This document shows positions 1-64,000 of a stretch of DNA of 64,000 nt, piece after piece. Within the stretch, counting starts at the first letter, position 1, and each line of letters begins with the position of its first letter. A program made the translations under genes and the position numbers. Under the pieces are notes generated by a model. The model had not been told where the DNA came from. It saw only the letters and a list, made by a program, of their open reading frames with translations, and made no database searches. Origin of the DNA: Rhodanobacter soli (GTDB lineage: Bacteria > Pseudomonadota > Gammaproteobacteria > Xanthomonadales > Rhodanobacteraceae); contig NZ_JBEPSD010000001.1 in NCBI RefSeq assembly GCF_040548735.1, positions 1,798,001 to 1,862,000 on the forward strand, given 5' to 3'.

Positions 1-1
1 T

Positions 2-3000
2 TCCTCCCGCAGCATCGATGCGGAGCAGCGCTGCCTGCTGTCCAACGGTCGCTACAGCGTGATGCTGGGTGCGAACGGCTCCGGCTTCAGCCGCTGGCGC
101 GGCCTGGCCGTGACGCGCTGGCGCGAGGATCCGGTCGGCGACGGCTGGGGCAGCTACCTGCTGCTGCGCGACGAGGATGGCGGCGAAACGTGGTCGGCCA
201 GCCAGCAGCCGTACGGCAACCGCACGCCGGACGATGCGGTCGCGTTCGACGCGGGGCGCGCCCGTTTCAGCCGGCGCCACCACAGCGTGCACAGCGTGCT
301 GGAAGTGGCGGTGGCCGCGGAAGCCGACATCGAACTGCGCCGGCTCACCTTGAGCAACCACGGCGACCGCACACGCATGCTGTCGCTGACTTCGTACGCC
401 GAGCTGGTGCTCGGCCCGATCGGCGCCGACAACGCGCACCCGGCGTTCTCCAAGATGTTCGTGCAGACCGAATGGGACGCCACACGCGACATGCTGCTGG
501 CCACGCGGCGGCGGCGCGACAGCAGCGAGGCCGAAGTGTGGGCCGCGCAGGCGCTGCAGATCGCCGGGGAGGATGGCGGTGATGCCGGCGAATGCGAAAC
601 CGACCGCGCCCGCTTCCTCGGCCGCCTGCGCACGCTGCGCCATGCGCAGGCGATGCAGCCGGGCGCCGCGCTGTCGAATACCGTCGGCTGCGTGCTCGAC
701 CCGGTGTTCAGCCTGCGTCGGCGCTTCACGCTGGCGCCGGACAGCAGCGTGACCCTGCTGCTGTGGACGCGACTGGCCGATTCGCGCGACGGCGCCTTGG
801 CCCTGACCACGCAACTCGGCGATCCGGGCGCTGCCGCGCGGCTGTTCGACAGCGCGGGCCAACATGCCGAAGCCGAGTGCGCCCAGATCGGCATCGGTGC
901 CGCGCAGGCGGCGCGATCCGCCCGCTGGATAAGCGCGCTGCTGTACAACGATCCGTGCCAGCGCGCGGCACCCGACGTGCTGGCACGCGGCCACGGCGGC
1001 GCGCCGGTGCTGTGGTCCGCCGGCATCTCCGGCGACCGGCCGATCATCCTGCTGCGCCTCGGCGAGGCCGACGACCTGTCGCGCGTGAACGAGGTGCTGC
1101 AGGCACAGCAGCATTGGCGCAGCCAGCAATTCGCCGTCGACGTGGTGCTGCTGCAGGCCGCCGGCGAGGTGCGGCAGGCCGCGCTCGATCCGCTGGTGAG
1201 TGCGCAGCAGGCGCGCCTGAAAACCGACGACCAGCTGCCCAAGGCCGAACTGTTCGCGTTGCGCGACGACGCGATCGGCGAGGATTTGCGCCACGGCCTG
1301 CTGACGGTGGCGCGCGTGGTGCTGGACGAGGCGCCGCCGGCGCAGGCCGCGGCCGGATCGTCACCCGCCTTCGCCGCGCCGGCGGCGATCCGCGCGACCG
1401 CCATGGCGGAGGCCGTCACCGCCAGCGCCGATGCGCCGGAGTTCGCCAACGGCCACGGCGGCTTCGTCGATGGCGGCCGCGCTTACCGGATCGAACTCGA
1501 CGGGCAGCGCCCCACGCCCGCGCCGTGGGTGAACGTGATGGCCAACCCCGCGTTTGGCTGCATGCTGTCGGCCGAAGGCGGCGGCTATGCGTGGTCGCTC
1601 AACAGCCAGCAGAATCCGCTGACGCCGTGGCCGAACGACCCGGTCAGCGACAGCCCGCACGACGTGCTGTACCTGCGCGACGAGGACACCGGCGTGCTGT
1701 GGAGCGCCACCGCGCTGCCGATCCGCGTGGCCGGCGCGCACTACACGGCCACCCACGGCAAGGGCTGGACGCGCTTCGAGAACGACGTACACGGCATCGA
1801 ACTGGAGCTGCTGCAGTGCGTGCCGACGGACGATCCGCTCAAGCTGTCGCGATTGCGCCTGTGCAATCGCTCGCCGCGCACGCGGCGGCTGTCGGTAACC
1901 CACTATGTCGCATGGGCGCTGGGCGCGAACGGCAGCACGCCGGCACCGTTCGTGATCACGTCGCGCGACGAGCGCACCGGCGCCTTGTTCGCGCACAACC
2001 GCTGGCGGCCCGACTTCGGCGACCGCGTGGCGTTCATCGACCTGGCCGGGCCCGCGCATTCGATGACCGGCGACCGCCATGAATTCCTGGGGCCGCTCGG
2101 CACGGTCGCGCAGCCGCTCGCGCTGCGCGACGGCACGCCGCTGTCCGGCCGCCTCGGTGCCGGACTGGAGCCTTGCGGCGCACTGCAGGTGCGCATCGAA
2201 CTACCGCCGGGCACGCAACTCGACCTGCGGCTCCTGCTCGGCGAGGCCGCCGACGACAGCGCGGCGCAGGCGCTGGTCGAGAAATATCGCGCGGCCGATA
2301 TCGATGGCGTGCTCGTCGAGATCGCCGCGCAATGGAATGGCCTGCTCGACGCCGTGCAGGTGCGTACGCCCGATCGCGCGATGGACATCCTGCTCAACGA
2401 CTGGCTGCTGTACCAGGTCGCCAGCTGCCGGCTGTGGGCACGCACCGCCTACTACCAGGCTAGCGGCGCCTACGGTTTCCGCGACCAGCTGCAGGACGTG
2501 ATGGCGCTGTGCGTGAGCCGCCCCGATCTCGCCCGCGAACACCTGCTGCGTGCCGCCGGCCGTCAGTTCGTCGAAGGCGACGTGCAGCACTGGTGGCTGC
2601 CGCCGGGCGGTCAGGGCATCCGCACCAAGGTCAGCGACGACCGCCTGTGGCTGGCGTACGTGGCCATGCATTACGTCGAGGTGAGCGGCGACGCGGCCGT
2701 GCTGGACGAGGTGCTGCCGTTCCTCGCCGGCCAGCCGATTCCCGACGGCGCCACCGACACGTTCTTCCAACCCGGATTCTCCGACCGGCTAGCCAGCGTG
2801 TACGAGCATTGCGCGCTCGCGATCGACAGCAGCCTCGCCCGCGGCGCGCACGGCTTGCCGCTGATCGGCACCGGCGACTGGAACGACGGCATGAACGCGG
2901 TCGGCGCCGGAGGTCGCGGCGAGAGCAGCTGGCTGGGCTGGTTCCTGCTCGCCACGATCGCCGCGCTGGCGCCGTACGCCGAACGACGCGGCGAGAACGC

Positions 3001-3850
3001 GCGCGCGCAGCGCTGGCGCGGCCATGCCGACGATCTGCGTGCCGCGCTGGAACGCGCGTGGGACGGCCAATGGTATCGCCGAGGCTACTACGACGACGGC
3101 GCGCCACTCGGCTCGCACGAAAGCGACGAATGCCGCATCGACACCATCGCACAATCCTGGAGCGTGCTGGCCGGCAGCAGCGACCGCGAACACGCCACGC
3201 AGGCCATGGCCGCGGTCGACCGCCTGCTGGTCGATCACCCGAACCGGATCCACTGCCTGTTCACCCCGCCGTTCGACCACAGCCGGGAGAACCCCGGCTA
3301 CATCAAGGGCTACCCGCCCGGCGTGCGCGAGAACGGCGGCCAATACACGCACGGTGCGGTGTGGTCGATCTTCGCCTGGGCCGGCCTTGGCGACGGCGAC
3401 CGCGCCGGCGGCCTGTTCGACCTGCTCAATCCGATCCGCCACGCCGACAGCCCCGCCGCGGTGGAGCGCTACAAGGTCGAACCCTATGTTGCCTGCGCCG
3501 ATATCTACTCCGTCGCGCCGCACATCGGCCGCGGCGGCTGGACCTGGTACACCGGCTCCGCCGCGTGGCTGTACCGCGCCGGACTGGAGGCCGTGCTCGG
3601 CTTCCGGCTGCGCGGCGACCGGCTGCGCATCGAGCCGTGCATTCCGAAGGACTGGCCGGGCTTCCGGCTCAGCTACCGCCACCGCAGCGGACAGCGCGTC
3701 ACCTGCTACGAGATCGAGGTGGAGAACCCGCATCGGGTCTGCCGCGGCGTGGCACAGACCGAATTGGACGGCCAAACGCTGGCCGCCGACGAGGACGTGC
3801 CGCTGGCCGATGACGGCGGGACGCACCGGCTGCGCATCGTGCTCGGCTGA
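2..3850 (+). CDS. ndvB: Cyclic beta-1,2-glucan synthase, C-terminal part (cut by window edge)
   Basis: The frame is open from base 2 and the first residues (LSNGRYSVMLGANGSG) are internal to this family, so the gene starts before the window; the ATG at 59 is not the start. The visible part holds two copies of the beta-sandwich module, beginning near bases 10 and 1440, then a GH94 (glycoside phosphorylase-type) alpha-barrel. The catalytic motif GTGDWNDGMN is at about 2867-2896. In NdvB/ChvB-type enzymes the missing N-terminal half carries the GT84 glucosyltransferase and membrane segments, and the GH94 part sets chain length. The product would be a periplasmic glucan for osmoadaptation and host interaction. 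A shorter GH94-only protein cannot be excluded without the upstream sequence. Confidence 0.85.
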   Translation, partial: SSRSIDAEQRCLLSNGRYSVMLGANGSGFSRWRGLAVTRWREDPVGDGWGSYLLLRDEDGGETWSASQQPYGNRTPDDAVAFDAGRARFSRRHHSVHSVLEVAVAAEADIELRRLTLSNHGDRTRMLSLTSYAELVLGPIGADNAHPAFSKMFVQTEWDATRDMLLATRRRRDSSEAEVWAAQALQIAGEDGGDAGECETDRARFLGRLRTLRHAQAMQPGAALSNTVGCVLDPVFSLRRRFTLAPDSSVTLLLWTRLADSRDGALALTTQLGDPGAAARLFDSAGQHAEAECAQIGIGAAQAARSARWISALLYNDPCQRAAPDVLARGHGGAPVLWSAGISGDRPIILLRLGEADDLSRVNEVLQAQQHWRSQQFAVDVVLLQAAGEVRQAALDPLVSAQQARLKTDDQLPKAELFALRDDAIGEDLRHGLLTVARVVLDEAPPAQAAAGSSPAFAAPAAIRATAMAEAVTASADAPEFANGHGGFVDGGRAYRIELDGQRPTPAPWVNVMANPAFGCMLSAEGGGYAWSLNSQQNPLTPWPNDPVSDSPHDVLYLRDEDTGVLWSATALPIRVAGAHYTATHGKGWTRFENDVHGIELELLQCVPTDDPLKLSRLRLCNRSPRTRRLSVTHYVAWALGANGSTPAPFVITSRDERTGALFAHNRWRPDFGDRVAFIDLAGPAHSMTGDRHEFLGPLGTVAQPLALRDGTPLSGRLGAGLEPCGALQVRIELPPGTQLDLRLLLGEAADDSAAQALVEKYRAADIDGVLVEIAAQWNGLLDAVQVRTPDRAMDILLNDWLLYQVASCRLWARTAYYQASGAYGFRDQLQDVMALCVSRPDLAREHLLRAAGRQFVEGDVQHWWLPPGGQGIRTKVSDDRLWLAYVAMHYVEVSGDAAVLDEVLPFLAGQPIPDGATDTFFQPGFSDRLASVYEHCALAIDSSLARGAHGLPLIGTGDWNDGMNAVGAGGRGESSWLGWFLLATIAALAPYAERRGENARAQRWRGHADDLRAALERAWDGQWYRRGYYDDGAPLGSHESDECRIDTIAQSWSVLAGSSDREHATQAMAAVDRLLVDHPNRIHCLFTPPFDHSRENPGYIKGYPPGVRENGGQYTHGAVWSIFAWAGLGDGDRAGGLFDLLNPIRHADSPAAVERYKVEPYVACADIYSVAPHIGRGGWTWYTGSAAWLYRAGLEAVLGFRLRGDRLRIEPCIPKDWPGFRLSYRHRSGQRVTCYEIEVENPHRVCRGVAQTELDGQTLAADEDVPLADDGGTHRLRIVLG

Positions 3851-3908
3851 CGCCCGGCCCCCTGCGGGAGAGGCCGCGAGACAGGTGAAGCGCAAGACGC
3901 GCGGGGAC

Positions 3909-5280
<1,372 letters not shown>

Positions 5281-5288
<8 letters not shown>

Positions 5289-6291
5289 GCGTGCGCTCCA
5301 GTGGCAGGTACAGCGAGAACACCGTGTGGCCGGGGCGACTGGCATAGCGCAACTCGCCACCGTGTTCGTGGGCGATCTCGCGCGACAGCGCCAGGCCGAG
5401 GCCGCTGCCGTCGGCGCGGCCGGACACCAGCGGCTGGAACAGCGTGTCGCGCAGCGCCACGGGCACGCCGGCGCCATCGTCGATCACGTCGACCCGCAGC
5501 GCCATGCGCAGCATCCGCTCGCCGACGCGCGCGCCGTGCTCGACCCGCGTGCGCAAGGTGAGCGTGCGCGCGCCGGCTTCCAACGCGTTGCGCGCAAGGT
5601 TCAATAGCACCTGTTGCAGGCGGTCCGCGTCGCCGTGCAGGTCCGGCACGCTGGGGTCGTAGTCGTGATGCAGCTGCGGTGGCGCGGGTTCGGCCAGCAG
5701 CAGGTCGCACAACCGTTCCAGCAGGCGATGGATGTTCACCGGGCCGAGCTGCGGCGCGCCATCGTGATGCAGCAGGCGGTTCGCCAGCGCGCCGAGCCGG
5801 TCGGCCTCGTCGATGATCATCCCGGCCAGCGCCTGCAGGTCCTCGTTGTCGACCCGGCGCTGCAGCAGTTGCGCGGCACCGCGCAGGCCGGCCAGCGGGT
5901 TCTTCACCTCGTGCGCGAAGCCGCGCAGCGTGGCCGACAGCGGCGAACCGGTCGACGGCGGCTCGGCCAGCACGTGCACCTCCAGCAGCAAGCCATCGCC
6001 AAACGGCTGCAGCGCGATGTCCGCGCCGATCTCGCGGCCATCGGCCGCGGCCAGCGCCACCCCGCGCCAGTGCGCCGGCCGCTGCTCCGCCAGCACCTTC
6101 GCGGCCTGCGCCATGCCTTCGTCCGCGTCGTCCAGCAGCAGCCCCAGCGGCTGCCCCGCCACGCTGCGGAAGCCCAGCGCCAGGCATTCGATCAGCGCGG
6201 GGTTGAGCCAGCGCAGGCGCAAGTCCGCGTCGACCAGGGCCAGCCCGGTCGCCATCTGCTCCGCCCACGTCCGCCACGCCAGGTCGCTCAT
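5281..6291 (-). CDS. ntrB: NtrB nitrogen-regulation sensor kinase
   Basis: 336 aa. An N-terminal PAS region (about residues 8-110) is followed by the dimerization/phosphoacceptor helix FAHEVKNPLAGLRGAAQ and an HATPase domain with an N-box (LLNLARNALEAG) and glycine-rich lids (DDGAGVP, GSGLGLAL). There are no membrane segments, as in cytosolic NtrB (GlnL), which is controlled by PII protein. It phosphorylates NtrC under nitrogen limitation. It is first in the ntrBC pair, and an NtrC-like half site abuts its start codon. Confidence 0.95.
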
Positions 6292-6308
6292 TGCACCATC
6301 ATGGACAA
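6292..6308 (-). promoter_or_regulatory. NtrC-like site at the ntrB start
   Basis: TGCACCA-N3-TGGACAA lies directly against the ntrB ATG. The first half is a perfect NtrC half site (consensus TGCACCA-N3-TGGTGCA) and the second half matches partly. In enteric bacteria NtrC represses glnL from a comparable position, so autoregulation is a reasonable inference. Confidence 0.4.
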
Positions 6309-6317
6309 TGTCTCGTC

Positions 6318-6337
6318 TTGGTGCAAATTGGTGCCAA
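6318..6337 (-). promoter_or_regulatory. Near-sigma-54 element upstream of ntrB
   Basis: On the minus strand TGGCAC is followed by TTGC after four bases rather than the usual five, and the segment is made of two TTGGTGC/TTTGCACC arms. It may be an NtrC site rather than a working sigma-54 promoter, because -24/-12 spacing is strict. Confidence 0.3.
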
Positions 6338-6368
6338 TCCAGCGGACGGACGGCTCTTCAGCGTGATC

Positions 6369-6435
6369 TGAACACCAATGTTCATACCAAATGCTCAAAC
6401 AATGGGATTCGCCGCCCTGTTCAAACATTGGTGTT
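6369..6435. repeat. Paired inverted repeats between ntrB and acrA
   Basis: TGAACA-CCAA-TGTTCA (6369-6384) is a short perfect dyad. Its core AACACCAATGTT (6371-6382) recurs as the exact reverse complement AACATTGGTGTT at 6424-6435. No family is recognised; it could be a regulator site or a cruciform. Confidence 0.5.
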
Positions 6436-6512
6436 TTGGGGTCTGAGCCAGTGAACGATCCAGCCTGCCAAAGGGAGCTTGGGGTCCCCGAGGCCACGCC
6501 GAACTAGTGACT

Positions 6513-6530
6513 AAGGGACCGGCGTCCCTT
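6513..6530. repeat. Short perfect hairpin
   Basis: AAGGGAC and GTCCCTT form a 7-bp stem around CGGC. There is no T-tract, so terminator function is doubtful. Confidence 0.4.
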
Positions 6531-6591
6531 GGACAAAGATGCTGTCGTACTCGCGGCACGGTGACGCGGCCGGCACCCAGCCGCTTGACAA

Positions 6592-6617
6592 TAAAAGAAT
6601 GATCGTTCATTCTTTTA
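6592..6617. promoter_or_regulatory. TetR-type operator dyad at the acr promoter
   Basis: TAAAAGAATGA and TCATTCTTTTA form a perfect 11-bp inverted repeat around TCGT. The core AATGATCGTTCATT looks like operators of AcrR/TtgR-type TetR regulators. It lies just downstream of TTGACA at 6585-6590, a candidate -35 box, so a bound repressor would cover the promoter. The likely ligand protein is the TetR regulator at 12470-13087, last gene of the operon. Confidence 0.65.
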
Positions 6618-6652
6618 CAATTCGCAACCCCAATTCCCCCTTGGATCAGCCA

Positions 6653-7858
6653 ATGACTCCCCGTCTCAAACGCCTGGCTCCATTTGCCATCGCCGCCTCC
6701 CTGCTTCTCTCCGCATGTGCCGGCAAAGCACCCCCCCAGCAGGACGTGGCCGTCCCCGTCACCGTGGTCACCCTGGCGTCCGCGCCGGTGACCCTGACCC
6801 GCGAACTGCCCGGACGCACCACGCCGTTCGCCGTGGCCGAGGTCCGCCCTCAGGTCTCCGGCATCATCCGCAAACGGCTGTTCACCGAAGGCGGTGAGGT
6901 CAAGGAGGGGCAGCAGCTCTACCAGATCGACGACGCTAGTTACCGCGCCGACAACAACAGCGCCCGCGCCTCGTTGGCCCGTGCTCAGGCAACGCTGGTC
7001 ACCGCGCGGCTGCATGCACAGCGCAGCGCCGACCTGGTCAAGGTCGATGCCATCAGCAAGCAGGACAACGACAACGCCCAGGCTGCACTGCGCCAGGCCG
7101 AGGCCGACGTGAAGGCGGCCCAGGCCGTGGTCGACGGTACCGGCGTGACGCTCGGCTATGCCCGCATCACCGCGCCCATCAGCGGCCGCATCGGCAAATC
7201 CACGGTGACCCAGGGCGCGCTGGTAAACGCGGGCCAGGCATCTGCATTGGCCACCGTGCAGCAGCTCGACCCGATCTACGTGGACCTCACCCAGTCCAGC
7301 AGCGAGCTGCTGGCCCTGCGCAAGGGCCTGGCTTCCGGCGCACTGGGCAGTACGGAAGGACTGCCGGTGAAGATTCTTCTCGAAGACGGCAGCGAGTACT
7401 CGCACGAAGGCAAGCTCGCCTTCTCCGAAGTGACCGTCGATCCGTCCACCGGCAGCTTCGCGCTGCGCGTGGTCGTGCCCAACCCGGACGACGTGCTCCT
7501 GCCGGGCATGTACGTGCGCGCGGTGGTCGGCAATGGCCAGCGCCACAATGCCATCCTGGTGCCGCAGCAGGGCATTGCGCGCGACCCCAAGGGCAACACC
7601 TCCGTGATGCTGGTGGGCAAGGACGGCAAGGTGGAAGTCCGTCCGGTGCAGGTCAGCCAGACCATCGGCGACAAGTGGCTGGTCGATGGCGGCGTGGCCG
7701 CCGGCGACCGTGTCATCGTCGAGGGACTGCAGAAGGTCAGGCCGGGCACGCCCGTGCAGGCCACCGAGGCTGGCGCCTCCACCGCGCAACCGGCCAAGGG
7801 CAATACGCCCGTAGCCACCACAGCCGAGCCTGCCGCCACCGCGGCCGGCAGCCACTAA
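6653..7858 (+). CDS. acrA: RND efflux periplasmic adaptor lipoprotein (AcrA/MexA type)
   Basis: 401 aa. The start at [10 protein letters not shown] gives a lipoprotein signal ending in the lipobox LLSAC; an upstream in-frame ATG at 6539 would place coding sequence over the promoter and operator and is rejected. The body has the family order: barrel-sandwich half ([21 protein letters not shown]), alpha-hairpin rich in Ala and Gln, second lipoyl half ([15 protein letters not shown]), beta-barrel and membrane-proximal domain. It links the inner-membrane pump to the outer-membrane channel. It is the first gene of acrA-acrB-oprM-tetR. Confidence 0.95.
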
Positions 7859-7871
7859 GGAGCGCACCCCC

Positions 7872-10800
7872 ATGGCACGCTTCTTCATTGACCGACCCGT
7901 CTTCGCCTGGGTCATCGCGATCATCATCATGCTGGCCGGCGGCCTGGCCGTCTTCACCCTGCCGGTGTCGATGTATCCGACTATCGCGCCGCCCACGGTC
8001 GAAATCCGCGCCACCTACCCCGGCGCCTCGGCCAAGGTGGTCGAGGACTCGGTGACCCAGATCATCGAGCAGAACATGAAGGGCCTGGACGGCCTGATCT
8101 ATTTCTCGGCCAACAGCTCGTCCAACGGCATGGCCACGATCACCCTGACCTTCGACAACGGCACCGATCCGGATACCGCGCAGGTGCAGGTGCAGAACAA
8201 GCTGCAGCTGGCGATGCCGCTGATGCCGCAGGAAGTGCAGCGCCAGGGCATCAACGTGGCCAAGTCCAGCTCGGGCTTCCTGCAGGTGCTCGGCTTCGTG
8301 TCCGAGGACGGCAGCATGTCCAAGGAGGACATCGACGACTACGTCGGCAGCAACCTGCTCGATCCGCTCAGCCGCGTGCCGGGCGTCGGCAACATCCAGG
8401 TGTTCGGCGCGAAATACGCGATGCGCATCTGGCTGGACCCGGCCAAGCTGGATACCTACCGGCTGTCCACCAACGAGGTCATCGCCGCCATCCGCGCGCA
8501 GAACGCGCAGGTCTCGCTGGGCCAGCTCGGCGGCACTCCGGCGGTCAAGGGCCAGCAACTCAACGCCACCATCTCTGCGCAGGACCGCCTGCAGACCCCC
8601 GAACAATTCCGCGACATCCTCGTGCGCAGCAACGGCGACGGTTCGGTACTCAAGCTCGGCGACATCGCCCGGGTGGAGATGGGTGCGGAAACCTACGACT
8701 TCATCACGCGCTACAACGGCAAGCCCGCGTCGGGCCTGGCCATCTCGATGGCCACCGGCGCCAACGCGCTGGATACCGCTGCGGGCGTGCAAAAGGCCGT
8801 CGACGAACTGCGGCCCAATTTCCCGCACGGCATGCAGGTGGTGACGCCGTTCGACACCACGCCGTTCGTCAAGGTGTCGATCAAGAATGTCGTCCATACC
8901 CTGCTCGAGGCGATCGTGCTGGTGTTCCTGGTGATGTACCTGTTCCTGCAGAATTTCCGCGCCACCCTGATCCCGACGATCGCGGTGCCGGTGGTGCTGC
9001 TGGGTACCTTCGGCGTGCTCGCCGCGCTGGGCTTTTCCATCAACATGCTGACGATGTTCGCGATGGTGCTGGCGATCGGCCTGCTGGTGGACGACGCCAT
9101 CGTCGTGGTCGAGAACGTCGAACGCATCATGGCCGAGGAGGGGCTTTCCCCGCTGGAGGCCACGCGCAAGTCGATGAGCCAGATCACCGGCGCGCTGGTC
9201 GGCATCGGCCTGGTGCTGTCGGCGGTGTTCGTGCCGATGGCGTTCATGTCGGGCTCGACCGGCATCATCTACCGGCAGTTCTCGGCGACGATCGTCTCGG
9301 CGATGGCGTTGTCGGTGCTGGTGGCGATCGTGCTGACCCCGGCGCTGTGCGCGACCATGCTCAAGCCGCTGAAGAAGGGCGAGCACCACGTGGCCCACAA
9401 GGGCTTATCGGGCCGGTTCTTCGGCTGGTTCAACCGCGGTTTCGACCGCACCAGCGGCAACTACCAGCGCGGCGTGAACGGTATCCTGGCCCGGCCCAAA
9501 CGGTTCATGGCGATCTTCGCCGCCATGGTGGTGGTGATGGGCGTGCTGTTCGTGCGCCTGCCCAGCTCGTTCCTGCCGGGCGAGGATCAAGGCGTGCTGT
9601 TCTCGCTGGTGCAGACGCCGACCGGCGCGACCCAGGAGCGCACGATGGCGTCGATCGAGAAGATCGAGAACCACTTCCTGCAGAACGAGAAGGGCGCCGT
9701 CGAGTCCGTCTTCAGCGTGCAGGGTTTCAGCTTCGCCGGCATGGGCCAGAACAACGGCATGGCCTTCATCAAGCTCAAGGACTGGAGCGAGCGCACCGCG
9801 CCGGAACTGCACGCGGACGCCGTGGCCAGTCGTGGCATGGGGGCGCTGATGCAGATCAAGGACGCGATGGCCTTCGTGTTCGCACCGCCAGCCATGCCGG
9901 AACTGGGCACGGCCGAGGGTTTCGCGTTCTTCCTCAAGGACAACGCCAACCATGGCCACGAGGCGCTGCTGGCCGCGCGCAACCAGCTGCTCGGCGCCGC
10001 GGCGCAGAGCAAGCTGCTGGTGGCGGTGCGTCCCAACGGCCAGGAAGACACCCCGCAACTGCGCGTCGACGTCGACAAGGAGAAGGCCGTGGCGCAGGGC
10101 CTGACAATGGACGCCATCAACGCCACCCTCGCCACCGCCTGGGGCGGGCAGTACATCGACGACTTCATCGACCGCGGCCGCGTCAAGCGCGTCTACCTGC
10201 AGGCGGAACAGGAATCCCGCATGGTGCCGGAGGACTTCAGGCGCTGGTCGGTGAAGAACGCGCAGGGCGAGATGGTGCCGTTCACGGCCTTCGCCGGCTC
10301 GCACTGGGAATACGGTTCGCCGCGCCTGGAGCGCTACAACGGCGTGCCGGCGATGGAAATCCAGGGTCAGGGCGCGCCGGGCGTGTCCTCGGGCGATGCG
10401 ATGGCCGAGATCGAGCGGATCGTGAGCGAACTGCCACCCGGCTTCGGCATCGAGTGGACCGCGCTCTCCTACCAGGAGCGCCAGGCTGGTTCGCAGACCC
10501 CGCTGCTGTACACGCTGTCGCTGATGATCGTGTTCCTGTGTCTGGCCGCGCTGTACGAGAGCTGGACGGTGCCGACCGCGGTGCTGCTGGTCGCCCCGCT
10601 GGGCATTCTCGGCGCGACGCTGGCGAACACGCTGGCGGGGATGGAACGCGACGTGTACTTCCAGGTGGCGATGCTCACCACGGTGGGCCTGACCAGCAAG
10701 AACGCGATCCTGATCGTCGAGTTCGCCAAGGCCAACCTGGAAAGCGGCATGGAGCTGATCGCCGCCACCATGCACGCGGTCCGCGACCGCCTGCGCCCGA

Positions 10801-11033
10801 TCATCATGACCTCGCTGGCCTTCGGCCTCGGCGTCTTGCCGTTGGCCATCGCTGCTGGCGCCGGCTCCGGTGCGCAGCGCGCGATCGGCACGGGCGTGCT
10901 GGGCGGCATGGCCGTCGGCACCCTGCTCGGCGTGTTCTTCATTCCGCTGTTCTTCGTGGTGGTGCAGCGCGTATTCGGCGGAAAGAAACAGCCCTCGGAA
11001 GCCACCACCTCCGTTGGAGCACCGACCCCATGA
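7872..11033 (+). CDS. acrB: RND multidrug efflux pump, inner-membrane subunit (AcrB/MexB type, HAE1)
   Basis: 1053 aa, normal for the HAE1 family. It starts with [17 protein letters not shown] and carries the family's periplasmic loops, including the [17 protein letters not shown] element. TM4 has the paired acidic proton-relay residues in [16 protein letters not shown]. It uses proton motive force to export varied hydrophobic or amphiphilic compounds. It follows acrA by 13 bases, and its stop overlaps the oprM start (ATGA). Confidence 0.97.
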
Positions 11034-12463
11034 GCAAGCCCATCCTGACCTCGCTCGCGCTGGCCGTTGCGGTATTCGCCGGCGGCTGTGCCACGCTGGT
11101 GCCGCCGCTCCCCACGGCCGACTCACGGACTCCGCTGGAATGGCCGCTGCCACCCAGCACCACGGCAACCACGGCCGATGTCACGGAGGCTTCCGGCACG
11201 ACCTCTTCGCCAGCACATGAGGCGCAGGCGGCCGATATCGGCTGGCGCGATTTCTTCGTCGACCCCCACCTGGCGGAACTCGTCGCCCGCGCGCTGGCCA
11301 ACAACCGCGACCTTCGCGTCGCCGTGCTCAATGTCGAACGTGCACGGGCGCAGTACCGCATCCAGCGCGCGGACCGTCTGCCCTCGCTGGGCGCCAGCGC
11401 CACGCTCGAGCGCACCGGCGGCGACATCCCGGTATCGCAGACCTACACCGCCGGCGTCGGCCTGGCCGCGTTCGAACTCGACCTGTTCGGCCGCGTGCGC
11501 AACCTGAGCGAGGCTGCCCTGCAGGGTTATCTCGCGCAGGAGGAAACCCGGCGCGCCGCGCAACTGAGCCTGATCGCCGAGGTCGCCAACGCCTACCTGA
11601 CGCTGGCCGCGGACCAGGAGCTGCTGCAGCTGGCCCAGGCGACGCTCGAGGCCCACGAGAAGTCACTGCACCTTGCCGAAAAGCGCCACCAGACCGGCTC
11701 GGCGTCCGCACTGGACGTCAGCCAGGTGCGCACCCAAGTCGAGGCGGCTCGCACCGACGTCGACCGGCATACCGGGCAAGTCGCGCAGGACACGAACGCA
11801 CTGAACCTGCTGGTTGGGGCACCGGTGGAAACGGCCCTGCTGCCCGGCGGCATGTCCAGCGGGATCACCGGCCTGGCACCATTGCCGGCGGGGCTGCCCT
11901 CGGACGTGCTGCTCCGGCGCCCGGACGTGCAGGCAGCCGAACACCAGTTGCTCGCCGCCAACGCCAACATCGGTGCGGCACGCGCCGCGTTCTTCCCCTC
12001 AATCACCTTGACCGGCAGCATTGGATCCGCCAGTGGCGAACTGTCGGGCCTGTTCGAAAGCGGCACCCATGTCTGGAGCTTCGCCCCCAGCATCAACCTG
12101 CCGATCTTCCAGGGCGGGCGGCTTCGCGCCCGTCTCGGGGTGGCCAAGGTCGATCGTGATATCGCGCTGGCGCAGTACGAGAAATCCATCCAGGCCGGCT
12201 TTCGCGAAGTGGCAGACGCACTGGCCTTGACCACCACCCTCGCCCGCCAGCGACAATCCCAGCAGGCCCTGGTCGAGGCCGCCACGCAGGCGGAGGCGCT
12301 GTCGAAAGCGCGTTACCTGGCCGGCCGCGACAGCTATCTGACGCAATTGGATGCGCAGCGGACACTGTACGCTGCGCAAAGTGGCATGGTGGCCGTGCAA
12401 CTGGCTGAGCAGACCAACCGGATCGCGCTGTACCGGGTGCTCGGAGGCGGCTGGAACGAGTAA
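11030..12463 (+). CDS. oprM: Outer-membrane efflux channel lipoprotein (OprM/NodT type)
   Basis: 477 aa. The start is the ATG overlapping the acrB stop; a longer frame to the left is a shadow of acrB. The signal peptide ends in the lipobox FAGGC. Two tandem outer-membrane-efflux repeats follow, with typical motifs [20 protein letters not shown] and [19 protein letters not shown]. It forms the trimeric exit duct for AcrAB. Confidence 0.95.
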
Positions 12464-12469
12464 GGAACG

Positions 12470-13087
12470 ATGAACGAAAAACCCCGCAGCAACAAGACCG
12501 AAGCCCGCATCGAGGTGCAACGCGAACGCATCCTGCTCGCCGCGCAGCAATGCTTCATCGAGCACGGCTTCCACGGCGCGAGCATGGCCAGCATCGCCGA
12601 GACCGCCGGCATGAGCGCGGGACTCATCTACCGCTACTTCGAGAACAAGAACGCGATCATCCTGGCGATCGTGCAACAGCAACTGGAATTGCTGCGCGAC
12701 GACCTCAGCCTCAACCGGAAGGTCGATCTGCCGGCGGAAATCGCGGCGCGCTACGGCACGGCCAACGCCCACCGGGAGCACGGCATGAACGCGGCGCTGC
12801 TGCTGGAGATCTCCGCAGAAGCCACCCGCGACCCCACGGTGGCAGCGGCGCTGGACGAGTTCGACACCACCCTGCGTGCGGGCCTGATCGAATGGCTGAC
12901 CCGCCCCCGCGACACCGGCGGACAGGGATTGCCCGCCGAGGTGGCCCCGCCTCGCGCCTTGCTTCTGCAATGCCTGGTCGAGGGACTGAAGGTGCGGGAA
13001 ACCCGTGAACCGGATCTGGATCGCGAACTGCTGGCAGCGGCCGTGGGCGAGTTCGTGCCGCTGCTGCTCAAGCCGCCGCAAAAATGA
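12470..13087 (+). CDS. acrR: TetR/AcrR family repressor of the efflux operon
   Basis: 205 aa, 6 bases after oprM. The N-terminal helix-turn-helix is clear (ASMASIAETAGMSAGLIYRYF) and is followed by a helical ligand domain. Placement as the last gene of the operon, together with the dyad at 6592-6617, argues for repression of the whole operon and hence of itself. In many species this regulator is divergent instead of co-transcribed. The ligand is unknown. Confidence 0.88.
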   Translation: MNEKPRSNKTEARIEVQRERILLAAQQCFIEHGFHGASMASIAETAGMSAGLIYRYFENKNAIILAIVQQQLELLRDDLSLNRKVDLPAEIAARYGTANAHREHGMNAALLLEISAEATRDPTVAAALDEFDTTLRAGLIEWLTRPRDTGGQGLPAEVAPPRALLLQCLVEGLKVRETREPDLDRELLAAAVGEFVPLLLKPPQK

Positions 13088-13128
13088 GGCGGCGGCGCTT
13101 CAAAATGAAGAGCAACTGCCGGCGATGC

Positions 13129-14877
13129 CTATTCGAAGCGCCCGGCTGAACCGGCCACCACCGCAGCACAGGCCGGTCTTCCGGCCACCGTGGCGACGAG
13201 GTCGTTGCCGATGGTCAGGCGCTGGTCGGCGATCGCGGCCACGCCGGGCCGGTGCGAGACGGCGATCAGGATGGTCTGCGGCAGGCGGCGCCTGATCGTC
13301 GCGAGAACCGCGGTCTCGGAGGCGGCATCGAGTGCGCTGGTGGTTTCGTCCAGCACGGCCAGGAACGGCCGGCGCAGGATGACCTGGGCCAGCAGCAGCC
13401 GCTGCAGTTCGCCGCCGGAAAGCCGGCTCGACGCGCTGTGCAGTGCGGTATCCAGCCCGTGCGGCGAATCGGCCAGCCGCTTGTCGAGGCCGACATCGAC
13501 CAGCGCGCTGCGCAACATCGCGTCGGTGGCGTCGGGCGCTGCCCACAGCAGGCATTCGCGCACGGAATGCTGCCACGGCCGCACGTTCTGGCTGACGTAG
13601 GCGCCGTGGCGCACCAGCTCGCGGTACGCGTCGAAATCGAGCGGCCGGCCGTCGCGGCGCGCCACGAAAACCTCGGGCGCCATCATGCCGGCCAGCACGT
13701 CGACCAGGCTGCTCTTGCCGATGCCGGAGTCGCCGCAGATCAAGGTGAGCTCGCCGGGCGCCAGCACCAGTTCGCCGACTTCGAGCCCGCTGGGCGGCGG
13801 CGTCAACCGCATCCGCTCGATGTGCAGCGCAGCGCCTGAAGCGCCGGCGCCTGACCGCGCCGCGGACGGGTGCACCGGCGCTAGGCTCACGTAGCGCTGC
13901 CACAGCTCGAAGGCCGGCGCCGCCGAGCGCAGCTGCTGGAAGCTCTGCCGCGTCGTCACCAGGTAGGGCAGCAGGCGCCCGAGCAGCAGGCACACCGCGA
14001 TCAGCGCGGACTGCTCGACCCCGTGCCAGCGATGCGCGAGCACGAACAATGCGGCGATCCCGGCCGCCGCCAGCAGTTCGAGCATCAGCCGTCCGGACGC
14101 CACCAGCTCCAGCTGGCGCCGGTAGCCGTGGCACAACCGGGCGGAAATGGCACCGTAGCTCGCCTTCTCCGCCGCCTCGCGCTCGAACGAGCGGACGTGG
14201 CGCAGGCGCCGCGGGAAATCCTCGCTGTGCCAGAACAGCCGGGTCATGTCGACGACGTACTGGCGAGCGACCATCGATTGCTCGCGGCCGTAGGCGCGCG
14301 ACGCCAGCAGCCCCAGCGCCACCAGTACCGGCGCCGCCAGCATCAGCGGCGGCGAGACCCAGAACGCGAAACCCAGGCTGACGGCGGCACTGACGGCGGC
14401 GATCAGCAACTGCTGCAGGGCGCTGAAGCCCTGCACGATGAGCTCGACATTGTGGGTGAGGACGTTGGCGATTTCCGCGGATGTCGCATCTGCCAGCGAG
14501 GTCAGCGGCGCGTCGACCAGGCGCGCGTGCACCGCACGTCGCAGGTGCATGCCGTAGCGGCCGACCAGGTGCGCGCCCATCCGCGCCGCCTGCCAGCGCA
14601 ACAGCGCGAAGGCGCCGGTCGCGGCGGCGAAGATGGCGGCCTGCATCTCGACGCTGCGGCGCGGGTCGAGCAGCGCGCCGCCGAACGGCAGCGTTTGCCC
14701 CGGCTGCACCAGCGGCACCAGCAGCAGGGCCGCGAGGCTGCCGGCGAAAGCCGCGCCCAGCGACAACACCACGTACGCGACGGTTTCCACCCGCTCGACG
14801 CCGCTGAGCGTGCGCGCCAGCGAACGCAGCAGATCCCCGGGCCGCTCGTGCGCCCGCGGCGACTCAGCCGGCTTCAT
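13129..14877 (-). CDS. ABC exporter, fused membrane and ATPase domains
   Basis: 582 aa. About six membrane segments occupy the first 320 residues. A complete ATPase follows: Walker A CGDSGIGKSS, signature LSGGELQRLLLAQ, Walker B FLAVLDETTSALD and H-loop AVSHRP. There is no N-terminal C39 peptidase, so it would not cut a leader. An ECF-type promoter element points at it from 14979-15007. Neighbours (HprK-like kinase, radical SAM, nucleotidyltransferase) suggest export of a modified peptide or lipid-linked product, but no substrate is visible. It converges with the TetR gene across 41 bases. Confidence 0.85.
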   Translation of the reverse strand: MKPAESPRAHERPGDLLRSLARTLSGVERVETVAYVVLSLGAAFAGSLAALLLVPLVQPGQTLPFGGALLDPRRSVEMQAAIFAAATGAFALLRWQAARMGAHLVGRYGMHLRRAVHARLVDAPLTSLADATSAEIANVLTHNVELIVQGFSALQQLLIAAVSAAVSLGFAFWVSPPLMLAAPVLVALGLLASRAYGREQSMVARQYVVDMTRLFWHSEDFPRRLRHVRSFEREAAEKASYGAISARLCHGYRRQLELVASGRLMLELLAAAGIAALFVLAHRWHGVEQSALIAVCLLLGRLLPYLVTTRQSFQQLRSAAPAFELWQRYVSLAPVHPSAARSGAGASGAALHIERMRLTPPPSGLEVGELVLAPGELTLICGDSGIGKSSLVDVLAGMMAPEVFVARRDGRPLDFDAYRELVRHGAYVSQNVRPWQHSVRECLLWAAPDATDAMLRSALVDVGLDKRLADSPHGLDTALHSASSRLSGGELQRLLLAQVILRRPFLAVLDETTSALDAASETAVLATIRRRLPQTILIAVSHRPGVAAIADQRLTIGNDLVATVAGRPACAAVVAGSAGRFE

Positions 14878-14978
14878 GACGGGTCCGCGTTATCGACCGG
14901 CCAACGCGGCCGCGGTTTCGACGTACTGCGTGGCGGTTCAGGACAACACCTCTCTCCAAGCCGGAATTCCCACGCCGG

Positions 14979-15007
14979 TAGGTGCGGCCCGCAGAGGAAA
15001 AGGTTGC
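14979..15007 (-). promoter_or_regulatory. ECF-type promoter element upstream of the ABC exporter
   Basis: On the minus strand this reads GCAACCTTT-N12-CGCACCTA, matching the window-wide element (GCAACCTTT-N12-GGYACCYA) at all but one position. The -10 part lies 101 bases before the exporter ATG, leaving a leader with no convincing ORF. Confidence 0.65.
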
Positions 15008-15069
15008 GGCAAGACCGGCCGCGGCGGGCCGTCCGTGGTCCGCACGCGCCAGCGTGTTTTCACATCCTG

Positions 15070-15681
15070 CTAGGGGGTCTTGCCTGCCTGCAGGCGCTGC
15101 ACGATGGCCAGCGATTTTTCCACGTGCTGGTCGGGCCTGAGGTGATCGGCCTCCGAGGAAAACGTGGCGACGATCCTGCCGTCGCCGGCGATCACGAAGG
15201 TCGTGCGCGGGATGAAGGCATGGTCGATCGCCACGCCGCGCACATCTTTCATGCCCGGCTTCGCCGCGACGGTCTGGAGGTCATAGGAACCCGCGACCTT
15301 GCCGTCGGCATCGGAGGCGACCGGGAATTTCCCGGCGCAGTATTTCGGATCCGACGAAAACGCGTCGAGCCGTTTGATGCTGTCGGCCGACACGCCGATG
15401 ATGGTGGCGCCGGCCGCATCGAACTTGTCCTTCGTGGTCGCGAAGGTGTGCGCTTCGAGATCGCAGCCGCCGGTGAAAGCCGACGGGTAGAAATACACCA
15501 CGACCGGCCCCTTCTTCAGAGCCTCCCCGAGGGAAAAGGTGAAATGCTTGCCGGCCAGGCTGGCCTCGGCGGTGAAATCGGGTGCCGTGGCGCCCGTTTT
15601 GAGCGCGGCAAGAGCCGGCATCGCCAAAGCCAGCGCCACCAGCGCGCCCGCCGCAACCGCTCCCACAAGACGTTTTTTCAT
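15070..15681 (-). CDS. Secreted peroxiredoxin (AhpC/TSA, BCP-like)
   Basis: 203 aa. A signal peptide (MKKRLVGAVAAGALVALALA, cut near ALA) precedes an AhpC/TSA thioredoxin fold, so it should act in the periplasm. The probable peroxidatic cysteine is in AFTGGCDLEAHTF, where the more usual form is TPGCT. A second cysteine in DPKYCAGKF could resolve it. It would reduce peroxides with a thiol donor. It stands between the exporter and the kinase gene on the same strand and has no ECF box of its own, so its link to the neighbours is uncertain. Confidence 0.85.
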   Translation of the reverse strand: MKKRLVGAVAAGALVALALAMPALAALKTGATAPDFTAEASLAGKHFTFSLGEALKKGPVVVYFYPSAFTGGCDLEAHTFATTKDKFDAAGATIIGVSADSIKRLDAFSSDPKYCAGKFPVASDADGKVAGSYDLQTVAAKPGMKDVRGVAIDHAFIPRTTFVIAGDGRIVATFSSEADHLRPDQHVEKSLAIVQRLQAGKTP

Positions 15682-15860
15682 TTCCGTGACCCTCGTGAAG
15701 GGCATCGACCCGGCTCGGAACACCTCCGCGCTTCGGTCCGTTGCCCGTTGAACATCGAACTGCCCAGGTACGCCCGGCAACCTACTCCCAAGTTCTTCGC
15801 CGCACACATGCCCATCGTTACCTCTCCGGCGCAGGGCGGCGGCAAGCGCGGCCGGCGGCC

Positions 15861-16883
15861 TCAGCCGAGCAGCCGGCGCAAGGCGTCGACGGCGTCCCGC
15901 GGATGGCGCCCGCGGCGCAGCTGGTGGGCGCCGATCTGCTCCATCCGCTGCTGGAAGGGATGCCAGCCCGGCTGCCCTGACGCGTAGGGTTGGTCGGCGC
16001 ACAGCCTTGCAGCGATCTCGCCCCCAGGGACGGCACTCAGCAGCACGTCGGGATCGTCGGCCGCCTGGCTGGAAACGAAGACCATGCCGGCCAGTTCCAG
16101 GGGTGCCGGCGCGAGGCGGCCGTGGCCCTGGCGCAGATCGGCCTCGAATTTCTCGACGCCGCTGCGGCGGCGGATGCGCGGCGCCTCGCCGATCCAGCGG
16201 CGGATCTCCCCGTCGTCGACGAAGCGCAGCGCATCGGCCTGCACGTGCACGTAATTGGCGACACCGGTGGCGAGCAGGCTTTCCGGCTGCACGAAGACCG
16301 CGTCTTCGGCGAGAAAATCCAGGCCCTGCAGCAGACTGTGCAAGGCGAGGGTCGACTTGCCCGAACCGCTGGCCCCCAGCAGCAGGATGCCGCGCCCCTG
16401 CCGGCCCACGCAGGCGCCGTGCAGCGGCACCAGGCCCAGCCCGCGCGTGGCCAGGGTGAACACGGCGAATTCGATGAGCTCGTAGCGCAGGTGGTAGGGG
16501 CGCTCGAGCATGTCCGCGGAAGCCACCACCAGGGCCTGCCGCTGTGCGGGCGCCAGCACCACGTAGTTCGACGCGTCCATCACGCCGCAGAGCAGGCCGG
16601 CGCCGGACTGCATCTGCACCGGCGGCGGCTCGGCGGCAGGCGGCGACGCGCGGCGCGGCAGCAGGCGCAGCTCGATGCGGAACTCCGGCGCGGCCGGCGG
16701 CAGGCGGTGCGGCGGCAGGCCGGCGTAGGCGGCATCGACCAGGTCCAGCAGCGCCGCGCTGGCGCTTTCGAAACGGAAACACCCGCCCATGATCTGCCGG
16801 CACAGCGAAGCGTGCCGGCGCGAGCGTTCGCCAAACGGGTCGGAAGCGGCGGCTTGGGCGCCGTGGTGCGGGTTCAGGGTCAT
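15861..16883 (-). CDS. HprK-related P-loop serine kinase-like protein
   Basis: 340 aa from the ATG at 16883; an in-frame ATG at 16919 is an alternative. The centre has HGACV, then Walker A LLLGASGSGKST, then LDFLAEDAVFV, the arrangement of HPr kinase relatives. Such kinases occur beside NTP_transf_5 nucleotidyltransferases and PqqD-like proteins in the HprK-rel-A cassette, and a relative phosphorylates a lasso peptide C-terminal serine in paeninodin clusters. Here the nucleotidyltransferase is nearby but no PqqD-like or lasso gene is seen. An ECF element lies 66 bases upstream. The substrate is unknown. Confidence 0.75.
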   Translation of the reverse strand: MTLNPHHGAQAAASDPFGERSRRHASLCRQIMGGCFRFESASAALLDLVDAAYAGLPPHRLPPAAPEFRIELRLLPRRASPPAAEPPPVQMQSGAGLLCGVMDASNYVVLAPAQRQALVVASADMLERPYHLRYELIEFAVFTLATRGLGLVPLHGACVGRQGRGILLLGASGSGKSTLALHSLLQGLDFLAEDAVFVQPESLLATGVANYVHVQADALRFVDDGEIRRWIGEAPRIRRRSGVEKFEADLRQGHGRLAPAPLELAGMVFVSSQAADDPDVLLSAVPGGEIAARLCADQPYASGQPGWHPFQQRMEQIGAHQLRRGRHPRDAVDALRRLLG

Positions 16884-16949
16884 CGTCGCCGATCGCGGGT
16901 CCAGCCTCGTTGATGGCATCGCGCCGCGCCATGCGGACACGCTGGCCGG

Positions 16950-16978
16950 TGTGTGCGGCTTCGGCGGACAAAGGTTGT
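16950..16978 (-). promoter_or_regulatory. ECF-type promoter element upstream of the HprK-like gene
   Basis: On the minus strand this reads ACAACCTTT-N12-CGCACACA. It keeps the invariant core CAACC-N16-GYAC and the final A, with a weaker -10 than the other copies. It is divergent from the element at 17021-17049. Confidence 0.5.
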
Positions 16979-17020
16979 CCCTGGCATGTACCCGCGGCCC
17001 GAATATTTTTGCCGCACGAG

Positions 17021-17049
17021 GCAACCGAAGGCCCGCGCCGGGGCACTTA
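17021..17049 (+). promoter_or_regulatory. ECF-type promoter element upstream of the radical SAM operon
   Basis: This reads GCAACCGAA-N12-GGCACTTA, with the -35 core and exact spacing kept and one change in the -10 part. It is 91 bases before the radical SAM ATG and 42 bases from the divergent kinase element. Confidence 0.6.
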
Positions 17050-17140
17050 CGTCCAGGCAGCGTCGAGCGACGGCGCCCACGTGCCGGCCGTGCGCCGGTG
17101 CGCGGCCTGCCCCCATGGCTACGATCGAGGCTACTGCGAG

Positions 17141-18619
17141 ATGCTGAGGATTCACGTCGGCCACTCCTACTTCCTGCGGTTCGACCCGAAACAGTGGGAG
17201 CGCGGCAAGCCGTATCCCCCGCTCGCCACGATCCAGGTCGCGGCGCTGCTGCGGCAGATGGGGCACGCGGTCAGCCTGTTCGACGCGATGCTTGCCGGCG
17301 GCGTCGAGGACTTCGAGGCCTCCCTGCAAACCACCCGGCCGGACGTGGTGGTGCTGTACGAGGACAACTTCAACTTCCTGACCAAGATGTGCCTGGGCCG
17401 CATGCGCGAGGCGGCCTGCCAGATGATCGCCGCGGCTCGTGCCGGCGGCGCCCGGGTGATCGTCGCCGGCTCCGATGCCTCCGACCATCCGGACGCCTTT
17501 CTCGCCGCCGGCGCGCACGCCGTGCTGGTCGGCGAAGGCATCGCCGCCCTGGCCGAACTGATCGCGCGGCTGCAGCGCAACCCGAAGGCCGACGACGACG
17601 GCTGGACCGCCGGCCTCGGCGGCGTCGCCACCCTGGTCGACGGGCAGATGCAGCTGACCCGGCTCGGCGCGCTGCCGCCGGACCCGCGGCTGGTCGGCCA
17701 CCCCGCCTGGGACCTGGTCGACATCGAACGCTACCGCGCGATGTGGCACGAACGGCACGGCTACTTCAGCCTCAACATGGCGGCGTCGCGCGGCTGTCCG
17801 TTCCGCTGCAACTGGTGCGCCAAGCCGATCTGGGGCAACCACTACAACCAGCGCAGCGCGGAGGACGTGGCCGCGGAGATGAGCTACCTGAAACGCACGT
17901 TCAAGCCGGACCACATCTGGCTGGCGGACGACATCTTCGGCTTTCGCGTCGACTGGGTGGCGGAGTTCGCCGCGCACCTTCACGCCGCCGACGGGCCGGT
18001 GCCGTTCACCATCCAGACCCGCGCCGACCTGATCAGCGAACGCATGGCCGCCGCGCTCGGCGAGGCCGGTTGCGCGGAGGCGTGGATCGGCGCGGAAAGC
18101 GGCAGCCAGCGCGTGCTGGATGCGATGAACAAAGGCACCAAGGTCGCCGACCTCGTCACCGCCCGCGCACGCCTGGGCGAACACGGCATCCGCGTGGGCT
18201 TCTTCATCCAGCTGGGTTATCTGGGCGAGCAACTGGACGACCTGCTGGCCACCCGCGAGCTGATCGCGCAGGCCGCGCCGGACGATATCGGGGTGAGCGT
18301 GTCCTACCCGCTGCCGGGCACGAAGTTCTACGAGCAGGTCAAGGCCCAGCTGGGCCCGAAGACGCACTGGCAGGACAGCGGCGACCTGGCCATGATGTTC
18401 CGCGGCGCCTACGACTCGGACTTCTACCGCCGCGTGCGCGACCTGCTGCACGAGCAGGTCGCCATCCAGCAGGCCGAGCCCGCCGAACGGGCGGAGCGCC
18501 ACACCGCGCTCGACGCGCAATGGGACGCGCTGATCGCCCGCGAGGGCATGCACCGCAACAAGGACGCCACGTCGCCGCCAGCCGCGTCGACGCGGCACAT
18601 CGCCCTGCAGCTGCACTGA
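17141..18619 (+). CDS. Radical SAM protein with N-terminal B12-binding-type domain
   Basis: 492 aa. The start MLRIHVGHSYFLRF is chosen because the longer frame upstream is low-complexity and would cover the promoter. Residues 1 to about 190 form a cobalamin-binding-type Rossmann region (VIVAGSDASDHPDAFL, VLVGEG). The radical SAM domain has CPFRCNWC, the CxxxCxxC 4Fe-4S ligand set, then AESGSQRVLDAMNKG. Relatives methylate or rearrange unactivated carbons; the substrate cannot be read from the sequence. It is the first gene of a four-gene plus-strand operon with a nucleotidyltransferase, a methyltransferase and a flavin-reductase-like protein. Confidence 0.85.
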   Translation: MLRIHVGHSYFLRFDPKQWERGKPYPPLATIQVAALLRQMGHAVSLFDAMLAGGVEDFEASLQTTRPDVVVLYEDNFNFLTKMCLGRMREAACQMIAAARAGGARVIVAGSDASDHPDAFLAAGAHAVLVGEGIAALAELIARLQRNPKADDDGWTAGLGGVATLVDGQMQLTRLGALPPDPRLVGHPAWDLVDIERYRAMWHERHGYFSLNMAASRGCPFRCNWCAKPIWGNHYNQRSAEDVAAEMSYLKRTFKPDHIWLADDIFGFRVDWVAEFAAHLHAADGPVPFTIQTRADLISERMAAALGEAGCAEAWIGAESGSQRVLDAMNKGTKVADLVTARARLGEHGIRVGFFIQLGYLGEQLDDLLATRELIAQAAPDDIGVSVSYPLPGTKFYEQVKAQLGPKTHWQDSGDLAMMFRGAYDSDFYRRVRDLLHEQVAIQQAEPAERAERHTALDAQWDALIAREGMHRNKDATSPPAASTRHIALQLH

Positions 18620-18626
18620 CCGCGCC

Positions 18627-19871
18627 ATGCTGCCGCCACTCAGGATCGTCCGGCACGGCTTGCGCCGCACCACCGAGGCACTCGCCGCGGAGCTGGCGCG
18701 ACCGGGCGGCGCCACGCCGGCGTGGAACGAACTGGAATGGCGGCTGGCCACGGCCGTCGCCGTCGCGCACGGCGTGTCGCCGCTACTGTGCGGATGCTGC
18801 GCGTGGGAAAACCTGCCGTGGCGGCGCTTCCTGGAAAGCCAGCGCGAGCACGTCGAGTTGCGCCATCGGCGCATCGACGCACTGCTGCAGCGCATCGACG
18901 CCGACGCCCGCGCCGCCGGGCTGGCGCTGGTGCCGCTGAAGGGTGCCGCGCTGCACGCGCTGGGGATCTACGCGCCGGGCGAGCGGCCGATGGCCGACAT
19001 CGACCTGCTGGTGCGCGAGGACGATGCCGCGGCGGCGATCGAACTGCTGCTGCAGCTCGGCTACGTGGAATCGTTCGCACAGTGGAAGCACCGCGTGTTC
19101 AAGCCGGCCACCGGCCAGCCATTCGCCGGGCTGGGCGAGCACCGCGACACGCCGGTCAACATCGAGCTGCATACCCGCATCCGCGAGCGGCTGCCGGTGG
19201 CGCCGGTGGACATCAGCGCGCGGGTCCATCCGCGGCAGCCGCAACCGGGCCTGAACCCCTACCCGTCGCACGGCGCGCTGATGAGCCACCTGCTGCTGCA
19301 CGCCGCCGGCAACATGTGCGGCCGCAGCCTGCGCCTGCTGCACCTGCACGACATCGCACTGCTGGCGGCGCGCCTCTCCGCGGGCGACTGGAACGTGCTG
19401 TGGGACGGCGACGCCGAGCCGCCATGGTGGGCGCTGCCGCCGCTGCGGCTGGCCGCACGCCACTACCCGGAGGCGATTCCCGCCGCCGTGCTGGCCCGGC
19501 TCGAACGCGACTGCCCGCTGCTGCTGCGGACGATCTCGCGCCGGCAAAGCCTGACCCGGGTTTCGTGTTCGGAACTGTGGCTGCACGCCTTCGCCGGCAT
19601 CGAGTGGTCGCGCTCCGTCCATGAAGCCGGGCGCTACCTCCGGAATCGTGTCAGCCCGCCGCAAGAAGCCCTCGAGGAGCGTGCCGACATGGCGCGCACC
19701 CAGCTCTGGCTGCAGGGGCAAGACTGGGTCACCTCGCCGCATCGCCGGCGCGTCCTGACCTGGCTCACCCGGCCGGTGCCGCGGATGGACATCTTGTACG
19801 TGGTGCGTGCGGCACTGGAGCCCCTCGCTCCAAAGAAGAGCAAGAAGCTCACCCTGGTCATTTCGAGATAG
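18627..19871 (+). CDS. NTP_transf_5 family nucleotidyltransferase-like protein
   Basis: 414 aa, 7 bases after the radical SAM gene. The core motif is LVPLKGAALHALG followed by ERPMADIDLLV, the acidic metal-binding pair of the nucleotidyltransferase fold, then a helical C-terminal half. Members often stand beside HprK-related kinases in peptide-modification or envelope clusters, as here. No reaction has been assigned to the family with certainty. It ends 13 bases before the next gene. Confidence 0.8.
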   Translation: MLPPLRIVRHGLRRTTEALAAELARPGGATPAWNELEWRLATAVAVAHGVSPLLCGCCAWENLPWRRFLESQREHVELRHRRIDALLQRIDADARAAGLALVPLKGAALHALGIYAPGERPMADIDLLVREDDAAAAIELLLQLGYVESFAQWKHRVFKPATGQPFAGLGEHRDTPVNIELHTRIRERLPVAPVDISARVHPRQPQPGLNPYPSHGALMSHLLLHAAGNMCGRSLRLLHLHDIALLAARLSAGDWNVLWDGDAEPPWWALPPLRLAARHYPEAIPAAVLARLERDCPLLLRTISRRQSLTRVSCSELWLHAFAGIEWSRSVHEAGRYLRNRVSPPQEALEERADMARTQLWLQGQDWVTSPHRRRVLTWLTRPVPRMDILYVVRAALEPLAPKKSKKLTLVISR

Positions 19872-19884
19872 GGTCGGAAGCGAC

Positions 19885-20514
19885 GTGCATACCGGAGAGC
19901 AATACCACGAATTCATGCTGGCCTCGCCGCGGGACCGGGCGGTGCGCGAGAGGTTTCAGAAGATGGCGCTGGACCTGCTGCCCGCGGGAGCGGACGTGCT
20001 CGACTTCGGTGCCGGCACCGGTATCGATGCAAAGGCTTATGCCGCCAACGGGCACCCGACCTTCGTGCATGAACCGTCGCAGGCGATGGGCGACTACCTG
20101 GCGCAGTACTGCCGCGACGAGATCGCCCGCAAGACCATCGTCACGGTGGCGTCGCCGCTCGCGTGCAAGGTGCAAGCCGTCACGGCGAACTTTGCGGTGC
20201 TCAACCATTTCGCGGATCACGCCGCGCTTTTCGAAGAGTTGTCGCGCGTGGTCCGTGAGGGCGGTTTTGTCCTGGCCAGCATGCTCAATCCTTATTACCT
20301 CGGTGACGCACGTTACGGCTGGTGGCGGGCGAACGTCATGAATCTCGTGCGCAGCGGCCACTACGCCATCGAAAGCGAAAGCCGCATCCATCGTTTTGCG
20401 CCACGCGTCATGGCGCGATCAGCAGCACCGTATTTCCGGCTGGAGCGCCTCGTTCCGCGCGGTTTCGGATGGGCCGCCCAGCTCTACATGTTCCTGTTGT
20501 TTCGGCGGATCTGA
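19885..20514 (+). CDS. Class I SAM-dependent methyltransferase
   Basis: 209 aa from a GTG at 19885 preceded by GGAAG at good distance; the first in-frame ATG (19915) would cut into the conserved N-terminus. SAM-binding motif I is VLDFGAGTGIDAKAY, followed by the acidic motif II region and FAVLNHFADH, the motif IV area. The C-terminus is hydrophobic and basic. The substrate is unknown; its place after the radical SAM and nucleotidyltransferase genes suggests a joint product. The next gene starts 1 base after its stop. Confidence 0.8.
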   Translation: MHTGEQYHEFMLASPRDRAVRERFQKMALDLLPAGADVLDFGAGTGIDAKAYAANGHPTFVHEPSQAMGDYLAQYCRDEIARKTIVTVASPLACKVQAVTANFAVLNHFADHAALFEELSRVVREGGFVLASMLNPYYLGDARYGWWRANVMNLVRSGHYAIESESRIHRFAPRVMARSAAPYFRLERLVPRGFGWAAQLYMFLLFRRI

Positions 20515-20515
20515 C

Positions 20516-21439
20516 ATGTGGAAGGATTGGATAAGGCCGTTCGTGCGTCCCCTGCCGCAATGGTCGACGCTGGCCGTCGCTTCTCCGCAGCAGGCGGTCA
20601 TCGCCACCTTGCGCTGGGACGGCCAATCGGCAGACGTCACGGCGGACCACACCGTGGCGTCGCTCAAGCCGCTCGCGATCGCGACCAGCCTTGATGCCGG
20701 ACAGTGTCCCGTACTCGAGTACCGCGACAGCGCGACAGGGAGGCTGCTCGGCGTTTTGCGACTGGCGCGGACCGCGTCGATCGCGACCGAGAACACCTCG
20801 CTCACGCTCTACCACGTCGCCGCGGGCGAACACCGCTGCCTCGGCTGGCCGCGGCGCCCGTGGAACGCGTGGCTGCAGAACCGCCTCATGCGGAAAAGCC
20901 GCTCGTCCAACCACTTGAACATGGAACCCGCGGTGGCACAGCAGCTGATGATCGCCTACCTGTGCCCGCGGCCGGTCGTCCTTGTCTCCGTCGACGCATC
21001 GGGTCACCACAACATCTTCCCGATGGACCTGATCGGCCCGCTGCAACGCAGCGGGCTTTTCTCGCTCGCGCTGCGCAGCACCAACGTCTCCGTGCCGACC
21101 ATGCGCGAAGCGCGCCGAGTGGCCCTGTCCAGCATCCCCGCGACGATGAAGGCGGTTGTCTACAAGCTTGCCGCGCATCACAAGCAGCCGCTCGCTGACT
21201 GGAGCGAGCTTCCGTTTCCGGTTCGGCCGTCGCGGGAGTTCGGCATACCCGCCGTCGCCGCGGCGCTGCACATCCGGGAGCTGGCTATCGTGCACAGCCA
21301 GGAGGTCGGCTCGCATACGCTGTTCCTTGGCCGCCTCGTTTCCGACGACAAGCTGGCGGAAGGTACCCAGTTGCATCACACGGCCGGCTTCCACCAAGCC
21401 TGGCGCTGCCGGCAAGGCATGCCGTTTGCGGAAATCTAG
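20516..21439 (+). CDS. Flavin-reductase-like (FMN-binding split-barrel) protein
   Basis: 307 aa, starting one base after the methyltransferase stop. The first 140 residues match nothing I recognise. From about residue 145 the segment PRPVVLVSVDASGHHNIFPMD, then FSLALRSTN, has the layout of the flavin-reductase-like split barrel that binds FMN. A strong hairpin terminator follows at 21563-21595, closing the operon. It might supply reduced flavin or act as an oxidoreductase on the operon's product; both are inference. Confidence 0.6.
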   Translation: MWKDWIRPFVRPLPQWSTLAVASPQQAVIATLRWDGQSADVTADHTVASLKPLAIATSLDAGQCPVLEYRDSATGRLLGVLRLARTASIATENTSLTLYHVAAGEHRCLGWPRRPWNAWLQNRLMRKSRSSNHLNMEPAVAQQLMIAYLCPRPVVLVSVDASGHHNIFPMDLIGPLQRSGLFSLALRSTNVSVPTMREARRVALSSIPATMKAVVYKLAAHHKQPLADWSELPFPVRPSREFGIPAVAAALHIRELAIVHSQEVGSHTLFLGRLVSDDKLAEGTQLHHTAGFHQAWRCRQGMPFAEI

Positions 21440-21562
21440 CCCGCCGAACGTTATCGGCAATGTGTTGCGTCGATCGGTTGAATCCGCCGCCGAAAGCGGA
21501 CGTTTGGGCGGACGATTGGGGCAGGTTGTCGATGGCATAGAAGGGGGCGGCTGTCGACCGCA

Positions 21563-21595
21563 CGGCGCCGAGTTATGCGGCGCCGAAGAGTTTTT
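21563..21595 (+). terminator. Rho-independent terminator of the radical SAM operon
   Basis: An 8-bp perfect stem, CGGCGCCG-AGTTATG-CGGCGCCG, is followed by AAGAG and five T residues at 21591-21595. Confidence 0.8.
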
Positions 21596-21624
21596 GCTGC
21601 AACAGGCACCGTGCAGGTCATGAT

Positions 21625-21640
21625 TTTAAGCAGGCTTAAA
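21625..21640. repeat. Perfect 7-bp dyad
   Basis: TTTAAGC and GCTTAAA are separated by AG. The dyad lies downstream of the minus-strand alcohol dehydrogenase gene, where it could end transcription, or it could be a protein site. Confidence 0.4.
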
Positions 21641-21688
21641 CGTTGACGCGGTTCTCGATTTCCTGAATCGCTCACCGTCCCCGAGTCC

Positions 21689-22606
21689 TCACGGACGAAC
21701 GCGGATGATCGTCTTCCCGTGGTTCCGCTCGGTCGTGTTGAAGGTCGCGACGGCGTTGTCGAGGGTTGAGACTTTGCCGATGTTCGTCCGCAGCCGTCCG
21801 TCCCGCACCCGCTGCACGATCTCATTCAGTTGGACGCGATCGGATTCGACAACGAAGTCGACCGCGAGGCCATCGGTGGGGCGCACCTCGGACGGCCCGA
21901 CGATGGATGCCAGCGTTCCACCGGCGCGAACCAGGCGTGCAGATCGCTTCCCGATGTCGCCGCCGATGAGATCGAACACCAGGTCGACGCCGCCGACATC
22001 TTCCAAGGCGTCGTTCTCGAGGTCGACGAACTCCTGCGCGCCGAAGTCGAGCGCCTTCTGGCGGTCGGCAGCGCGTCCGGTACCGATGACGTAGGCGCCC
22101 GCCTCACGCGCGAGTTGTATCACCATCGAACCGACGGCGCCGGCCGCGCCGTGCGCGATGACGCTCTGCCCTGCCCGAAGACGGCCGTGCTCGAACAGTC
22201 CCTGCCACGCGGTCAGGCCCGAGATGGGCAGGCTCGCGCCCACCGTGAAGTCGACGTCGCCCGGCAGCGGCGCGAGGTTGCGTGCCTCCATGGCTACATG
22301 CTCCGCCAGGGTGCCGTCGCGATACCAGTCCGCGAGGCCGAACACCCGCTGTCCCACCGACAGACCCGTCGTGCCATAGCCGAGGGCGGTGACCACTCCG
22401 GCCAGCTCGTGCCCAGGAATCGATGGTGTTCGGTCACGGTCGCGGCGATCGGTCCAGGTCGAGGGCCACTCCAGTTCGGTCGGGACGAATCCCGACGCAT
22501 GAACCTCGACGACGACGTCGTTTATCGCTGCCTGCGGCTCGGGCCGATCCATCAGCTTCATCCCGGCCAATCCCGCAGCCTGGTCCGTCACCACGATCGC
22601 TTTCAT
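21689..22606 (-). CDS. Zinc-type alcohol dehydrogenase / quinone oxidoreductase (MDR family)
   Basis: 305 aa. The start MKAIVVTDQAAG has GAGGGG eight bases upstream. A GroES-like N-terminal domain (PGHELAGVVTALG) precedes an NAD(P)-binding Rossmann domain with HGAAGAVGSMVIQLAREAG. Catalytic zinc cysteines are not evident, so it resembles the zinc-independent quinone oxidoreductase branch. The substrate is unknown. It stands alone between the two large accessory operons in DNA of lower GC and has no ECF element, so it looks like an insertion. Confidence 0.85.
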   Translation of the reverse strand: MKAIVVTDQAAGLAGMKLMDRPEPQAAINDVVVEVHASGFVPTELEWPSTWTDRRDRDRTPSIPGHELAGVVTALGYGTTGLSVGQRVFGLADWYRDGTLAEHVAMEARNLAPLPGDVDFTVGASLPISGLTAWQGLFEHGRLRAGQSVIAHGAAGAVGSMVIQLAREAGAYVIGTGRAADRQKALDFGAQEFVDLENDALEDVGGVDLVFDLIGGDIGKRSARLVRAGGTLASIVGPSEVRPTDGLAVDFVVESDRVQLNEIVQRVRDGRLRTNIGKVSTLDNAVATFNTTERNHGKTIIRVRP

Positions 22607-23166
22607 TGGAATTGCCCCTCGGTCATTGGCCTCTTTGGCGAAATGTGCAGGGACGGAAAGCCAGACGGCCAATCTCGGAAACAGAACAAATCAGTGCACA
22701 TGAGGCCGGCCGAGCAGCCTTCCGCCGCGCTCGGAAGAAGATGCTCCCAAGCGCGTTACCACATCATCAACACGGGCGCCTCCCTCGGCAAAAGAGCCTC
22801 AAGGAGCGAGCGTTATGTCCGTGATGCGCGAACGAAAGGACAGACACTCGAAGCGAAGTGCTGCGCGTATGGCGCACGCCTGAAAGTCATCGAGCAAGCA
22901 AGCGGAGACATTTGACATGGGCGGTCTCTTGGGGCGTCGACCGCAAGACAACTCCACTCGGTCGCATGCACGTGCGGCTTCGTCCAATCGCTTTGCGTCC
23001 TCGGCCAGAATTACGCGCAAGGCACCGAAGATCGCTAATGACGGACCTCCAGTCGGTCACTACGGAGTCAGGGCAACGAGCAGCCACTTCTGGCCGATAG
23101 CTTCAGCGATCAGCACGGCGGCGCACCGATCACGACCTACAGGTCCCGGCGAGTCCGCGACGCATT
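22607..23166. other. 560-base stretch without a recognisable gene
   Basis: The region between the alcohol dehydrogenase start and the end of the glycosyltransferase operon has several short open frames in both directions. None has a good ribosome site, high third-position GC or a recognisable domain. Base composition looks lower in GC than both flanks, which fits acquired or decayed DNA. I see no transposase or terminal repeats. Confidence 0.6.
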
Positions 23167-24273
23167 TCATCCGCGCGCGGCAAGCAGGCGCAGATACAGC
23201 GCCTCAAACGCGCGCGCGGTGTGGTCCGCGTCTTCGCGCACGGCGCGGCACTGTGCGGCGGCGGCCAGCTGCAGGCGCAGCGCTTCGTCCGCCAGCACCC
23301 GGCTGATCGCGCCGGCCAGGGCGGCCCAGTCGCCGACCGGCACGGCCAGCGCCGCCGATGGCGTCCATTCCGCCAGGTGCCCGACCGCGGTGCCGACCGC
23401 GGGCACGCCCGCCACCGCCGCCTCGAGCAGCACCAGCGGGCCGGCCTCGTGCAGCGACGACAGCACCAGCAGGTCGGCCGACTCCATCATCGGGCGCAAC
23501 TCGCGCTGCGTCTTGAAGCCGTGGAAGCGGACGCGGTCTTCCAGTCCCAACCGGCAGGCCAGTTGCTCCATCTCGCCGTGCAGCGTGTCCACGCCGACGA
23601 TGTCCATGCGGAAGGCCAGCCCTGCCTTGGCCAGCGCCGCCAGCGCGCGCAGCAGGGTCGGCTGGTCCTTCACCCGGTTGAGGCTGGCGACGTGGATCAG
23701 CCGCGCCGGCCCCGCGCCGCGCCCGTGCGGTGCCAGCGGCGACCACCCGCGCAGGTCGACGCCGAGCGGCACGCGCCGGGCCTTGAGACCGAGCGCGGCC
23801 AGCGCGTCGATGATCGGCGCGCTCGCCGCGGTGACGACATCGGCACCGCGCAGCACCACCGCCTCGCGCAGTCGCCCTTTCCATTTGCGCCGGCCACCGT
23901 AGCCGATCGCGTGCAGCGCGACCAGCTCGCCGCCGGCGACATGCACCAGGCTCGGCCGCCGCAGCCATTTCGCCGCGGCGACGGCGACCAGGCTGCAGGA
24001 ACCGGAGAAGATCGCCTGCACCAGGTCGAACGGCGCGCGGCGATGCTCGGCGCGGATCGCCGCGATCGCGCGCACGCGCGTCCAGCCGTCGCCGATGTTG
24101 TGCACGGTGGCGCCGGCGAGTTCCCAGCGACCCGCCGCCGCTTCCTGGTGCAGCGCGAAGACATGCACGTCGTGCGCGCGCGCCAGCCGCCCGATCAGCG
24201 CCAGCAGAGCCGGGATCACGCGGAACTCGCCGCTGCGATCCACGCCGCCCGGCACCACCAGCGCGAGTTTCAT
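23167..24273 (-). CDS. Glycosyltransferase, GT4 type
   Basis: 368 aa from MKLALVVPGGVDRSGEFRV, whose ATG overlaps the upstream gene's stop (ATGA). GT-B fold: an N-terminal acceptor domain, VPLGVDLRGW at the hinge, then the GT4 donor-binding stretch LVLSSLHEAGPLVLLEAAVAG with its E-x7-E motif. It transfers a sugar from a nucleotide donor, probably in the cytoplasm. It is the last gene of the six-gene operon starting at 29760. Donor and acceptor cannot be told. Confidence 0.85.
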   Translation of the reverse strand: MKLALVVPGGVDRSGEFRVIPALLALIGRLARAHDVHVFALHQEAAAGRWELAGATVHNIGDGWTRVRAIAAIRAEHRRAPFDLVQAIFSGSCSLVAVAAAKWLRRPSLVHVAGGELVALHAIGYGGRRKWKGRLREAVVLRGADVVTAASAPIIDALAALGLKARRVPLGVDLRGWSPLAPHGRGAGPARLIHVASLNRVKDQPTLLRALAALAKAGLAFRMDIVGVDTLHGEMEQLACRLGLEDRVRFHGFKTQRELRPMMESADLLVLSSLHEAGPLVLLEAAVAGVPAVGTAVGHLAEWTPSAALAVPVGDWAALAGAISRVLADEALRLQLAAAAQCRAVREDADHTARAFEALYLRLLAARG

Positions 24274-25394
24274 CCCCCCCTCCACTGCCGGTCGTCGAGC
24301 ACCTGCGCATAGGCATCGGCCCAGCGGCGGCCCAGCGCGGCAAACGACAGCGTGGCGTCGAAGTGGGCGCGCACTTGCGCCGGCGAGGGCCGGTTCGCCG
24401 CAACATCGACCAGCGCCTCGGCCAGCTGCGCGGCGTCGCCGCAGGGCCACAGGCGACCGACGCGGCCGTCGCCGGTCAGCGCGCGGAACGCGGGTATGTC
24501 GGTGGCCACCGGCGCCACGCCGCAAGCCAATGCCTCCAGCAGCGCATAGCCGCAGCCCTCGGCATGGCTGCCGGCGACGAACAGGTCCGCGGCCCGCATC
24601 AGTGTCTCGATCCGCGCGTGCGCCACCTTGCCGAGCAGGTGCACGCGCCCGGCCAGCCGCGGATCGTGCTCGATGCGCTGGCGCACCGCATCGAGCAGCG
24701 GCGCGTTGCCGAACACGCACCACAGCTGCAGGCCGGGCAAGCGCTGCACGGCGCGGGCCACGCCGTCGAGCACCGTCAGCGGGTCCTTGCCGGCGTTCAG
24801 ATGGCCGACCCACAGCACGCAGGGGTCGCCGCGCAGGCCGGTCTCGCCACGCGCGCGGTCACACTCGCCCGGCGTGAAACGGCTGCTGGATTCGGGTATC
24901 GCGAACAGCCGCGTGCGCGGCGCGAACAGGCCGGCACGGGTGAACGGCTGCGCCATGTCGGCGGCGGTGAAGGCGATGCCCGCGGCAGCCCCGTACCAGC
25001 GCCGCCACCATGGCCGCCGCCACCGGCGCGGCGGCCGGTCGGCGTGGTCCTGGATCACGATCGGCAACTGCGGCAGGTGCCGCGCCAAGGCGAACGCGTC
25101 CGCGGCGAAGCCCAGGCTGTGCAGGTGGAGCACGTCGGGGCGGATCTCGCCCAGCACCTCGACGAGACGGCGCGTCCGCGCTGCGCCGGGCACCGCGACG
25201 AAGCGGTAGTCGATGCCGTTGCGCAGCACGCGCTCCGGGCGCGTCGCCAGCTGGATCACCGACACGCGGGTGCCGGCGCTGGCCACCGCTTCGGCCACGT
25301 CGGCCAGCGTGGGCCATTGCTCGAACACGTCGGCCGAGGCGAGGCCTGCCGGCACCGGCAGGAAATTGATCTGCGCCACGTGCACGGCCGGCAT
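24270..25394 (-). CDS. Glycosyltransferase, GT4 type
   Basis: 374 aa. It has a GT-B fold with HLHSLGFAADAFALA in the N-terminal domain and FVAGSHAEGCGYALLEALACG as the donor-site E-x7-E motif. A stretch of Arg and Trp near residue 120 (RRWRRPWWRRWYG) could touch the membrane. It follows the radical SAM gene by 4 bases and overlaps the next glycosyltransferase, so both probably extend one glycan. Confidence 0.85.
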   Translation of the reverse strand: MPAVHVAQINFLPVPAGLASADVFEQWPTLADVAEAVASAGTRVSVIQLATRPERVLRNGIDYRFVAVPGAARTRRLVEVLGEIRPDVLHLHSLGFAADAFALARHLPQLPIVIQDHADRPPRRWRRPWWRRWYGAAAGIAFTAADMAQPFTRAGLFAPRTRLFAIPESSSRFTPGECDRARGETGLRGDPCVLWVGHLNAGKDPLTVLDGVARAVQRLPGLQLWCVFGNAPLLDAVRQRIEHDPRLAGRVHLLGKVAHARIETLMRAADLFVAGSHAEGCGYALLEALACGVAPVATDIPAFRALTGDGRVGRLWPCGDAAQLAEALVDVAANRPSPAQVRAHFDATLSFAALGRRWADAYAQVLDDRQWRGG

Positions 25395-25398
25395 CGGC

Positions 25399-26913
25399 CT
25401 AGAGGCCCGATACCTGCGGCATGCGCAGGCGCACCAGCCGGTTCGCCAGGTTCAGTTCCCACGGCCGGTCGTACTTGCGGAAACGGTAGCGCCAGCCGGC
25501 CATCGCGCTCAGGTTGCGCTTGGCCCATGGCGGCGCGCGCAGGTCCTGCACCGTGGGGTAGCGGCAGCGCAGCACGGTGACGAAGTCGTTGATACGGTGG
25601 CGCAGCTTGTCGGTGAGCCAGGGCGCATCGACGTGGCAGGCGTAATTGACCCAGTGCGGTTGGGTCCACTCGTCCGGCGTGGTGGGGAACACCACCGGCT
25701 CGCCGTCGAGGTCGAGCAGCGGCGCGCCCGGCCGCTTGCTGCGGTCCTTCTCGTGGCGGCTGTGCTCCGGCAGCGGCGTGTAGACGTAGATGACGATTTC
25801 CGTCTGCGGGTTGATCCGCTTCAGCTCGCGGATGAATTCGAAGGTGCGCTCGGTCTCTTCCTCGGTGTTCTCCGGCGGCGCGACCATGAACGACAGCTCG
25901 GGGATCACCCCGTAGCGGCGGCACTGTTCGACCACCGCCAGGGTCTGGTCCGGGCGCGTGCCCTTGCGGATGTCATGCAGCATCTGGTCGCTGGGCGATT
26001 CCGCGCCGATGTAGGCCATGCGCAGCCGGCTCTTGCGCACCAGTTCCCACGAACACTCCGACAGCTTCAGCAACGCGTCCGCGCGGGCGAAGCACCACCA
26101 CGGCAGTTCGAACCGGGCCATCACTTCGAGCAGCGGCACCATGTCCGCCTCGCGGTCGAAGAAGTTGTGGTCGAAGTACTGCACCGAGTCCGCGCCCAGC
26201 TCATGCTTGAGATAGCCCAGCTCGCGCTCCAGCCGCGCGGCGGCGGGCAGGAAGGTCGCGCCGCCGAACATCGCGGCCACGCCGCAGAAGGTGCAGTGGT
26301 AGCGGCAGCCGATTGCCGCCTGGTGCGCGACGGTGCGCTGGCCGAGGTAGGTGCGCGCCAGGTAGCGGCGCGGATCGCCGAGCTTGTCGTAGGGCAGCAA
26401 CCCCGCGGGGTCGTTGCGCACGATGCGGCGAGCCGGGTTGTGCACCACCGTGCCGGCGTTTTTCCAGGACAACCCGGCGATCTGCTCCAGGGCGGGACCG
26501 GCGTGGCCGCTGAGCGTGGCGACCAGCTCCGACAAGGTGTCCTCGCCCTGCGCGCGGACCGCGTAGTCGACGTAGGGCGCGGCCAGCGTGGCGTCCGTGT
26601 GCAGGGTGGGGAAGTAGCCGCCCCAGATGATCGGCAGCGCCGGGAAGCGCGCGCGGATCGCCTGCGACACGGCGATCGCCGGGGCCACCTGCGGGCCGCC
26701 CATCACGCCGATGCCGACGGCGTCGAAGCGGTCCTGCTCCAGCGCATGCAGGGTGTCGTTGACGAAGTCGCGGTCCACATTGCCGTCGATGATGCGGCTG
26801 CTGCCGCTGCGGTCCAGCGCCGCCGCCAGGTGCAGCAGCGCCAGCGGGAACCGCGCGCTGGTACGCGAGGTGATGGTGGGGTTGATCAACAAGGTGTGCG
26901 GTGGATGGGTCAT
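25399..26913 (-). CDS. B12-binding-domain radical SAM protein (BchE/PhpK-like)
   Basis: 504 aa from the ATG at 26913. The N-terminal cobalamin-binding-type domain shows GIGVMGGPQVAPAIAVSQ and IIWGGYFPTLH. The radical SAM core has CRYHCTFC (CxxxCxxC) and YIGAESPSDQMLHDIRKG. It is not a close copy of the radical SAM protein at 17141, but both sit next to SAM methyltransferases under ECF-type promoters. It probably performs a radical methylation or rearrangement on a sugar, lipid or peptide made by this locus. Confidence 0.85.
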   Translation of the reverse strand: MTHPPHTLLINPTITSRTSARFPLALLHLAAALDRSGSSRIIDGNVDRDFVNDTLHALEQDRFDAVGIGVMGGPQVAPAIAVSQAIRARFPALPIIWGGYFPTLHTDATLAAPYVDYAVRAQGEDTLSELVATLSGHAGPALEQIAGLSWKNAGTVVHNPARRIVRNDPAGLLPYDKLGDPRRYLARTYLGQRTVAHQAAIGCRYHCTFCGVAAMFGGATFLPAAARLERELGYLKHELGADSVQYFDHNFFDREADMVPLLEVMARFELPWWCFARADALLKLSECSWELVRKSRLRMAYIGAESPSDQMLHDIRKGTRPDQTLAVVEQCRRYGVIPELSFMVAPPENTEEETERTFEFIRELKRINPQTEIVIYVYTPLPEHSRHEKDRSKRPGAPLLDLDGEPVVFPTTPDEWTQPHWVNYACHVDAPWLTDKLRHRINDFVTVLRCRYPTVQDLRAPPWAKRNLSAMAGWRYRFRKYDRPWELNLANRLVRLRMPQVSGL

Positions 26914-26937
26914 GGGGAGGCCTGCAAGCAAGTGGAA

Positions 26938-27636
26938 TCAAGGCGCCCGGCGCAGCTGGAACACCAGCGCGACGGGAACCTCCAGTGCCATGCGGTCGAA
27001 GTGCGCGCCGGCGGGGACGTCGGCCGGATCGAGCATGGGTTCCAGCACCTGCTCGATGCGCAGCCCGAGTCCTTCGCAGGCGGCGTGCCAATGGCTATAC
27101 AGGTGCGGGGTATGCCGCACGGCGTAGCTCAGGCCGCCGGACTTGAAATCGCGCCGCCAGCCGAGCGCATGCCCGATCGGATGCACGTCGCTGCACAGCA
27201 GCGTGCCGCCGGGCCGGGTCACCCGGCGCAGCTCGGTCAGCGACTGCCGCAGGTCGTCGAGATGTCCGACGACCAGGCCGCAGACGGTCAGGTCCGCCTG
27301 CGCATCCGGCAGCGGCAGCGCGGCCAGACTGCCCTGCACCAGCGCGACCGGCGCGTCGGCGTGCAGCGCGGCCAGTTCGGTGCCGGCACGCGCCAGCATG
27401 TGCGGCGAAAGATCCACGCCGGTCACGCGCGCCGCGCCGCGGCGCAGCGCATGCAGCATGTAGCGCCCGCTGCCGCAGCCGACGTCGAGCACCGCCTGTC
27501 CGCGCAATGCGCCGGGCATCAGCCCGAGCATCGCGCGTTCCTCGGCCCGCATCACCGGATTGTGCGCATGCGCCGGATAGCTGGTCGCCCACAGTGCGTA
27601 GGCCTCACGCGGTTCGAGCAGCGGCTGGCGGGACAT
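26938..27636 (-). CDS. Class I SAM-dependent methyltransferase
   Basis: 232 aa from MSRQPLLEPREAYALWA, one base of overlap with the amidohydrolase stop (TGATG). Motif I is VLDVGCGSGRYML, followed by TGVDLSPHMLARA and LTVCGLVVGHL, typical of the Methyltransf_11 family. It is the third gene of the operon. The substrate is unknown; relatives act on quinones, lipids and small molecules. Confidence 0.85.
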   Translation of the reverse strand: MSRQPLLEPREAYALWATSYPAHAHNPVMRAEERAMLGLMPGALRGQAVLDVGCGSGRYMLHALRRGAARVTGVDLSPHMLARAGTELAALHADAPVALVQGSLAALPLPDAQADLTVCGLVVGHLDDLRQSLTELRRVTRPGGTLLCSDVHPIGHALGWRRDFKSGGLSYAVRHTPHLYSHWHAACEGLGLRIEQVLEPMLDPADVPAGAHFDRMALEVPVALVFQLRRAP

Positions 27637-28868
27637 CAGTAGCACCTGGCTTCGATGGTGGCGTCGCGCGCGCGTGTGTTGCGCCCGGCAACCCGTTCGA
27701 GTCCGGGTTCGAGCGCGAGCAGCGCGGGCTCGGCCAGCGGCCCGGCCAGCAGCTTCGGCTTGCCGTCCAGCGTCACCGGCACGGCGTCCACGCCGGTGGC
27801 CGCGAACCACTCGGCGAAATCGGGATCGGCGATGCGCGGCACGCCGTCGCGCACCACGGCGCGGATGTCGCTGCGCCGGATGCCGGTCAGGTTGCTTTCC
27901 GCGTCGCCGCCGCGGTCCTCGACGATCACCAGGTCCGCCCGCGCGCCCGGCGCGAGGCTGCCGCGCGAGGGCAGGCGCAGGATGCGCGCGGCATCGGTGG
28001 TGGCCAGCCCCAGCAGCTGCCGCGGGCTGAGCTCGCCGCGCGCGGCGACCCCGCGCATTTCATCGAGCAGGTCGCGCGCACCGCTGAGCCGCGAGTCGCT
28101 GCCCAGCGCCAGCCGCCCGGCCGTGCACAGCCGCCGCGGATCCAGCGAGCGCCCGAGCAGGGCGTGGTTGCTGGTCGGACACCAGACCACCGCCGCGCCG
28201 CTGGCGATCACCCGGTCGACGTCGCGCTCGCGCAGGCCCACGCCGTGGACCAGCACACTGTTCGCCGCCAGGCATCCCAGTTGGTCCAGCTGATCGAGTT
28301 CGGCCTGCGCCGTCGCGTCGGTACCCTCGGCCAGGTGGATCAGCCAAGGGCGATCGGCGGGCGTGGCGGCAAAGCTCGACGACACCGGCGGCCCATAACC
28401 GGGCCAGCCCAGTGCGTAGCTCCAGCCGTAATCGCGCAGCAGCGCGACCGGGAAATCCGTCGCGTCGAGCGCCGCATGCCAGGGATCGTGATGCGCCACG
28501 CAGGTGGTGCCGGCGAGCAGGTTCTTCAGCGCGCCATGGCGCAGCCGCAGTGCCTTCGGCACCTGCAGTGCGGCGGCGACGGCGGGTTCCGCGAAATGCG
28601 CCTGGAACGCCGCGATCCAGGCGTAGCTGTTGGGGAACGGCGCACCGCTGCGCAGCGGCGGCACGGCGTTGACGTGCAGGTGCTCGTGCGCGTTGATCAG
28701 GCCGGGAAAGATCAGATGGTCGCGCAGGTCGATCCGCCAGGCCCGCGCGGCCAGCGAGGCGCCGATCCGCCCGGCGCGGATCGGCAGCGGCGCGCGCGAG
28801 GCACCGGCGGACGTGACCGACATCGCGCGGCACAGGCTGATATCCAACGCGGCCTGGAGAACGTCCAT
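27636..28868 (-). CDS. Amidohydrolase-superfamily metal-dependent hydrolase
   Basis: 410 aa. The N-terminal metal site is INAHEHLHVNA, the HxH pair at the end of strand 1. Later ligands are LIHLAEGTD, VLVHGVGL and LGSDSRLSG, in the order of the cytosine-deaminase/chlorohydrolase branch (TIM barrel, one metal). It would hydrolyse or deaminate a C-N bond in a ring or side chain. Membership in this operon, 4 bases from a methyltransferase, suggests tailoring of a small product; no substrate is evident. Confidence 0.82.
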   Translation of the reverse strand: MDVLQAALDISLCRAMSVTSAGASRAPLPIRAGRIGASLAARAWRIDLRDHLIFPGLINAHEHLHVNAVPPLRSGAPFPNSYAWIAAFQAHFAEPAVAAALQVPKALRLRHGALKNLLAGTTCVAHHDPWHAALDATDFPVALLRDYGWSYALGWPGYGPPVSSSFAATPADRPWLIHLAEGTDATAQAELDQLDQLGCLAANSVLVHGVGLRERDVDRVIASGAAVVWCPTSNHALLGRSLDPRRLCTAGRLALGSDSRLSGARDLLDEMRGVAARGELSPRQLLGLATTDAARILRLPSRGSLAPGARADLVIVEDRGGDAESNLTGIRRSDIRAVVRDGVPRIADPDFAEWFAATGVDAVPVTLDGKPKLLAGPLAEPALLALEPGLERVAGRNTRARDATIEARCY

Positions 28869-28872
28869 GGGC

Positions 28873-29760
28873 TCAGCGCCGCCGCATCACGATCAGGAAG
28901 TGATCGCCCATGCCGCGCAGCAGCGGCAGGGCGCCGAAGCGGTCGTCGAGCCCGCCCAGGCGCTCGCACCAGCGGCGGTGGCGGCGGTAGTAGTCCACCA
29001 GGTAGGGCGGCGGCATGAACAGGCTCAGCGCGCGGTAGCCCGCCAGCGAAAAGTGTTCGGCGAAGGCGCGGTAGAACTCACGCGGCAGGTAGTAACGGGT
29101 CCAGATCGTGTGGTGGTTCATGCCCACCGCGGTCGCGCCGCGCGCGGCGCGCACGCCGGCCCGCCTGAAGCGGCCGCGCAGCGCATAGTGGCCCAGCTCC
29201 CACGGACAGATCCGGCCCATCACCGAAAAAACCAGGCGGCCGCCGGGACGGAGCAGGCGCGCGCATTCGGCCGCGACGGCGCCGAGATCCGGCGCGCAGT
29301 TCAGCGGGCCGAAGTTCGAATAGATGCCGTCGAATGCATCGTCGAGCCGGTCGAGCTGCTGGATGCCGAGATGGATGGCCGTGACGCGGGATTGCAGGTC
29401 CTCGGCGACGGCGCGCGCCCGGGTGCGTTCGACCATCTGCGGCGACCAGTCGCTGGCGACGACCTGGTGGCCGCGCCGCGCGAATTCGAGCGCGTCGATG
29501 CCGGTGCCGCAGCCCAGATCGAGCAGGCGCGAGGCGGTCGGGAACTCGCCCTGCACGGTGTCCCACATGGCCAGCCGCATGCGCTGGATCAGCTCGTTGT
29601 TGCCGCGCGGGCCGTCATAGTCGGCGGCGACGCTGTCGAAGGCGCGCTGCGTGTCGAGCAGCTGCGCCTCGTCCAGCGACATGCCGCCGCGCTGCGGCCG
29701 GCGCATGTCCGGGACGAGTCCCCCCAGATCCCCGGTTTCAAGTTCGTGCTGCCCATTCAT
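28873..29760 (-). CDS. Class I SAM-dependent methyltransferase, first gene of the operon
   Basis: 295 aa from MNGQHELETGDLGG. Motif I is LLDLGCGTGIDALEFARRG, and the acidic end of strand 2 is VVASDWSPQMV. The C-terminal part has FMPPPYLVDYYRRHRRW. It heads the operon of methyltransferase, amidohydrolase, methyltransferase, radical SAM and two glycosyltransferases, and an ECF element lies 86 bases upstream. The substrate is unknown. Confidence 0.85.
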   Translation of the reverse strand: MNGQHELETGDLGGLVPDMRRPQRGGMSLDEAQLLDTQRAFDSVAADYDGPRGNNELIQRMRLAMWDTVQGEFPTASRLLDLGCGTGIDALEFARRGHQVVASDWSPQMVERTRARAVAEDLQSRVTAIHLGIQQLDRLDDAFDGIYSNFGPLNCAPDLGAVAAECARLLRPGGRLVFSVMGRICPWELGHYALRGRFRRAGVRAARGATAVGMNHHTIWTRYYLPREFYRAFAEHFSLAGYRALSLFMPPPYLVDYYRRHRRWCERLGGLDDRFGALPLLRGMGDHFLIVMRRR

Positions 29761-29846
29761 GTCGATCTCTGTTCCAGCGGCATGCCGCCCGCGATTCGCC
29801 ACGACGCACCGGGCCAACCGCAGCCGGCATCTTCAGTTCCTGACCG

Positions 29847-29875
29847 TGAGTGCCCGTAGCGGCCGCTTTGGTTGA
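29847..29875 (-). promoter_or_regulatory. ECF-type promoter element upstream of the six-gene operon
   Basis: On the minus strand this reads TCAACCAAA-N12-GGCACTCA. It keeps CAACC, exact spacing and GGCAC. It sits in the short gap between the Wzz gene end and this operon, so it gives the six genes a start independent of the polysaccharide operon. Confidence 0.6.
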
Positions 29876-29896
29876 ATGCCCGGCCGGCGAATCGGG

Positions 29897-30739
29897 CTAG
29901 CTCCGCGCAGACCGCCGCGCGACGTTTCTGGCCAAGGCCGCGGACGAGCCCAGGAAAATCCCCAGCAGCAGGCCGATGCCATAGGTCAGCTCGGGATTCG
30001 GAAACGCCTGCCTGTCGGGGACATAGACCGGCCACATCAGCGACGTCTCATAGGTGTAGGCAGGGCCGAGGCGCTCGGCGAGATCGCCCCGCGCCTGCTG
30101 CAAGCTGCGGATCTCTTCGTTCTTGTTGGCCAGCAGCAGGCTGGCCAGCATCGGGTTCGCCATGTCCTTGCCGCCCGCGCCGTCCCTGCTTTCCAACGCG
30201 GCCGCCTGCTGGTAGCGGGCACGGTCGGCCTCGGCGGTCTGCAGGTCGGACTCGATCTGGGCGAGGCGCGCGCGTGCCGACTTCAGCGGCGCCTCTTCCA
30301 GACCCTGATGGATCGCACGCAGCCGGGCGACCGTCGCCGCGGCGAGTTCGCTGGCCTGTTGCCGGGAGTAGGCCCGCACGGTCAGCTTAACCAGCGAGCC
30401 CGCGTAGAGCATCGGCTCCAGCTTCAGGCTCTTGCGGTACAGCTGGGCCACCGACGAGGTCTTCGCATAACCGGCGCTTTGCAGGACCTCGTTCTGGAAC
30501 GGCACCAGTTGCAGCCGCTCGGTGACGCGCTGCAGCGGCTCGACCTTCGGATCCTGGCCCGACGGCACCTGCCCGACCTGCGCGATCTGGATCCAGGCGG
30601 TCGCCTCCCACTGGCGCTTCACCAAATGCGCGAAGGCGTAGGTGCAGGCCAGGGTCAGCACCAGCACGAGCACGAACCACATCCACTCGCGGGTGAAGAT
30701 CCGCCACAGGTCGATCAGATAGATTTCATCGCGTTCCAT
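29897..30739 (-). CDS. wzz: Wzz-type polysaccharide chain-length / co-polymerase protein
   Basis: 280 aa. One membrane segment near residues 20-40 (FVLVLVLTLACTYAFAHLV), a long periplasmic part with heptad-rich helices, and a second segment near the C-terminus (YGIGLLLGIFLGSSAALA) give the Wzz topology. There is no cytosolic tyrosine kinase domain. It sets the length of the Wzy-made polymer. Its start overlaps the end of the polymerase gene by 14 bases, and it is the last gene of the nine-gene operon. Confidence 0.82.
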   Translation of the reverse strand: MERDEIYLIDLWRIFTREWMWFVLVLVLTLACTYAFAHLVKRQWEATAWIQIAQVGQVPSGQDPKVEPLQRVTERLQLVPFQNEVLQSAGYAKTSSVAQLYRKSLKLEPMLYAGSLVKLTVRAYSRQQASELAAATVARLRAIHQGLEEAPLKSARARLAQIESDLQTAEADRARYQQAAALESRDGAGGKDMANPMLASLLLANKNEEIRSLQQARGDLAERLGPAYTYETSLMWPVYVPDRQAFPNPELTYGIGLLLGIFLGSSAALARNVARRSARS

Positions 30740-31904
30740 GGTTCGGTACTCGCTGGAGGGAGGGTGAAGTCGGGGCCGGCGCGGCGGCCGGTGCCTTGCG
30801 GTTCGGCAGCCATGCCGCCATGACCGGCAGGAACAGGCAGATGCCGATGAAGCCGGCATTCGTCCAGGTGAAGGCCTGCGGCGCGAACGGCGACATCACG
30901 CAGACATAGGAAACGCGCAGGAACATCAGCAGGGAAAACAGCGGCACCGCCGGGCGCAGCCGCTGCACGCTCCACAGCAGCATCGCGTACAGCGCGAACA
31001 CCGAAAGCGCGGCGCCGAACGGGCCGAACGCCATCAGGAAGGGAAAGAACTCCGTGCCGACGTTGATGTTCGGCGCATCCAGCGGGATGCCCGTCCCGGC
31101 CGTCACCACCGAACCGTGCAGCGGCACCAGCTGGTTGATCAGGAAGTCGGCGTTGGCATAGTCCTTGGCCAGGATCGCGCTGAAGTTGTAGGGGCCCGCG
31201 CTGACGTACAGGAGCAGCCATTTGATGCCCTGCGGCGCGGCGTGGTACATCGCGCTGAACGGCAGCGTGATGTGCTCCAGCGGCCCCGAGCGCAGGATGC
31301 CGAGGATCGAGAAGATGCTGCTGCCGGCGAGTGCCAGGCCAAGCAGGGTCTTCCACGGCAGCGGCCTGGCCTCGTCCCGGCGCAGCACGAGCACCAGCGC
31401 AAACGAGAAGAAGGTGGCGAACAGCCGGTTGCGGTCGATCACCAGCACCGGGAACACGAAGCCGATGGCGATGAGCGCGATGCGCAGCCGCCGGCTCCTG
31501 GTGCACAGCAGCCCGATCGGCGGCAGCACCCAGCACATGTCCGAAACGTGCCGGATGTGCGCGCGGCCGCCGTCCATCACGGCATACGCCGACGGCTTGT
31601 CGAACAGCGGGATCGGGAACAGCGTGAGATCGAGCAGGCAGAACAGCACGATCAGCGCGGCCAGGGCCAGCGCAAGGAACGCCTCGCGGGTGCCGGCGTA
31701 ATGGCGCGCGCGGAACCGCGCGAATTCCGGCAGCCGGACCCCCGCCTGCACGTCGAACAGGATGATCGCCGCCGCGAGCACGGCCAGCAGCAGCAGGCCT
31801 TGCAGGTAGTCGGCGGAAAAATCGTAGGTGAGCCAGGTCAGCCCGCAGGCGAACAGGATCGGCAGGCCGAGCCAGGCGGAAGGGAGGCGCAGCAGCCGTT
31901 TCAT
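30726..31904 (-). CDS. wzy: O-antigen/exopolysaccharide polymerase-like membrane protein (Wzy type)
   Basis: 392 aa with roughly ten hydrophobic segments and a large soluble loop around residues 215-290, the usual plan of Wzy polymerases. Sequence conservation in this family is low, so the call rests on topology and on neighbours: flippase, glycosyltransferase and Wzz. It would join lipid-linked repeat units on the periplasmic side. It overlaps the glycosyltransferase stop by 4 bases. Confidence 0.7.
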   Translation of the reverse strand: MKRLLRLPSAWLGLPILFACGLTWLTYDFSADYLQGLLLLAVLAAAIILFDVQAGVRLPEFARFRARHYAGTREAFLALALAALIVLFCLLDLTLFPIPLFDKPSAYAVMDGGRAHIRHVSDMCWVLPPIGLLCTRSRRLRIALIAIGFVFPVLVIDRNRLFATFFSFALVLVLRRDEARPLPWKTLLGLALAGSSIFSILGILRSGPLEHITLPFSAMYHAAPQGIKWLLLYVSAGPYNFSAILAKDYANADFLINQLVPLHGSVVTAGTGIPLDAPNINVGTEFFPFLMAFGPFGAALSVFALYAMLLWSVQRLRPAVPLFSLLMFLRVSYVCVMSPFAPQAFTWTNAGFIGICLFLPVMAAWLPNRKAPAAAPAPTSPSLQRVPNHGTR

Positions 31905-32845
31905 ATGCCCTCCACGCCGCGGGGCGCCGGCGGCAGCCGGGTCTTCGACGCCACGACCAGCGACAGGTAGGCGGCCACATGCAGAAGCAGCGGTCCCGGT
32001 CTTCGTTGCAGGAACGAGATCTTGGCGTCGATGTAATGCGACTGTGCCCGAAGCAGGGTCCGGTACGGCTCGTCGAACAGGCTCGCCCGGCGCAGCGCGA
32101 TATGCCGCGACTCGATGAGGTTGCCGACGCGGGTTTCGGCGTGCCGCGTCCGGCTCAGGTTCGTGTCGTGCATGCGGTAGGCGCAGACGCTGACGTCGAT
32201 GAAGCCGAGCGCATCGCGCGCGGCCAGGCGCAGGAACAGATCCCAATCCTCGATGCGCAGCCCTTCGCTCCAGCGGTCGACGGTGTCGAGCGCGCTGTTC
32301 CTGATCAGGGCGACCGGCCCGCCGATGGCCCACTGCCGGATGACGGCGCGGCGGATGCCGTCGTCGGAGCGGTACAGTTTCTTGTCGGCGCCGTGCAGGT
32401 CGCACATGCCGCTGTCGTGCAGCTTCTTGCCGTCCCGGTCGACCACGATCGAATCGCCGATCACCGCGCCCTTGCCGGGGTGCGCCTGCAGGTAGCGGAC
32501 CTGGGCCTCGAGGCCGCCGGGCAGCAGATAGTCGTCGCTGGCGCCCGGCCGCAGGAATTCGCCGTTCGCGCGCGCCGCCAGCTCGTTGAGGGTCGCCGCG
32601 ACGCCGCGGTTCTCCCGCTGCACGTACTCGATGGGAATGTCCATGCAATGCGTGGCCACCCAGTCGGCGATCCGCGCGCCGGTGCGGTCGGTCGAGCCGT
32701 CATCGATGATGATCAGCTCCTTGGCCGGGTACGGGTCTTCCAGCACGCTGTCCAGGCAGCGCCGCACGAAGCGCTCGTGGTTGAACGCCGGGATGAGCAC
32801 CGAGACCAGCGGCGGCGCCGTGCCTTTGGATACGTCGGACGCCAT
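31901..32845 (-). CDS. Glycosyltransferase family 2
   Basis: 314 aa from MASDVSKGTAPPLVSVLIPA. GT-A fold with LIPAFNHERFVRRCLDSVL and ELIIIDDGSTDRTGA, and a later GIRIEDWDLFLRLA-like ED motif (LRIEDWDLFLRLA) as catalytic base. It is the only glycosyltransferase inside the nine-gene operon, so other sugars of the repeat unit must be added by enzymes elsewhere, perhaps the two GT4 enzymes at 23167-25394. Confidence 0.88.
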   Translation of the reverse strand: MASDVSKGTAPPLVSVLIPAFNHERFVRRCLDSVLEDPYPAKELIIIDDGSTDRTGARIADWVATHCMDIPIEYVQRENRGVAATLNELAARANGEFLRPGASDDYLLPGGLEAQVRYLQAHPGKGAVIGDSIVVDRDGKKLHDSGMCDLHGADKKLYRSDDGIRRAVIRQWAIGGPVALIRNSALDTVDRWSEGLRIEDWDLFLRLAARDALGFIDVSVCAYRMHDTNLSRTRHAETRVGNLIESRHIALRRASLFDEPYRTLLRAQSHYIDAKISFLQRRPGPLLLHVAAYLSLVVASKTRLPPAPRGVEGI

Positions 32846-32847
32846 CG

Positions 32848-34098
32848 TCACAGCCCTCCCAGGTAATGCCGCACGACCAGCACGTTGAACGCGAGGTAGG
32901 CGAGGTAGTTGGCGGCGAAGGCGTACATCGCGCCGACCAGGCCGAAGTGCGCGGTGAACACGTAGACCAGCGCCAGGTAGCTGGCCGCGAACACGCACTC
33001 GGAGATCACGAACAGCCGCGTCATCGCCTTGGCCAGCATCACGTAGGAAAGGATGAAGGAGGCGATCTTGACGACGTCGCCCGCCAGCTGCGGCGCGTAC
33101 AGCGCGTTGGCAGGCGCGAAGTCCGCGCTGAACAGCAGGCGCGTCACCCACTCCCGCAGCACGTACACCGCCGCCGCCAGCACGACGACCACGGGCAGGA
33201 TGTAGCGGTACGCGTTGCGCAGCTCGGCCACCAGCGCGGCGCGCTCCCGGATCGCCGCCAGCTTGGGCAGGTAGTAGATGTTGATGGCCGCGGTGAGGAA
33301 CAGCAGGTAGGCATCCGACACCTTGCTCACCGCCTGCCAGTAGCCGACCTGTTCCCAGCCGAGCTGCAGCGCGAGATGGTCGCGCACCGCGATATTCACC
33401 AGCGGCGAGACCAGGGCGGCGGTGAGCGTCATCACCGAAAAGGCCGCGAGGCGCAAGGTCATCTCGCGGTCGAAGCGCAGCCGCAGCATGCTGCGCTGGA
33501 AATACGGGCTGCGCCACCACGCCGGCAGGCCGACGACGAGCCACAGCAGCTGGCTCACGATCAGCGCCAGCAGGGCGCCGTACAGATGCAGCCAGCGTGC
33601 CAGCCAGATCACCATCACGATGCTGAGCAGCGAGCCCAGCACCTGGATCAGCGCCAGCCGGCGCACGTCCATGAAGCCGTTGATCACCGCCAGGATGTAG
33701 TTGACCAGCGCGATGCCGAGCTGGGCCACCGCGAGCACGCGGATCAGGCCCGCATAGGCGGCATCGTCCAGCAGCCACACGGCCAGCTGCCGGCTGAACA
33801 GCAGCGCCAGGCAACCCATCAGGACGGAGGCGCACAGCGCGTACCACAGCGCGGCGGCCAGCAGGCGCGCCAGCCGTTGCGGATCGTGGCGGTATTCGGC
33901 GACGTACTTCACGATGCCGGCGCTGATGCCGCCGCCGGCCAGCACGGCCAGCAACGACATCAGGCTGGTGAACTGGCCCAGCTTGCCCACGCCCTCGGGC
34001 CCGGCAAACCATGCCACCAGCTTGATCACCACCAGCGCCGCCAGCAGCCGCGCCCCGGTGGCGATGGCGGAATAGAAGCCGGCGCGCACGATGTTCAT
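32848..34098 (-). CDS. wzx: Lipid-linked oligosaccharide flippase (Wzx/WzxE type)
   Basis: 416 aa with about twelve hydrophobic segments. The opening [20 protein letters not shown] and the [15 protein letters not shown] stretch resemble WzxE-type O-antigen translocases. It would move undecaprenyl-linked repeat units across the inner membrane. The ATG overlaps the aminotransferase stop (ATGA). Confidence 0.88.
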
Positions 34099-35237
34099 GC
34101 CGGACACGCAAACGCGTTGCAGGCGGCGATCACGTGCTCCACCGCATCCGTGCCCAGGGTCGGTCCCATCGGCAGGCTCAGCACTTCCTCGTGCAGGCGC
34201 TCGGTCAGCGGCAGCCGGAGATCGTACAGGGCCGGGTACGCCGGCTGCCGGTGCGGCGGCACCGGGTAGTGCACCTGGCTGTGGACGCCGTGCGCCAGCA
34301 GATGCCGCTGCAAGGCGTCGCGATGAGGGCAGCGCACCACGAACAGGTGCCAGGCGTGCTGCTCCTCGTGCGCCACCTGCGGCAACCGGATCTGCGGATG
34401 GCGGATGCCGTCGCGATAGCGGCGCGCCACGCGGCGGCGCCAGGCGACATCCTCGTCGAGATGGCGCAGCTTCACCCGCAACATCGCCGCCTGCATCTCG
34501 TCGAGCCGCGAATTGACGCCCTGGAACAGGTGGCGGTACTTCACCTCGGAGCCATAGTTGCGCAGCGCGGCGACCCGCTGCGCCAGCACGGCGTCGCCGG
34601 TCACCACCGCGCCGCCGTCGCCCAGCGCGCCCAGGTTCTTGGTGGGGAAGAAGCTGAAGGCCGCCGCATCGCCGAACGCGCCGGCCTTGCGGCCGTCGCA
34701 CATCGCGCCGTGCGCCTGCGCCGCGTCCTCGATCAGCAGCAGCTCGTGCCGCCTGGCCAGTGTCGCCAGCGCCGGCATGTCGGCCAGCTGGCCGTACAGG
34801 TGCACCGCCATGATCGCGCGCGTGCGCGGCCCGATCGCTGCCTCCACACAGGCCGGGTCGAGGTTGAAACTCAGCGGATCGGGCTCCACCGGCACCGGCA
34901 CCAGCCGGTTCTCGCTGATCGCGAGGAAACTGGCGATGAAGGTATTGCCGGGCACGAGGACCTCGTCGCCCTCGCCGAGCGCGCCGAGCTGCTTGTAGCC
35001 GCGCAGGATCAGCGACAGCGCGTCGAGCCCGCTGCCCACGCCCACGGCGTGGCGCACGCCGCAGTAGGCGGCGAACTCGCGCTCGAAGGCGGCCAGTTCC
35101 TCGCCCATGACGTACCAGCCCGAATCGATCACCCGCGCGGCCGCTGCCTTCAACTCGTCGGCATGACGCGCATTGATCGCCCCGACGTCGAGGAACGGGA
35201 CGTCCATCGGTTCGGTTTCCACCAGGCCGCTATCCAT
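34095..35237 (-). CDS. Sugar aminotransferase, DegT/DnrJ/EryC1 family (QdtB/FdtB-like)
   Basis: 380 aa. The start at 35237 is chosen for its GGAGGG ribosome site; [11 protein letters not shown] at residue 11 is a second possibility. PLP-binding lysine lies in [18 protein letters not shown], and [10 protein letters not shown] holds the cofactor aspartate. With the 3,4-ketoisomerase at 37776 and acetyltransferase at 37126, it fits C3 transamination in making dTDP-3-acetamido-3,6-dideoxyhexose (Qui3NAc or Fuc3NAc). The choice between the two sugars cannot be made here. Confidence 0.88.
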
Positions 35238-35251
35238 TTGCCCGCCCTCCA

Positions 35252-36202
35252 TCACAGCAGCCACTCGTAGAAATCGTGCACCACGGCGCGGGCGCCGAAG
35301 TACTCCTTCTGCGTGACCAGGCCGCCGTTGAGCACGCGTCCCTCCTGCTCGGTCGAGATGCCGAAGCTGAAATACGCGCGGTTCGCATAGACGCCGCCGA
35401 TCAGTTCCGCCAGCAGCAGGCTGAGCGCACCCAGGTGCCGCCCTTCCTCCGACACCGCCATGTACTGGGTGTGCGCGACCTTGCCCAGGTCGTAGACCAG
35501 CACGCCCGCCAGCAGGGCGCCGTCGCGGCGCGCCTCGTGCAGTACGAGGTGCTGCGGGAAGCGCGACTGCAGCAGGCGCAGCTCGGCCAGGCTGTGCGTC
35601 GGCCGGGTGTCGTGCTTGCGCAGCACCTCGCTCAGCAGCGCGTGGAAATCGGCCGAGTCGGTGCTGGTATGCAGGCCGATGCCAGCCTTGCGCGCCTTGT
35701 TGACCGCTCGCTGGCGCCCCTGCGTGAAGTGGAACGTCTCGCGCAGCGCGATGGCCGAGGACAGGTCGCGCCGCTTCAGCTGTGCGCCCAACCGGTGCAA
35801 GGCATACAGGTCTTCCTCGGCCGGATAGGTATGGAAAATGTGCGGCACCGCCTTGTAGATCACGCGCTCCACGCCGAGCGCGCGGTAGTGGCTGGCGATC
35901 TGCTCGAACACGCCCAGCGTCGACTCGGCGCGCAAGGCCTGCGTCGTGACCAGGCCGGCATAGGTGAGGCCGCCGTGGCTGGTCACCACGTTGTCCCGAA
36001 TGTTCGCGGGGAACACCGCCACGGGTTCGCCGTGCCGCTCGACGATCAGCGACTGGTCGACGAAACGGTCGGCGTGGTAATCCATGTAGCCGCGCCGGTG
36101 CAGCAGGTTGCCGTTGCGGGAACGCCCGACCAGCGCGTCCCAGGCGTTCACGTCGGCGGCGGTGTAGGGCCTAACGCTGCACATCGCCACCACCATCGCC
36201 AT
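35252..36202 (-). CDS. GNAT/FemAB-like acyltransferase
   Basis: 316 aa. Clustered start codons at 36202, 36196 and 36184 are possible; 36202 has GAGG upstream. The motif [18 protein letters not shown] followed by [19 protein letters not shown] is common to a GNAT-fold group found in O-antigen clusters, related to FemAB-type aminoacyl transferases. It may attach an acyl or aminoacyl group to the amino sugar. It overlaps the end of the preceding gene by 32 bases if the first start is used. Confidence 0.7.
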
Positions 36203-37118
36203 GGTCGGCCTCGGCCACGCCGAAGCCGTCCACGCCCATGTCGTTGCCGTTGTAGAACATCAGCAGCTTGTCGCGGCCGCGGATCAGCGCGGGATAGCAG
36301 AGCGTGCGCGAGTCCCAGCCGCTGGCCGACAGCGCGATGCCCAGCCTCTCGTCGCAGCGTTCCCATGCGATGCCGTCGTCGCTCACAGCGACGCCAGGGA
36401 AGTATTCGCCGGTGACGTTGCCGCGCGTGAAGACCATGACGTAGCGGCCACCGAAGCGGTACACGCGCGGCCGGCCGATGCGGTACTCGCTGCCTTGCGG
36501 CCGCAGGCAGACGCGATCCTCGCGCGGAATCGCGGCGAGGTCGTCCGTCTCCGCATGGCGGATGTGGTAGCGCGGAAACGGCTGGCCGCCGATGCTCTCC
36601 CAATCGTCGCCCACCGCATACCACAGGCGCCAGCGGCCGTTCTCGTACATGGCCGAATGCACCGCGCCGATGGTGCTGCGGCCGGGTGCGCGATCCAGGA
36701 TGGGGGTTTCCTGCGTGCGTTGGAAGCTGTTCCCGCCGTCATGGGAAACGGCCAGGCCGCTGAAGGCCAGGAACTTGGCCCGGGCCACGCGCTGGAATCC
36801 GACATAGAACATGTGCAGGCCGCCCGGCGCGTCGACGAGGTCGCCCAGGATCATGCCGTTGTCATCGAAGCAGCCGGCCCGGCCGACGTCCAGCACCGGT
36901 TCGGCGCTGACCCGCACGATCGTCGCGGGATCGTCCGCCCGCACGTCGACGTAGCCGATCCGGCTGACGCCGTCGGCATCGCGAAACCCCGCATAGACGC
37001 GGATGAGCTCGTCGTCGATCCGGTACGGCGTCGGGGTGAGCGCCGAGTGCAGCATCCAGCCGCCCACGCCCTGCCGCGCGGTTTCGAACACCAGGCCTTT
37101 CTTGGTCCATTCGAACAT
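36171..37118 (-). CDS. Five-bladed beta-propeller glycosidase-like protein (GH43/GH32-like)
   Basis: 315 aa. Repeated short blades, for example RVYAGFRDADGVSRIGYVDV, LHMFYVGFQ, WRLWYAVGDDW and LLMFYNGND, fit a GH43/GH32-type propeller. There is no signal peptide, so it is cytoplasmic, and relatives in polysaccharide clusters have no proven hydrolase activity. It could act on nucleotide-sugar or lipid-linked intermediates. It sits between the acetyltransferase and the GNAT-like gene. Confidence 0.65.
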   Translation of the reverse strand: MFEWTKKGLVFETARQGVGGWMLHSALTPTPYRIDDELIRVYAGFRDADGVSRIGYVDVRADDPATIVRVSAEPVLDVGRAGCFDDNGMILGDLVDAPGGLHMFYVGFQRVARAKFLAFSGLAVSHDGGNSFQRTQETPILDRAPGRSTIGAVHSAMYENGRWRLWYAVGDDWESIGGQPFPRYHIRHAETDDLAAIPREDRVCLRPQGSEYRIGRPRVYRFGGRYVMVFTRGNVTGEYFPGVAVSDDGIAWERCDERLGIALSASGWDSRTLCYPALIRGRDKLLMFYNGNDMGVDGFGVAEADHGDGGGDVQR

Positions 37119-37125
37119 GCGTCGT

Positions 37126-37791
37126 TCAAAGCCTCACGTCGAAGCTCGACCGGCCGGGTACCGCCCGGGCCGGCGAGCCGACGTAGACCCGGCCCGGCTC
37201 GGTGTCGCGGGTAACCAGCGCGCCCGCGCCGATCACGTTGTCGGGCGCGACCTTCACGTGGTCGTTGAAGGTGCTGTTCACGCCGACGAAGCTGCTGTCG
37301 CCGATCTCGCAGTAGCCGGAGATGACCGCGTGCGAGGCGACGAACACGTTGTCATGCACGACCGTGCGGTGCCCCACGTGATTGCCGCTCCACAGGATGC
37401 AGTTGTTGCCGATGCGCACGAACGGCTGGACGACGTTGCCCTCGAAGATGAAGCTGTTCTCGCCCAGCTCGGCATTGCGCCAGACGAAGGCGCGCGAGCT
37501 GACGTACGTGGCGAAGCGGTAGCCGCGACGCTTCGCATCCTGGTAAAGGCGCGTGCGCAGGCGGTTGAGCAGGCTGGCCGGTATGGCGACGAACACGTCG
37601 ACGTCCGCCGGCGGGTAGTCCGTTTCCAGCGTCTCATAGGCCACCACCGGGCGGCCGGCCAGCAGCGGCTGCGCGAGATACTCGCGTTCGACGCTGAAGG
37701 CGACCACGTCGCGCCCGGCGTCGTGCTCGAAATACTCGCAGGCGATCTGCGCGAACTCGCCCGCACCGATGAGGACTAGAGGCTTTGGCAC
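37126..37791 (-). CDS. Sugar O/N-acyltransferase, PglD/NeuD type
   Basis: 221 aa from a GTG at 37791 with GGAGGG upstream; it overlaps the ketoisomerase stop by 16 bases. The N-terminal Rossmann domain begins LVLIGAGEFAQIACEYF. The C-terminal left-handed beta-helix shows hexapeptide repeats such as IGNNCILWSG, VHDNVFVASHAVISG and VAPDNVIGAGALVTRD. It probably acetylates the 3-amino group made by the aminotransferase, using acetyl-CoA. Confidence 0.85.
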   Translation of the reverse strand: MPKPLVLIGAGEFAQIACEYFEHDAGRDVVAFSVEREYLAQPLLAGRPVVAYETLETDYPPADVDVFVAIPASLLNRLRTRLYQDAKRRGYRFATYVSSRAFVWRNAELGENSFIFEGNVVQPFVRIGNNCILWSGNHVGHRTVVHDNVFVASHAVISGYCEIGDSSFVGVNSTFNDHVKVAPDNVIGAGALVTRDTEPGRVYVGSPARAVPGRSSFDVRL

Positions 37792-38213
37792 GCCGCCACG
37801 CCCTCCGGGTAAACGACGCCATGGACCTCGCTCAGGAAGGCGTCGTAATCGGTGATGTAGTCGTCCGGGTCGTACAGGTGGTCGGCCAGCACCATCAGCA
37901 CGCAGTCCTCGCTGAAGTCGTACAGCTCGCGCCACACCATGCTGCCGAGCTGCAGGCCGTACGAGGGGTCGTCGAGCACGACCTCCACCGGCCCGCTGCC
38001 GTCGTCCAGCAGGAAGGTGACGGAGCCGCGCACCGCCACCGCGAGCTGGTTGAGATGGCGATGCGCGTGCCGGCCCCGATGCACGCCGCCGTGAGTGGCG
38101 AACAGGTAGTACACGCGCCGGATCACGAAGGGCACGTTCCGATCCTGCTCCAAGGCGATCAGCATGCCGCGGCTGTCGCCGTGCTTCTGCAACTGGATGC
38201 GTTCGATTTCCAT
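37776..38213 (-). CDS. dTDP-sugar 3,4-ketoisomerase-like cupin (QdtA/FdtA, WxcM C-terminal type)
   Basis: 145 aa single cupin. HGGVHRGRHAHRHLNQLAV carries the conserved histidines of the FdtA/QdtA active site, followed by GSVTFLLDDG. These enzymes isomerise dTDP-4-keto-6-deoxyglucose to the 3-keto sugar before transamination. It is the first gene of the nine-gene polysaccharide operon and lies 41 bases from an ECF-type element. The rmlA and rmlB genes that supply its substrate are not in the window. Confidence 0.85.
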   Translation of the reverse strand: MEIERIQLQKHGDSRGMLIALEQDRNVPFVIRRVYYLFATHGGVHRGRHAHRHLNQLAVAVRGSVTFLLDDGSGPVEVVLDDPSYGLQLGSMVWRELYDFSEDCVLMVLADHLYDPDDYITDYDAFLSEVHGVVYPEGVAACQSL

Positions 38214-38254
38214 GTTCCGGACCCGGCGATGGTTTCGGGGACGACCGACTCATC

Positions 38255-38283
38255 TGGGTGCCGCCTGGCGGACGAAAGGTTGC
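38255..38283 (-). promoter_or_regulatory. ECF-type promoter element of the nine-gene polysaccharide operon
   Basis: On the minus strand this reads GCAACCTTT-N12-GGCACCCA, a full match to the consensus. The -10 part is 41 bases from the ketoisomerase ATG, the same distance as between the ECF gene and its own element. Confidence 0.75.
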
Positions 38284-38329
38284 GTCGGTACCGGCTCGGC
38301 GAGTCGCGGCCGATGCCGGCGACGCGGGG

Positions 38330-38358
38330 GCAACCTTTCATGGCTCCGTCGGCACCCA
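38330..38358 (+). promoter_or_regulatory. ECF-type promoter element toward the TorF-like gene
   Basis: This reads GCAACCTTT-N12-GGCACCCA, identical in both boxes to the divergent element at 38255-38283. It implies a 5' leader of about 340 bases before the TorF-like ATG at 38705. Confidence 0.7.
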
Positions 38359-38704
38359 CTGTTCTTCAGACGGCTCCCGATCCATGCACGGGTCCGCCGC
38401 ATGACGAAGCTGGCCAGGGGCGCGCATGAAATCGGCCGAACCGGAGGGCGCCGATTGTCACGGCATCGGGAAAGGGAAAAGCACGATGGTCTTGCCGGTT
38501 CCGGGGTATCTGGGCGATCGTGTTTCGCGCTCGGCACCCTCCATCCGTGACATGCTTCGGCCTGCGCGGATCGCTCCGGGTTTCCGCCGCCGACACTGGC
38601 CATTCCGTCATGAACCGATGTGCCCGAAGATCCTCCGGCAAGTCGCGTTGGACCGCCCCGCCCGCTGGCCTCATGGGCGCGGACCGCATGCGTTCGAGCC
38701 GTTC

Positions 38705-39544
38705 ATGAAGGATCCCCGCACAACGACGCGTCCGCGGCGTTGCCCCGCCCGGGGTGGTCCTGTCTTCCTTGCAGTCACCGGTTTCGCGGCACTGATCATC
38801 GGCGCATGCCTGACGCCGGCGCTGCATGCCCAGTCGACCCCCTTCAACGGCACCGTGGCGCTCAGCTCGCAGCTGGTGGACCGCGGGCAGGCGATGACCT
38901 CCAGCACACCCATCCTGCAGGGGGCCGCCTCCTGGACTTCCCCGGCCGGCTGGTCGCTTGGCCTGTCCGGCAGCGCCGAAGTGCGCTCGCCCGACCGCCT
39001 CGTGGCCGCCCTGGCGCAGGTCTCCCGCCACTGGTCGCTTGCCGGCGACTGGCAGATGCAGGCGAACCTGCTCTACTACCACTACGCCGGCACGGCCCGT
39101 TCCAGGGCCTTCGACCGCGCCGAAACCGGGCTCAGCTGGAGCTACCGCGACGTGCTGACCCTCGGCCTGTCGGCCATCCACGTCGTCGGCAGCCAGAGCC
39201 GGCACCGGCTGCGCGGCGCCGCGGACATCAGTGTCCACTGGCCGCTGGCACGTCACGTTTCCCTTTCCGCCGGAGCGGGCATTGCGCAGTCCCCGATTGC
39301 GCCCTACAACGCCTACGGCTACGGTCACGCAGGTCCCCACGAATACGGCCATGACGGCCATACGGGTTCCTACAGCCACCGTCGCAGCGAGGACTTCCAC
39401 AGCTACGGTCACGTGGGATTGCTGTGGAACCGCGGACCCTGGCGGATCGAGCTCGACCGCATCCTGGCGGACCCGGAAACGCGGTGGCAATGGGACGTCA
39501 TGGGCGCCTCGCCCTGGGTAGCCACCGTTTCATGGTCCTTCTGA
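38705..39544 (+). CDS. TorF-like outer-membrane beta-barrel protein with His-rich loop
   Basis: 279 aa from MKDPRTTTRPRRCPARG. A signal peptide ends near ACLTPALHAQS. The rest has alternating strands (SSQLVDRGQAMTSSTP, GWSLGLSGSAEVRSPDR) like the TIGR02001/TorF group and ends in the aromatic VATVSWSF of outer-membrane barrels. Residues about 203-240 form a loop very rich in His, Gly and Tyr, as in YGYGHAGPHEYGHDGH, which could bind metal. It lies between two ECF elements and just before the ECF sigma gene. Its function is unknown. Confidence 0.65.
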   Translation: MKDPRTTTRPRRCPARGGPVFLAVTGFAALIIGACLTPALHAQSTPFNGTVALSSQLVDRGQAMTSSTPILQGAASWTSPAGWSLGLSGSAEVRSPDRLVAALAQVSRHWSLAGDWQMQANLLYYHYAGTARSRAFDRAETGLSWSYRDVLTLGLSAIHVVGSQSRHRLRGAADISVHWPLARHVSLSAGAGIAQSPIAPYNAYGYGHAGPHEYGHDGHTGSYSHRRSEDFHSYGHVGLLWNRGPWRIELDRILADPETRWQWDVMGASPWVATVSWSF

Positions 39545-39551
39545 TCCGGAG

Positions 39552-39580
39552 GCAACCTTTTCGCGCCGATCCGGTACCTA
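39552..39580 (+). promoter_or_regulatory. ECF-type promoter element of the sigma factor operon (autoregulatory)
   Basis: This reads GCAACCTTT-N12-GGTACCTA and lies in the 77-base gap between the TorF-like stop and the ECF ATG, 41 bases before that ATG. An ECF sigma factor transcribing its own operon is usual, which is what ties this motif to the gene at 39622. Confidence 0.75.
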
Positions 39581-39621
39581 CATCGCAACCCAATCGAGTC
39601 CTGCCTACCTTCTCCAGGCCC

Positions 39622-40206
39622 ATGAACGACGACGCTACCGACTCCGACGTCACCGACCGCATGCTGCTCCAGCGCATGGCGGCGGGTGATCGCGTCGCGT
39701 TGGGGGTGCTGTACCGCAGCTATCACGGCAGGCTGTGCCGCTTCCTGACCCGACTGACGCGTCGCGCCGACGTCATCGAGGAAGTCATCAACGATTGCTT
39801 CTGGATCGCCTGGCAGAAGGCGGGCACGTTCCACGGGGATTCGCGCGTTTCCACCTGGCTCATGGGCATCGCCTACCGCTGCGGGCTGAAAGCGCTGCGG
39901 CAGCACGGCGACGAACCCGTCGAAGACGACCCCCGGCACGAAGAACGCAGCGCCGCCCACGACCTGGACGAAGACCGCGAGTTGCGCGACTGGCTAGGCA
40001 AGGGGCTGGAGCGCCTGTCGGTGGACCAGCGGGTCGTCATCGAGCTGGTCTACGGCGTGGGCCACACCCTGGACGACGTGGCGGTCATCATGCAGTGCCC
40101 CGTGGGCACGGTGAAGGCGCGCCTGTTCCATGCGCGGGTGAAGCTGCGCAACGTGCTGCCGACGCTGGCGGGGGACTCGCCCAAACGCACGGAGAACGCA
40201 CCATGA
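39622..40206 (+). CDS. ECF-type RNA polymerase sigma factor
   Basis: 194 aa from MNDDATDSDVTDRM. Region 2 includes LYRSYHGRLCRFLTRLTRR and DCFWIAWQKAGTFHG; region 4 includes LSVDQRVVIELVYG and CPVGTVKARLFHAR. There are no regions 1 or 3. Its stop overlaps the anti-sigma start (ATGA). It probably directs transcription from the seven CAACC-N16-GYACNNA elements in this window, including its own promoter. Confidence 0.93.
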   Translation: MNDDATDSDVTDRMLLQRMAAGDRVALGVLYRSYHGRLCRFLTRLTRRADVIEEVINDCFWIAWQKAGTFHGDSRVSTWLMGIAYRCGLKALRQHGDEPVEDDPRHEERSAAHDLDEDRELRDWLGKGLERLSVDQRVVIELVYGVGHTLDDVAVIMQCPVGTVKARLFHARVKLRNVLPTLAGDSPKRTENAP

Positions 40207-40838
40207 CGTTTCCCATGGATTCCGGCAAGGACTGCGTCCACGCCTGGGAAATGATGCCGTGGGTCCTGCAGGGCAGCGCCACGCAGGAACAGGGCGCGTG
40301 GCTGGAAGGCCACCTGGCGCAATGCGAATCGTGCCGCGCGGAGTTCGCGCAGCAGAGCCGCCTGCGGCTCGCGCTGTCGCTGCCACCGGATGTTCCGGTC
40401 AACGCCGACGTCGGGCTGGGACGCCTGTTGGCCCGCCTGGATACGGCCGATGCCCCGGAGGCTCGCCCTCGTTCGCGCCCGGCCAGCTGGCTGAGCCGGG
40501 CGCTGGTCGCCGCCGTGCTGGTGCAGGCGCTCGGCATCGGCGTGCTGGGCGTGAAGCTGTGGTCGGTGGGCGGCAATCCTTCCTATCGCACGCTCAGCCA
40601 GGAGACCTTGCCCGCGACTCCGGGCGCGATCCGCGTGGTGCCCGACGCGGGCATGACGCTGGCCGACTGGAACGCCTTGCTGCATGCCCTGCGGCTGCAG
40701 GTGGTGAGCGGCCCCAACGATGTCGGTGCCTACACGGTCGCCCCGGTGAGCTCCGCCTCGACGGCGCAACATGCGTTGCAGCAGCTGCGCACCACGCGTG
40801 GCATCCTGCTGGCGGAGCCTGTCGCCGTCACGCCATGA
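40203..40838 (+). CDS. Zinc-finger (zf-HC2) transmembrane anti-sigma factor
   Basis: 211 aa. The N-terminal cytosolic domain has the HxxxCxxC motif EGHLAQCESC (His37, Cys41, Cys44), which binds ECF sigma factors. One membrane segment lies near residues 95-118 (ALVAAVLVQALGIGVLGVKLW), and a periplasmic domain follows. It overlaps the sigma gene at its start and the protease gene at its end (both ATGA). It should hold the sigma factor inactive until a periplasmic signal releases it. Confidence 0.9.
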   Translation: MTFPMDSGKDCVHAWEMMPWVLQGSATQEQGAWLEGHLAQCESCRAEFAQQSRLRLALSLPPDVPVNADVGLGRLLARLDTADAPEARPRSRPASWLSRALVAAVLVQALGIGVLGVKLWSVGGNPSYRTLSQETLPATPGAIRVVPDAGMTLADWNALLHALRLQVVSGPNDVGAYTVAPVSSASTAQHALQQLRTTRGILLAEPVAVTP

Positions 40839-42145
40839 AGTACGGCCGCCTCCTCCTTCTTGTCGTCGCCGCAGCCGTCTTAGGCGCATGCGCGTCCACG
40901 CCTTCCGTGACCACCCCAGACAACCACGCCGGCCTCGGCCGCATGTCGGTCGCCAGCGCGTCGGCGATGGACAGCCAGCGTGACATCATCCTGGCCGTCG
41001 CCAATCCGCTGGAGCCGCCCCCGATACACGCCGGCTCCAGCCTGCTGGGCTATGCCCCGTCCAGGTATTACGGCGCCGGCCAGCACGCGGCATCCATCCT
41101 GGCCGCGCTGAAAAAGAGCTACGCGTTCAGCGAACTCGCCGGGTGGCCGATCAAGGCCCTCGACCTGTACTGCATCGTGCTGCAGCCGCCGCCCGGCACC
41201 AGCCGGGAGGCCTTGCTCAAGGCGCTCGCGAGGGACGACCGGGTGCGCCTCGCGCAGCCGCTGCACGACTATGCCGTTTACGGCAAGCGGTCCGCCGACG
41301 CGGCACACCGCTACAACGATCCCTACGTCAGCCTGCAACGCGGTTTCGTCGAAACCGATGCCGCGCTGGCACACGACTTCAGCCAAGGCAGCGGGGTCCG
41401 CATCGCGATCGTCGACACCGGCGTCGACATGACGCATCCCGATCTTCGCGGGCGCATCCACGACGCGCACAACATGGTCGACGACGACGCGGCGGCGTTC
41501 GACCGCGACAGCCACGGCACGGAAGTCGCCGGCGTCATCGCCGCGGATGGCGACAACCGCCAGGGCATCGTGGGGGTGGCGCCCAAGGCCACGCTCAGCG
41601 TCTACAAGGCCTGCTGGTATCCGCCCGTGCCGAACGCTGGCGCACGCTGCAACTCCTTCACGCTGGCCAAGGCGCTGGCGACGATCATCGACACCGACGC
41701 CCGCGTCATCAACCTGAGCCTGGGCGGCCCCGCCGATCCGCTGCTCAACCTGCTGCTGGTGCAGATCCTGGAACAGGGCCGCATCGTGGTCGCCGCCATT
41801 CCGCCGGAAGGGAACGTCGACGGATTCCCCGACAGTACCCCGGGAGTCATCCTGGTCCGCGTCAGCGGCGCGTCGGCGGCTCCGTCCGGCGTCCTCAGCG
41901 CCCCCGGCGACGACATCCTGACCACCCAGCCCGGGGGTGGTTACGACTTCACTTCCGGGCCGTCGATGGCGGCTCCGCACGTGAGCGGGATGGCCGCCCT
42001 GCTGCTGTCCCTCGCGCCGGGGCTGGATGCACGCACGATCCATGACCTTCTGCTACGAAGCAGCAAGACCTCGGGCGGCATCCTGCAGGTGAACGCCGCC
42101 GCCGCCCTGACCGAACTGCACGACACGCCGAAAGCCATTCGCTGA
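40835..42145 (+). CDS. Subtilisin-like serine protease lipoprotein (S8 family)
   Basis: 436 aa. Lipobox VLGAC places the lipidated cysteine at residue 19, so it is tethered in the envelope. After about 165 residues of N-terminal domain the S8 triad appears: Asp194 in AIVDTGVDMTHPDL, His227 in DSHGTEVAGVIA, Ser377 in TSGPSMAAPHVSG. The oxyanion-hole segment reads VVAAIPPEGN instead of the common VVAAAGN. Translational coupling to the anti-sigma factor suggests a role in the signalling path, perhaps cutting a periplasmic domain; this is inference. A terminator follows. Confidence 0.85.
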   Translation: MKYGRLLLLVVAAAVLGACASTPSVTTPDNHAGLGRMSVASASAMDSQRDIILAVANPLEPPPIHAGSSLLGYAPSRYYGAGQHAASILAALKKSYAFSELAGWPIKALDLYCIVLQPPPGTSREALLKALARDDRVRLAQPLHDYAVYGKRSADAAHRYNDPYVSLQRGFVETDAALAHDFSQGSGVRIAIVDTGVDMTHPDLRGRIHDAHNMVDDDAAAFDRDSHGTEVAGVIAADGDNRQGIVGVAPKATLSVYKACWYPPVPNAGARCNSFTLAKALATIIDTDARVINLSLGGPADPLLNLLLVQILEQGRIVVAAIPPEGNVDGFPDSTPGVILVRVSGASAAPSGVLSAPGDDILTTQPGGGYDFTSGPSMAAPHVSGMAALLLSLAPGLDARTIHDLLLRSSKTSGGILQVNAAAALTELHDTPKAIR

Positions 42146-42161
42146 TCCGGCCGCGGGTGAA

Positions 42162-42188
42162 CGGGCGGCTGTCCGCCCGACGGTTTTT
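42162..42188 (+). terminator. Rho-independent terminator of the sigma/anti-sigma/protease operon
   Basis: A perfect 7-bp stem, CGGGCGG-CTGT-CCGCCCG, is followed by ACGG and TTTTT at 42184-42188. Confidence 0.85.
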
Positions 42189-42255
42189 ACAGCGCATTCA
42201 CCCGGCTGATTCCAATGTGCGCAGACGCTACAGACGCTGCAGGCAGGAGCATCCC

Positions 42256-42639
42256 ATGTCCTCGGAACAGCATGCCGGCCTGAGCCGGGAATTCATCGAG
42301 CGGCAGCGCCAGCGCCTGCTGGCCTTGCGCAACCAGTTGCTGGGCGGCGAGGAAGACGACCTGGCCCGCAAGCGGGCGTTCCAGCTGGAGCACGGCGACG
42401 AGGCCGAGGAAGAAGAAGACGACGCGCAGGACCTGGCGCAACGGGAAGTCGACCAGGCCCTGCACAATGCGGACGATCACCGCGTGGCGAACATCGAGCG
42501 CGCCTTGCAGAAGATCGCCGAGGGCAGTTACGGCCTGTCCGACCTGAGCGGCGAGCCGATCCCGAGAGCCCGGCTCGAGACCATGCCCGAGGCGCTCCTC
42601 ACCGTGCAGGAAGAGCGCGACCGCGAAGCCCGACGCTGA
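42256..42639 (+). CDS. DksA/TraR-like protein without zinc-finger cysteines
   Basis: 127 aa from MSSEQHAGLSREF with GGAG six bases upstream. A coiled-coil half (RQRQRLLALRNQLLGG, with a run of acidic residues) precedes the globular DksA part. The zinc-finger positions read YGLSDLSGEPIPRARLE, with no cysteine, whereas DksA has four. Similar Cys-less forms occur in Xanthomonadales. It may act on RNA polymerase without a zinc or thiol switch, or be specialised for another partner. Confidence 0.8.
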   Translation: MSSEQHAGLSREFIERQRQRLLALRNQLLGGEEDDLARKRAFQLEHGDEAEEEEDDAQDLAQREVDQALHNADDHRVANIERALQKIAEGSYGLSDLSGEPIPRARLETMPEALLTVQEERDREARR

Positions 42640-42673
42640 CCTCGCCCACCACAACGCCCGAAACGAATCTGCC

Positions 42674-43186
42674 ATGAACATGCTTGCCGCCGGCACCGCC
42701 GCACCGGAATTCACCCTGCACACCACCCCCGACCAGAGCGTGGCGCTGAAGGAGTTCCGCGGCCGCAACGTGATCCTGGCGTTCTATCCCGCCGACTGGA
42801 GCCCGGTGTGCAGCGACCAGTTGGCGCTGTACAACGAATTGCTGGACGAGTTCGCCCGCTTCAACGCGCAGCTGCTGGCGATCTCGGTCGACGGCGTGTG
42901 GAGCCATGCCGCGCTGGCGCGCGACCGCAAGTACCACTTCCCGCTGCTGTCCGACTTCGAGCCCAAGGGCCAGGTGGCCCGCGCGTATGGCGTGTACGAA
43001 GAGCAGGCCGGCGTCGCTCGGCGCGCGCTGTTCGTGATCGACGGCGACGGCGTGATCCGCTGGAGCTATCTCTCGCCGATGGGCGTGAACCCGGGGGCCG
43101 CGGGCATCGTCAACGCGCTCGAAGCGCTGCCCTCGAACAATATCCAGAAGACGCTGCCCGCGGACGTCGCGCAGGAGGTTCCCTGA
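42674..43186 (+). CDS. Peroxiredoxin (AhpC/TSA family), cytosolic
   Basis: 170 aa with no signal peptide. The peroxidatic cysteine is in FYPADWSPVCSDQLALY, within the thioredoxin fold. No clear resolving cysteine is seen, so it is likely a 1-Cys type using an external thiol. Its stop overlaps the next ATG (TGATG), coupling it to the DsbA-like gene. Confidence 0.85.
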   Translation: MNMLAAGTAAPEFTLHTTPDQSVALKEFRGRNVILAFYPADWSPVCSDQLALYNELLDEFARFNAQLLAISVDGVWSHAALARDRKYHFPLLSDFEPKGQVARAYGVYEEQAGVARRALFVIDGDGVIRWSYLSPMGVNPGAAGIVNALEALPSNNIQKTLPADVAQEVP

Positions 43187-43734
43187 TGCTGCACGAGGAT
43201 GCGATCCTGACCGTGCCGGTCTCCGCCCTCGACCACGTCCAGGGCAACGCCCATGCCGTGGTGACCCTGGTGGAGTACGGTGATTTCCAGTGCCCCGCCT
43301 GCGCCAGCGCCTACCCGCTGGCGAAGCAGATCCAGCACCGCTACGCCGGCAACCTGCGGTTCGTGTTCCGCCACTTCCCGCTGAGCCAGGCTCATCCGTA
43401 CGCCCAGCTGGCGGCCGAGCTGGCCGAGGCCGCGGCGGTCGAGGGCCGGTTCTGGGCCATGCACGACTGGCTGTACGAGAACCAGGCGGCGTGGGCGCCG
43501 CACGGCGCTCCCGGCCTGGAAGCCGGCGTGCGGGCGCTGGGCCTGGACGAGGCCGCGATCGCCGCCACGCTGCGCAACCCCGACGTCGACACCCACATCC
43601 GCCGCGACTTCATGGGCGGCGTGCGCAGCGGCGTCAACGGCACGCCCAGCTTCTACGTCAACGGCTACCTGTACCAGGGCGATTTCGATTCGCTGGTGCA
43701 CAGCATCGGCCGGGCGATCGCCCGGCAGGGCTGA
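43186..43734 (+). CDS. DsbA-family thioredoxin-fold oxidoreductase, cytosolic type
   Basis: 182 aa. CxxC motif CPAC lies in YGDFQCPACASAYPL, with the cis-proline loop GVNGTPSFYVNG and the helical insert between. It has no signal peptide, like the DSBA-like oxidoreductases that work in the cytosol. Being translationally coupled to the peroxiredoxin, it is a plausible electron donor for it. Confidence 0.85.
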   Translation: MLHEDAILTVPVSALDHVQGNAHAVVTLVEYGDFQCPACASAYPLAKQIQHRYAGNLRFVFRHFPLSQAHPYAQLAAELAEAAAVEGRFWAMHDWLYENQAAWAPHGAPGLEAGVRALGLDEAAIAATLRNPDVDTHIRRDFMGGVRSGVNGTPSFYVNGYLYQGDFDSLVHSIGRAIARQG

Positions 43735-43747
43735 CCGGGCCACGCGT

Positions 43748-44527
43748 TCAGCCGAACCGCACCGACAGCATCGATATCGAGCCGCCGTCCATGCCTTCGA
43801 CCGGGAACGTCACCGCGTCGCCTTCGGCGCTGGCGCCGAGCACGTACAGCAGCGGCAGGTAATGCTCGGGCGTGGGCACCGACAGCTCCGCGTCGCGGCC
43901 CATCGCTTCGTAATCCACCAGCGACGCATGATCGCCCTGCAGCATCAGTTCGCGTGCCTGCGCCTCGAAACGCAGCGCCCAGTCAAACGGTTCCGCCGGA
44001 TGCCGCCCCCAGGCATAGCTGTGCAGGTTGTGCACCACGTCACCACTGCCGATCAGCAGGATGCCCTCGTCACGCAACGGCCGCAGCAGCCGGCCCAACC
44101 CGTAGTGGAACGCCGGCGGCTGCGACTCGTCGATGGAGAGCTGCACCACCGGCACGTCGGCGGCGGGAAACACGTGGCGCAGCACCGACCAGGTGCCATG
44201 GTCCAACCCCCACGAAAGATCCGCGCGCACGTCCAGCGGCTGCAGCAGTTCGCGCACGCGGCGCACCAGGGCGGGATCGCCGGGCGCGGGATAGTGCACC
44301 TCGAACAACTCGCGCGGGAAGCCGCCGAAATCGTGGATCGTGCGCGGCGCCGCCATCGAGGTGACCGCGGTGCCGGGCAGGTACCAGTGCGCCGACACCG
44401 ACAGCACCGCGCGCGGCCGCGGCAGGCGCTGGCCGAGCGCCGCCCAGCCACGGCTCCAGTCGTTGTCGTGCAGCGCGTTCATCGGGTTGCCGTGCCCGAA
44501 GAAGATCGTCGGCATACGTGCATTCAT
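43748..44527 (-). CDS. ygiD: Extradiol dioxygenase, DODA/YgiD type
   Basis: 259 aa. PTIFFGHGNPMNAL gives the first metal histidine, SVSAHWYLPG and the LLIGSGDVVHNLHSY region give others of the class III (LigB) fold. YgiD of E. coli is a DOPA 4,5-dioxygenase-like enzyme. It converges with the DsbA-like gene across 13 bases. Confidence 0.88.
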   Translation of the reverse strand: MNARMPTIFFGHGNPMNALHDNDWSRGWAALGQRLPRPRAVLSVSAHWYLPGTAVTSMAAPRTIHDFGGFPRELFEVHYPAPGDPALVRRVRELLQPLDVRADLSWGLDHGTWSVLRHVFPAADVPVVQLSIDESQPPAFHYGLGRLLRPLRDEGILLIGSGDVVHNLHSYAWGRHPAEPFDWALRFEAQARELMLQGDHASLVDYEAMGRDAELSVPTPEHYLPLLYVLGASAEGDAVTFPVEGMDGGSISMLSVRFG

Positions 44528-44667
44528 GGCATGACCTGCAGCCTCGCCGGGCGGGTCCTCGCGGGCGCCCGCATCTACGCACTGATGACATTCGGGGCGT
44601 TAGCGTGGCGTGAGTGCCGGCGATGGCGGATGGACGTCCATTCCATGGCGCAGCCCGGGAGACAGGC

Positions 44668-45279
44668 ATGAAGATCGCATTGATCGGCGTCAGCGGACTG
44701 GTCGGCTCGCACCTGCTGGCGGAGCTGCTCCGGCGCGGGCACGAGGTCACCGGCATTGCCCGCGACACCGGTGGCGTGGCCGCACGGCCGCAGTTGCGGC
44801 TGAAGAACGGCGATGCCACCCGGCCGGCGCAGCTGGCGCCGCTGCTGGCCGGTCACGAGGCGGTGATCAGCGCCACGAAATTCGCCACGTCCGACGTGGC
44901 GGCGCTGATCGCTGCGCTGAAGCAGGCCGCCGTGCACCGGTTGCTGGTGGTCGGCGGCGCCGGCAGCCTGGAGGTGGCGCCGGGCCAGGCGCTGATCGAC
45001 ACGCCGGGTTTCCCTGCGGCGTACAAGCCGGAGGCGGAGGCGGGACGACGCTTCCTCGATGCGTTGCGCAAGGAGCAGCAGCTCGACTGGACCTTCCTGT
45101 CGCCTTCGGTCGAATTCATCCCGGACGAGCGCACCGGAATATTCCGCCTCGGCGGCGACCAGTTGCTCACCGACGCGAGCGGCCGCAGCTGGATCTCGAT
45201 GGAGGACTTCGCGATCGCCCTCGTCGACGAACTGGAGACACCGAAGCATTCGCGGCAACGCTTCACCGTCGGTTACTGA
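44668..45279 (+). CDS. NAD(P)-binding atypical SDR (NmrA/YwnB type)
   Basis: 203 aa from MKIALIGVSGLVGSHLLAEL, with GGGAG upstream. The GxxGxxG dinucleotide motif is clear and the remainder follows atypical SDRs lacking a YxxxK site. It may be a redox sensor or reductase. It is followed by an FMN reductase gene 44 bases on, probably in one transcript. Confidence 0.82.
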   Translation: MKIALIGVSGLVGSHLLAELLRRGHEVTGIARDTGGVAARPQLRLKNGDATRPAQLAPLLAGHEAVISATKFATSDVAALIAALKQAAVHRLLVVGGAGSLEVAPGQALIDTPGFPAAYKPEAEAGRRFLDALRKEQQLDWTFLSPSVEFIPDERTGIFRLGGDQLLTDASGRSWISMEDFAIALVDELETPKHSRQRFTVGY

Positions 45280-45323
45280 CCACCCGCCGACCAGCGGCCC
45301 ACCTCACCCATCAGGACATTCGC

Positions 45324-45896
45324 ATGAAGACCTACAAAGTCGGCTATCTCGTCGGCAGCCTCGCCAAGGGCTCCATCAACCGCCTGCTGGCCAAGGCGCT
45401 CACCCGACTCGCGCCGCCGGGGCTGGAGCTGGCGGAGATCCCGATCCGCGACCTGCCGCTGTACAGCTACGACTACGACGCCGACTACCCGCCGGTGGCG
45501 CGCGCGTTCAAGCAGGCGATCGCCGAGGTCGACGCGGTGCTGTTCGTCACCCCGGAGTACAACCGCTCCATCCCCGGCGCGCTGAAGAACGCGATCGACT
45601 GGGCCAGCCGTCCGTGGGGCAAGAACTCGTTCTCGCGCAAGCCGTCCGCGGTGATCGGCACCTCGCCCGGCTCGATCGGTACCGCGGTCGCCCAGCAACA
45701 ACTGCGCGGCGTGCTGTGCTTCTGCAACTCGCCGCTGATGAACACGCTGGAGGCGTACATCCAGTTCCATCCGGGCCTGATCAGCGAGGACGGCACGGTC
45801 ACCAACGAGTCCACCGCCGAGTTCCTGACCAACTACATGAAGGAACTGCATGTCTTCATCGAACGCGTGCTCGCCGTGCTGCCGCGGGAAGCGTAG
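45324..45896 (+). CDS. NADPH-dependent FMN reductase (flavodoxin-like)
   Basis: 190 aa. FMN phosphate loop GSLAKGSINRLLAKAL and the flavin-stacking segment FVTPEYNRSIPGALKNAIDW are typical of the ChrR/YieF and azoreductase-like group. It reduces quinones or other electrophiles with NADPH in the cytosol, protecting against redox cycling. Confidence 0.9.
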   Translation: MKTYKVGYLVGSLAKGSINRLLAKALTRLAPPGLELAEIPIRDLPLYSYDYDADYPPVARAFKQAIAEVDAVLFVTPEYNRSIPGALKNAIDWASRPWGKNSFSRKPSAVIGTSPGSIGTAVAQQQLRGVLCFCNSPLMNTLEAYIQFHPGLISEDGTVTNESTAEFLTNYMKELHVFIERVLAVLPREA

Positions 45897-45914
45897 CGTC
45901 CGGTGCTTGTGCTG

Positions 45915-45991
45915 CCGTTGATCCGGCCCGCAAGCCCTGAGCGCAGCCGAGGGGTGATCGGGCGGCCGGTCGTTGCGGACCGGATCAACGG
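45915..45991. repeat. Large-loop inverted repeat between convergent genes
   Basis: CCGTTGATCCGG (45915-45926) pairs perfectly with CCGGATCAACGG (45980-45991), which overlaps the TonB-receptor stop. The position between convergent genes suggests a two-way terminator, although there is no T-tract. Confidence 0.45.
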
Positions 45992-48201
45992 AAGACCAGG
46001 CGCGCGCCCAGCATGAAGCTGCGGCCGGCGCCGGGTTCGAAGTAGCGCCCGTTGCTGTCGTTGACGATCACCGAACCGACGTAGCGGCGGTCGCCGAGGT
46101 TGTCCACGCGGGCGCTGAGCAGCAGCCGCGTATCCTTGCCCAGCGCAAAGTTGTAGCCGACATCCACGCCGATCACGCCGTAGCCGGCCGCGCGCTCGGT
46201 GCCGGTGTCGTTGACGCTGACCGCGCCCACGCCGGTCAGGTCCAGGCCTTCATGCCAGCCGAACTCGTCGCCGTGCCGGAGCCGCAACGAGCCATAGTTC
46301 CCGGGCACGCCCGGCATGCCGGTGCCCGCGGCCACCGGCATGTCGACCATCGTGCAGGGCCTGGCCCGGCAGGCGAGGAACGCTTGGCGGAAGCGCGCCT
46401 GCAGGCGGGTGAAGGCGGCGCTGACCTGCCAGCCGTCGGCAAGCTGGCCGGTCAGCGACAACTCGATGCCCTGGCGCCGCGTGCGGCCGACGTTCTGGTA
46501 GGTGGAGCGGCCGCTTTCGCTGGTCATGACCGCCAGCTCGTCGCGCGTATCCGCACGAAACGCCGCCGCGTCGAAGGACAGTTCGCGCGTGACCCGCCAC
46601 TTCGCGCCCAGCTCCAGGTTGCGGCTGCGCGCCGGGCGCAGGTCGAAGGCCAAGCCCGGCAAGCCATCGCTGCGGTAGCCCAGTTCGTTGAAGCTCGGCG
46701 TTTCGAAACCCTTGCCGTAGCTGGCGTACAGCCGCAGGTTTTCACTCGGCCGGAAACCCAGCCCGGCCACCGGCGTGGTGGCCGTGTAGTCGACGCCGCC
46801 GCTGTCGTCCGGATTGAACGCCGTGACGTAGTGGTCGCGCGCGCGGAAGCGCACCTCGTCGTGCCGCACGCCGAGCAGCAGCGACCATCGTTCGGCAAGC
46901 TGCCAGTACCACTGCGCGTACTCGTCGAGGCTGTCGACGTTGTCGTCCTCGTTGCGCCGCAGGGCACCGCTGATGCCCAGCGTGTCGCCGATGAAGTTGT
47001 TGTAGCCGCGGCGATGCTGCCGCTGCCCATCGGCACTCACGCCCAGCACGAACTCGTAGGCGCGGCCGGCCAGCTGGCCGGCATGCGTCCAGCGCGCGTC
47101 GAGGCCGCCGTAATCGGTATCCAGCGCCACCACGCCACCCGGCGACAGCGGGCTTTGCTGGACACTTGCCGGAATCGACTGGTACTGCAGGATGCCGCGC
47201 CGGCCGAAGTAGCCCATCACGCGCAAGCGGTCGTCGCCGCCCAGCGGCTGCTCGTAGATGGCGCCCAGCTGGTTCTGCAGGATGCTCTTGCGGGTGTCGT
47301 ACTGCAGCGCGGCCGCGGCGACCTGTCGAGGATCGACGTCGACCTGGGCGCGGGTGAGCCCGAGCGCATCCTGGGAGGTCGGCTGGTTCAGGCGATTCGC
47401 CACGAGGGTGAGCTTCCTGCCGCCGCCCAGGTCCACGCCGAACCTGGCGTTGTCCGATTCGCGGCGCACCCGGCTGTGCGGCCGATAGCCGCCGGAAAGA
47501 AAGGCCGAGCCGGCGACGTTGTAGTCGACCGGCCCCCACGTGCCGCGCGTGTCGATGCTGTAGCGGAAGGTGTCGTGGCTGCCGGCATTCATGCCCACGG
47601 TGGTCAGCGGCGTCGGCGTGCCCTCGGCGCTCCACAGCTGCACCACGCCGCCGGCTGCATTGCCGTAGAGCACCGAGAACGGACCGCGCAGTATCTCCAC
47701 CCGCTCGGCCGAGTCGAAATTGAAGTGCGAGACCTGGCCCTGTCCATCCGGCAGCGTGGCCGGAATGCCGTCGACATACAGGCGGATGCTGCGCACGCCG
47801 AAGGTCGCGCGCGAGCCGAAGCCGCGTATCGAGATCTGCACATCCTGCGCATAGTTCTGCCGGTCGCGCGCCAGGATGCCCGGCACGCCGACCAGCGATT
47901 CGGAAAGATTCACGCCCGGTTGGCCAGCCGCGGCGGGCGCGACCTGCACCACGCTGAGTGCGGCAGGAAGATCGAACGGGGGAATGTCCAGACGGATCGC
48001 GTTGACCTGCACCATCGGCAGGATCACGCGTACCGCGTCCGGATCGGCTGTTGCCGGCTGTTGGGCAGCCGCTCGTTGCGGGACAGACAGCAGGCCGAGC
48101 AGCACCACGATGATCGGCCAGCTGGATCGAAACCCGGCCACCTGGCCCGCCTTGCGCCATCGCGAACTTTGCAGCACCAGGCCCGTCCATCGCTTTCCCA
48201 T
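45985..48201 (-). CDS. TonB-dependent outer-membrane receptor
   Basis: 738 aa. A signal peptide with an unusually long n-region ends near QRAAAQQ. The plug domain shows GVPGILARDRQNYAQDVQISIRGFGSRATFG and ERVEILRGPFSVLYGNAAGG; the barrel ends in the aromatic motif RLVFR. It imports a siderophore or another scarce nutrient with TonB energy. The substrate is not evident; the adjacent divergent genes encode a PQQ-type sugar dehydrogenase. Confidence 0.92.
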   Translation of the reverse strand: MGKRWTGLVLQSSRWRKAGQVAGFRSSWPIIVVLLGLLSVPQRAAAQQPATADPDAVRVILPMVQVNAIRLDIPPFDLPAALSVVQVAPAAAGQPGVNLSESLVGVPGILARDRQNYAQDVQISIRGFGSRATFGVRSIRLYVDGIPATLPDGQGQVSHFNFDSAERVEILRGPFSVLYGNAAGGVVQLWSAEGTPTPLTTVGMNAGSHDTFRYSIDTRGTWGPVDYNVAGSAFLSGGYRPHSRVRRESDNARFGVDLGGGRKLTLVANRLNQPTSQDALGLTRAQVDVDPRQVAAAALQYDTRKSILQNQLGAIYEQPLGGDDRLRVMGYFGRRGILQYQSIPASVQQSPLSPGGVVALDTDYGGLDARWTHAGQLAGRAYEFVLGVSADGQRQHRRGYNNFIGDTLGISGALRRNEDDNVDSLDEYAQWYWQLAERWSLLLGVRHDEVRFRARDHYVTAFNPDDSGGVDYTATTPVAGLGFRPSENLRLYASYGKGFETPSFNELGYRSDGLPGLAFDLRPARSRNLELGAKWRVTRELSFDAAAFRADTRDELAVMTSESGRSTYQNVGRTRRQGIELSLTGQLADGWQVSAAFTRLQARFRQAFLACRARPCTMVDMPVAAGTGMPGVPGNYGSLRLRHGDEFGWHEGLDLTGVGAVSVNDTGTERAAGYGVIGVDVGYNFALGKDTRLLLSARVDNLGDRRYVGSVIVNDSNGRYFEPGAGRSFMLGARLVFR

Positions 48202-48346
48202 GCCTCAGTGTGTCATGAAGCTCCGGCGGCCACGGCATGTCACGAATGTGTCATCCGCAGGCACGCTTGACCTTGCCCACCCCGTCTGCTCCGATGCAAA
48301 GCGTTCCTGGCCATCCATCGCGTCCCTCCTGCAGAGGTAGCTGCCC

Positions 48347-48790
48347 GTGAACCATTCCCGCGCACCACGTCGTTCCGTCACGGCCAACGCCGTCTATGGC
48401 CTGCTCAACCCCCTCCCGTTCGGCTTCTTCGTCGCCGCACTGATCTTCGACATCATCTATGTCCGCACCGCCGGCGTGCTGTGGAACAAGGGCGCCGCCT
48501 GGTTGATCGTGTTCGGCCTGTTGATCGCGATCATCCCGCGCTTCGTCAACCTCGCCCAGGTCTGGATCACTTCCCGGCACCTCGCCCGACGCGCCGACAA
48601 GCTCGACTTCTGGCTCAACCTGCTCGCCGTCGTCGCGGCGATCTTCAACGCCTTCGTGCACAGCCGCGATGCGTACGCGGTGGTGCCGACCGGCGTGTGG
48701 CTCTCGGCATGCACGGTCATCCTGCTTTCCATCGGCCACATCATGATGGCTGTGCACAGCTCCGCCGCGAAGGAGTTCTCCCATGAATAA
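48347..48790 (+). CDS. DUF2231-like membrane protein
   Basis: 147 aa from a GTG start with AGAGG upstream. Four hydrophobic segments (GFFVAALIFDIIYV, WLIVFGLLIAIIP, FWLNLLAVVAAIFNA, SACTVILLSIGHIMM) give the four-helix DUF2231 plan. Its stop overlaps the next gene by 8 bases. DUF2231 proteins often accompany PQQ or cytochrome dehydrogenases and may be membrane anchors or electron-transfer parts. Confidence 0.75.
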   Translation: MNHSRAPRRSVTANAVYGLLNPLPFGFFVAALIFDIIYVRTAGVLWNKGAAWLIVFGLLIAIIPRFVNLAQVWITSRHLARRADKLDFWLNLLAVVAAIFNAFVHSRDAYAVVPTGVWLSACTVILLSIGHIMMAVHSSAAKEFSHE

Positions 48791-50102
48791 GCTCATCCTT
48801 CGCAGCATGCTGATGCTGACCGTCGGGCTGCTCCTGGGCAGCTGCAGCGGCAAGGCGTCGTACCAGCCGGCACAGCAGTCGGGCGACGCTCCGCCGCTAC
48901 CTACCGCGCGCAATTTTCTGGTTCCGCCGATGCAGGTGCCCCGCTATGCCGGGTGGAAGCAGGGACAGATGCCCAAGGTGGCCGCCGGGCTCAAGATCGA
49001 GAAGATCGCCAGCGGCCTGCTGCACCCACGCCAGCTCTACACCCTCCCCAACGGCGACATCCTGGTGGTGGAATCCAACGGCCCCGGCGCCGAGCCGGTG
49101 ACCACGCCGAAGCAGCTGATCGCCGGCAAGATCAAGAACCTCTCGGGCAAGGGCGCGAAAGGCGGCAACCGGATCACCTTGCTGCGCCGGAGCGGCGATG
49201 CCGGCGGCGAATGGGAGAAGCACGTCTTCATCGAACACCTGCATTCGCCGTTCGGCGTGCAGTTGGTCGGCGACACGCTTTACGTGGCCAATACCGACGC
49301 GATCGTGAAGTTCCCGTACGCCACCGGCGAAACGCAGATCACCGCACCCGGCGTGGAGTTCACCGACCTGCCGGCCACCATCAACCACCACTGGACCAAG
49401 GCGCTGGTGACCAGCCCGGACGGCAGCAAGCTGTATGTCGGAGTCGGCTCCAACAGCAATATCGTTGAGAACGGCCTCGACCAGGAATACCGGCGTGCCG
49501 CCGTGCTCGAGGTGGACGTGGCCAGCGCCGGCAGCCGGATCTATGCCTCGGGCCTGCGCAATCCGACCGGGCTGCAGTTCGAGCCGCACACGGGCAAGCT
49601 CTGGGCGATCGTCAACGAACGCGACGAGATCGGCGCGGACCTGGTACCCGACTACATGACTTCGGTCCAGCCGGGCGGTTTCTACGGCTGGCCGTACAGT
49701 TATTTTGGCCACCATGTGGACAGCCGCGTCATGCCGCAGCGGCCTGACCTGGTGGCGAAGGCGATCGTGCCCGACTATGCGCTGGGCTCGCACGTCGCCG
49801 CGCTCGGGCTGCTGTTCTCCGACAGCAACGCGCTGCCGGAGCAGTATCAGCATGGCGCCTTCGTCGGCGAGCACGGCAGCTGGGACCGCTCGCCGTTGAG
49901 CGGCTACGCCGTCGTCCACGTCGCGTTCGTGGACGGCAAGCCGGTCGGCGTGCCCCAGACGGTCGTCAGCGGCTTCCACTCGGACGACGAGTCGGAACTG
50001 TACGGTGCACCGGTCGGACTGGCGCAGGACAAGGACGGCGCGCTGCTGATCGCAGACGATGTCGGCGACGCCGTGTGGCGGGTCACCGCTGCCTCACCCT
50101 GA
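48783..50102 (+). CDS. PQQ-dependent sorbosone/glucose dehydrogenase-like lipoprotein
   Basis: 439 aa. Lipobox LLGSC makes it an envelope lipoprotein. A beta-propeller of the soluble glucose dehydrogenase/sorbosone dehydrogenase type follows, with LPNGDILVVESN, SGLRNPTGLQFEPHTG and GGFYGWPYSY. It would oxidise sugars in the periplasm with PQQ, passing electrons to the chain, possibly through the coupled DUF2231 protein. Confidence 0.85.
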   Translation: MNKLILRSMLMLTVGLLLGSCSGKASYQPAQQSGDAPPLPTARNFLVPPMQVPRYAGWKQGQMPKVAAGLKIEKIASGLLHPRQLYTLPNGDILVVESNGPGAEPVTTPKQLIAGKIKNLSGKGAKGGNRITLLRRSGDAGGEWEKHVFIEHLHSPFGVQLVGDTLYVANTDAIVKFPYATGETQITAPGVEFTDLPATINHHWTKALVTSPDGSKLYVGVGSNSNIVENGLDQEYRRAAVLEVDVASAGSRIYASGLRNPTGLQFEPHTGKLWAIVNERDEIGADLVPDYMTSVQPGGFYGWPYSYFGHHVDSRVMPQRPDLVAKAIVPDYALGSHVAALGLLFSDSNALPEQYQHGAFVGEHGSWDRSPLSGYAVVHVAFVDGKPVGVPQTVVSGFHSDDESELYGAPVGLAQDKDGALLIADDVGDAVWRVTAASP

Positions 50103-50457
50103 GCCGCGGGGCGCATTGAGCCAGCCGGTGGCGACCGGTTCAACACCGCTGATCTCGCGCGGCTGATCCCGTCGGATGACCTGCGATCACGCATGTCCAT
50201 CCGGCGGTGATCATCATCCGGCTGCCGACAGTGCGCAATCCATCTGTCGGCCCGGGCAGGAGGATGGGAATCGACTCGTCCGCAGCTTTGCCACGTGCCA
50301 TCACCACGGGCCTTGCCTCGTTATTTCTTGCAGCAAAGTGCGCCCTCCCCCGGTCCCTTCAAATCTTCACGTTCCCTTGCACCGCGGGCGGAGTAGCGTC
50401 GTCTCGCCTTGGCGGTCGTCCCGGCCACCGGGCGCACGAGAAACAAGGGGAAGGGTG
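50103..50457. other. Intergenic region before the GMC dehydrogenase operon
   Basis: This 355-base gap has no credible gene. A weak hairpin CCGGT-GGCG-ACCGG follows the lipoprotein stop. The last bases carry a strong ribosome site (AAGGGGAAGG) for the next gene. I see no clear promoter motif. Confidence 0.5.
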
Positions 50458-50985
50458 ATGGCACTGGACGAACTCGACCGTGTCGCCGCGAACCGCGGCG
50501 ATCCCGGCGATCCCTCGCGGCGCCGCCTGCTGGCGGGCCTGCTCACCGCGTACACCGCCTCGCTGATTCCCTGGGCACTGGCGCAACCCGCGCCGCACGC
50601 CGACCGCGGCGCATTCACCGCGCTCTCCGCCATCCTGGTCGGCCGGCAGACGCTGGACGCCGCGCAGGCGACCCGCCTTTACGACGCCCTCGCCGCCGCC
50701 CATCCGAACTTTCCGGCCGATGTGCAGGCGCTGCTGATGCTGATCAACGAACGCCACGTCGACCCGCTGCAACTGCAGGGCGTACTGGACGGCGAGCACT
50801 CGCCGCTGGCGCCGTTGCCACGATCGATCGTCACGGCCTGGGGCCTCGGAGTGGTGGGCAGCGGCGAAGGCGCACGTTGCGTCGCCTACGAAACCGCACT
50901 CAACGCAATGATCGTGGCCGACGTGCTGAAGCCGCCCACCTATGCCTACGGCGCGTACGGAAGCTGGACCCGCAAACCCATCTGA
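50458..50985 (+). CDS. Sorbitol/gluconate dehydrogenase small subunit-like Tat protein
   Basis: 175 aa. The N-terminus SRRRLLAGLLTAYTASLIPWALA is a twin-arginine-type signal. The body matches the small subunit found before membrane-bound GMC dehydrogenases, which carries or helps export the FAD subunit. It is the first gene of small subunit, GMC, cytochrome c and OprB. Confidence 0.78.
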   Translation: MALDELDRVAANRGDPGDPSRRRLLAGLLTAYTASLIPWALAQPAPHADRGAFTALSAILVGRQTLDAAQATRLYDALAAAHPNFPADVQALLMLINERHVDPLQLQGVLDGEHSPLAPLPRSIVTAWGLGVVGSGEGARCVAYETALNAMIVADVLKPPTYAYGAYGSWTRKPI

Positions 50986-50998
50986 GGAGTGCAATCCG

Positions 50999-52642
50999 AT
51001 GTCCGGACAGCTATCGGCTGACGTCGTGGTGATCGGCTCGGGCATCATCGGCGCGCTGGCGGCGCGCCGGCTGGCGCAGCAAGGTGCCTCGGTGCTGATC
51101 CTGGAGGCGGGGCCGCGGCTGGAACGCGCCCGCGTCGTCGCCGCGTTTCGCAATTCGCCGATCAAGGGCAACTGGATGGCGCCGTATCCGGCCTCGCCGT
51201 GGGCGCCACATCCGATCTACGTACCGCAGGACAACGGCTACCTGAAGCAGGCCGGGCCGTATCCGTACCCGGCCGAGTACATCCGCGCAGTCGGTGGCAC
51301 TACCTGGCACTGGGCCGCGCAGGCGTGGCGGCTGGTGCCGAACGACGTGCGCATCAAGAGCCTGTATGGCGTCGGCGTAGACTGGCCGCTCAGCTACGAG
51401 GAACTCGATCCCTGGTACCAGGAAGCAGAGGAACTCCTCGGCGTGGCCGGTGCCGACAACACCGGCTCGCCGCGCCAGCATCCGTTCCCGATGGAGCCGG
51501 TGGCCGAGCCGTGGTCGATGCGCCGCTTCCGCGAGCGACTGGCTCCGGCGTATCCGGTGGTCGCCAACACCGTGGCGCGCAACAGCCGCGGCTACGACGG
51601 ACGACCGGCCTGCGTGGGCAACAACAGCTGCCAGCCGATCTGCCCCGTCAACGCGCAGTACCTGGGGATCAACGCGGTGGAGGCGGCCGAGGCCGCCGGC
51701 GCGAAGGTGATGCCCAACGCGGTGGTCTACCGCATCGAGCATGACGCCAAGGGGCGCATCGCGGCGGTGCGCTACTACGCGCCGGACAAGAGCGAACACC
51801 GTGTCACCGGCACCACCTTCATCCTCGCCGCGAATGGCATCGAGAGCCCGAAGCTGTTGCTGCTGTCGGCCAGCGACACGTACCCGAACGGGCTGGCCAA
51901 CAGCTCCGGCATGGTCGGCCGCCACCTGATGGACCACCCCAGCACCTCGCTCACGTTCTACGCCGACGAGGAACTGTGGCTGGGCCGTGGCCCGCAGAGC
52001 CCCAGCTCGATCAACACCCTGCGCGACGGCGCGTTCCGTTCGCAGCACGCGCCGTACCGGCTGGACTTCACCAACATCTCGCAGGTGCTCAACGTCACCA
52101 ACGACCTGATCAAGGAGGGCGTGTACGGCGCGGAATTCGAGAAGCAGCTGCGCTGGCGCGCCGCGCACCAGGTCAACGTGAAGAACGTGCTGGAGGTGCT
52201 TCCCAACCCCGACAACCGCATCACGCTCAGCGCGGAAAAGGACGCCATGGGCATTCCGAAACCCGAGGCGCACTACGCGATCGACGATTACACGCGCCGC
52301 GCCGCGGAAGTGTCGAAAGCCGACTTCGCCCGCATCGCCGAACTGATGGGCGGTACCGGCTTGCGTTACAGCGCAGACGGCCAGTTCGCCAACAACCAGC
52401 ACATCACCGGCACGATGAGCATGGGCAACGATCCGAAGACCTCGGTCGTCGATGGGTTCGGCCGCACGCACGACCACGAGAACCTGTTCGTCTGCGGCAC
52501 CGGCGTGATGCCCACCGCGGCCACGATGAACTCCACGCTCACCGGCGTGGCGTTGGCGCTGCGCACCGCCGAGCACATCCTGCCGGCGAAGAACACACAC
52601 GCAGGCGCCATGCATAGCGGCCACGAAGCGAGCCTCGCATGA
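50999..52642 (+). CDS. GMC-family FAD dehydrogenase, large subunit
   Basis: 547 aa from MSGQLSADVVVIGSG with GAGGAG upstream. It opens with the FAD ADP-binding motif VVIGSGIIGALAARRLAQQG. The GMC signature FILAANGIESPKLLLLSA and the C-terminal active-site region ITGTMSMGNDP, then GTGVMPTAATMNSTLTG, are present. With the Tat small subunit and the triheme cytochrome it forms a periplasmic sugar or polyol dehydrogenase feeding ubiquinone. The exact sugar is unknown. Confidence 0.9.
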   Translation: MSGQLSADVVVIGSGIIGALAARRLAQQGASVLILEAGPRLERARVVAAFRNSPIKGNWMAPYPASPWAPHPIYVPQDNGYLKQAGPYPYPAEYIRAVGGTTWHWAAQAWRLVPNDVRIKSLYGVGVDWPLSYEELDPWYQEAEELLGVAGADNTGSPRQHPFPMEPVAEPWSMRRFRERLAPAYPVVANTVARNSRGYDGRPACVGNNSCQPICPVNAQYLGINAVEAAEAAGAKVMPNAVVYRIEHDAKGRIAAVRYYAPDKSEHRVTGTTFILAANGIESPKLLLLSASDTYPNGLANSSGMVGRHLMDHPSTSLTFYADEELWLGRGPQSPSSINTLRDGAFRSQHAPYRLDFTNISQVLNVTNDLIKEGVYGAEFEKQLRWRAAHQVNVKNVLEVLPNPDNRITLSAEKDAMGIPKPEAHYAIDDYTRRAAEVSKADFARIAELMGGTGLRYSADGQFANNQHITGTMSMGNDPKTSVVDGFGRTHDHENLFVCGTGVMPTAATMNSTLTGVALALRTAEHILPAKNTHAGAMHSGHEASLA

Positions 52643-54030
52643 ACGCATCGGCCCGCTGCCTCCTGCTGCTCGGCTTGATCGTCACGGCGTCGGTCCATGC
52701 CGCCGACAGCACCGACGCCGCACTGCTGCAACGCGGCCGGTACCTGGCCACCGCGGGCGACTGCGTGGCCTGCCATACCGCACCGGGCGGCAAACCGTAC
52801 GCTGGCGGCCTGACGGTACCCACGCCGATCGGCAACATCATCGCCACCAACATCACGCCGTCGACCACCGCCGGCATTGGCCACTACACCGAGAAGCAAT
52901 TCAGCGATGCCTTGCGCCAGGGCATCCGCGCGGATGGCCAGCGGCTGTATCCGGCGATGCCGTATACGTCGTACGCGCAGGTCACCGACGACGACGTGCA
53001 TGCGCTGTACGCGTACTTCATGCACGGCGTGGCGCCAGTGGACAGCAAGCCGACGCCGACCCGGCTGCCGTTCCCGTTCAACATCCGCCTGTCGATGGCG
53101 ACGTGGAACCTGCTGTTCCTCGACAGCAAGCCGTTCACGCCCGACCCGGCCAAAGGCGCGGCATGGAATCGCGGCGCCTACCTGGCGCGCGGGCTGGCCC
53201 ATTGCAGCACCTGTCACACGCCACGCAACCTGCTGATGGCCGAACAGTCGTCGCGCGAACTGGCCGGTGGTGCCGTCGGCACCTGGCTGGCACCGAACAT
53301 CACCTCCGACGCGAACAGCGGCGTCGGCGGCTGGAGCGAACAACAACTCGTCGACTACCTGCGGCTGGGTCACGCCACCGGCAAGGCGCAGACGGCCGGG
53401 CCGATGGCCGAGGCGGTCGAGCACAGCCTGCAGCATCTCGAACCCGCCGACCTGCAGGCGATCGCCACTTACCTGAAGACGGTGCCCGCGCAACACGACC
53501 CGGCCGACACCCGCGCCGTCGACAGCTGGGGCGCCGCGTTCGACGGGATCGCCGACCAGCGCGGTACCGCCCTGCCCGACGACGCGGAGCAGTGGAGCGG
53601 CGCGCAGTTGTACGACGCGCACTGCGCCAGCTGCCACCAGGTCAGCGGCGAAGGCAGCTTCGACGGCGGCCTGCCGCCGCTGTTCCACAACACCGCCACC
53701 GGCCGCACCGACACCGGCAACCTGGTGATGGTGATCCTCGAAGGCATCCGCTGGACGGACGCTACCGGCGTGCACATGCCGGGCTTCGCGCACGCGCTGA
53801 GCGACCACCAGGTCGCCAACCTGGGCAATTACCTGACGCTGCGTTACGGCAACCCCGCCGCACGGATCACGGCGACGCAGGTCGCCAACCTGCGCAGCGG
53901 CGGCGCGCCATCGCACCTGGTCGCGCTGGCGCGGCTGGCGATGGTCGTGGTGGTGGTAGTGCTGATCCTCGCCATCATCGTTCTGTGGCGCCGGCGCCGG
54001 CGGCGCCGGACTTCCTCCGGCCAGGCCTGA
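52639..54030 (+). CDS. Triheme cytochrome c subunit of the GMC dehydrogenase
   Basis: 463 aa. A signal peptide (ending SVHAA) is followed by three CxxCH heme motifs: CVACH, CSTCH and CASCH, each in its own cytochrome c domain. A C-terminal membrane segment (VVVVVLILAIIVLW) and an arginine-rich tail anchor it. It starts within the GMC stop (ATGA). It carries electrons from the FAD subunit to the respiratory chain. Confidence 0.93.
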   Translation: MNASARCLLLLGLIVTASVHAADSTDAALLQRGRYLATAGDCVACHTAPGGKPYAGGLTVPTPIGNIIATNITPSTTAGIGHYTEKQFSDALRQGIRADGQRLYPAMPYTSYAQVTDDDVHALYAYFMHGVAPVDSKPTPTRLPFPFNIRLSMATWNLLFLDSKPFTPDPAKGAAWNRGAYLARGLAHCSTCHTPRNLLMAEQSSRELAGGAVGTWLAPNITSDANSGVGGWSEQQLVDYLRLGHATGKAQTAGPMAEAVEHSLQHLEPADLQAIATYLKTVPAQHDPADTRAVDSWGAAFDGIADQRGTALPDDAEQWSGAQLYDAHCASCHQVSGEGSFDGGLPPLFHNTATGRTDTGNLVMVILEGIRWTDATGVHMPGFAHALSDHQVANLGNYLTLRYGNPAARITATQVANLRSGGAPSHLVALARLAMVVVVVVLILAIIVLWRRRRRRRTSSGQA

Positions 54031-54033
54031 CTC

Positions 54034-55353
54034 ATGCGCAACCCTTCCGGCACGACCCATCGTCTGGCGCTCGGTGGTGCGCTGTTACTGTGCACACTGC
54101 CCGCCGTGGCGCAGCAGGCCAGTGTCGGCGGCTGGCTCAGCCAGCCCACGATGACCGGCGACTGGGGCGGCACGCGCACGCAACTGCAGGACGACGGCAT
54201 CACCCTGCGCGCGCACTGGACCACCGAGAGCGCGGGCAACGTCTCCGGCGGCCACTACCAGACCGCGCGCTACACCCAGCAACTCGACCTCGGCGCGGAC
54301 TTCGACCTCGACAAGCTGTGGGGCGTGCCCGACGCGAAGATCCAGTTCACCGTCACCGAGCGCGACGGCCGCAGCCTCAGCAACGACGCGCTGGGCAACC
54401 AGTTCTCGGTGCAGGAGCTCTATGGCGCGGGGCAGAACTTCCGCCTGGCCGAGCTGAACTGGCAGCAGGATTTCCTCGACCACCGGATCTTCCTGCAGTC
54501 GGGTTGGTCGCCGGTGGGCGATGACTTCGCGCGGCTGCCCGCGTTCTGCAATTTCCAGAACGGCATCATCTGCGGCCATGCCAACGCGATGACCACCAAC
54601 AGCGGCGCGCACAACTTTCCCACCGCGCAATGGGGTGGCCACGTGAAGTGGCACGCCACACCGAACTTCTACGCCACCGTCGGCGCCTACCTGGACAACC
54701 CCAACGCTGGCAACAAGGACCAGGGCTTCAACCTCAGCCTCAAGCACCGCGGCGTGTTCGTGCCGGTCGAACTGGGCTGGACGACCGGCCGCGGCAATGG
54801 ACAGCTGCCCGGCGATCTCAAGCTCGGCGCGTACTACAACACCGCCGGCACGCCGGACGTGTACACCGACGTCAACGGCCAGCCCGCCGGCCTCACCGGC
54901 GCCGACTTCCTGCAGCACAACGGCCGCTCCGGCGGTTACGTCATCGCCGACCGCATGGTCTATCGCGAAGGCCCCGACACCAACCGCGGGCTCACCTTCG
55001 GCGCGATGGCCGGCGTGGGCGACGAAGCCACCGCACGCTTCCGCTACTTCTGGGTCATCGGCGGCCACTACCAGGGCACCTTCCCCGGCCGCGACAACGA
55101 CGTGATCTCGTTCATGGCGGCCTCGGCGCGAATCAATCCGCGGCTGACCCGCTACCAGCGCGACCGCGACCGCGTGACGCCCGGTGCCGTGCCGATCCAG
55201 ACCAGCGAAACCGTGCTGGAAGTGGACTACGGCGCGAGGATCGCACCGTGGCTCACCGTGCGCCCCAACCTGCAGTACATCATCCGCCCCAACGGCACCG
55301 GCAAGATCCCCGACGCCTTCGTGATCGGCCTGTATACGCAGATAACGTTCTGA
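54034..55353 (+). CDS. oprB: Carbohydrate-selective porin, OprB family
   Basis: 439 aa. A signal peptide ends near PAVAQQ; the mature part opens with LSQPTMTGDWGGTRTQLQDDG, the conserved OprB N-terminus, and ends in a barrel-closing ITF. It lets sugars cross the outer membrane. As the fourth gene, 4 bases after the cytochrome, it supplies substrate to the periplasmic dehydrogenase. Confidence 0.9.
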   Translation: MRNPSGTTHRLALGGALLLCTLPAVAQQASVGGWLSQPTMTGDWGGTRTQLQDDGITLRAHWTTESAGNVSGGHYQTARYTQQLDLGADFDLDKLWGVPDAKIQFTVTERDGRSLSNDALGNQFSVQELYGAGQNFRLAELNWQQDFLDHRIFLQSGWSPVGDDFARLPAFCNFQNGIICGHANAMTTNSGAHNFPTAQWGGHVKWHATPNFYATVGAYLDNPNAGNKDQGFNLSLKHRGVFVPVELGWTTGRGNGQLPGDLKLGAYYNTAGTPDVYTDVNGQPAGLTGADFLQHNGRSGGYVIADRMVYREGPDTNRGLTFGAMAGVGDEATARFRYFWVIGGHYQGTFPGRDNDVISFMAASARINPRLTRYQRDRDRVTPGAVPIQTSETVLEVDYGARIAPWLTVRPNLQYIIRPNGTGKIPDAFVIGLYTQITF

Positions 55354-55380
55354 ACGCGACTCCACCGCTGCCGAAACGAC

Positions 55381-55402
55381 AACGGGCGCCGAGGCGCCCG
55401 TT
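55381..55402. terminator. Bidirectional hairpin between oprB and glnA
   Basis: A perfect 10-bp stem, AACGGGCGCC-GA-GGCGCCCGTT, lies between convergent stops. Neither side has a strong T-tract. Confidence 0.7.
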
Positions 55403-55426
55403 GCTCCCACCGCATGGAGAGCTCGC

Positions 55427-56836
55427 TTACAGCGAGTAGTACATCTGGAACTCCAGCGGATGCGTGCTGGCGCGGTACTTTGTGACTTCCTTCATCTTCA
55501 CCTCGATGTAGGCATCGATGAAGTCGTCGGTGAACACGCCGCCGGCCTTCAGGAACTCGCGATCCTTGTCCAGCGCTTCCAGTGCGGCGTCGAGGCTGGA
55601 GCAGACTTGCGGAATGTTCTTCTCCTCTTCCGGCGGCAGGTCGTACAGATCCTTGTCGGCCGGCGCACCCGGGTCGATCTTGTTGAGGATGCCGTCCAGG
55701 CCGGCCATCATCAACGCGGTGAACACCAGGTAGCCGGAGTTCATCGGGTCGGGGAAACGCACCTCGATACGGCGGCCCTTGGGGCTGGCCACGTACGGGA
55801 TGCGGCAGCTCGCGGAACGGTTCCGCGCGGAATACGCCAGCATCACCGGCGCCTCGAAGCCCGGCACCAGCCGCTTGTAGCTGTTGGTGGTGGAGTTGGC
55901 GAACGCGTTGATCGCGCGGGCGTGCTTGAAGATGCCGCCGATGTACCACAGCGCGGTCTGCGACAGGCCACCGTACAGATCACCGGCGAACAGGTTCTCG
56001 CCGTTCTTGGCCAGCGACTGGTGCACGTGCATGCCGCTGCCGTTGTCGCCGACCAGCGGCTTCGGCATGAAGGTGGCGGTCTTGCCGTTCTGGTGCGCCA
56101 CGTTCTTGATGACGTACTTCATCGTCAGCAGCTCATCGGCCTTCTTCACCAGCGTGTTGAACTTCACGCCGATCTCGCACTGGCCGGCGTTCGCCACTTC
56201 GTGGTGATGCACCTCGACGGTCTGGCCCAGCGATTCCAGCACCTTGCACATGTCGGCGCGCAGGTCGCCCAGCGAGTCGACCGGGCTGACCGGGAAGTAG
56301 CCGCCCTTCACGCCCGGACGGTGGCCGCTGTTGCTGCCCTCGTACTTGTAGCGCGACGACCACGCCGCTTCCTCGGAACCGATCTCGTAGAACACGCGGC
56401 CCGGGTCGTTCTGCCAGCGCACCGAGTCGAAGATGAAAAACTCAGGCTCCGGGCCGAAGAACGCGGTGTCGGCGATGCCGGTGGATTTCAGGTACGCCTC
56501 GCCGCGTTTGGCGATCGAGCGCGGGTCGCGGCCGTAGGCCTGCATGGTGCTCGGTTCCAGCACGTCGCAATGCAGGATCAGCTGCACGTGCGAGCTGAAC
56601 GGGTCGAGGTGGGCGGTGTCCGGGTCGGGCAGCAGGATCATGTCCGACTCGTTGATGCCCTTCCAGCCGGTGATCGAGGAGCCGTCGAACATCTTGCCGT
56701 CCTCGAACGTCGACTCGTCGATCGCGTGGGCCGGGAAGGTGACGTGGTGATGCACGCCGAGCATGTCGGCGAAACGGAAGTCGACGAACTCGACCTCATG
56801 TTCCTGGATCAGGTCGAGCACTTTGTTGGCGGACAT
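55427..56836 (-). CDS. glnA: Glutamine synthetase, type I
   Basis: 469 aa. The start [17 protein letters not shown] has GAGG upstream. Metal and substrate motifs include [35 protein letters not shown] and the ATP-binding [10 protein letters not shown] region. The adenylylation tyrosine lies in DLYDLPPEE, so GlnE-type control is expected. It makes glutamine from glutamate, ammonia and ATP. A sigma-54 promoter at 56873-56887 and NtrC-like dyads upstream show nitrogen control. Confidence 0.98.
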
Positions 56837-56872
56837 GGAGCAACCTCGGCGATGAATGGTGAGCTGGTCAGA

Positions 56873-56887
56873 GCAAGCCTCGTGCCA
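56873..56887 (-). promoter_or_regulatory. Sigma-54 promoter of glnA
   Basis: On the minus strand TGGCAC-GAGGC-TTGC matches the -24/-12 consensus with exact spacing. It is 36 bases from the ATG, leaving a short leader. Confidence 0.85.
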
Positions 56888-56956
56888 GCGGGAGCATGCG
56901 TTGCACGGCAACGGCTGACGGATGTTTCCGAGGCATCGGAACGGACCGGAAAGAAG

Positions 56957-56995
56957 CACAATGGTGCAATACGGTTGATGTATTGCACCATTGTG
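56957..56995. promoter_or_regulatory. Perfect 16-bp inverted repeat with NtrC-type half sites upstream of glnA
   Basis: CACAATGGTGCAATAC and GTATTGCACCATTGTG surround GGTTGAT. Each arm holds TGCACCATTGTG, close to the first half of the NtrC consensus, and the two point outward. It lies about 70-110 bases upstream of the -24 box, a normal enhancer distance. Confidence 0.7.
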
Positions 56996-57025
56996 GGTCG
57001 TCGGCCGCGCTACGCGATGCCTTGC

Positions 57026-58357
57026 TCACACATCGTAGGCGCTTTCGCCGTGCGAGGTAATGTCCAGCCCCTCGCGCTCGGCCTCGTAGGGTACGCGCAG
57101 CCCGAACACCGCTTTCACCACCAGGTAGGCCAGCACCGAAACCAGTCCGCTCCAGAGCACGGTGATGCCCACGCCCAGCGCCTGCACGCCGAGCTGGTGG
57201 CCGATCGAGAAACCCGCCGCGCCCGTGCCGCCCAGCGCCGGCGCGGTGAACACGCCGGTCAGCAGCGCGCCCACGATGCCGCCGATGCCGTGCACGCCGA
57301 ACACGTCGAGCGCATCGTCCGCGCGCAGCAGCTTCTTCAGCCCGGTCACGCCCCACACGCAGCAGAGGCTGGCCAGCGCGCCGATCACGATCGCGCCCAA
57401 CGGCCCCACCGTGCCGCAGGCCGGGGTGATCCCGACCAGGCCGGCCACTGCGCCGGAGGCGCCACCGACCATCGAGGCATGCCCGCGCAACAGCGCCTCC
57501 ACCGCCAGCCAGGCCAACACCGCGGCCGCGGTGGCCAGCAAGGTGTTGATGAAGGCCAGCGCCGCACCCGCGTTTGCCTCCAGGTTGGAACCGGCGTTGA
57601 AGCCGAACCAGCCTACCCACAGCAGCCCCGCGCCGACCATGGTGAAAGTGACGTTGTGCGGTTTCATCGGCTCGCGCCCGAAGCCCAGCCGCGGCCCGAC
57701 CAGGTAGGCGCCGACCAGGCCGGCGACACCGGCGTTGATGTGCACCACGGTGCCGCCGGCAAAATCCAGCGCGCCTCGCGCAAACAGGAATCCGTCCGGC
57801 CCGGCCCACACCATGTGCGCGATCGGCAGGTAGGCGAAGGTGAACCACAGCGCCGCGAACAGCAACACCGCGCGGAAGCGCATCCGCTCGGCGAGCGCGC
57901 CCACGATCAGCGCCCCGGTGATCCCGGCGAAGGTGGCCTGGAAGGAAACGAACACGTATTCCGGCAACGACACGCCGGCGCTGAACGTGGCCGCCAGCGT
58001 GTCCTTCGTCACGCCGTGCAGGAACAGCTTGTGGAAATTGCCTATCAGCGCGCCGCCGCCGCTGAACGCGAGGCTGTAGCCGTACGCCACCCACAGCAGC
58101 AGCAGCAGCGAGAACACCGTCATCACCTGCATCAGCACCGACAGCACGTTCTTCGAGCGCACCAGGCCACCGTAGAACAGCGCCAGCCCCGGCACCGTCA
58201 TCAGCAACACCAGCAGGGTCGAGGTGAGCATCCACGCCACGTCGCCCTTGTCGACCACCGGCACGGCGGCCTCGGCATGCAGCAGCGGCGCGGCTAGGCC
58301 CAGCACCAGCAGGGGCAACCACGTGCGGGTGCCGCGGAACAGCTTCAGATCTTTCAT
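57026..58357 (-). CDS. amtB: Ammonium transporter AmtB
   Basis: 443 aa. A signal peptide (ending LLHAEA) precedes eleven hydrophobic segments. The twin-histidine pore sites lie in VVHINAGVAGL and FGVHGIGGIVGALL, and the family signature DFAGGTVVHINAG is complete. It moves ammonium into the cell and is blocked by GlnK. It lies 21 bases after glnK, in the usual order. Confidence 0.97.
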   Translation of the reverse strand: MKDLKLFRGTRTWLPLLVLGLAAPLLHAEAAVPVVDKGDVAWMLTSTLLVLLMTVPGLALFYGGLVRSKNVLSVLMQVMTVFSLLLLLWVAYGYSLAFSGGGALIGNFHKLFLHGVTKDTLAATFSAGVSLPEYVFVSFQATFAGITGALIVGALAERMRFRAVLLFAALWFTFAYLPIAHMVWAGPDGFLFARGALDFAGGTVVHINAGVAGLVGAYLVGPRLGFGREPMKPHNVTFTMVGAGLLWVGWFGFNAGSNLEANAGAALAFINTLLATAAAVLAWLAVEALLRGHASMVGGASGAVAGLVGITPACGTVGPLGAIVIGALASLCCVWGVTGLKKLLRADDALDVFGVHGIGGIVGALLTGVFTAPALGGTGAAGFSIGHQLGVQALGVGITVLWSGLVSVLAYLVVKAVFGLRVPYEAEREGLDITSHGESAYDV

Positions 58358-58378
58358 GGCATACCTCGCGTGGTTCGG

Positions 58379-59504
<1,126 letters not shown>

Positions 59505-59598
59505 GAGTTCGTCTCCCCTGGAGAAGCAGCGGTTAGTAAACAGACGTCCAGACGTCCATTCACGAACCATGCGGTTGCATGGCGCTCAAGCCATCTCA

Positions 59599-59613
59599 GC
59601 AAGCCCCGTGCCA
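59599..59613 (-). promoter_or_regulatory. Sigma-54 promoter of torF-glnK-amtB
   Basis: On the minus strand TGGCAC-GGGGC-TTGC matches the -24/-12 consensus exactly, 94 bases from the torF ATG. Confidence 0.85.
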
Positions 59614-59708
59614 CGGTGGGAAAACGTTGATGCGGCGGCATCCGCCGAACGGGAGCGCGTCGGCCGCGGCTGCGTTAGCACCAGCAGCACCCGCCGCCAT
59701 GGACCGTT

Positions 59709-59725
59709 TGCACTGTTCCAGTGCG
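59709..59725. promoter_or_regulatory. NtrC-like dyad upstream of torF-glnK-amtB
   Basis: TGCACT-N5-AGTGCG has the length and shape of the NtrC site (TGCACC-N5-GGTGCA) with a few changes. It is about 95 bases upstream of the -24 box. Confidence 0.55.
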
Positions 59726-59847
59726 TGCCGGATCGACCGTCCGCTCGGCCCGCGGCCATCCCTCGCGGCGGCAAAACCCCGTAAGCTATGGCGCTTCACG
59801 CCGGCAGTCCGTTCGCTGGCCCGCCCCATCCCGCAACGGATCCGCCC

Positions 59848-60645
59848 GTGATCGATCTGCTCAACGTCATCCTGCTAGGCATCATCGAAGGCATCACCGA
59901 ATTCCTGCCGATCTCCTCGACCGGCCACCTGCTGATCGCCGAGAAGTTCGGGCTGGGCGCGCGCTCGGACCTGTTCAACATCGGCATCCAGGCCGGCGCG
60001 ATCCTGGCGGTCACGCTGATCTACTGGAAGCGCATCTGGCAGCTACTGACACAATGGCGTGAGCCGGTAAACCGTGACTACCTGCTGAAGCTGGTCGTGG
60101 CGTTCGCGATCACCGCCGTGCTCGGCTTCGTCGCGGTGAAGCTGGGCTTCAAGCTGCCCGAGACGGTGACGCCGGTGGCCTGGGCGCTGGTGATCGGCGG
60201 CCTGTGGATGATCGCCGCCGAACGGCTGGCGGCGCGCCAGCCGGAGCGCAGCGAAGTGACATGGCGCGTAGCGATCCTGGTCGGCATCGCGCAGATGATC
60301 GCGGGCATCTTCCCCGGCACCTCGCGTTCGGCCGCGACGATCTTCGCGGCCATGCTGTTCGGCACCAGCAACCGCGCGGCGGCCACCGAGTTCGCCTTCC
60401 TGGTCGGCATCCCCACGATGTACGCGGCCACCGGCTACGAGTTGCTGAAGGTGGTGAAGGGCGGCGGCGCCGCGCACGAGGACTGGACCGCCCTGGTGGT
60501 GGGCTTCGTGGTTTCGGCGATCATGGCGTTCGCCGCGGTGAAGTGGCTGCTCGGCTACATCCGCAGCCACACCTTCACCCCGTTCGCGATCTACCGCATC
60601 GCGTTCGGCATGGCGCTGCTGTTGCTGGTGCCCACCGGCGGCTGA
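59848..60645 (+). CDS. uppP: Undecaprenyl-diphosphate phosphatase (BacA type)
   Basis: 265 aa from a GTG (VIDLLNVILLG), the usual family start. The two active-site motifs are EGITEFLPISSTGHLL and GIFPGTSRSAATI. It is a multi-span inner-membrane enzyme that recycles the lipid carrier for peptidoglycan and polysaccharide export. It ends directly against the convergent LysR stop, with no bases between. Confidence 0.95.
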   Translation: MIDLLNVILLGIIEGITEFLPISSTGHLLIAEKFGLGARSDLFNIGIQAGAILAVTLIYWKRIWQLLTQWREPVNRDYLLKLVVAFAITAVLGFVAVKLGFKLPETVTPVAWALVIGGLWMIAAERLAARQPERSEVTWRVAILVGIAQMIAGIFPGTSRSAATIFAAMLFGTSNRAAATEFAFLVGIPTMYAATGYELLKVVKGGGAAHEDWTALVVGFVVSAIMAFAAVKWLLGYIRSHTFTPFAIYRIAFGMALLLLVPTGG

Positions 60646-61629
60646 TCACGCCGCCTGGGCGTCGCTGACCAGCCTCTCGCCGCGTGCGGTCTTGCCGGCG
60701 GCGGCAGCGGCGGCGGCAATTTGGCATTGCGGTTTGCTGGTGCGCTCGAACAGCTCGCTGATCCAGCCGATGAACGCCTGCACGCGCGCCGACAGGTGGC
60801 GCTTCTGCGGGTAGACGATCCATACCGGCGAGCCGGTGGAAATCGTGTCGCTCATGACGATTTCCAGCTGGCCCTTGGCCAGTGCGCTGGCGGCCAGGCA
60901 ATGCGGGATCTGGATGATGCCCAGGCCGGCCACCGCGGCCTGGATCACCGACTCGCCGTCGTTGATCAGCATGTGCGCATCGATGTCCAGCGCGATGCGC
61001 CCGCCCGGCGTGTCGAACTGCCACTGGTACGGCTTGCCGCTGCTGGGGTAGACGTAGTTGATGCAGCGGTGCTGCTTAAGTTCCTCGATGTTCTGCGGCG
61101 CGCCGTACTTGCGCAGGTACTCGGGCGAGGCGCACAGCACGTTGCTGAAGTAGCCGAGCTTGCGCGCGATCAGGTTGGAATCGGCCAGTTCGCCCATGCG
61201 GATCGCGCAGTCGTAGCCTTCCTCGTTGAGGTCGAAGTGGTAGTCGCACATGGCCAGTTCGAGGCGGATGTCCGGATAGCGCTGCTCGAACGCGGCCAGG
61301 TTCGGGATCAGCGCGGAACGGCCGATGGCCGAATGCGCGGCGACCCGCAACTTGCCCACCGGATGGCTGCGCGCATGCCCCAGTGCCTCGGTCGCCTCGC
61401 TCAGGTCGGCGAGGATCTCCTTGCAGCGCGCATGGAACGCGGCCCCGTCGTCGGTCAGGCGCAGCGACCGGGTGGAGCGGAACAGCAGCCGCGCGCCGAG
61501 CTGGCCCTCCAGCCGCGAGACGGCACGGCTGACCCCGGACGGGGTCATGCCCAGTTGGCTGGCGGCGGCGGCGAAACTCTTGGCCTCGACCACGCGGACG
61601 AAGGTCGAAATGGCGGAAAAGTCTTCCAT
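60646..61629 (-). CDS. LysR-family transcriptional regulator
   Basis: 327 aa. The N-terminal winged helix shows FAAAASQLGMTPSGVSRAVSRLEGQLG; the effector domain follows, and the last 25 residues are Ala-rich. It is divergent from an RND efflux operon (adaptor at 61773), which it probably regulates, as MexT does for mexEF. The effector is unknown. Confidence 0.92.
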   Translation of the reverse strand: MEDFSAISTFVRVVEAKSFAAAASQLGMTPSGVSRAVSRLEGQLGARLLFRSTRSLRLTDDGAAFHARCKEILADLSEATEALGHARSHPVGKLRVAAHSAIGRSALIPNLAAFEQRYPDIRLELAMCDYHFDLNEEGYDCAIRMGELADSNLIARKLGYFSNVLCASPEYLRKYGAPQNIEELKQHRCINYVYPSSGKPYQWQFDTPGGRIALDIDAHMLINDGESVIQAAVAGLGIIQIPHCLAASALAKGQLEIVMSDTISTGSPVWIVYPQKRHLSARVQAFIGWISELFERTSKPQCQIAAAAAAAGKTARGERLVSDAQAA

Positions 61630-61772
61630 TGTTTCAATTCCTCGTCGATTCGTGACTGTGGCGCACGAGTGTAGTGCGCAAGAAACGGATTTTCTATACC
61701 GGAAAGTACACCTATTCTCTCGACCCTTCGCCGGGCATCCGTGCCCGGCCTACAAGGTTCTGGGAGCGCAAG

Positions 61773-63020
61773 ATGAAAAAACAATGGATGCTGGTCCCCC
61801 TGATCGCTGTCGGCGTGCTGGGCAGCTGGGTTCTCCTGCACGGCAACGACAGCCATGCACAAAGCCCTGCCGGCGGGCCGCCACCGGAAGTGACGGTGGC
61901 GCAGGCGCTGACCCGCAAGGTCAGCGACAGCGCCGAGTTCACCGGCCGGCTGGAAGCGGTGAACACGGTGCAGGTGCAGCCGCGGGTCGGCGGTTTCGTG
62001 GAGTCGGTGCATTTCCAGGAAGGCGCGCTGGTGCACAAGGGCGACGTGCTGTTCCAGCTCGACGCCCGCCCGTACCAGGCCGAGGTCGACCGGCTCGCCG
62101 CGAACCAGGCGCAGGCGCGGGCCGAACTGAGCCTGGCCGAGACCAACCAGCGCCGCGCCGAGATGCTGCTGGCCCAGCATGCGATCGCGCAGCAGGAAGC
62201 CGATCGCCAGGCCACCAGCGCGCAGAGTGCGCGCGCCCAACTGGGCGCCGCCACCGCCGCACTGGCCGCGGCACGGCTGAACCTGGACTTCACCCAGGTG
62301 CGCTCGCCGATCGACGGCCGCGTCAGCAATGCCCGCGTCACCCCCGGCAACCTGGTCACCAGCAGCGACGTGCTGACCAGCGTGGTCTCGGTGAACCCGG
62401 TCTACGTCTACTTCGACGTGGACGAGCAGACCTGGCTCAAGCTCGACCACCTGCGCGCCAGCGCGAAGCAGGCCGGCCGCAACGCACGGATCGAGGCCGC
62501 GATGGGCCTGGCCGACGAGGCAGGCTACCCGCATGAAGGCCGCCTCGACTTCGTCGACAACCAGCTGCACACCGGCTCCGGCACGATGCGCCTGCGCGCG
62601 GTGTTCGACAACGCCGACGGCCTGTACACGCCCGGCCTGTACGCCCGCGTGCAGCTGCAGAGCGGCCAGGCCAGGCCGCGCGTGCTGGTGGACGACCGCG
62701 CGATCGGCACCGACCTCGGCAACCAGTTCGTCTACGTGGTCGACAAGGAGCACAAGGTGCAGTACCGCAAGGTCGACACCGGCGCGCTGTTCCATGGCCT
62801 GCGCGTGATCGACAGTGGCCTGGGCGCCAACGACGTGGTGGTGGTGAACGGCCTGCAGCGCGTGCGCCCCGGGGTCGAGGTGAATCCGCAAAAGGTGGCG
62901 ATGAGCTACCGCCTCGGCAACGCCGACAAGGCGCTGGTCGAGCGGGACGATGTTCCGGATGCCGTCGATTCGCGCACTGCGCAAATCAATACGGCGCCCC
63001 CCAAGACTCCGCAAGGTTGA
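61773..63020 (+). CDS. RND efflux periplasmic adaptor (MexE-like)
   Basis: 415 aa from MKKQWMLVPLIAVGV with GGGAG upstream. An uncleaved N-terminal anchor or signal precedes the barrel-sandwich halves (RLEAVNTVQVQPRVGGFVESV and LDFTQVRSPIDGRVSN). No lipobox cysteine is present, unlike the adaptor at 6653. It pairs with the permease at 63198. Confidence 0.93.
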   Translation: MKKQWMLVPLIAVGVLGSWVLLHGNDSHAQSPAGGPPPEVTVAQALTRKVSDSAEFTGRLEAVNTVQVQPRVGGFVESVHFQEGALVHKGDVLFQLDARPYQAEVDRLAANQAQARAELSLAETNQRRAEMLLAQHAIAQQEADRQATSAQSARAQLGAATAALAAARLNLDFTQVRSPIDGRVSNARVTPGNLVTSSDVLTSVVSVNPVYVYFDVDEQTWLKLDHLRASAKQAGRNARIEAAMGLADEAGYPHEGRLDFVDNQLHTGSGTMRLRAVFDNADGLYTPGLYARVQLQSGQARPRVLVDDRAIGTDLGNQFVYVVDKEHKVQYRKVDTGALFHGLRVIDSGLGANDVVVVNGLQRVRPGVEVNPQKVAMSYRLGNADKALVERDDVPDAVDSRTAQINTAPPKTPQG

Positions 63021-63027
63021 GCACAGG

Positions 63028-63147
63028 CTCCCTCTCCTGCGTGCAGCAGGGGAGGGTTGGGGAGGGGTGAAGCCCTCCAGCGAATTGCAAAGCCTGAGAG
63101 CAAGAGCGTTACCCCCTCCCCACCTCCCCCTGCGCTGCAGGGGGAGG
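63028..63147. repeat. C/G-rich nested inverted repeats between adaptor and pump genes
   Basis: One near-perfect stem (CCCTCTCCTGC with GCAGGGGAGGG) and one perfect stem (CCTCCCCCTGC-GCT-GCAGGGGGAGG) flank larger complementary arms (GGTTGGGGAGGGG with CCCCTCCCCACC). The block looks like a mobile intergenic repeat of Xanthomonadales type. It would form a strong structure in the transcript between two subunits of one pump. Confidence 0.6.
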
Positions 63148-63197
63148 AGCAAAAGAAAGACCGAAGCCGTGAAACGACTTCGTCGAGGACTCTTTGC

Positions 63198-64000
63198 ATG
63201 AAAAACATCGCTCAATTTTTCGTCGACCGGCCGATCATGGCCGCCGTGCTGTCGCTGCTGTTCGTGATCACCGGCTCCATCGCGGTGTTCAAGCTGCCGA
63301 TCAGCGAATACCCCGAAGTGGTGCCGCCCACCGTGGTGGTGCGCGCCGCCTATCCCGGCGCCAACCCGAAGGTGATCGCCGAAACCGTCGCCACGCCGCT
63401 GGAGGAACAGATCAACGGCGTGGAAGGCATGCTGTACAGCTCCTCGCAGGCGACCAGCGACGGCGCGATGACGCTGACCGTGACGTTCGCGCTCGGCACC
63501 GACCTCAACACCGCCCAGGTCGACGTGCAGAACCGCGTGGCGCAGGCGCTGCCGAAACTGCCCGAGGAAGTGCAGCGGCTCGGCGTGACCACGCAGAAGA
63601 GTTCGCCCGACCTGACCATGGTGGTGCACCTCACCTCGCCCGACCAGCGCTACGACATGCTGTACCTGTCGAACTACGCGCGGCTGCACGTGAAGGACGT
63701 GCTGGGGCGGCTCGACGGCGTGGGCGACGTGCAGATCTTCGGGGCCGGCGAATACTCGATGCGCGTGTGGCTGGACCCGCAGAAACTGGCGCAGCGCTCG
63801 CTCACCACCGGCGACGTGATCAACGCGATCCGCGAGCAGAACGTGCAGGTCGCCGCCGGCGCGCTGAATGCGCCGCCCGGCCCCAGCAACTCCGCGTTCC
63901 AGCTCAACATCAACACGCGCGGCCGGCTGGTCAGCGAGGACGATTTCCGCAACATCATCGTGCGCACCGACGCGCGCGGCGGCGTCACCCATCTGGGCGA
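63198..64000 (+). CDS. RND efflux pump, inner-membrane subunit (cut by window end)
   Basis: The first 267 residues are visible and the frame is open at the window end. It begins MKNIAQFFVDRPIMAAVLSL, then follows HAE1 pumps: PISEYPEVVPPTVVVRAAYPG, LEEQINGVEGMLY and VGDVQIFGAGEYSMRVWLDP. It is the partner of the adaptor at 61773. The TM4 proton-relay residues lie beyond the window. Confidence 0.95.
   Translation, partial: MKNIAQFFVDRPIMAAVLSLLFVITGSIAVFKLPISEYPEVVPPTVVVRAAYPGANPKVIAETVATPLEEQINGVEGMLYSSSQATSDGAMTLTVTFALGTDLNTAQVDVQNRVAQALPKLPEEVQRLGVTTQKSSPDLTMVVHLTSPDQRYDMLYLSNYARLHVKDVLGRLDGVGDVQIFGAGEYSMRVWLDPQKLAQRSLTTGDVINAIREQNVQVAAGALNAPPGPSNSAFQLNINTRGRLVSEDDFRNIIVRTDARGGVTHLG

Follow-up and report, generated by a model that had tools for sequence, protein, structure and literature searches.

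The six genes at the left end of a 29-kb locus in Rhodanobacter soli probably (we put it at roughly 60%) form one arm of a regulon, spanning approximately 13129-42145 and controlled by an ECF sigma factor, that makes a Wzx/Wzy-type surface glycan in a subset of Lysobacterales (Xanthomonadales). Positions count from the first nucleotide of the window, the whole 64,000-nucleotide stretch of DNA that was analysed. This reading is supported by gene content, a near-constant gene neighbourhood, matching occurrence across genomes, a common promoter element and intact catalytic motifs. A sequence-only reading had named the same six genes (exporter, kinase, radical SAM, NTP_transf_5, methyltransferase and flavin-reductase-like protein), all of which are present, and had treated them as a stand-alone modification system, leaving the peroxiredoxin between kinase and exporter out of the set; they are instead one end of a locus of ~29 kb with its own sigma factor (Table 1).

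Table 1. Genes and promoter-like elements of the locus, with profile scores and occurrence at related loci
Feature	Coordinates	Strand	Evidence
ABC half-exporter (membrane domain + ATPase), core	13129..14877	-	PF00005 65.4 bits, PF00664 35.7 bits
ECF-type element, ABC exporter	14978..15006	-	<=1 mismatch in 29/78 loci
Peroxiredoxin, between kinase and exporter	15073..15681	-	PF00578
HprK-like kinase, core	15861..16883	-	PF07475 (Hpr_kinase_C) 28.6 bits, under cut-off 33.3
ECF-type element, kinase	16949..16977	-	<=1 mismatch in 64/79 loci
ECF-type element, radical SAM-NTP operon	17022..17050	+	<=1 mismatch in 80/80 loci
B12-binding radical SAM, core	17141..18619	+	PF04055 62.8 bits, PF02310 34.2 bits, both over cut-off
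NTP_transf_5 nucleotidyltransferase-fold enzyme, core	18627..19871	+	PF14907 109.9 bits, cut-off 31.2
SAM-dependent methyltransferase, accessory pair	19885..20514	+	PF13489 47.6 bits; GTG start
Flavin-reductase-like split-barrel protein, accessory pair	20516..21439	+	PF01613 38.0 bits
Quinone-reductase-like gene	21689-22606		
GT4 glycosyltransferase a	23167..24273	-	PF00534 88.0 bits; 73/80 loci
GT4 glycosyltransferase b	24270..25394	-	PF13692 76.8 bits; 71/80 loci
Second B12-binding radical SAM	25399..26913	-	PF02310, PF04055, CxxxCxxC; 56/80 loci, in Xanthomonas 1/15
Methyltransferase	26938..27636	-	PF08241 87.6 bits; 67/80 loci
Amidohydrolase of glycan locus	27636..28868	-	PF01979 65.9 bits; 66/80 loci
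Methyltransferase (MT28), head of second glycan operon	28873..29760	-	PF13649 71.3 bits
ECF-type element, second glycan operon (MT28)	29846..29874	-	<=1 mismatch in 53/65 loci
Wzz chain-length determinant	29897..30739	-	PF02706 41.0 bits
Multi-spanning membrane protein, putative Wzy-polymerase-like	30726..31904	-	Hydrophobic sequence and position; no Pfam match
GT2 glycosyltransferase	31901..32845	-	PF00535 85.8 bits
Wzx-type flippase	32848..34098	-	PF13440 50.7 bits, PF01943 46.5 bits
DegT sugar aminotransferase	34095..35237	-	PF01041 374.6 bits
Acetyltransf_6 family protein	35252..36184	-	PF13480 36 bits
Glycosidase-like protein	36171..37118	-	Weak match only, PF00251 18.4 bits, under cut-off
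Hexapeptide acyltransferase	37126..37791	-	PF00132 63.3 bits
FdtA/WxcM-like sugar-nucleotide isomerase, first gene of glycan operon	37776..38213	-	PF05523 155.8 bits; 18/18 relatives
ECF-type element, glycan operon (FdtA-like), 1 mismatch	38254..38282	-	16/18 relatives with 1 mismatch, 0 exact
ECF-type element, rightward operon	38331..38359	+	
Predicted outer-membrane-type protein, start uncertain	38708..39544	+	No Pfam match; relative's protein at same place, weak Gcw_chp match under cut-off
ECF-type element, sigma gene, GTAC variant	39553..39581	+	<=1 mismatch in 16/18 relatives, 11 exact
ECF sigma factor	39622..40206	+	PF08281 42.8 bits, PF04542 38.0 bits; 18/18 relatives, identity 75-98%
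Anti-sigma factor, zf-HC2 zinc finger	40203..40838	+	PF13490 22.6 bits, barely over cut-off 22.2
Subtilase (S8 protease)	40835..42145	+	PF00082 119.4 bits; lipoprotein-like N-terminus by eye

Exporter, kinase, radical SAM and NTP_transf_5 enzyme constitute a four-gene core whose catalytic motifs are retained. The kinase carries an LHGA histidine, a P-loop (GASGSGKS) and an acidic pair (AED, with E-D in place of D-D), and its predicted model (pLDDT 89.3) resembles PEPCK (Foldseek E 1.3e-7, TM 0.49 by query) and HprK (E 6.9e-5, TM 0.19) folds; modelled fold, P-loop, upstream histidine and acidic pair together identify it as a predicted HprK/PEPCK kinase. The radical SAM enzyme combines a CxxxCxxC cluster motif (CPFRCNWC) with a B12-binding domain and matches the solved structure of an apramycin enzyme, 6fd2, at 1.6e-17; we take this structure to be AprD4, with an aminoglycoside sugar as its substrate. 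The nucleotidyltransferase signature is a DxD plus a third carboxylate, and the NTP_transf_5 enzyme retains KG...DxD and the third acidic residue, with D124, D126 and E180 invariant over 13 homologues and the acidic residues also aligned across 11 distant members. Its structure matches are all weak, nucleotidyltransferase folds leading.

The core is kept in Rhodanobacter, Dyella, Luteibacter, Frateuria, Lysobacter and Xanthomonas. Radical SAM (identity 67-95%) and NTP_transf_5 genes are found at 80/80 loci, the kinase at 79 and the exporter at 78 (the L109 copy with only 32% identity), and all four genes recur at 27/27 other NTP_transf_5 loci, in uniform orientation throughout (78/78 and 27/27). 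The core adjoins glycan genes at 73/80 loci; none falls within the stretch examined at the remaining 7 or at 2/27 of the other loci, and the sequence of three of those seven ends after NTP_transf_5, while that of L122, L147, L150 and L164 does not. NTP_transf_5 genes occur in 75 of 369 sampled gammaproteobacterial genomes, the present one counted, and in the family the radical SAM, NTP_transf_5 and glycan-locus amidohydrolase genes occupy the identical 55 of 147 genomes. That unrelated genes merely lie side by side, which the sequence-only reading would have concluded had their homologues not been neighbours elsewhere, is refuted for the core by this co-occurrence and by the common promoter element, and as an account of the locus it is vanishingly improbable. 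Chance adjacency does fit the peroxiredoxin (19/80 loci), an optional passenger, and the quinone-reductase-like gene, which is found at 0/40 and 0/80 loci and, in the window, is not preceded by the element.

The expectation that all six genes would stay together held for the core and failed for the methyltransferase (23/80 loci) and flavin protein (22/80), which are a separable pair and not equal members of the core. Of the 147 genomes of the family, 37 carry the flavin-reductase-like gene; every one of these is among the 55 NTP_transf_5 carriers and none among the 92 others (P 1.8e-21 assuming independent genomes, which these are not). In 13 of 25 other carriers examined the pair lies away from the core.

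A promoter-like element, CAACC-N16-GCACnyAC, stands upstream of the exporter, kinase and radical SAM genes, two glycan operons, the outer-membrane-type gene and the sigma gene. The three transcription units that had been credited with ECF-type elements were thus recovered (15006 -, 16977 -, 17022 +). The ECF sigma factor (39622-40206) and the elements at 29874 -, 38282 -, 38331 + and 39553 + all lie beyond the coordinates of the sequence-only reading and had no place in it. With one mismatch allowed, the element is absent before NTP_transf_5 (0/80), GT4a (0/73), GT4b (0/71) and the amidohydrolase (0/66), and it precedes the accessory-pair methyltransferase in just 4/23 and the peroxiredoxin in 2/19 cases of the 80-loci set; the exporter lacks its own element at 49/78 loci. 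Random fragments of the same loci, real sites included, gave 221/8000. Five of the six exact sites in the present genome fall within the locus, the sixth lying inside an 817-residue open frame, and over seven genomes 26/34 exact sites are in the glycan-regulon locus (reversed control, 8). A looser pattern (GCAACC, spacer 13-19, GCACNNAC) is seen at three sites in the window, where shuffles give an expectation of 0.21; it is not by itself locus-specific, because genome-wide it gives 8 matches against 5 for the reversed control. Furthermore, methyltransferase-flavin pairs displaced from the core carry the element in 13/13 cases examined (8 exact), compared with 0 exact and 5 one-mismatch sites in 4315 background fragments; two of three pairs on the exporter side are without it. 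Since the element is common to the locus units and the displaced pairs, the exporter, kinase, radical SAM, glycan and sigma units together with the displaced pair appear to make up one regulon. The case for the sigma factor of the locus as driver is circumstantial: the shared element, which also precedes the sigma gene, would be its target. The element thereby serves as a sequence test for regulon membership and has already caught a gene pair elsewhere in the genome.

The glycan arm contains the flippase and Wzz expected of a Wzx/Wzy system, both by Pfam match; no initiating sugar-phosphate transferase was found among the scanned genes at 23167-42145, nor a Wza-type exporter among those of the locus. 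A glycan or lipid-linked sugar is a likelier substrate of the core enzymes than a peptide, and the lipid-linked sugar of the adjacent locus, previously raised as an alternative, is now the best reading. Because the core has its own promoter units, its enzymes could have a non-glycan target, and one such proposal is that kinase and NTP_transf_5 enzyme tailor a peptide (RiPP) encoded elsewhere, which the ABC protein exports. Radical SAM and ABC proteins are frequent in RiPP clusters, lasso peptides are, in the accessible parts of the literature, substrates of HprK-like kinases and a nucleotidyltransferase-like enzyme, and the genome does hold a lasso-type Transglut_core3 gene (G000:C1:2375337). 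Lasso transglutaminase genes are, however, not associated with the core (9/55 carriers, 11/92 non-carriers, P 0.47), and as already remarked from sequence, PqqD, lasso enzymes and an obvious precursor are missing from the locus, with no PqqD match (PF05402) in the genome at E 0.1. A single 22-residue frame in seven gaps of the locus passes a ribosome-site filter, no conserved small frame is evident over 28 loci (two large mixed clusters could conceal one), and the only exact element beyond the locus sits in the long open frame mentioned above. With glycan genes accompanying the core at most loci, peptide tailoring is quite unlikely.

We therefore favour a glycan target, and the HprK-like kinase/NTP_transf_5 pair, little understood and known from peptide antibiotics, probably also acts on sugars. 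In the available portions of two lasso reviews, pseudomycoidin is phosphorylated by PsmK and then apparently receives a hexose through PsmN, nucleotidylation followed by a host glycosyltransferase being the remaining alternative for the unsettled PsmN chemistry; the activity reported there for an NTP_transf_5 enzyme is on a lasso peptide only (PMC8498205, PMC9266682). By analogy, this phosphorylation-then-hexose sequence is the best precedent for the present pair. More tentatively, the two may be a general phosphate-decorating pair, here working on a polysaccharide or lipid-linked precursor: the kinase would phosphorylate a sugar hydroxyl, the NTP_transf_5 enzyme would place a sugar or nucleotide on the resulting phosphate as a cap, the B12 radical SAM would edit the same sugar unit, and the sigma factor would be dedicated to one surface glycan. 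In the favoured scheme, glycosyltransferases would assemble a lipid-linked oligosaccharide from a dTDP-amino-sugar and other precursors; the kinase would use ATP to phosphorylate a hydroxyl on this glycan or on an attached group; and the NTP_transf_5 enzyme would add a glycosyl or nucleotidyl group to that phosphate, giving a phosphodiester-linked decoration, much as PsmN apparently acts on phosphorylated pseudomycoidin. The radical SAM may C-methylate or deoxygenate a sugar carbon, the ABC exporter may flip a modified intermediate, and in roughly two thirds of carriers the methyltransferase and flavin protein could make a further, optional modification, with the sigma/anti-sigma/subtilase module as a putative joint switch for all transcription units.

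A regulatory role for the kinase, in which it adjusts glycan production by phosphorylating a locus protein (the anti-sigma factor, Wzz or one of the glycosyltransferases) and the NTP_transf_5 enzyme nucleotidylates that protein or reverses the step, would suit the related fold of HprK, a protein-Ser kinase/phosphorylase, and the promoter element common to both units. It is nonetheless unlikely: PsmK/PsmN, the only comparable pair that we found characterised in the accessible literature, modifies a product and not a regulator, and the radical SAM in the NTP_transf_5 operon suits a chemical role better than a regulatory one. Synteny, matching occurrence and a common promoter link the divergent HprK-like/NTP_transf_5 pair with the making of a glycan in bacteria of soil and of plants, Xanthomonas among them, and make the function of these enzymes addressable by gene deletion and NMR.

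Among known systems, the HprK_rel_A/PqqD_rel_X/NTP_transf_5 cassette (TIGR04352, TIGR04353, PF14907) likewise places an HprK-like kinase near NTP_transf_5, and in other gammaproteobacteria 18/20 neighbourhoods (mostly 19 kb) of PF14907 genes contain a kinase-profile match. The present kinase scores 39.1 bits against TIGR04352, far under the equivalog cut-off of 200, the PqqD-like partner was not found in this genome (PF05402, E 0.1), and the locus adds a B12 radical SAM, an ABC exporter, a glycan locus and a sigma module. The pseudomycoidin and paeninodin lasso clusters (PsmK/PsmN, PadeK), as far as the available text describes them, also join a kinase, a nucleotidyltransferase-like enzyme and an ABC protein; unlike them, the scanned genes at 13129-42145 include no precursor, B protease or C cyclase, and the core is not associated with lasso B genes. 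Wzx/Wzy O-antigen and exopolysaccharide loci share the flippase, Wzz, GT2 and GT4 enzymes, DegT aminotransferase, FdtA and hexapeptide acyltransferase, whereas the present locus is without an initiating transferase among its scanned genes and has the kinase/NTP_transf_5 pair, an amidohydrolase, two B12 radical SAMs and an ECF sigma module of its own. That module resembles ECF/zf-HC2 regulons in having sigma regions 2 and 4, a zinc finger in the anti-sigma factor and a promoter-like element before the sigma gene, and differs in its very small regulon as judged by exact sites (one glycan locus and one separable gene pair) and in having a subtilase as its third gene.

The locus at about 13129-42145 is probably a surface-glycan regulon that carries a tailoring module, the chemistry of which we infer. 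The sequence-only reading had proposed a free-standing unassigned modification system; the gene set it observed is present and extends further, reaching a sigma-factor module, and its identification as a tailoring set holds, but as part of this probable regulon rather than as a system standing free. Reading frames and genes in the window (G000:C1:1798001-1862000 of a 3.9-Mb genome) were picked via codon composition and homology, and seven proteins were rescanned with Pfam in their exact frames; the names FdtA and GT4a (a glycosyltransferase) are Pfam-based.

Genes of the left arm and adjoining glycan genes, with the basis of each call where recorded
Feature	Coordinates	Strand	Basis
ABC half-exporter	13129-14877	-	Pfam over curated cut-off
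Peroxiredoxin	15073-15681	-	Pfam over curated cut-off
HprK-like kinase	15861-16883	-	Hpr_kinase_C 28.6 bits vs cut-off 33.3
B12 radical SAM	17141-18619	+	Pfam over curated cut-off
NTP_transf_5	18627-19871	+	Pfam over curated cut-off
Methyltransferase of pair	19885-20514	+	Pfam over curated cut-off
Flavin-reductase-like	20516-21439	+	Pfam over curated cut-off
Zinc-type quinone-reductase-like dehydrogenase	21689-22606
GT4a	23167-24273	-
GT4b	24270-25394	-
Second radical SAM	25399-26913	-
Methyltransferase MT27	26938-27636	-
Amidohydrolase	27636-28868	-
Methyltransferase MT28	28873-29760	-
Wzy-like membrane protein	30726-31904

The predicted structure of the kinase (pLDDT 89) best matched PEPCK and more weakly HprK, with its His, P-loop and acidic pair lining up with those of HprK. 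The NTP_transf_5 protein, whose closest named matches were from Rhodanobacter (88-89% identity; records very near the window's own were possibly left out), retains the acidic residues of the nucleotidyltransferase fold. Because none of the matches in a fold search with its model reached E 0.001, this assignment leans mainly on Pfam and motifs; the best sub-threshold matches were nucleotidyltransferase-type, including CapRel, Cid1, LnuA and ANT(2''), with FKRP lower. The best solved relatives of the radical SAM protein include the apramycin enzyme 6fd2, and against NCBIfam it lay near several B12 radical SAM families, with none over cut-off. The Wzy-like protein is 51-96% identical in relatives, yet lacks any Pfam match. 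The quinone-reductase-like gene, which separates the flavin gene from the glycan genes, was found in 0/40 and 0/80 compared loci and has no promoter element before it.

To describe conservation, homologous loci were collected as the best 80 of 111 relatives, each with a 10-kb flank, and searched by tblastn; they came from Rhodanobacter, Dyella, Luteibacter, Frateuria, Pinirhizobacter, Luteimonas, Pseudoxanthomonas, Lysobacter and Xanthomonas, plus unplaced MAGs (one labelled Eremiobacteraeota). The core stays together across this set (NTP_transf_5 80/80, radical SAM 80/80, kinase 79/80, exporter 78/80): L120 begins near the radical SAM gene and lacks kinase and exporter, L141 lacks the exporter, and the exporter of L109 shares only 32% identity. 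In all 78 complete named loci, radical SAM and NTP_transf_5 point one way and kinase and exporter the other, an orientation repeated in 27/27 of a second locus set. Glycan genes lie beside the core in 73 of the 80 loci (GT4a 73, GT4b 71, MT27 67, amidohydrolase 66, MT28 65, second radical SAM 56, Wzz 51, Wzy-like 47, GT2 42, Wzx 22), and counts for genes distant from the centre are too low because the flank is only 10 kb. The remaining seven showed no glycan gene in the examined stretch, which stops soon after NTP_transf_5 in L105, L128 and L134 and does not in L122, L147, L150 and L164. Accessory genes were recovered less often: 23 loci for the methyltransferase of the methyltransferase-flavin pair, 22 for the flavin protein and 19 for peroxiredoxin.

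Among 147 genomes of the same family, NTP_transf_5, the radical SAM and the amidohydrolase occur in the identical 55. By a manual comparison of coordinates, 52 of these carriers have the amidohydrolase no more than 22 kb from NTP_transf_5, and it is on a different contig in the other three (G070, G087 and G104, all fragmented assemblies). Beyond the family the NTP_transf_5 subfamily is near-absent, with 8 of 398 phylum genomes matched: two full-length, from the own family, and six weak and partial (2e-9 to 7e-9). Two further observations concern gene content. The second B12 radical SAM, present between GT4b and MT27 in most other loci, was not seen in 14 of 15 Xanthomonas loci (L158, L160, L163, L165, L167, L168, L169, L171, L174, L175, L177, L178, L180 and L181). 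Several genomes have, after NTP_transf_5, an extra methyltransferase whose N-terminus is rich in cysteine and which the window lacks (L064:10619-11548, scanned; L066:10392-11522; overlapping frames in L067, L068, L069 and L071).

An ECF-type promoter element, CAACC-N16-GCACnyAC, ties these operons together. In the window it ends 66-101 bases upstream of exporter, kinase, radical SAM and MT28 (the head of the second glycan operon). The distance is 41 bases for the sigma gene and likewise for the first glycan gene, and 349 bases for an outer-membrane-type gene. Allowing at most one mismatch in the best 80 of 111 loci, the element precedes the radical SAM in 80/80, the kinase in 64/79 and MT28 in 53/65, less often the exporter (29/78) and peroxiredoxin (2/19), and none of the operon-internal genes (NTP_transf_5 0/80, GT4a 0/73, GT4b 0/71, amidohydrolase 0/66); random fragments of the same loci carried it in 221/8000 cases, real sites counted in. 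All 15 Xanthomonas loci have it before kinase, radical SAM and MT28, and none before the exporter. Of 18 relatives, 16 carry it upstream of the sigma gene (11 of them exactly), 16 upstream of the first glycan gene (always with one mismatch) and 13 upstream of MT28; for each of 11 other locus genes it was seen in none of the 15 to 18 relatives counted. Seven genomes searched in full held 34 exact sites, 26 of them inside the locus (5/6, 4/4, 4/4, 3/4, 4/5, 3/6 and 3/5 per genome), compared with 8 sites for a reversed control pattern; the sole exact site outside the locus in this genome falls within a long open frame. When the pattern was loosened to GCAACC with a variable spacer, this genome had 8 sites, 3 of them within the window, compared with 5 for the control. 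Behind the element, the rightward operon of relatives holds cytochrome b561 and cytochrome c (Pfam, L250) flanking a large CxxCH protein, before the outer-membrane-type gene (L250:10435-12809, scanned; similar frames at L236:11978-13348, L238:11980-13811 and L242:11416-13254); these genes are missing from the window at 38331-38708, where the element lies its 349 bases from the next gene.

The methyltransferase-flavin pair did not behave as part of a fixed six-gene set. The flavin protein occurs in 37 of the 147 genomes, all within the 55 carriers (counts that ignore kinship), and among the 25 of these 37 examined, 12 pairs share a stretch with NTP_transf_5 and 13 lie elsewhere. Nine pairs are co-directional after NTP_transf_5, eight without an element of their own and one with a one-mismatch element; three lie on the exporter side, one with an exact element and two with none. 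Among the named loci, in which the pair usually sits behind NTP_transf_5, 4/23 of its methyltransferase genes have the element upstream. Each of the 13 distant pairs has the element no more than 400 bases upstream (exact for 8, one mismatch for 5), compared with 0 exact and 5 one-mismatch sites in 4315 fragments drawn at random from those 13 loci, and the pair therefore belongs to the same regulon on evidence independent of position.

The far side of the glycan genes is closed by genes for an ECF sigma factor (found in 18/18 relatives), an anti-sigma factor of the zf-HC2 type (22.6 bits against a cut-off of 22.2; 17/18) and a subtilase (15/18), with the misses in stretches ending near there. 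Membership of the genes in the regulon is well supported, and we infer that the ECF sigma factor reads the element. A defence system was rejected, PADLOC matches being weak save for generic subtilase and IetS-type subtilase models on the S8 protease.

Lasso-peptide tailoring was rejected as the main reading, since the occurrence of lasso B genes does not follow that of the module (9/55 carriers versus 11/92 non-carriers). Near its end, contig 1 of this genome has a lasso B-type gene (Transglut_core3; L185, G000:C1:2367000-2383664) that possibly belongs to a separate lasso peptide cluster. The noted absence of a PqqD-like protein and of an obvious precursor was borne out: PqqD had no match in the genome, and an all-against-all comparison of open frames of at least 30 residues, taken from 28 loci, yielded 15 groups in at least four loci and no clear small precursor gene, although two of the groups were large mixtures of alternate frames (1110 and 951 members) that could mask one. 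Behind the element, too, no conserved small frame turned up in the gaps of the locus or at the one exact site outside it in this genome. Recurrent frames after NTP_transf_5 were discarded as precursor candidates, as they overlap the extra methyltransferase.

The tailoring module of the glycan locus is probably an unusual, phosphate-type one. A sugar unit of the glycan would first be phosphorylated, a glycosyl or nucleotidyl group would then be transferred onto the phosphate, and carbon editing on the sugar unit may be added. The protein PsmN is presumably a member of PF14907. According to two reviews (PMC8498205, PMC9266682), the HprK-like kinases of lasso clusters act on a C-terminal Ser and require a His-Lys-Asp-Asp set, and PsmN, annotated as a nucleotidyltransferase, attaches one or two hexoses to the residue once it is phosphorylated; PsmN may instead nucleotidylate it, with a glycosyltransferase of the host acting afterwards.

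Open-access literature, covered by titles and abstract openings, gave nothing pointing to the locus; the portions of PMC10719396 considered describe Rhodanobacter Root179 as genetically tractable and make no mention of it. For comparison with known systems, 20 PF14907 neighbourhoods of other gammaproteobacteria were picked from 75 genomes with matches, and 18 of them held a kinase-profile match. Scanning 130 neighbouring proteins, mostly picked from 219 listed frames, gave NTP_transf_5 21 and PqqD 5 with Pfam and HprK_rel_A 16 and PqqD_rel_X 7 with NCBIfam, not all over cut-off. The present module is thus, compared with the HprK_rel_A / PqqD_rel_X / NTP_transf_5 cassette, a divergent relative without PqqD that is joined to a glycan locus.
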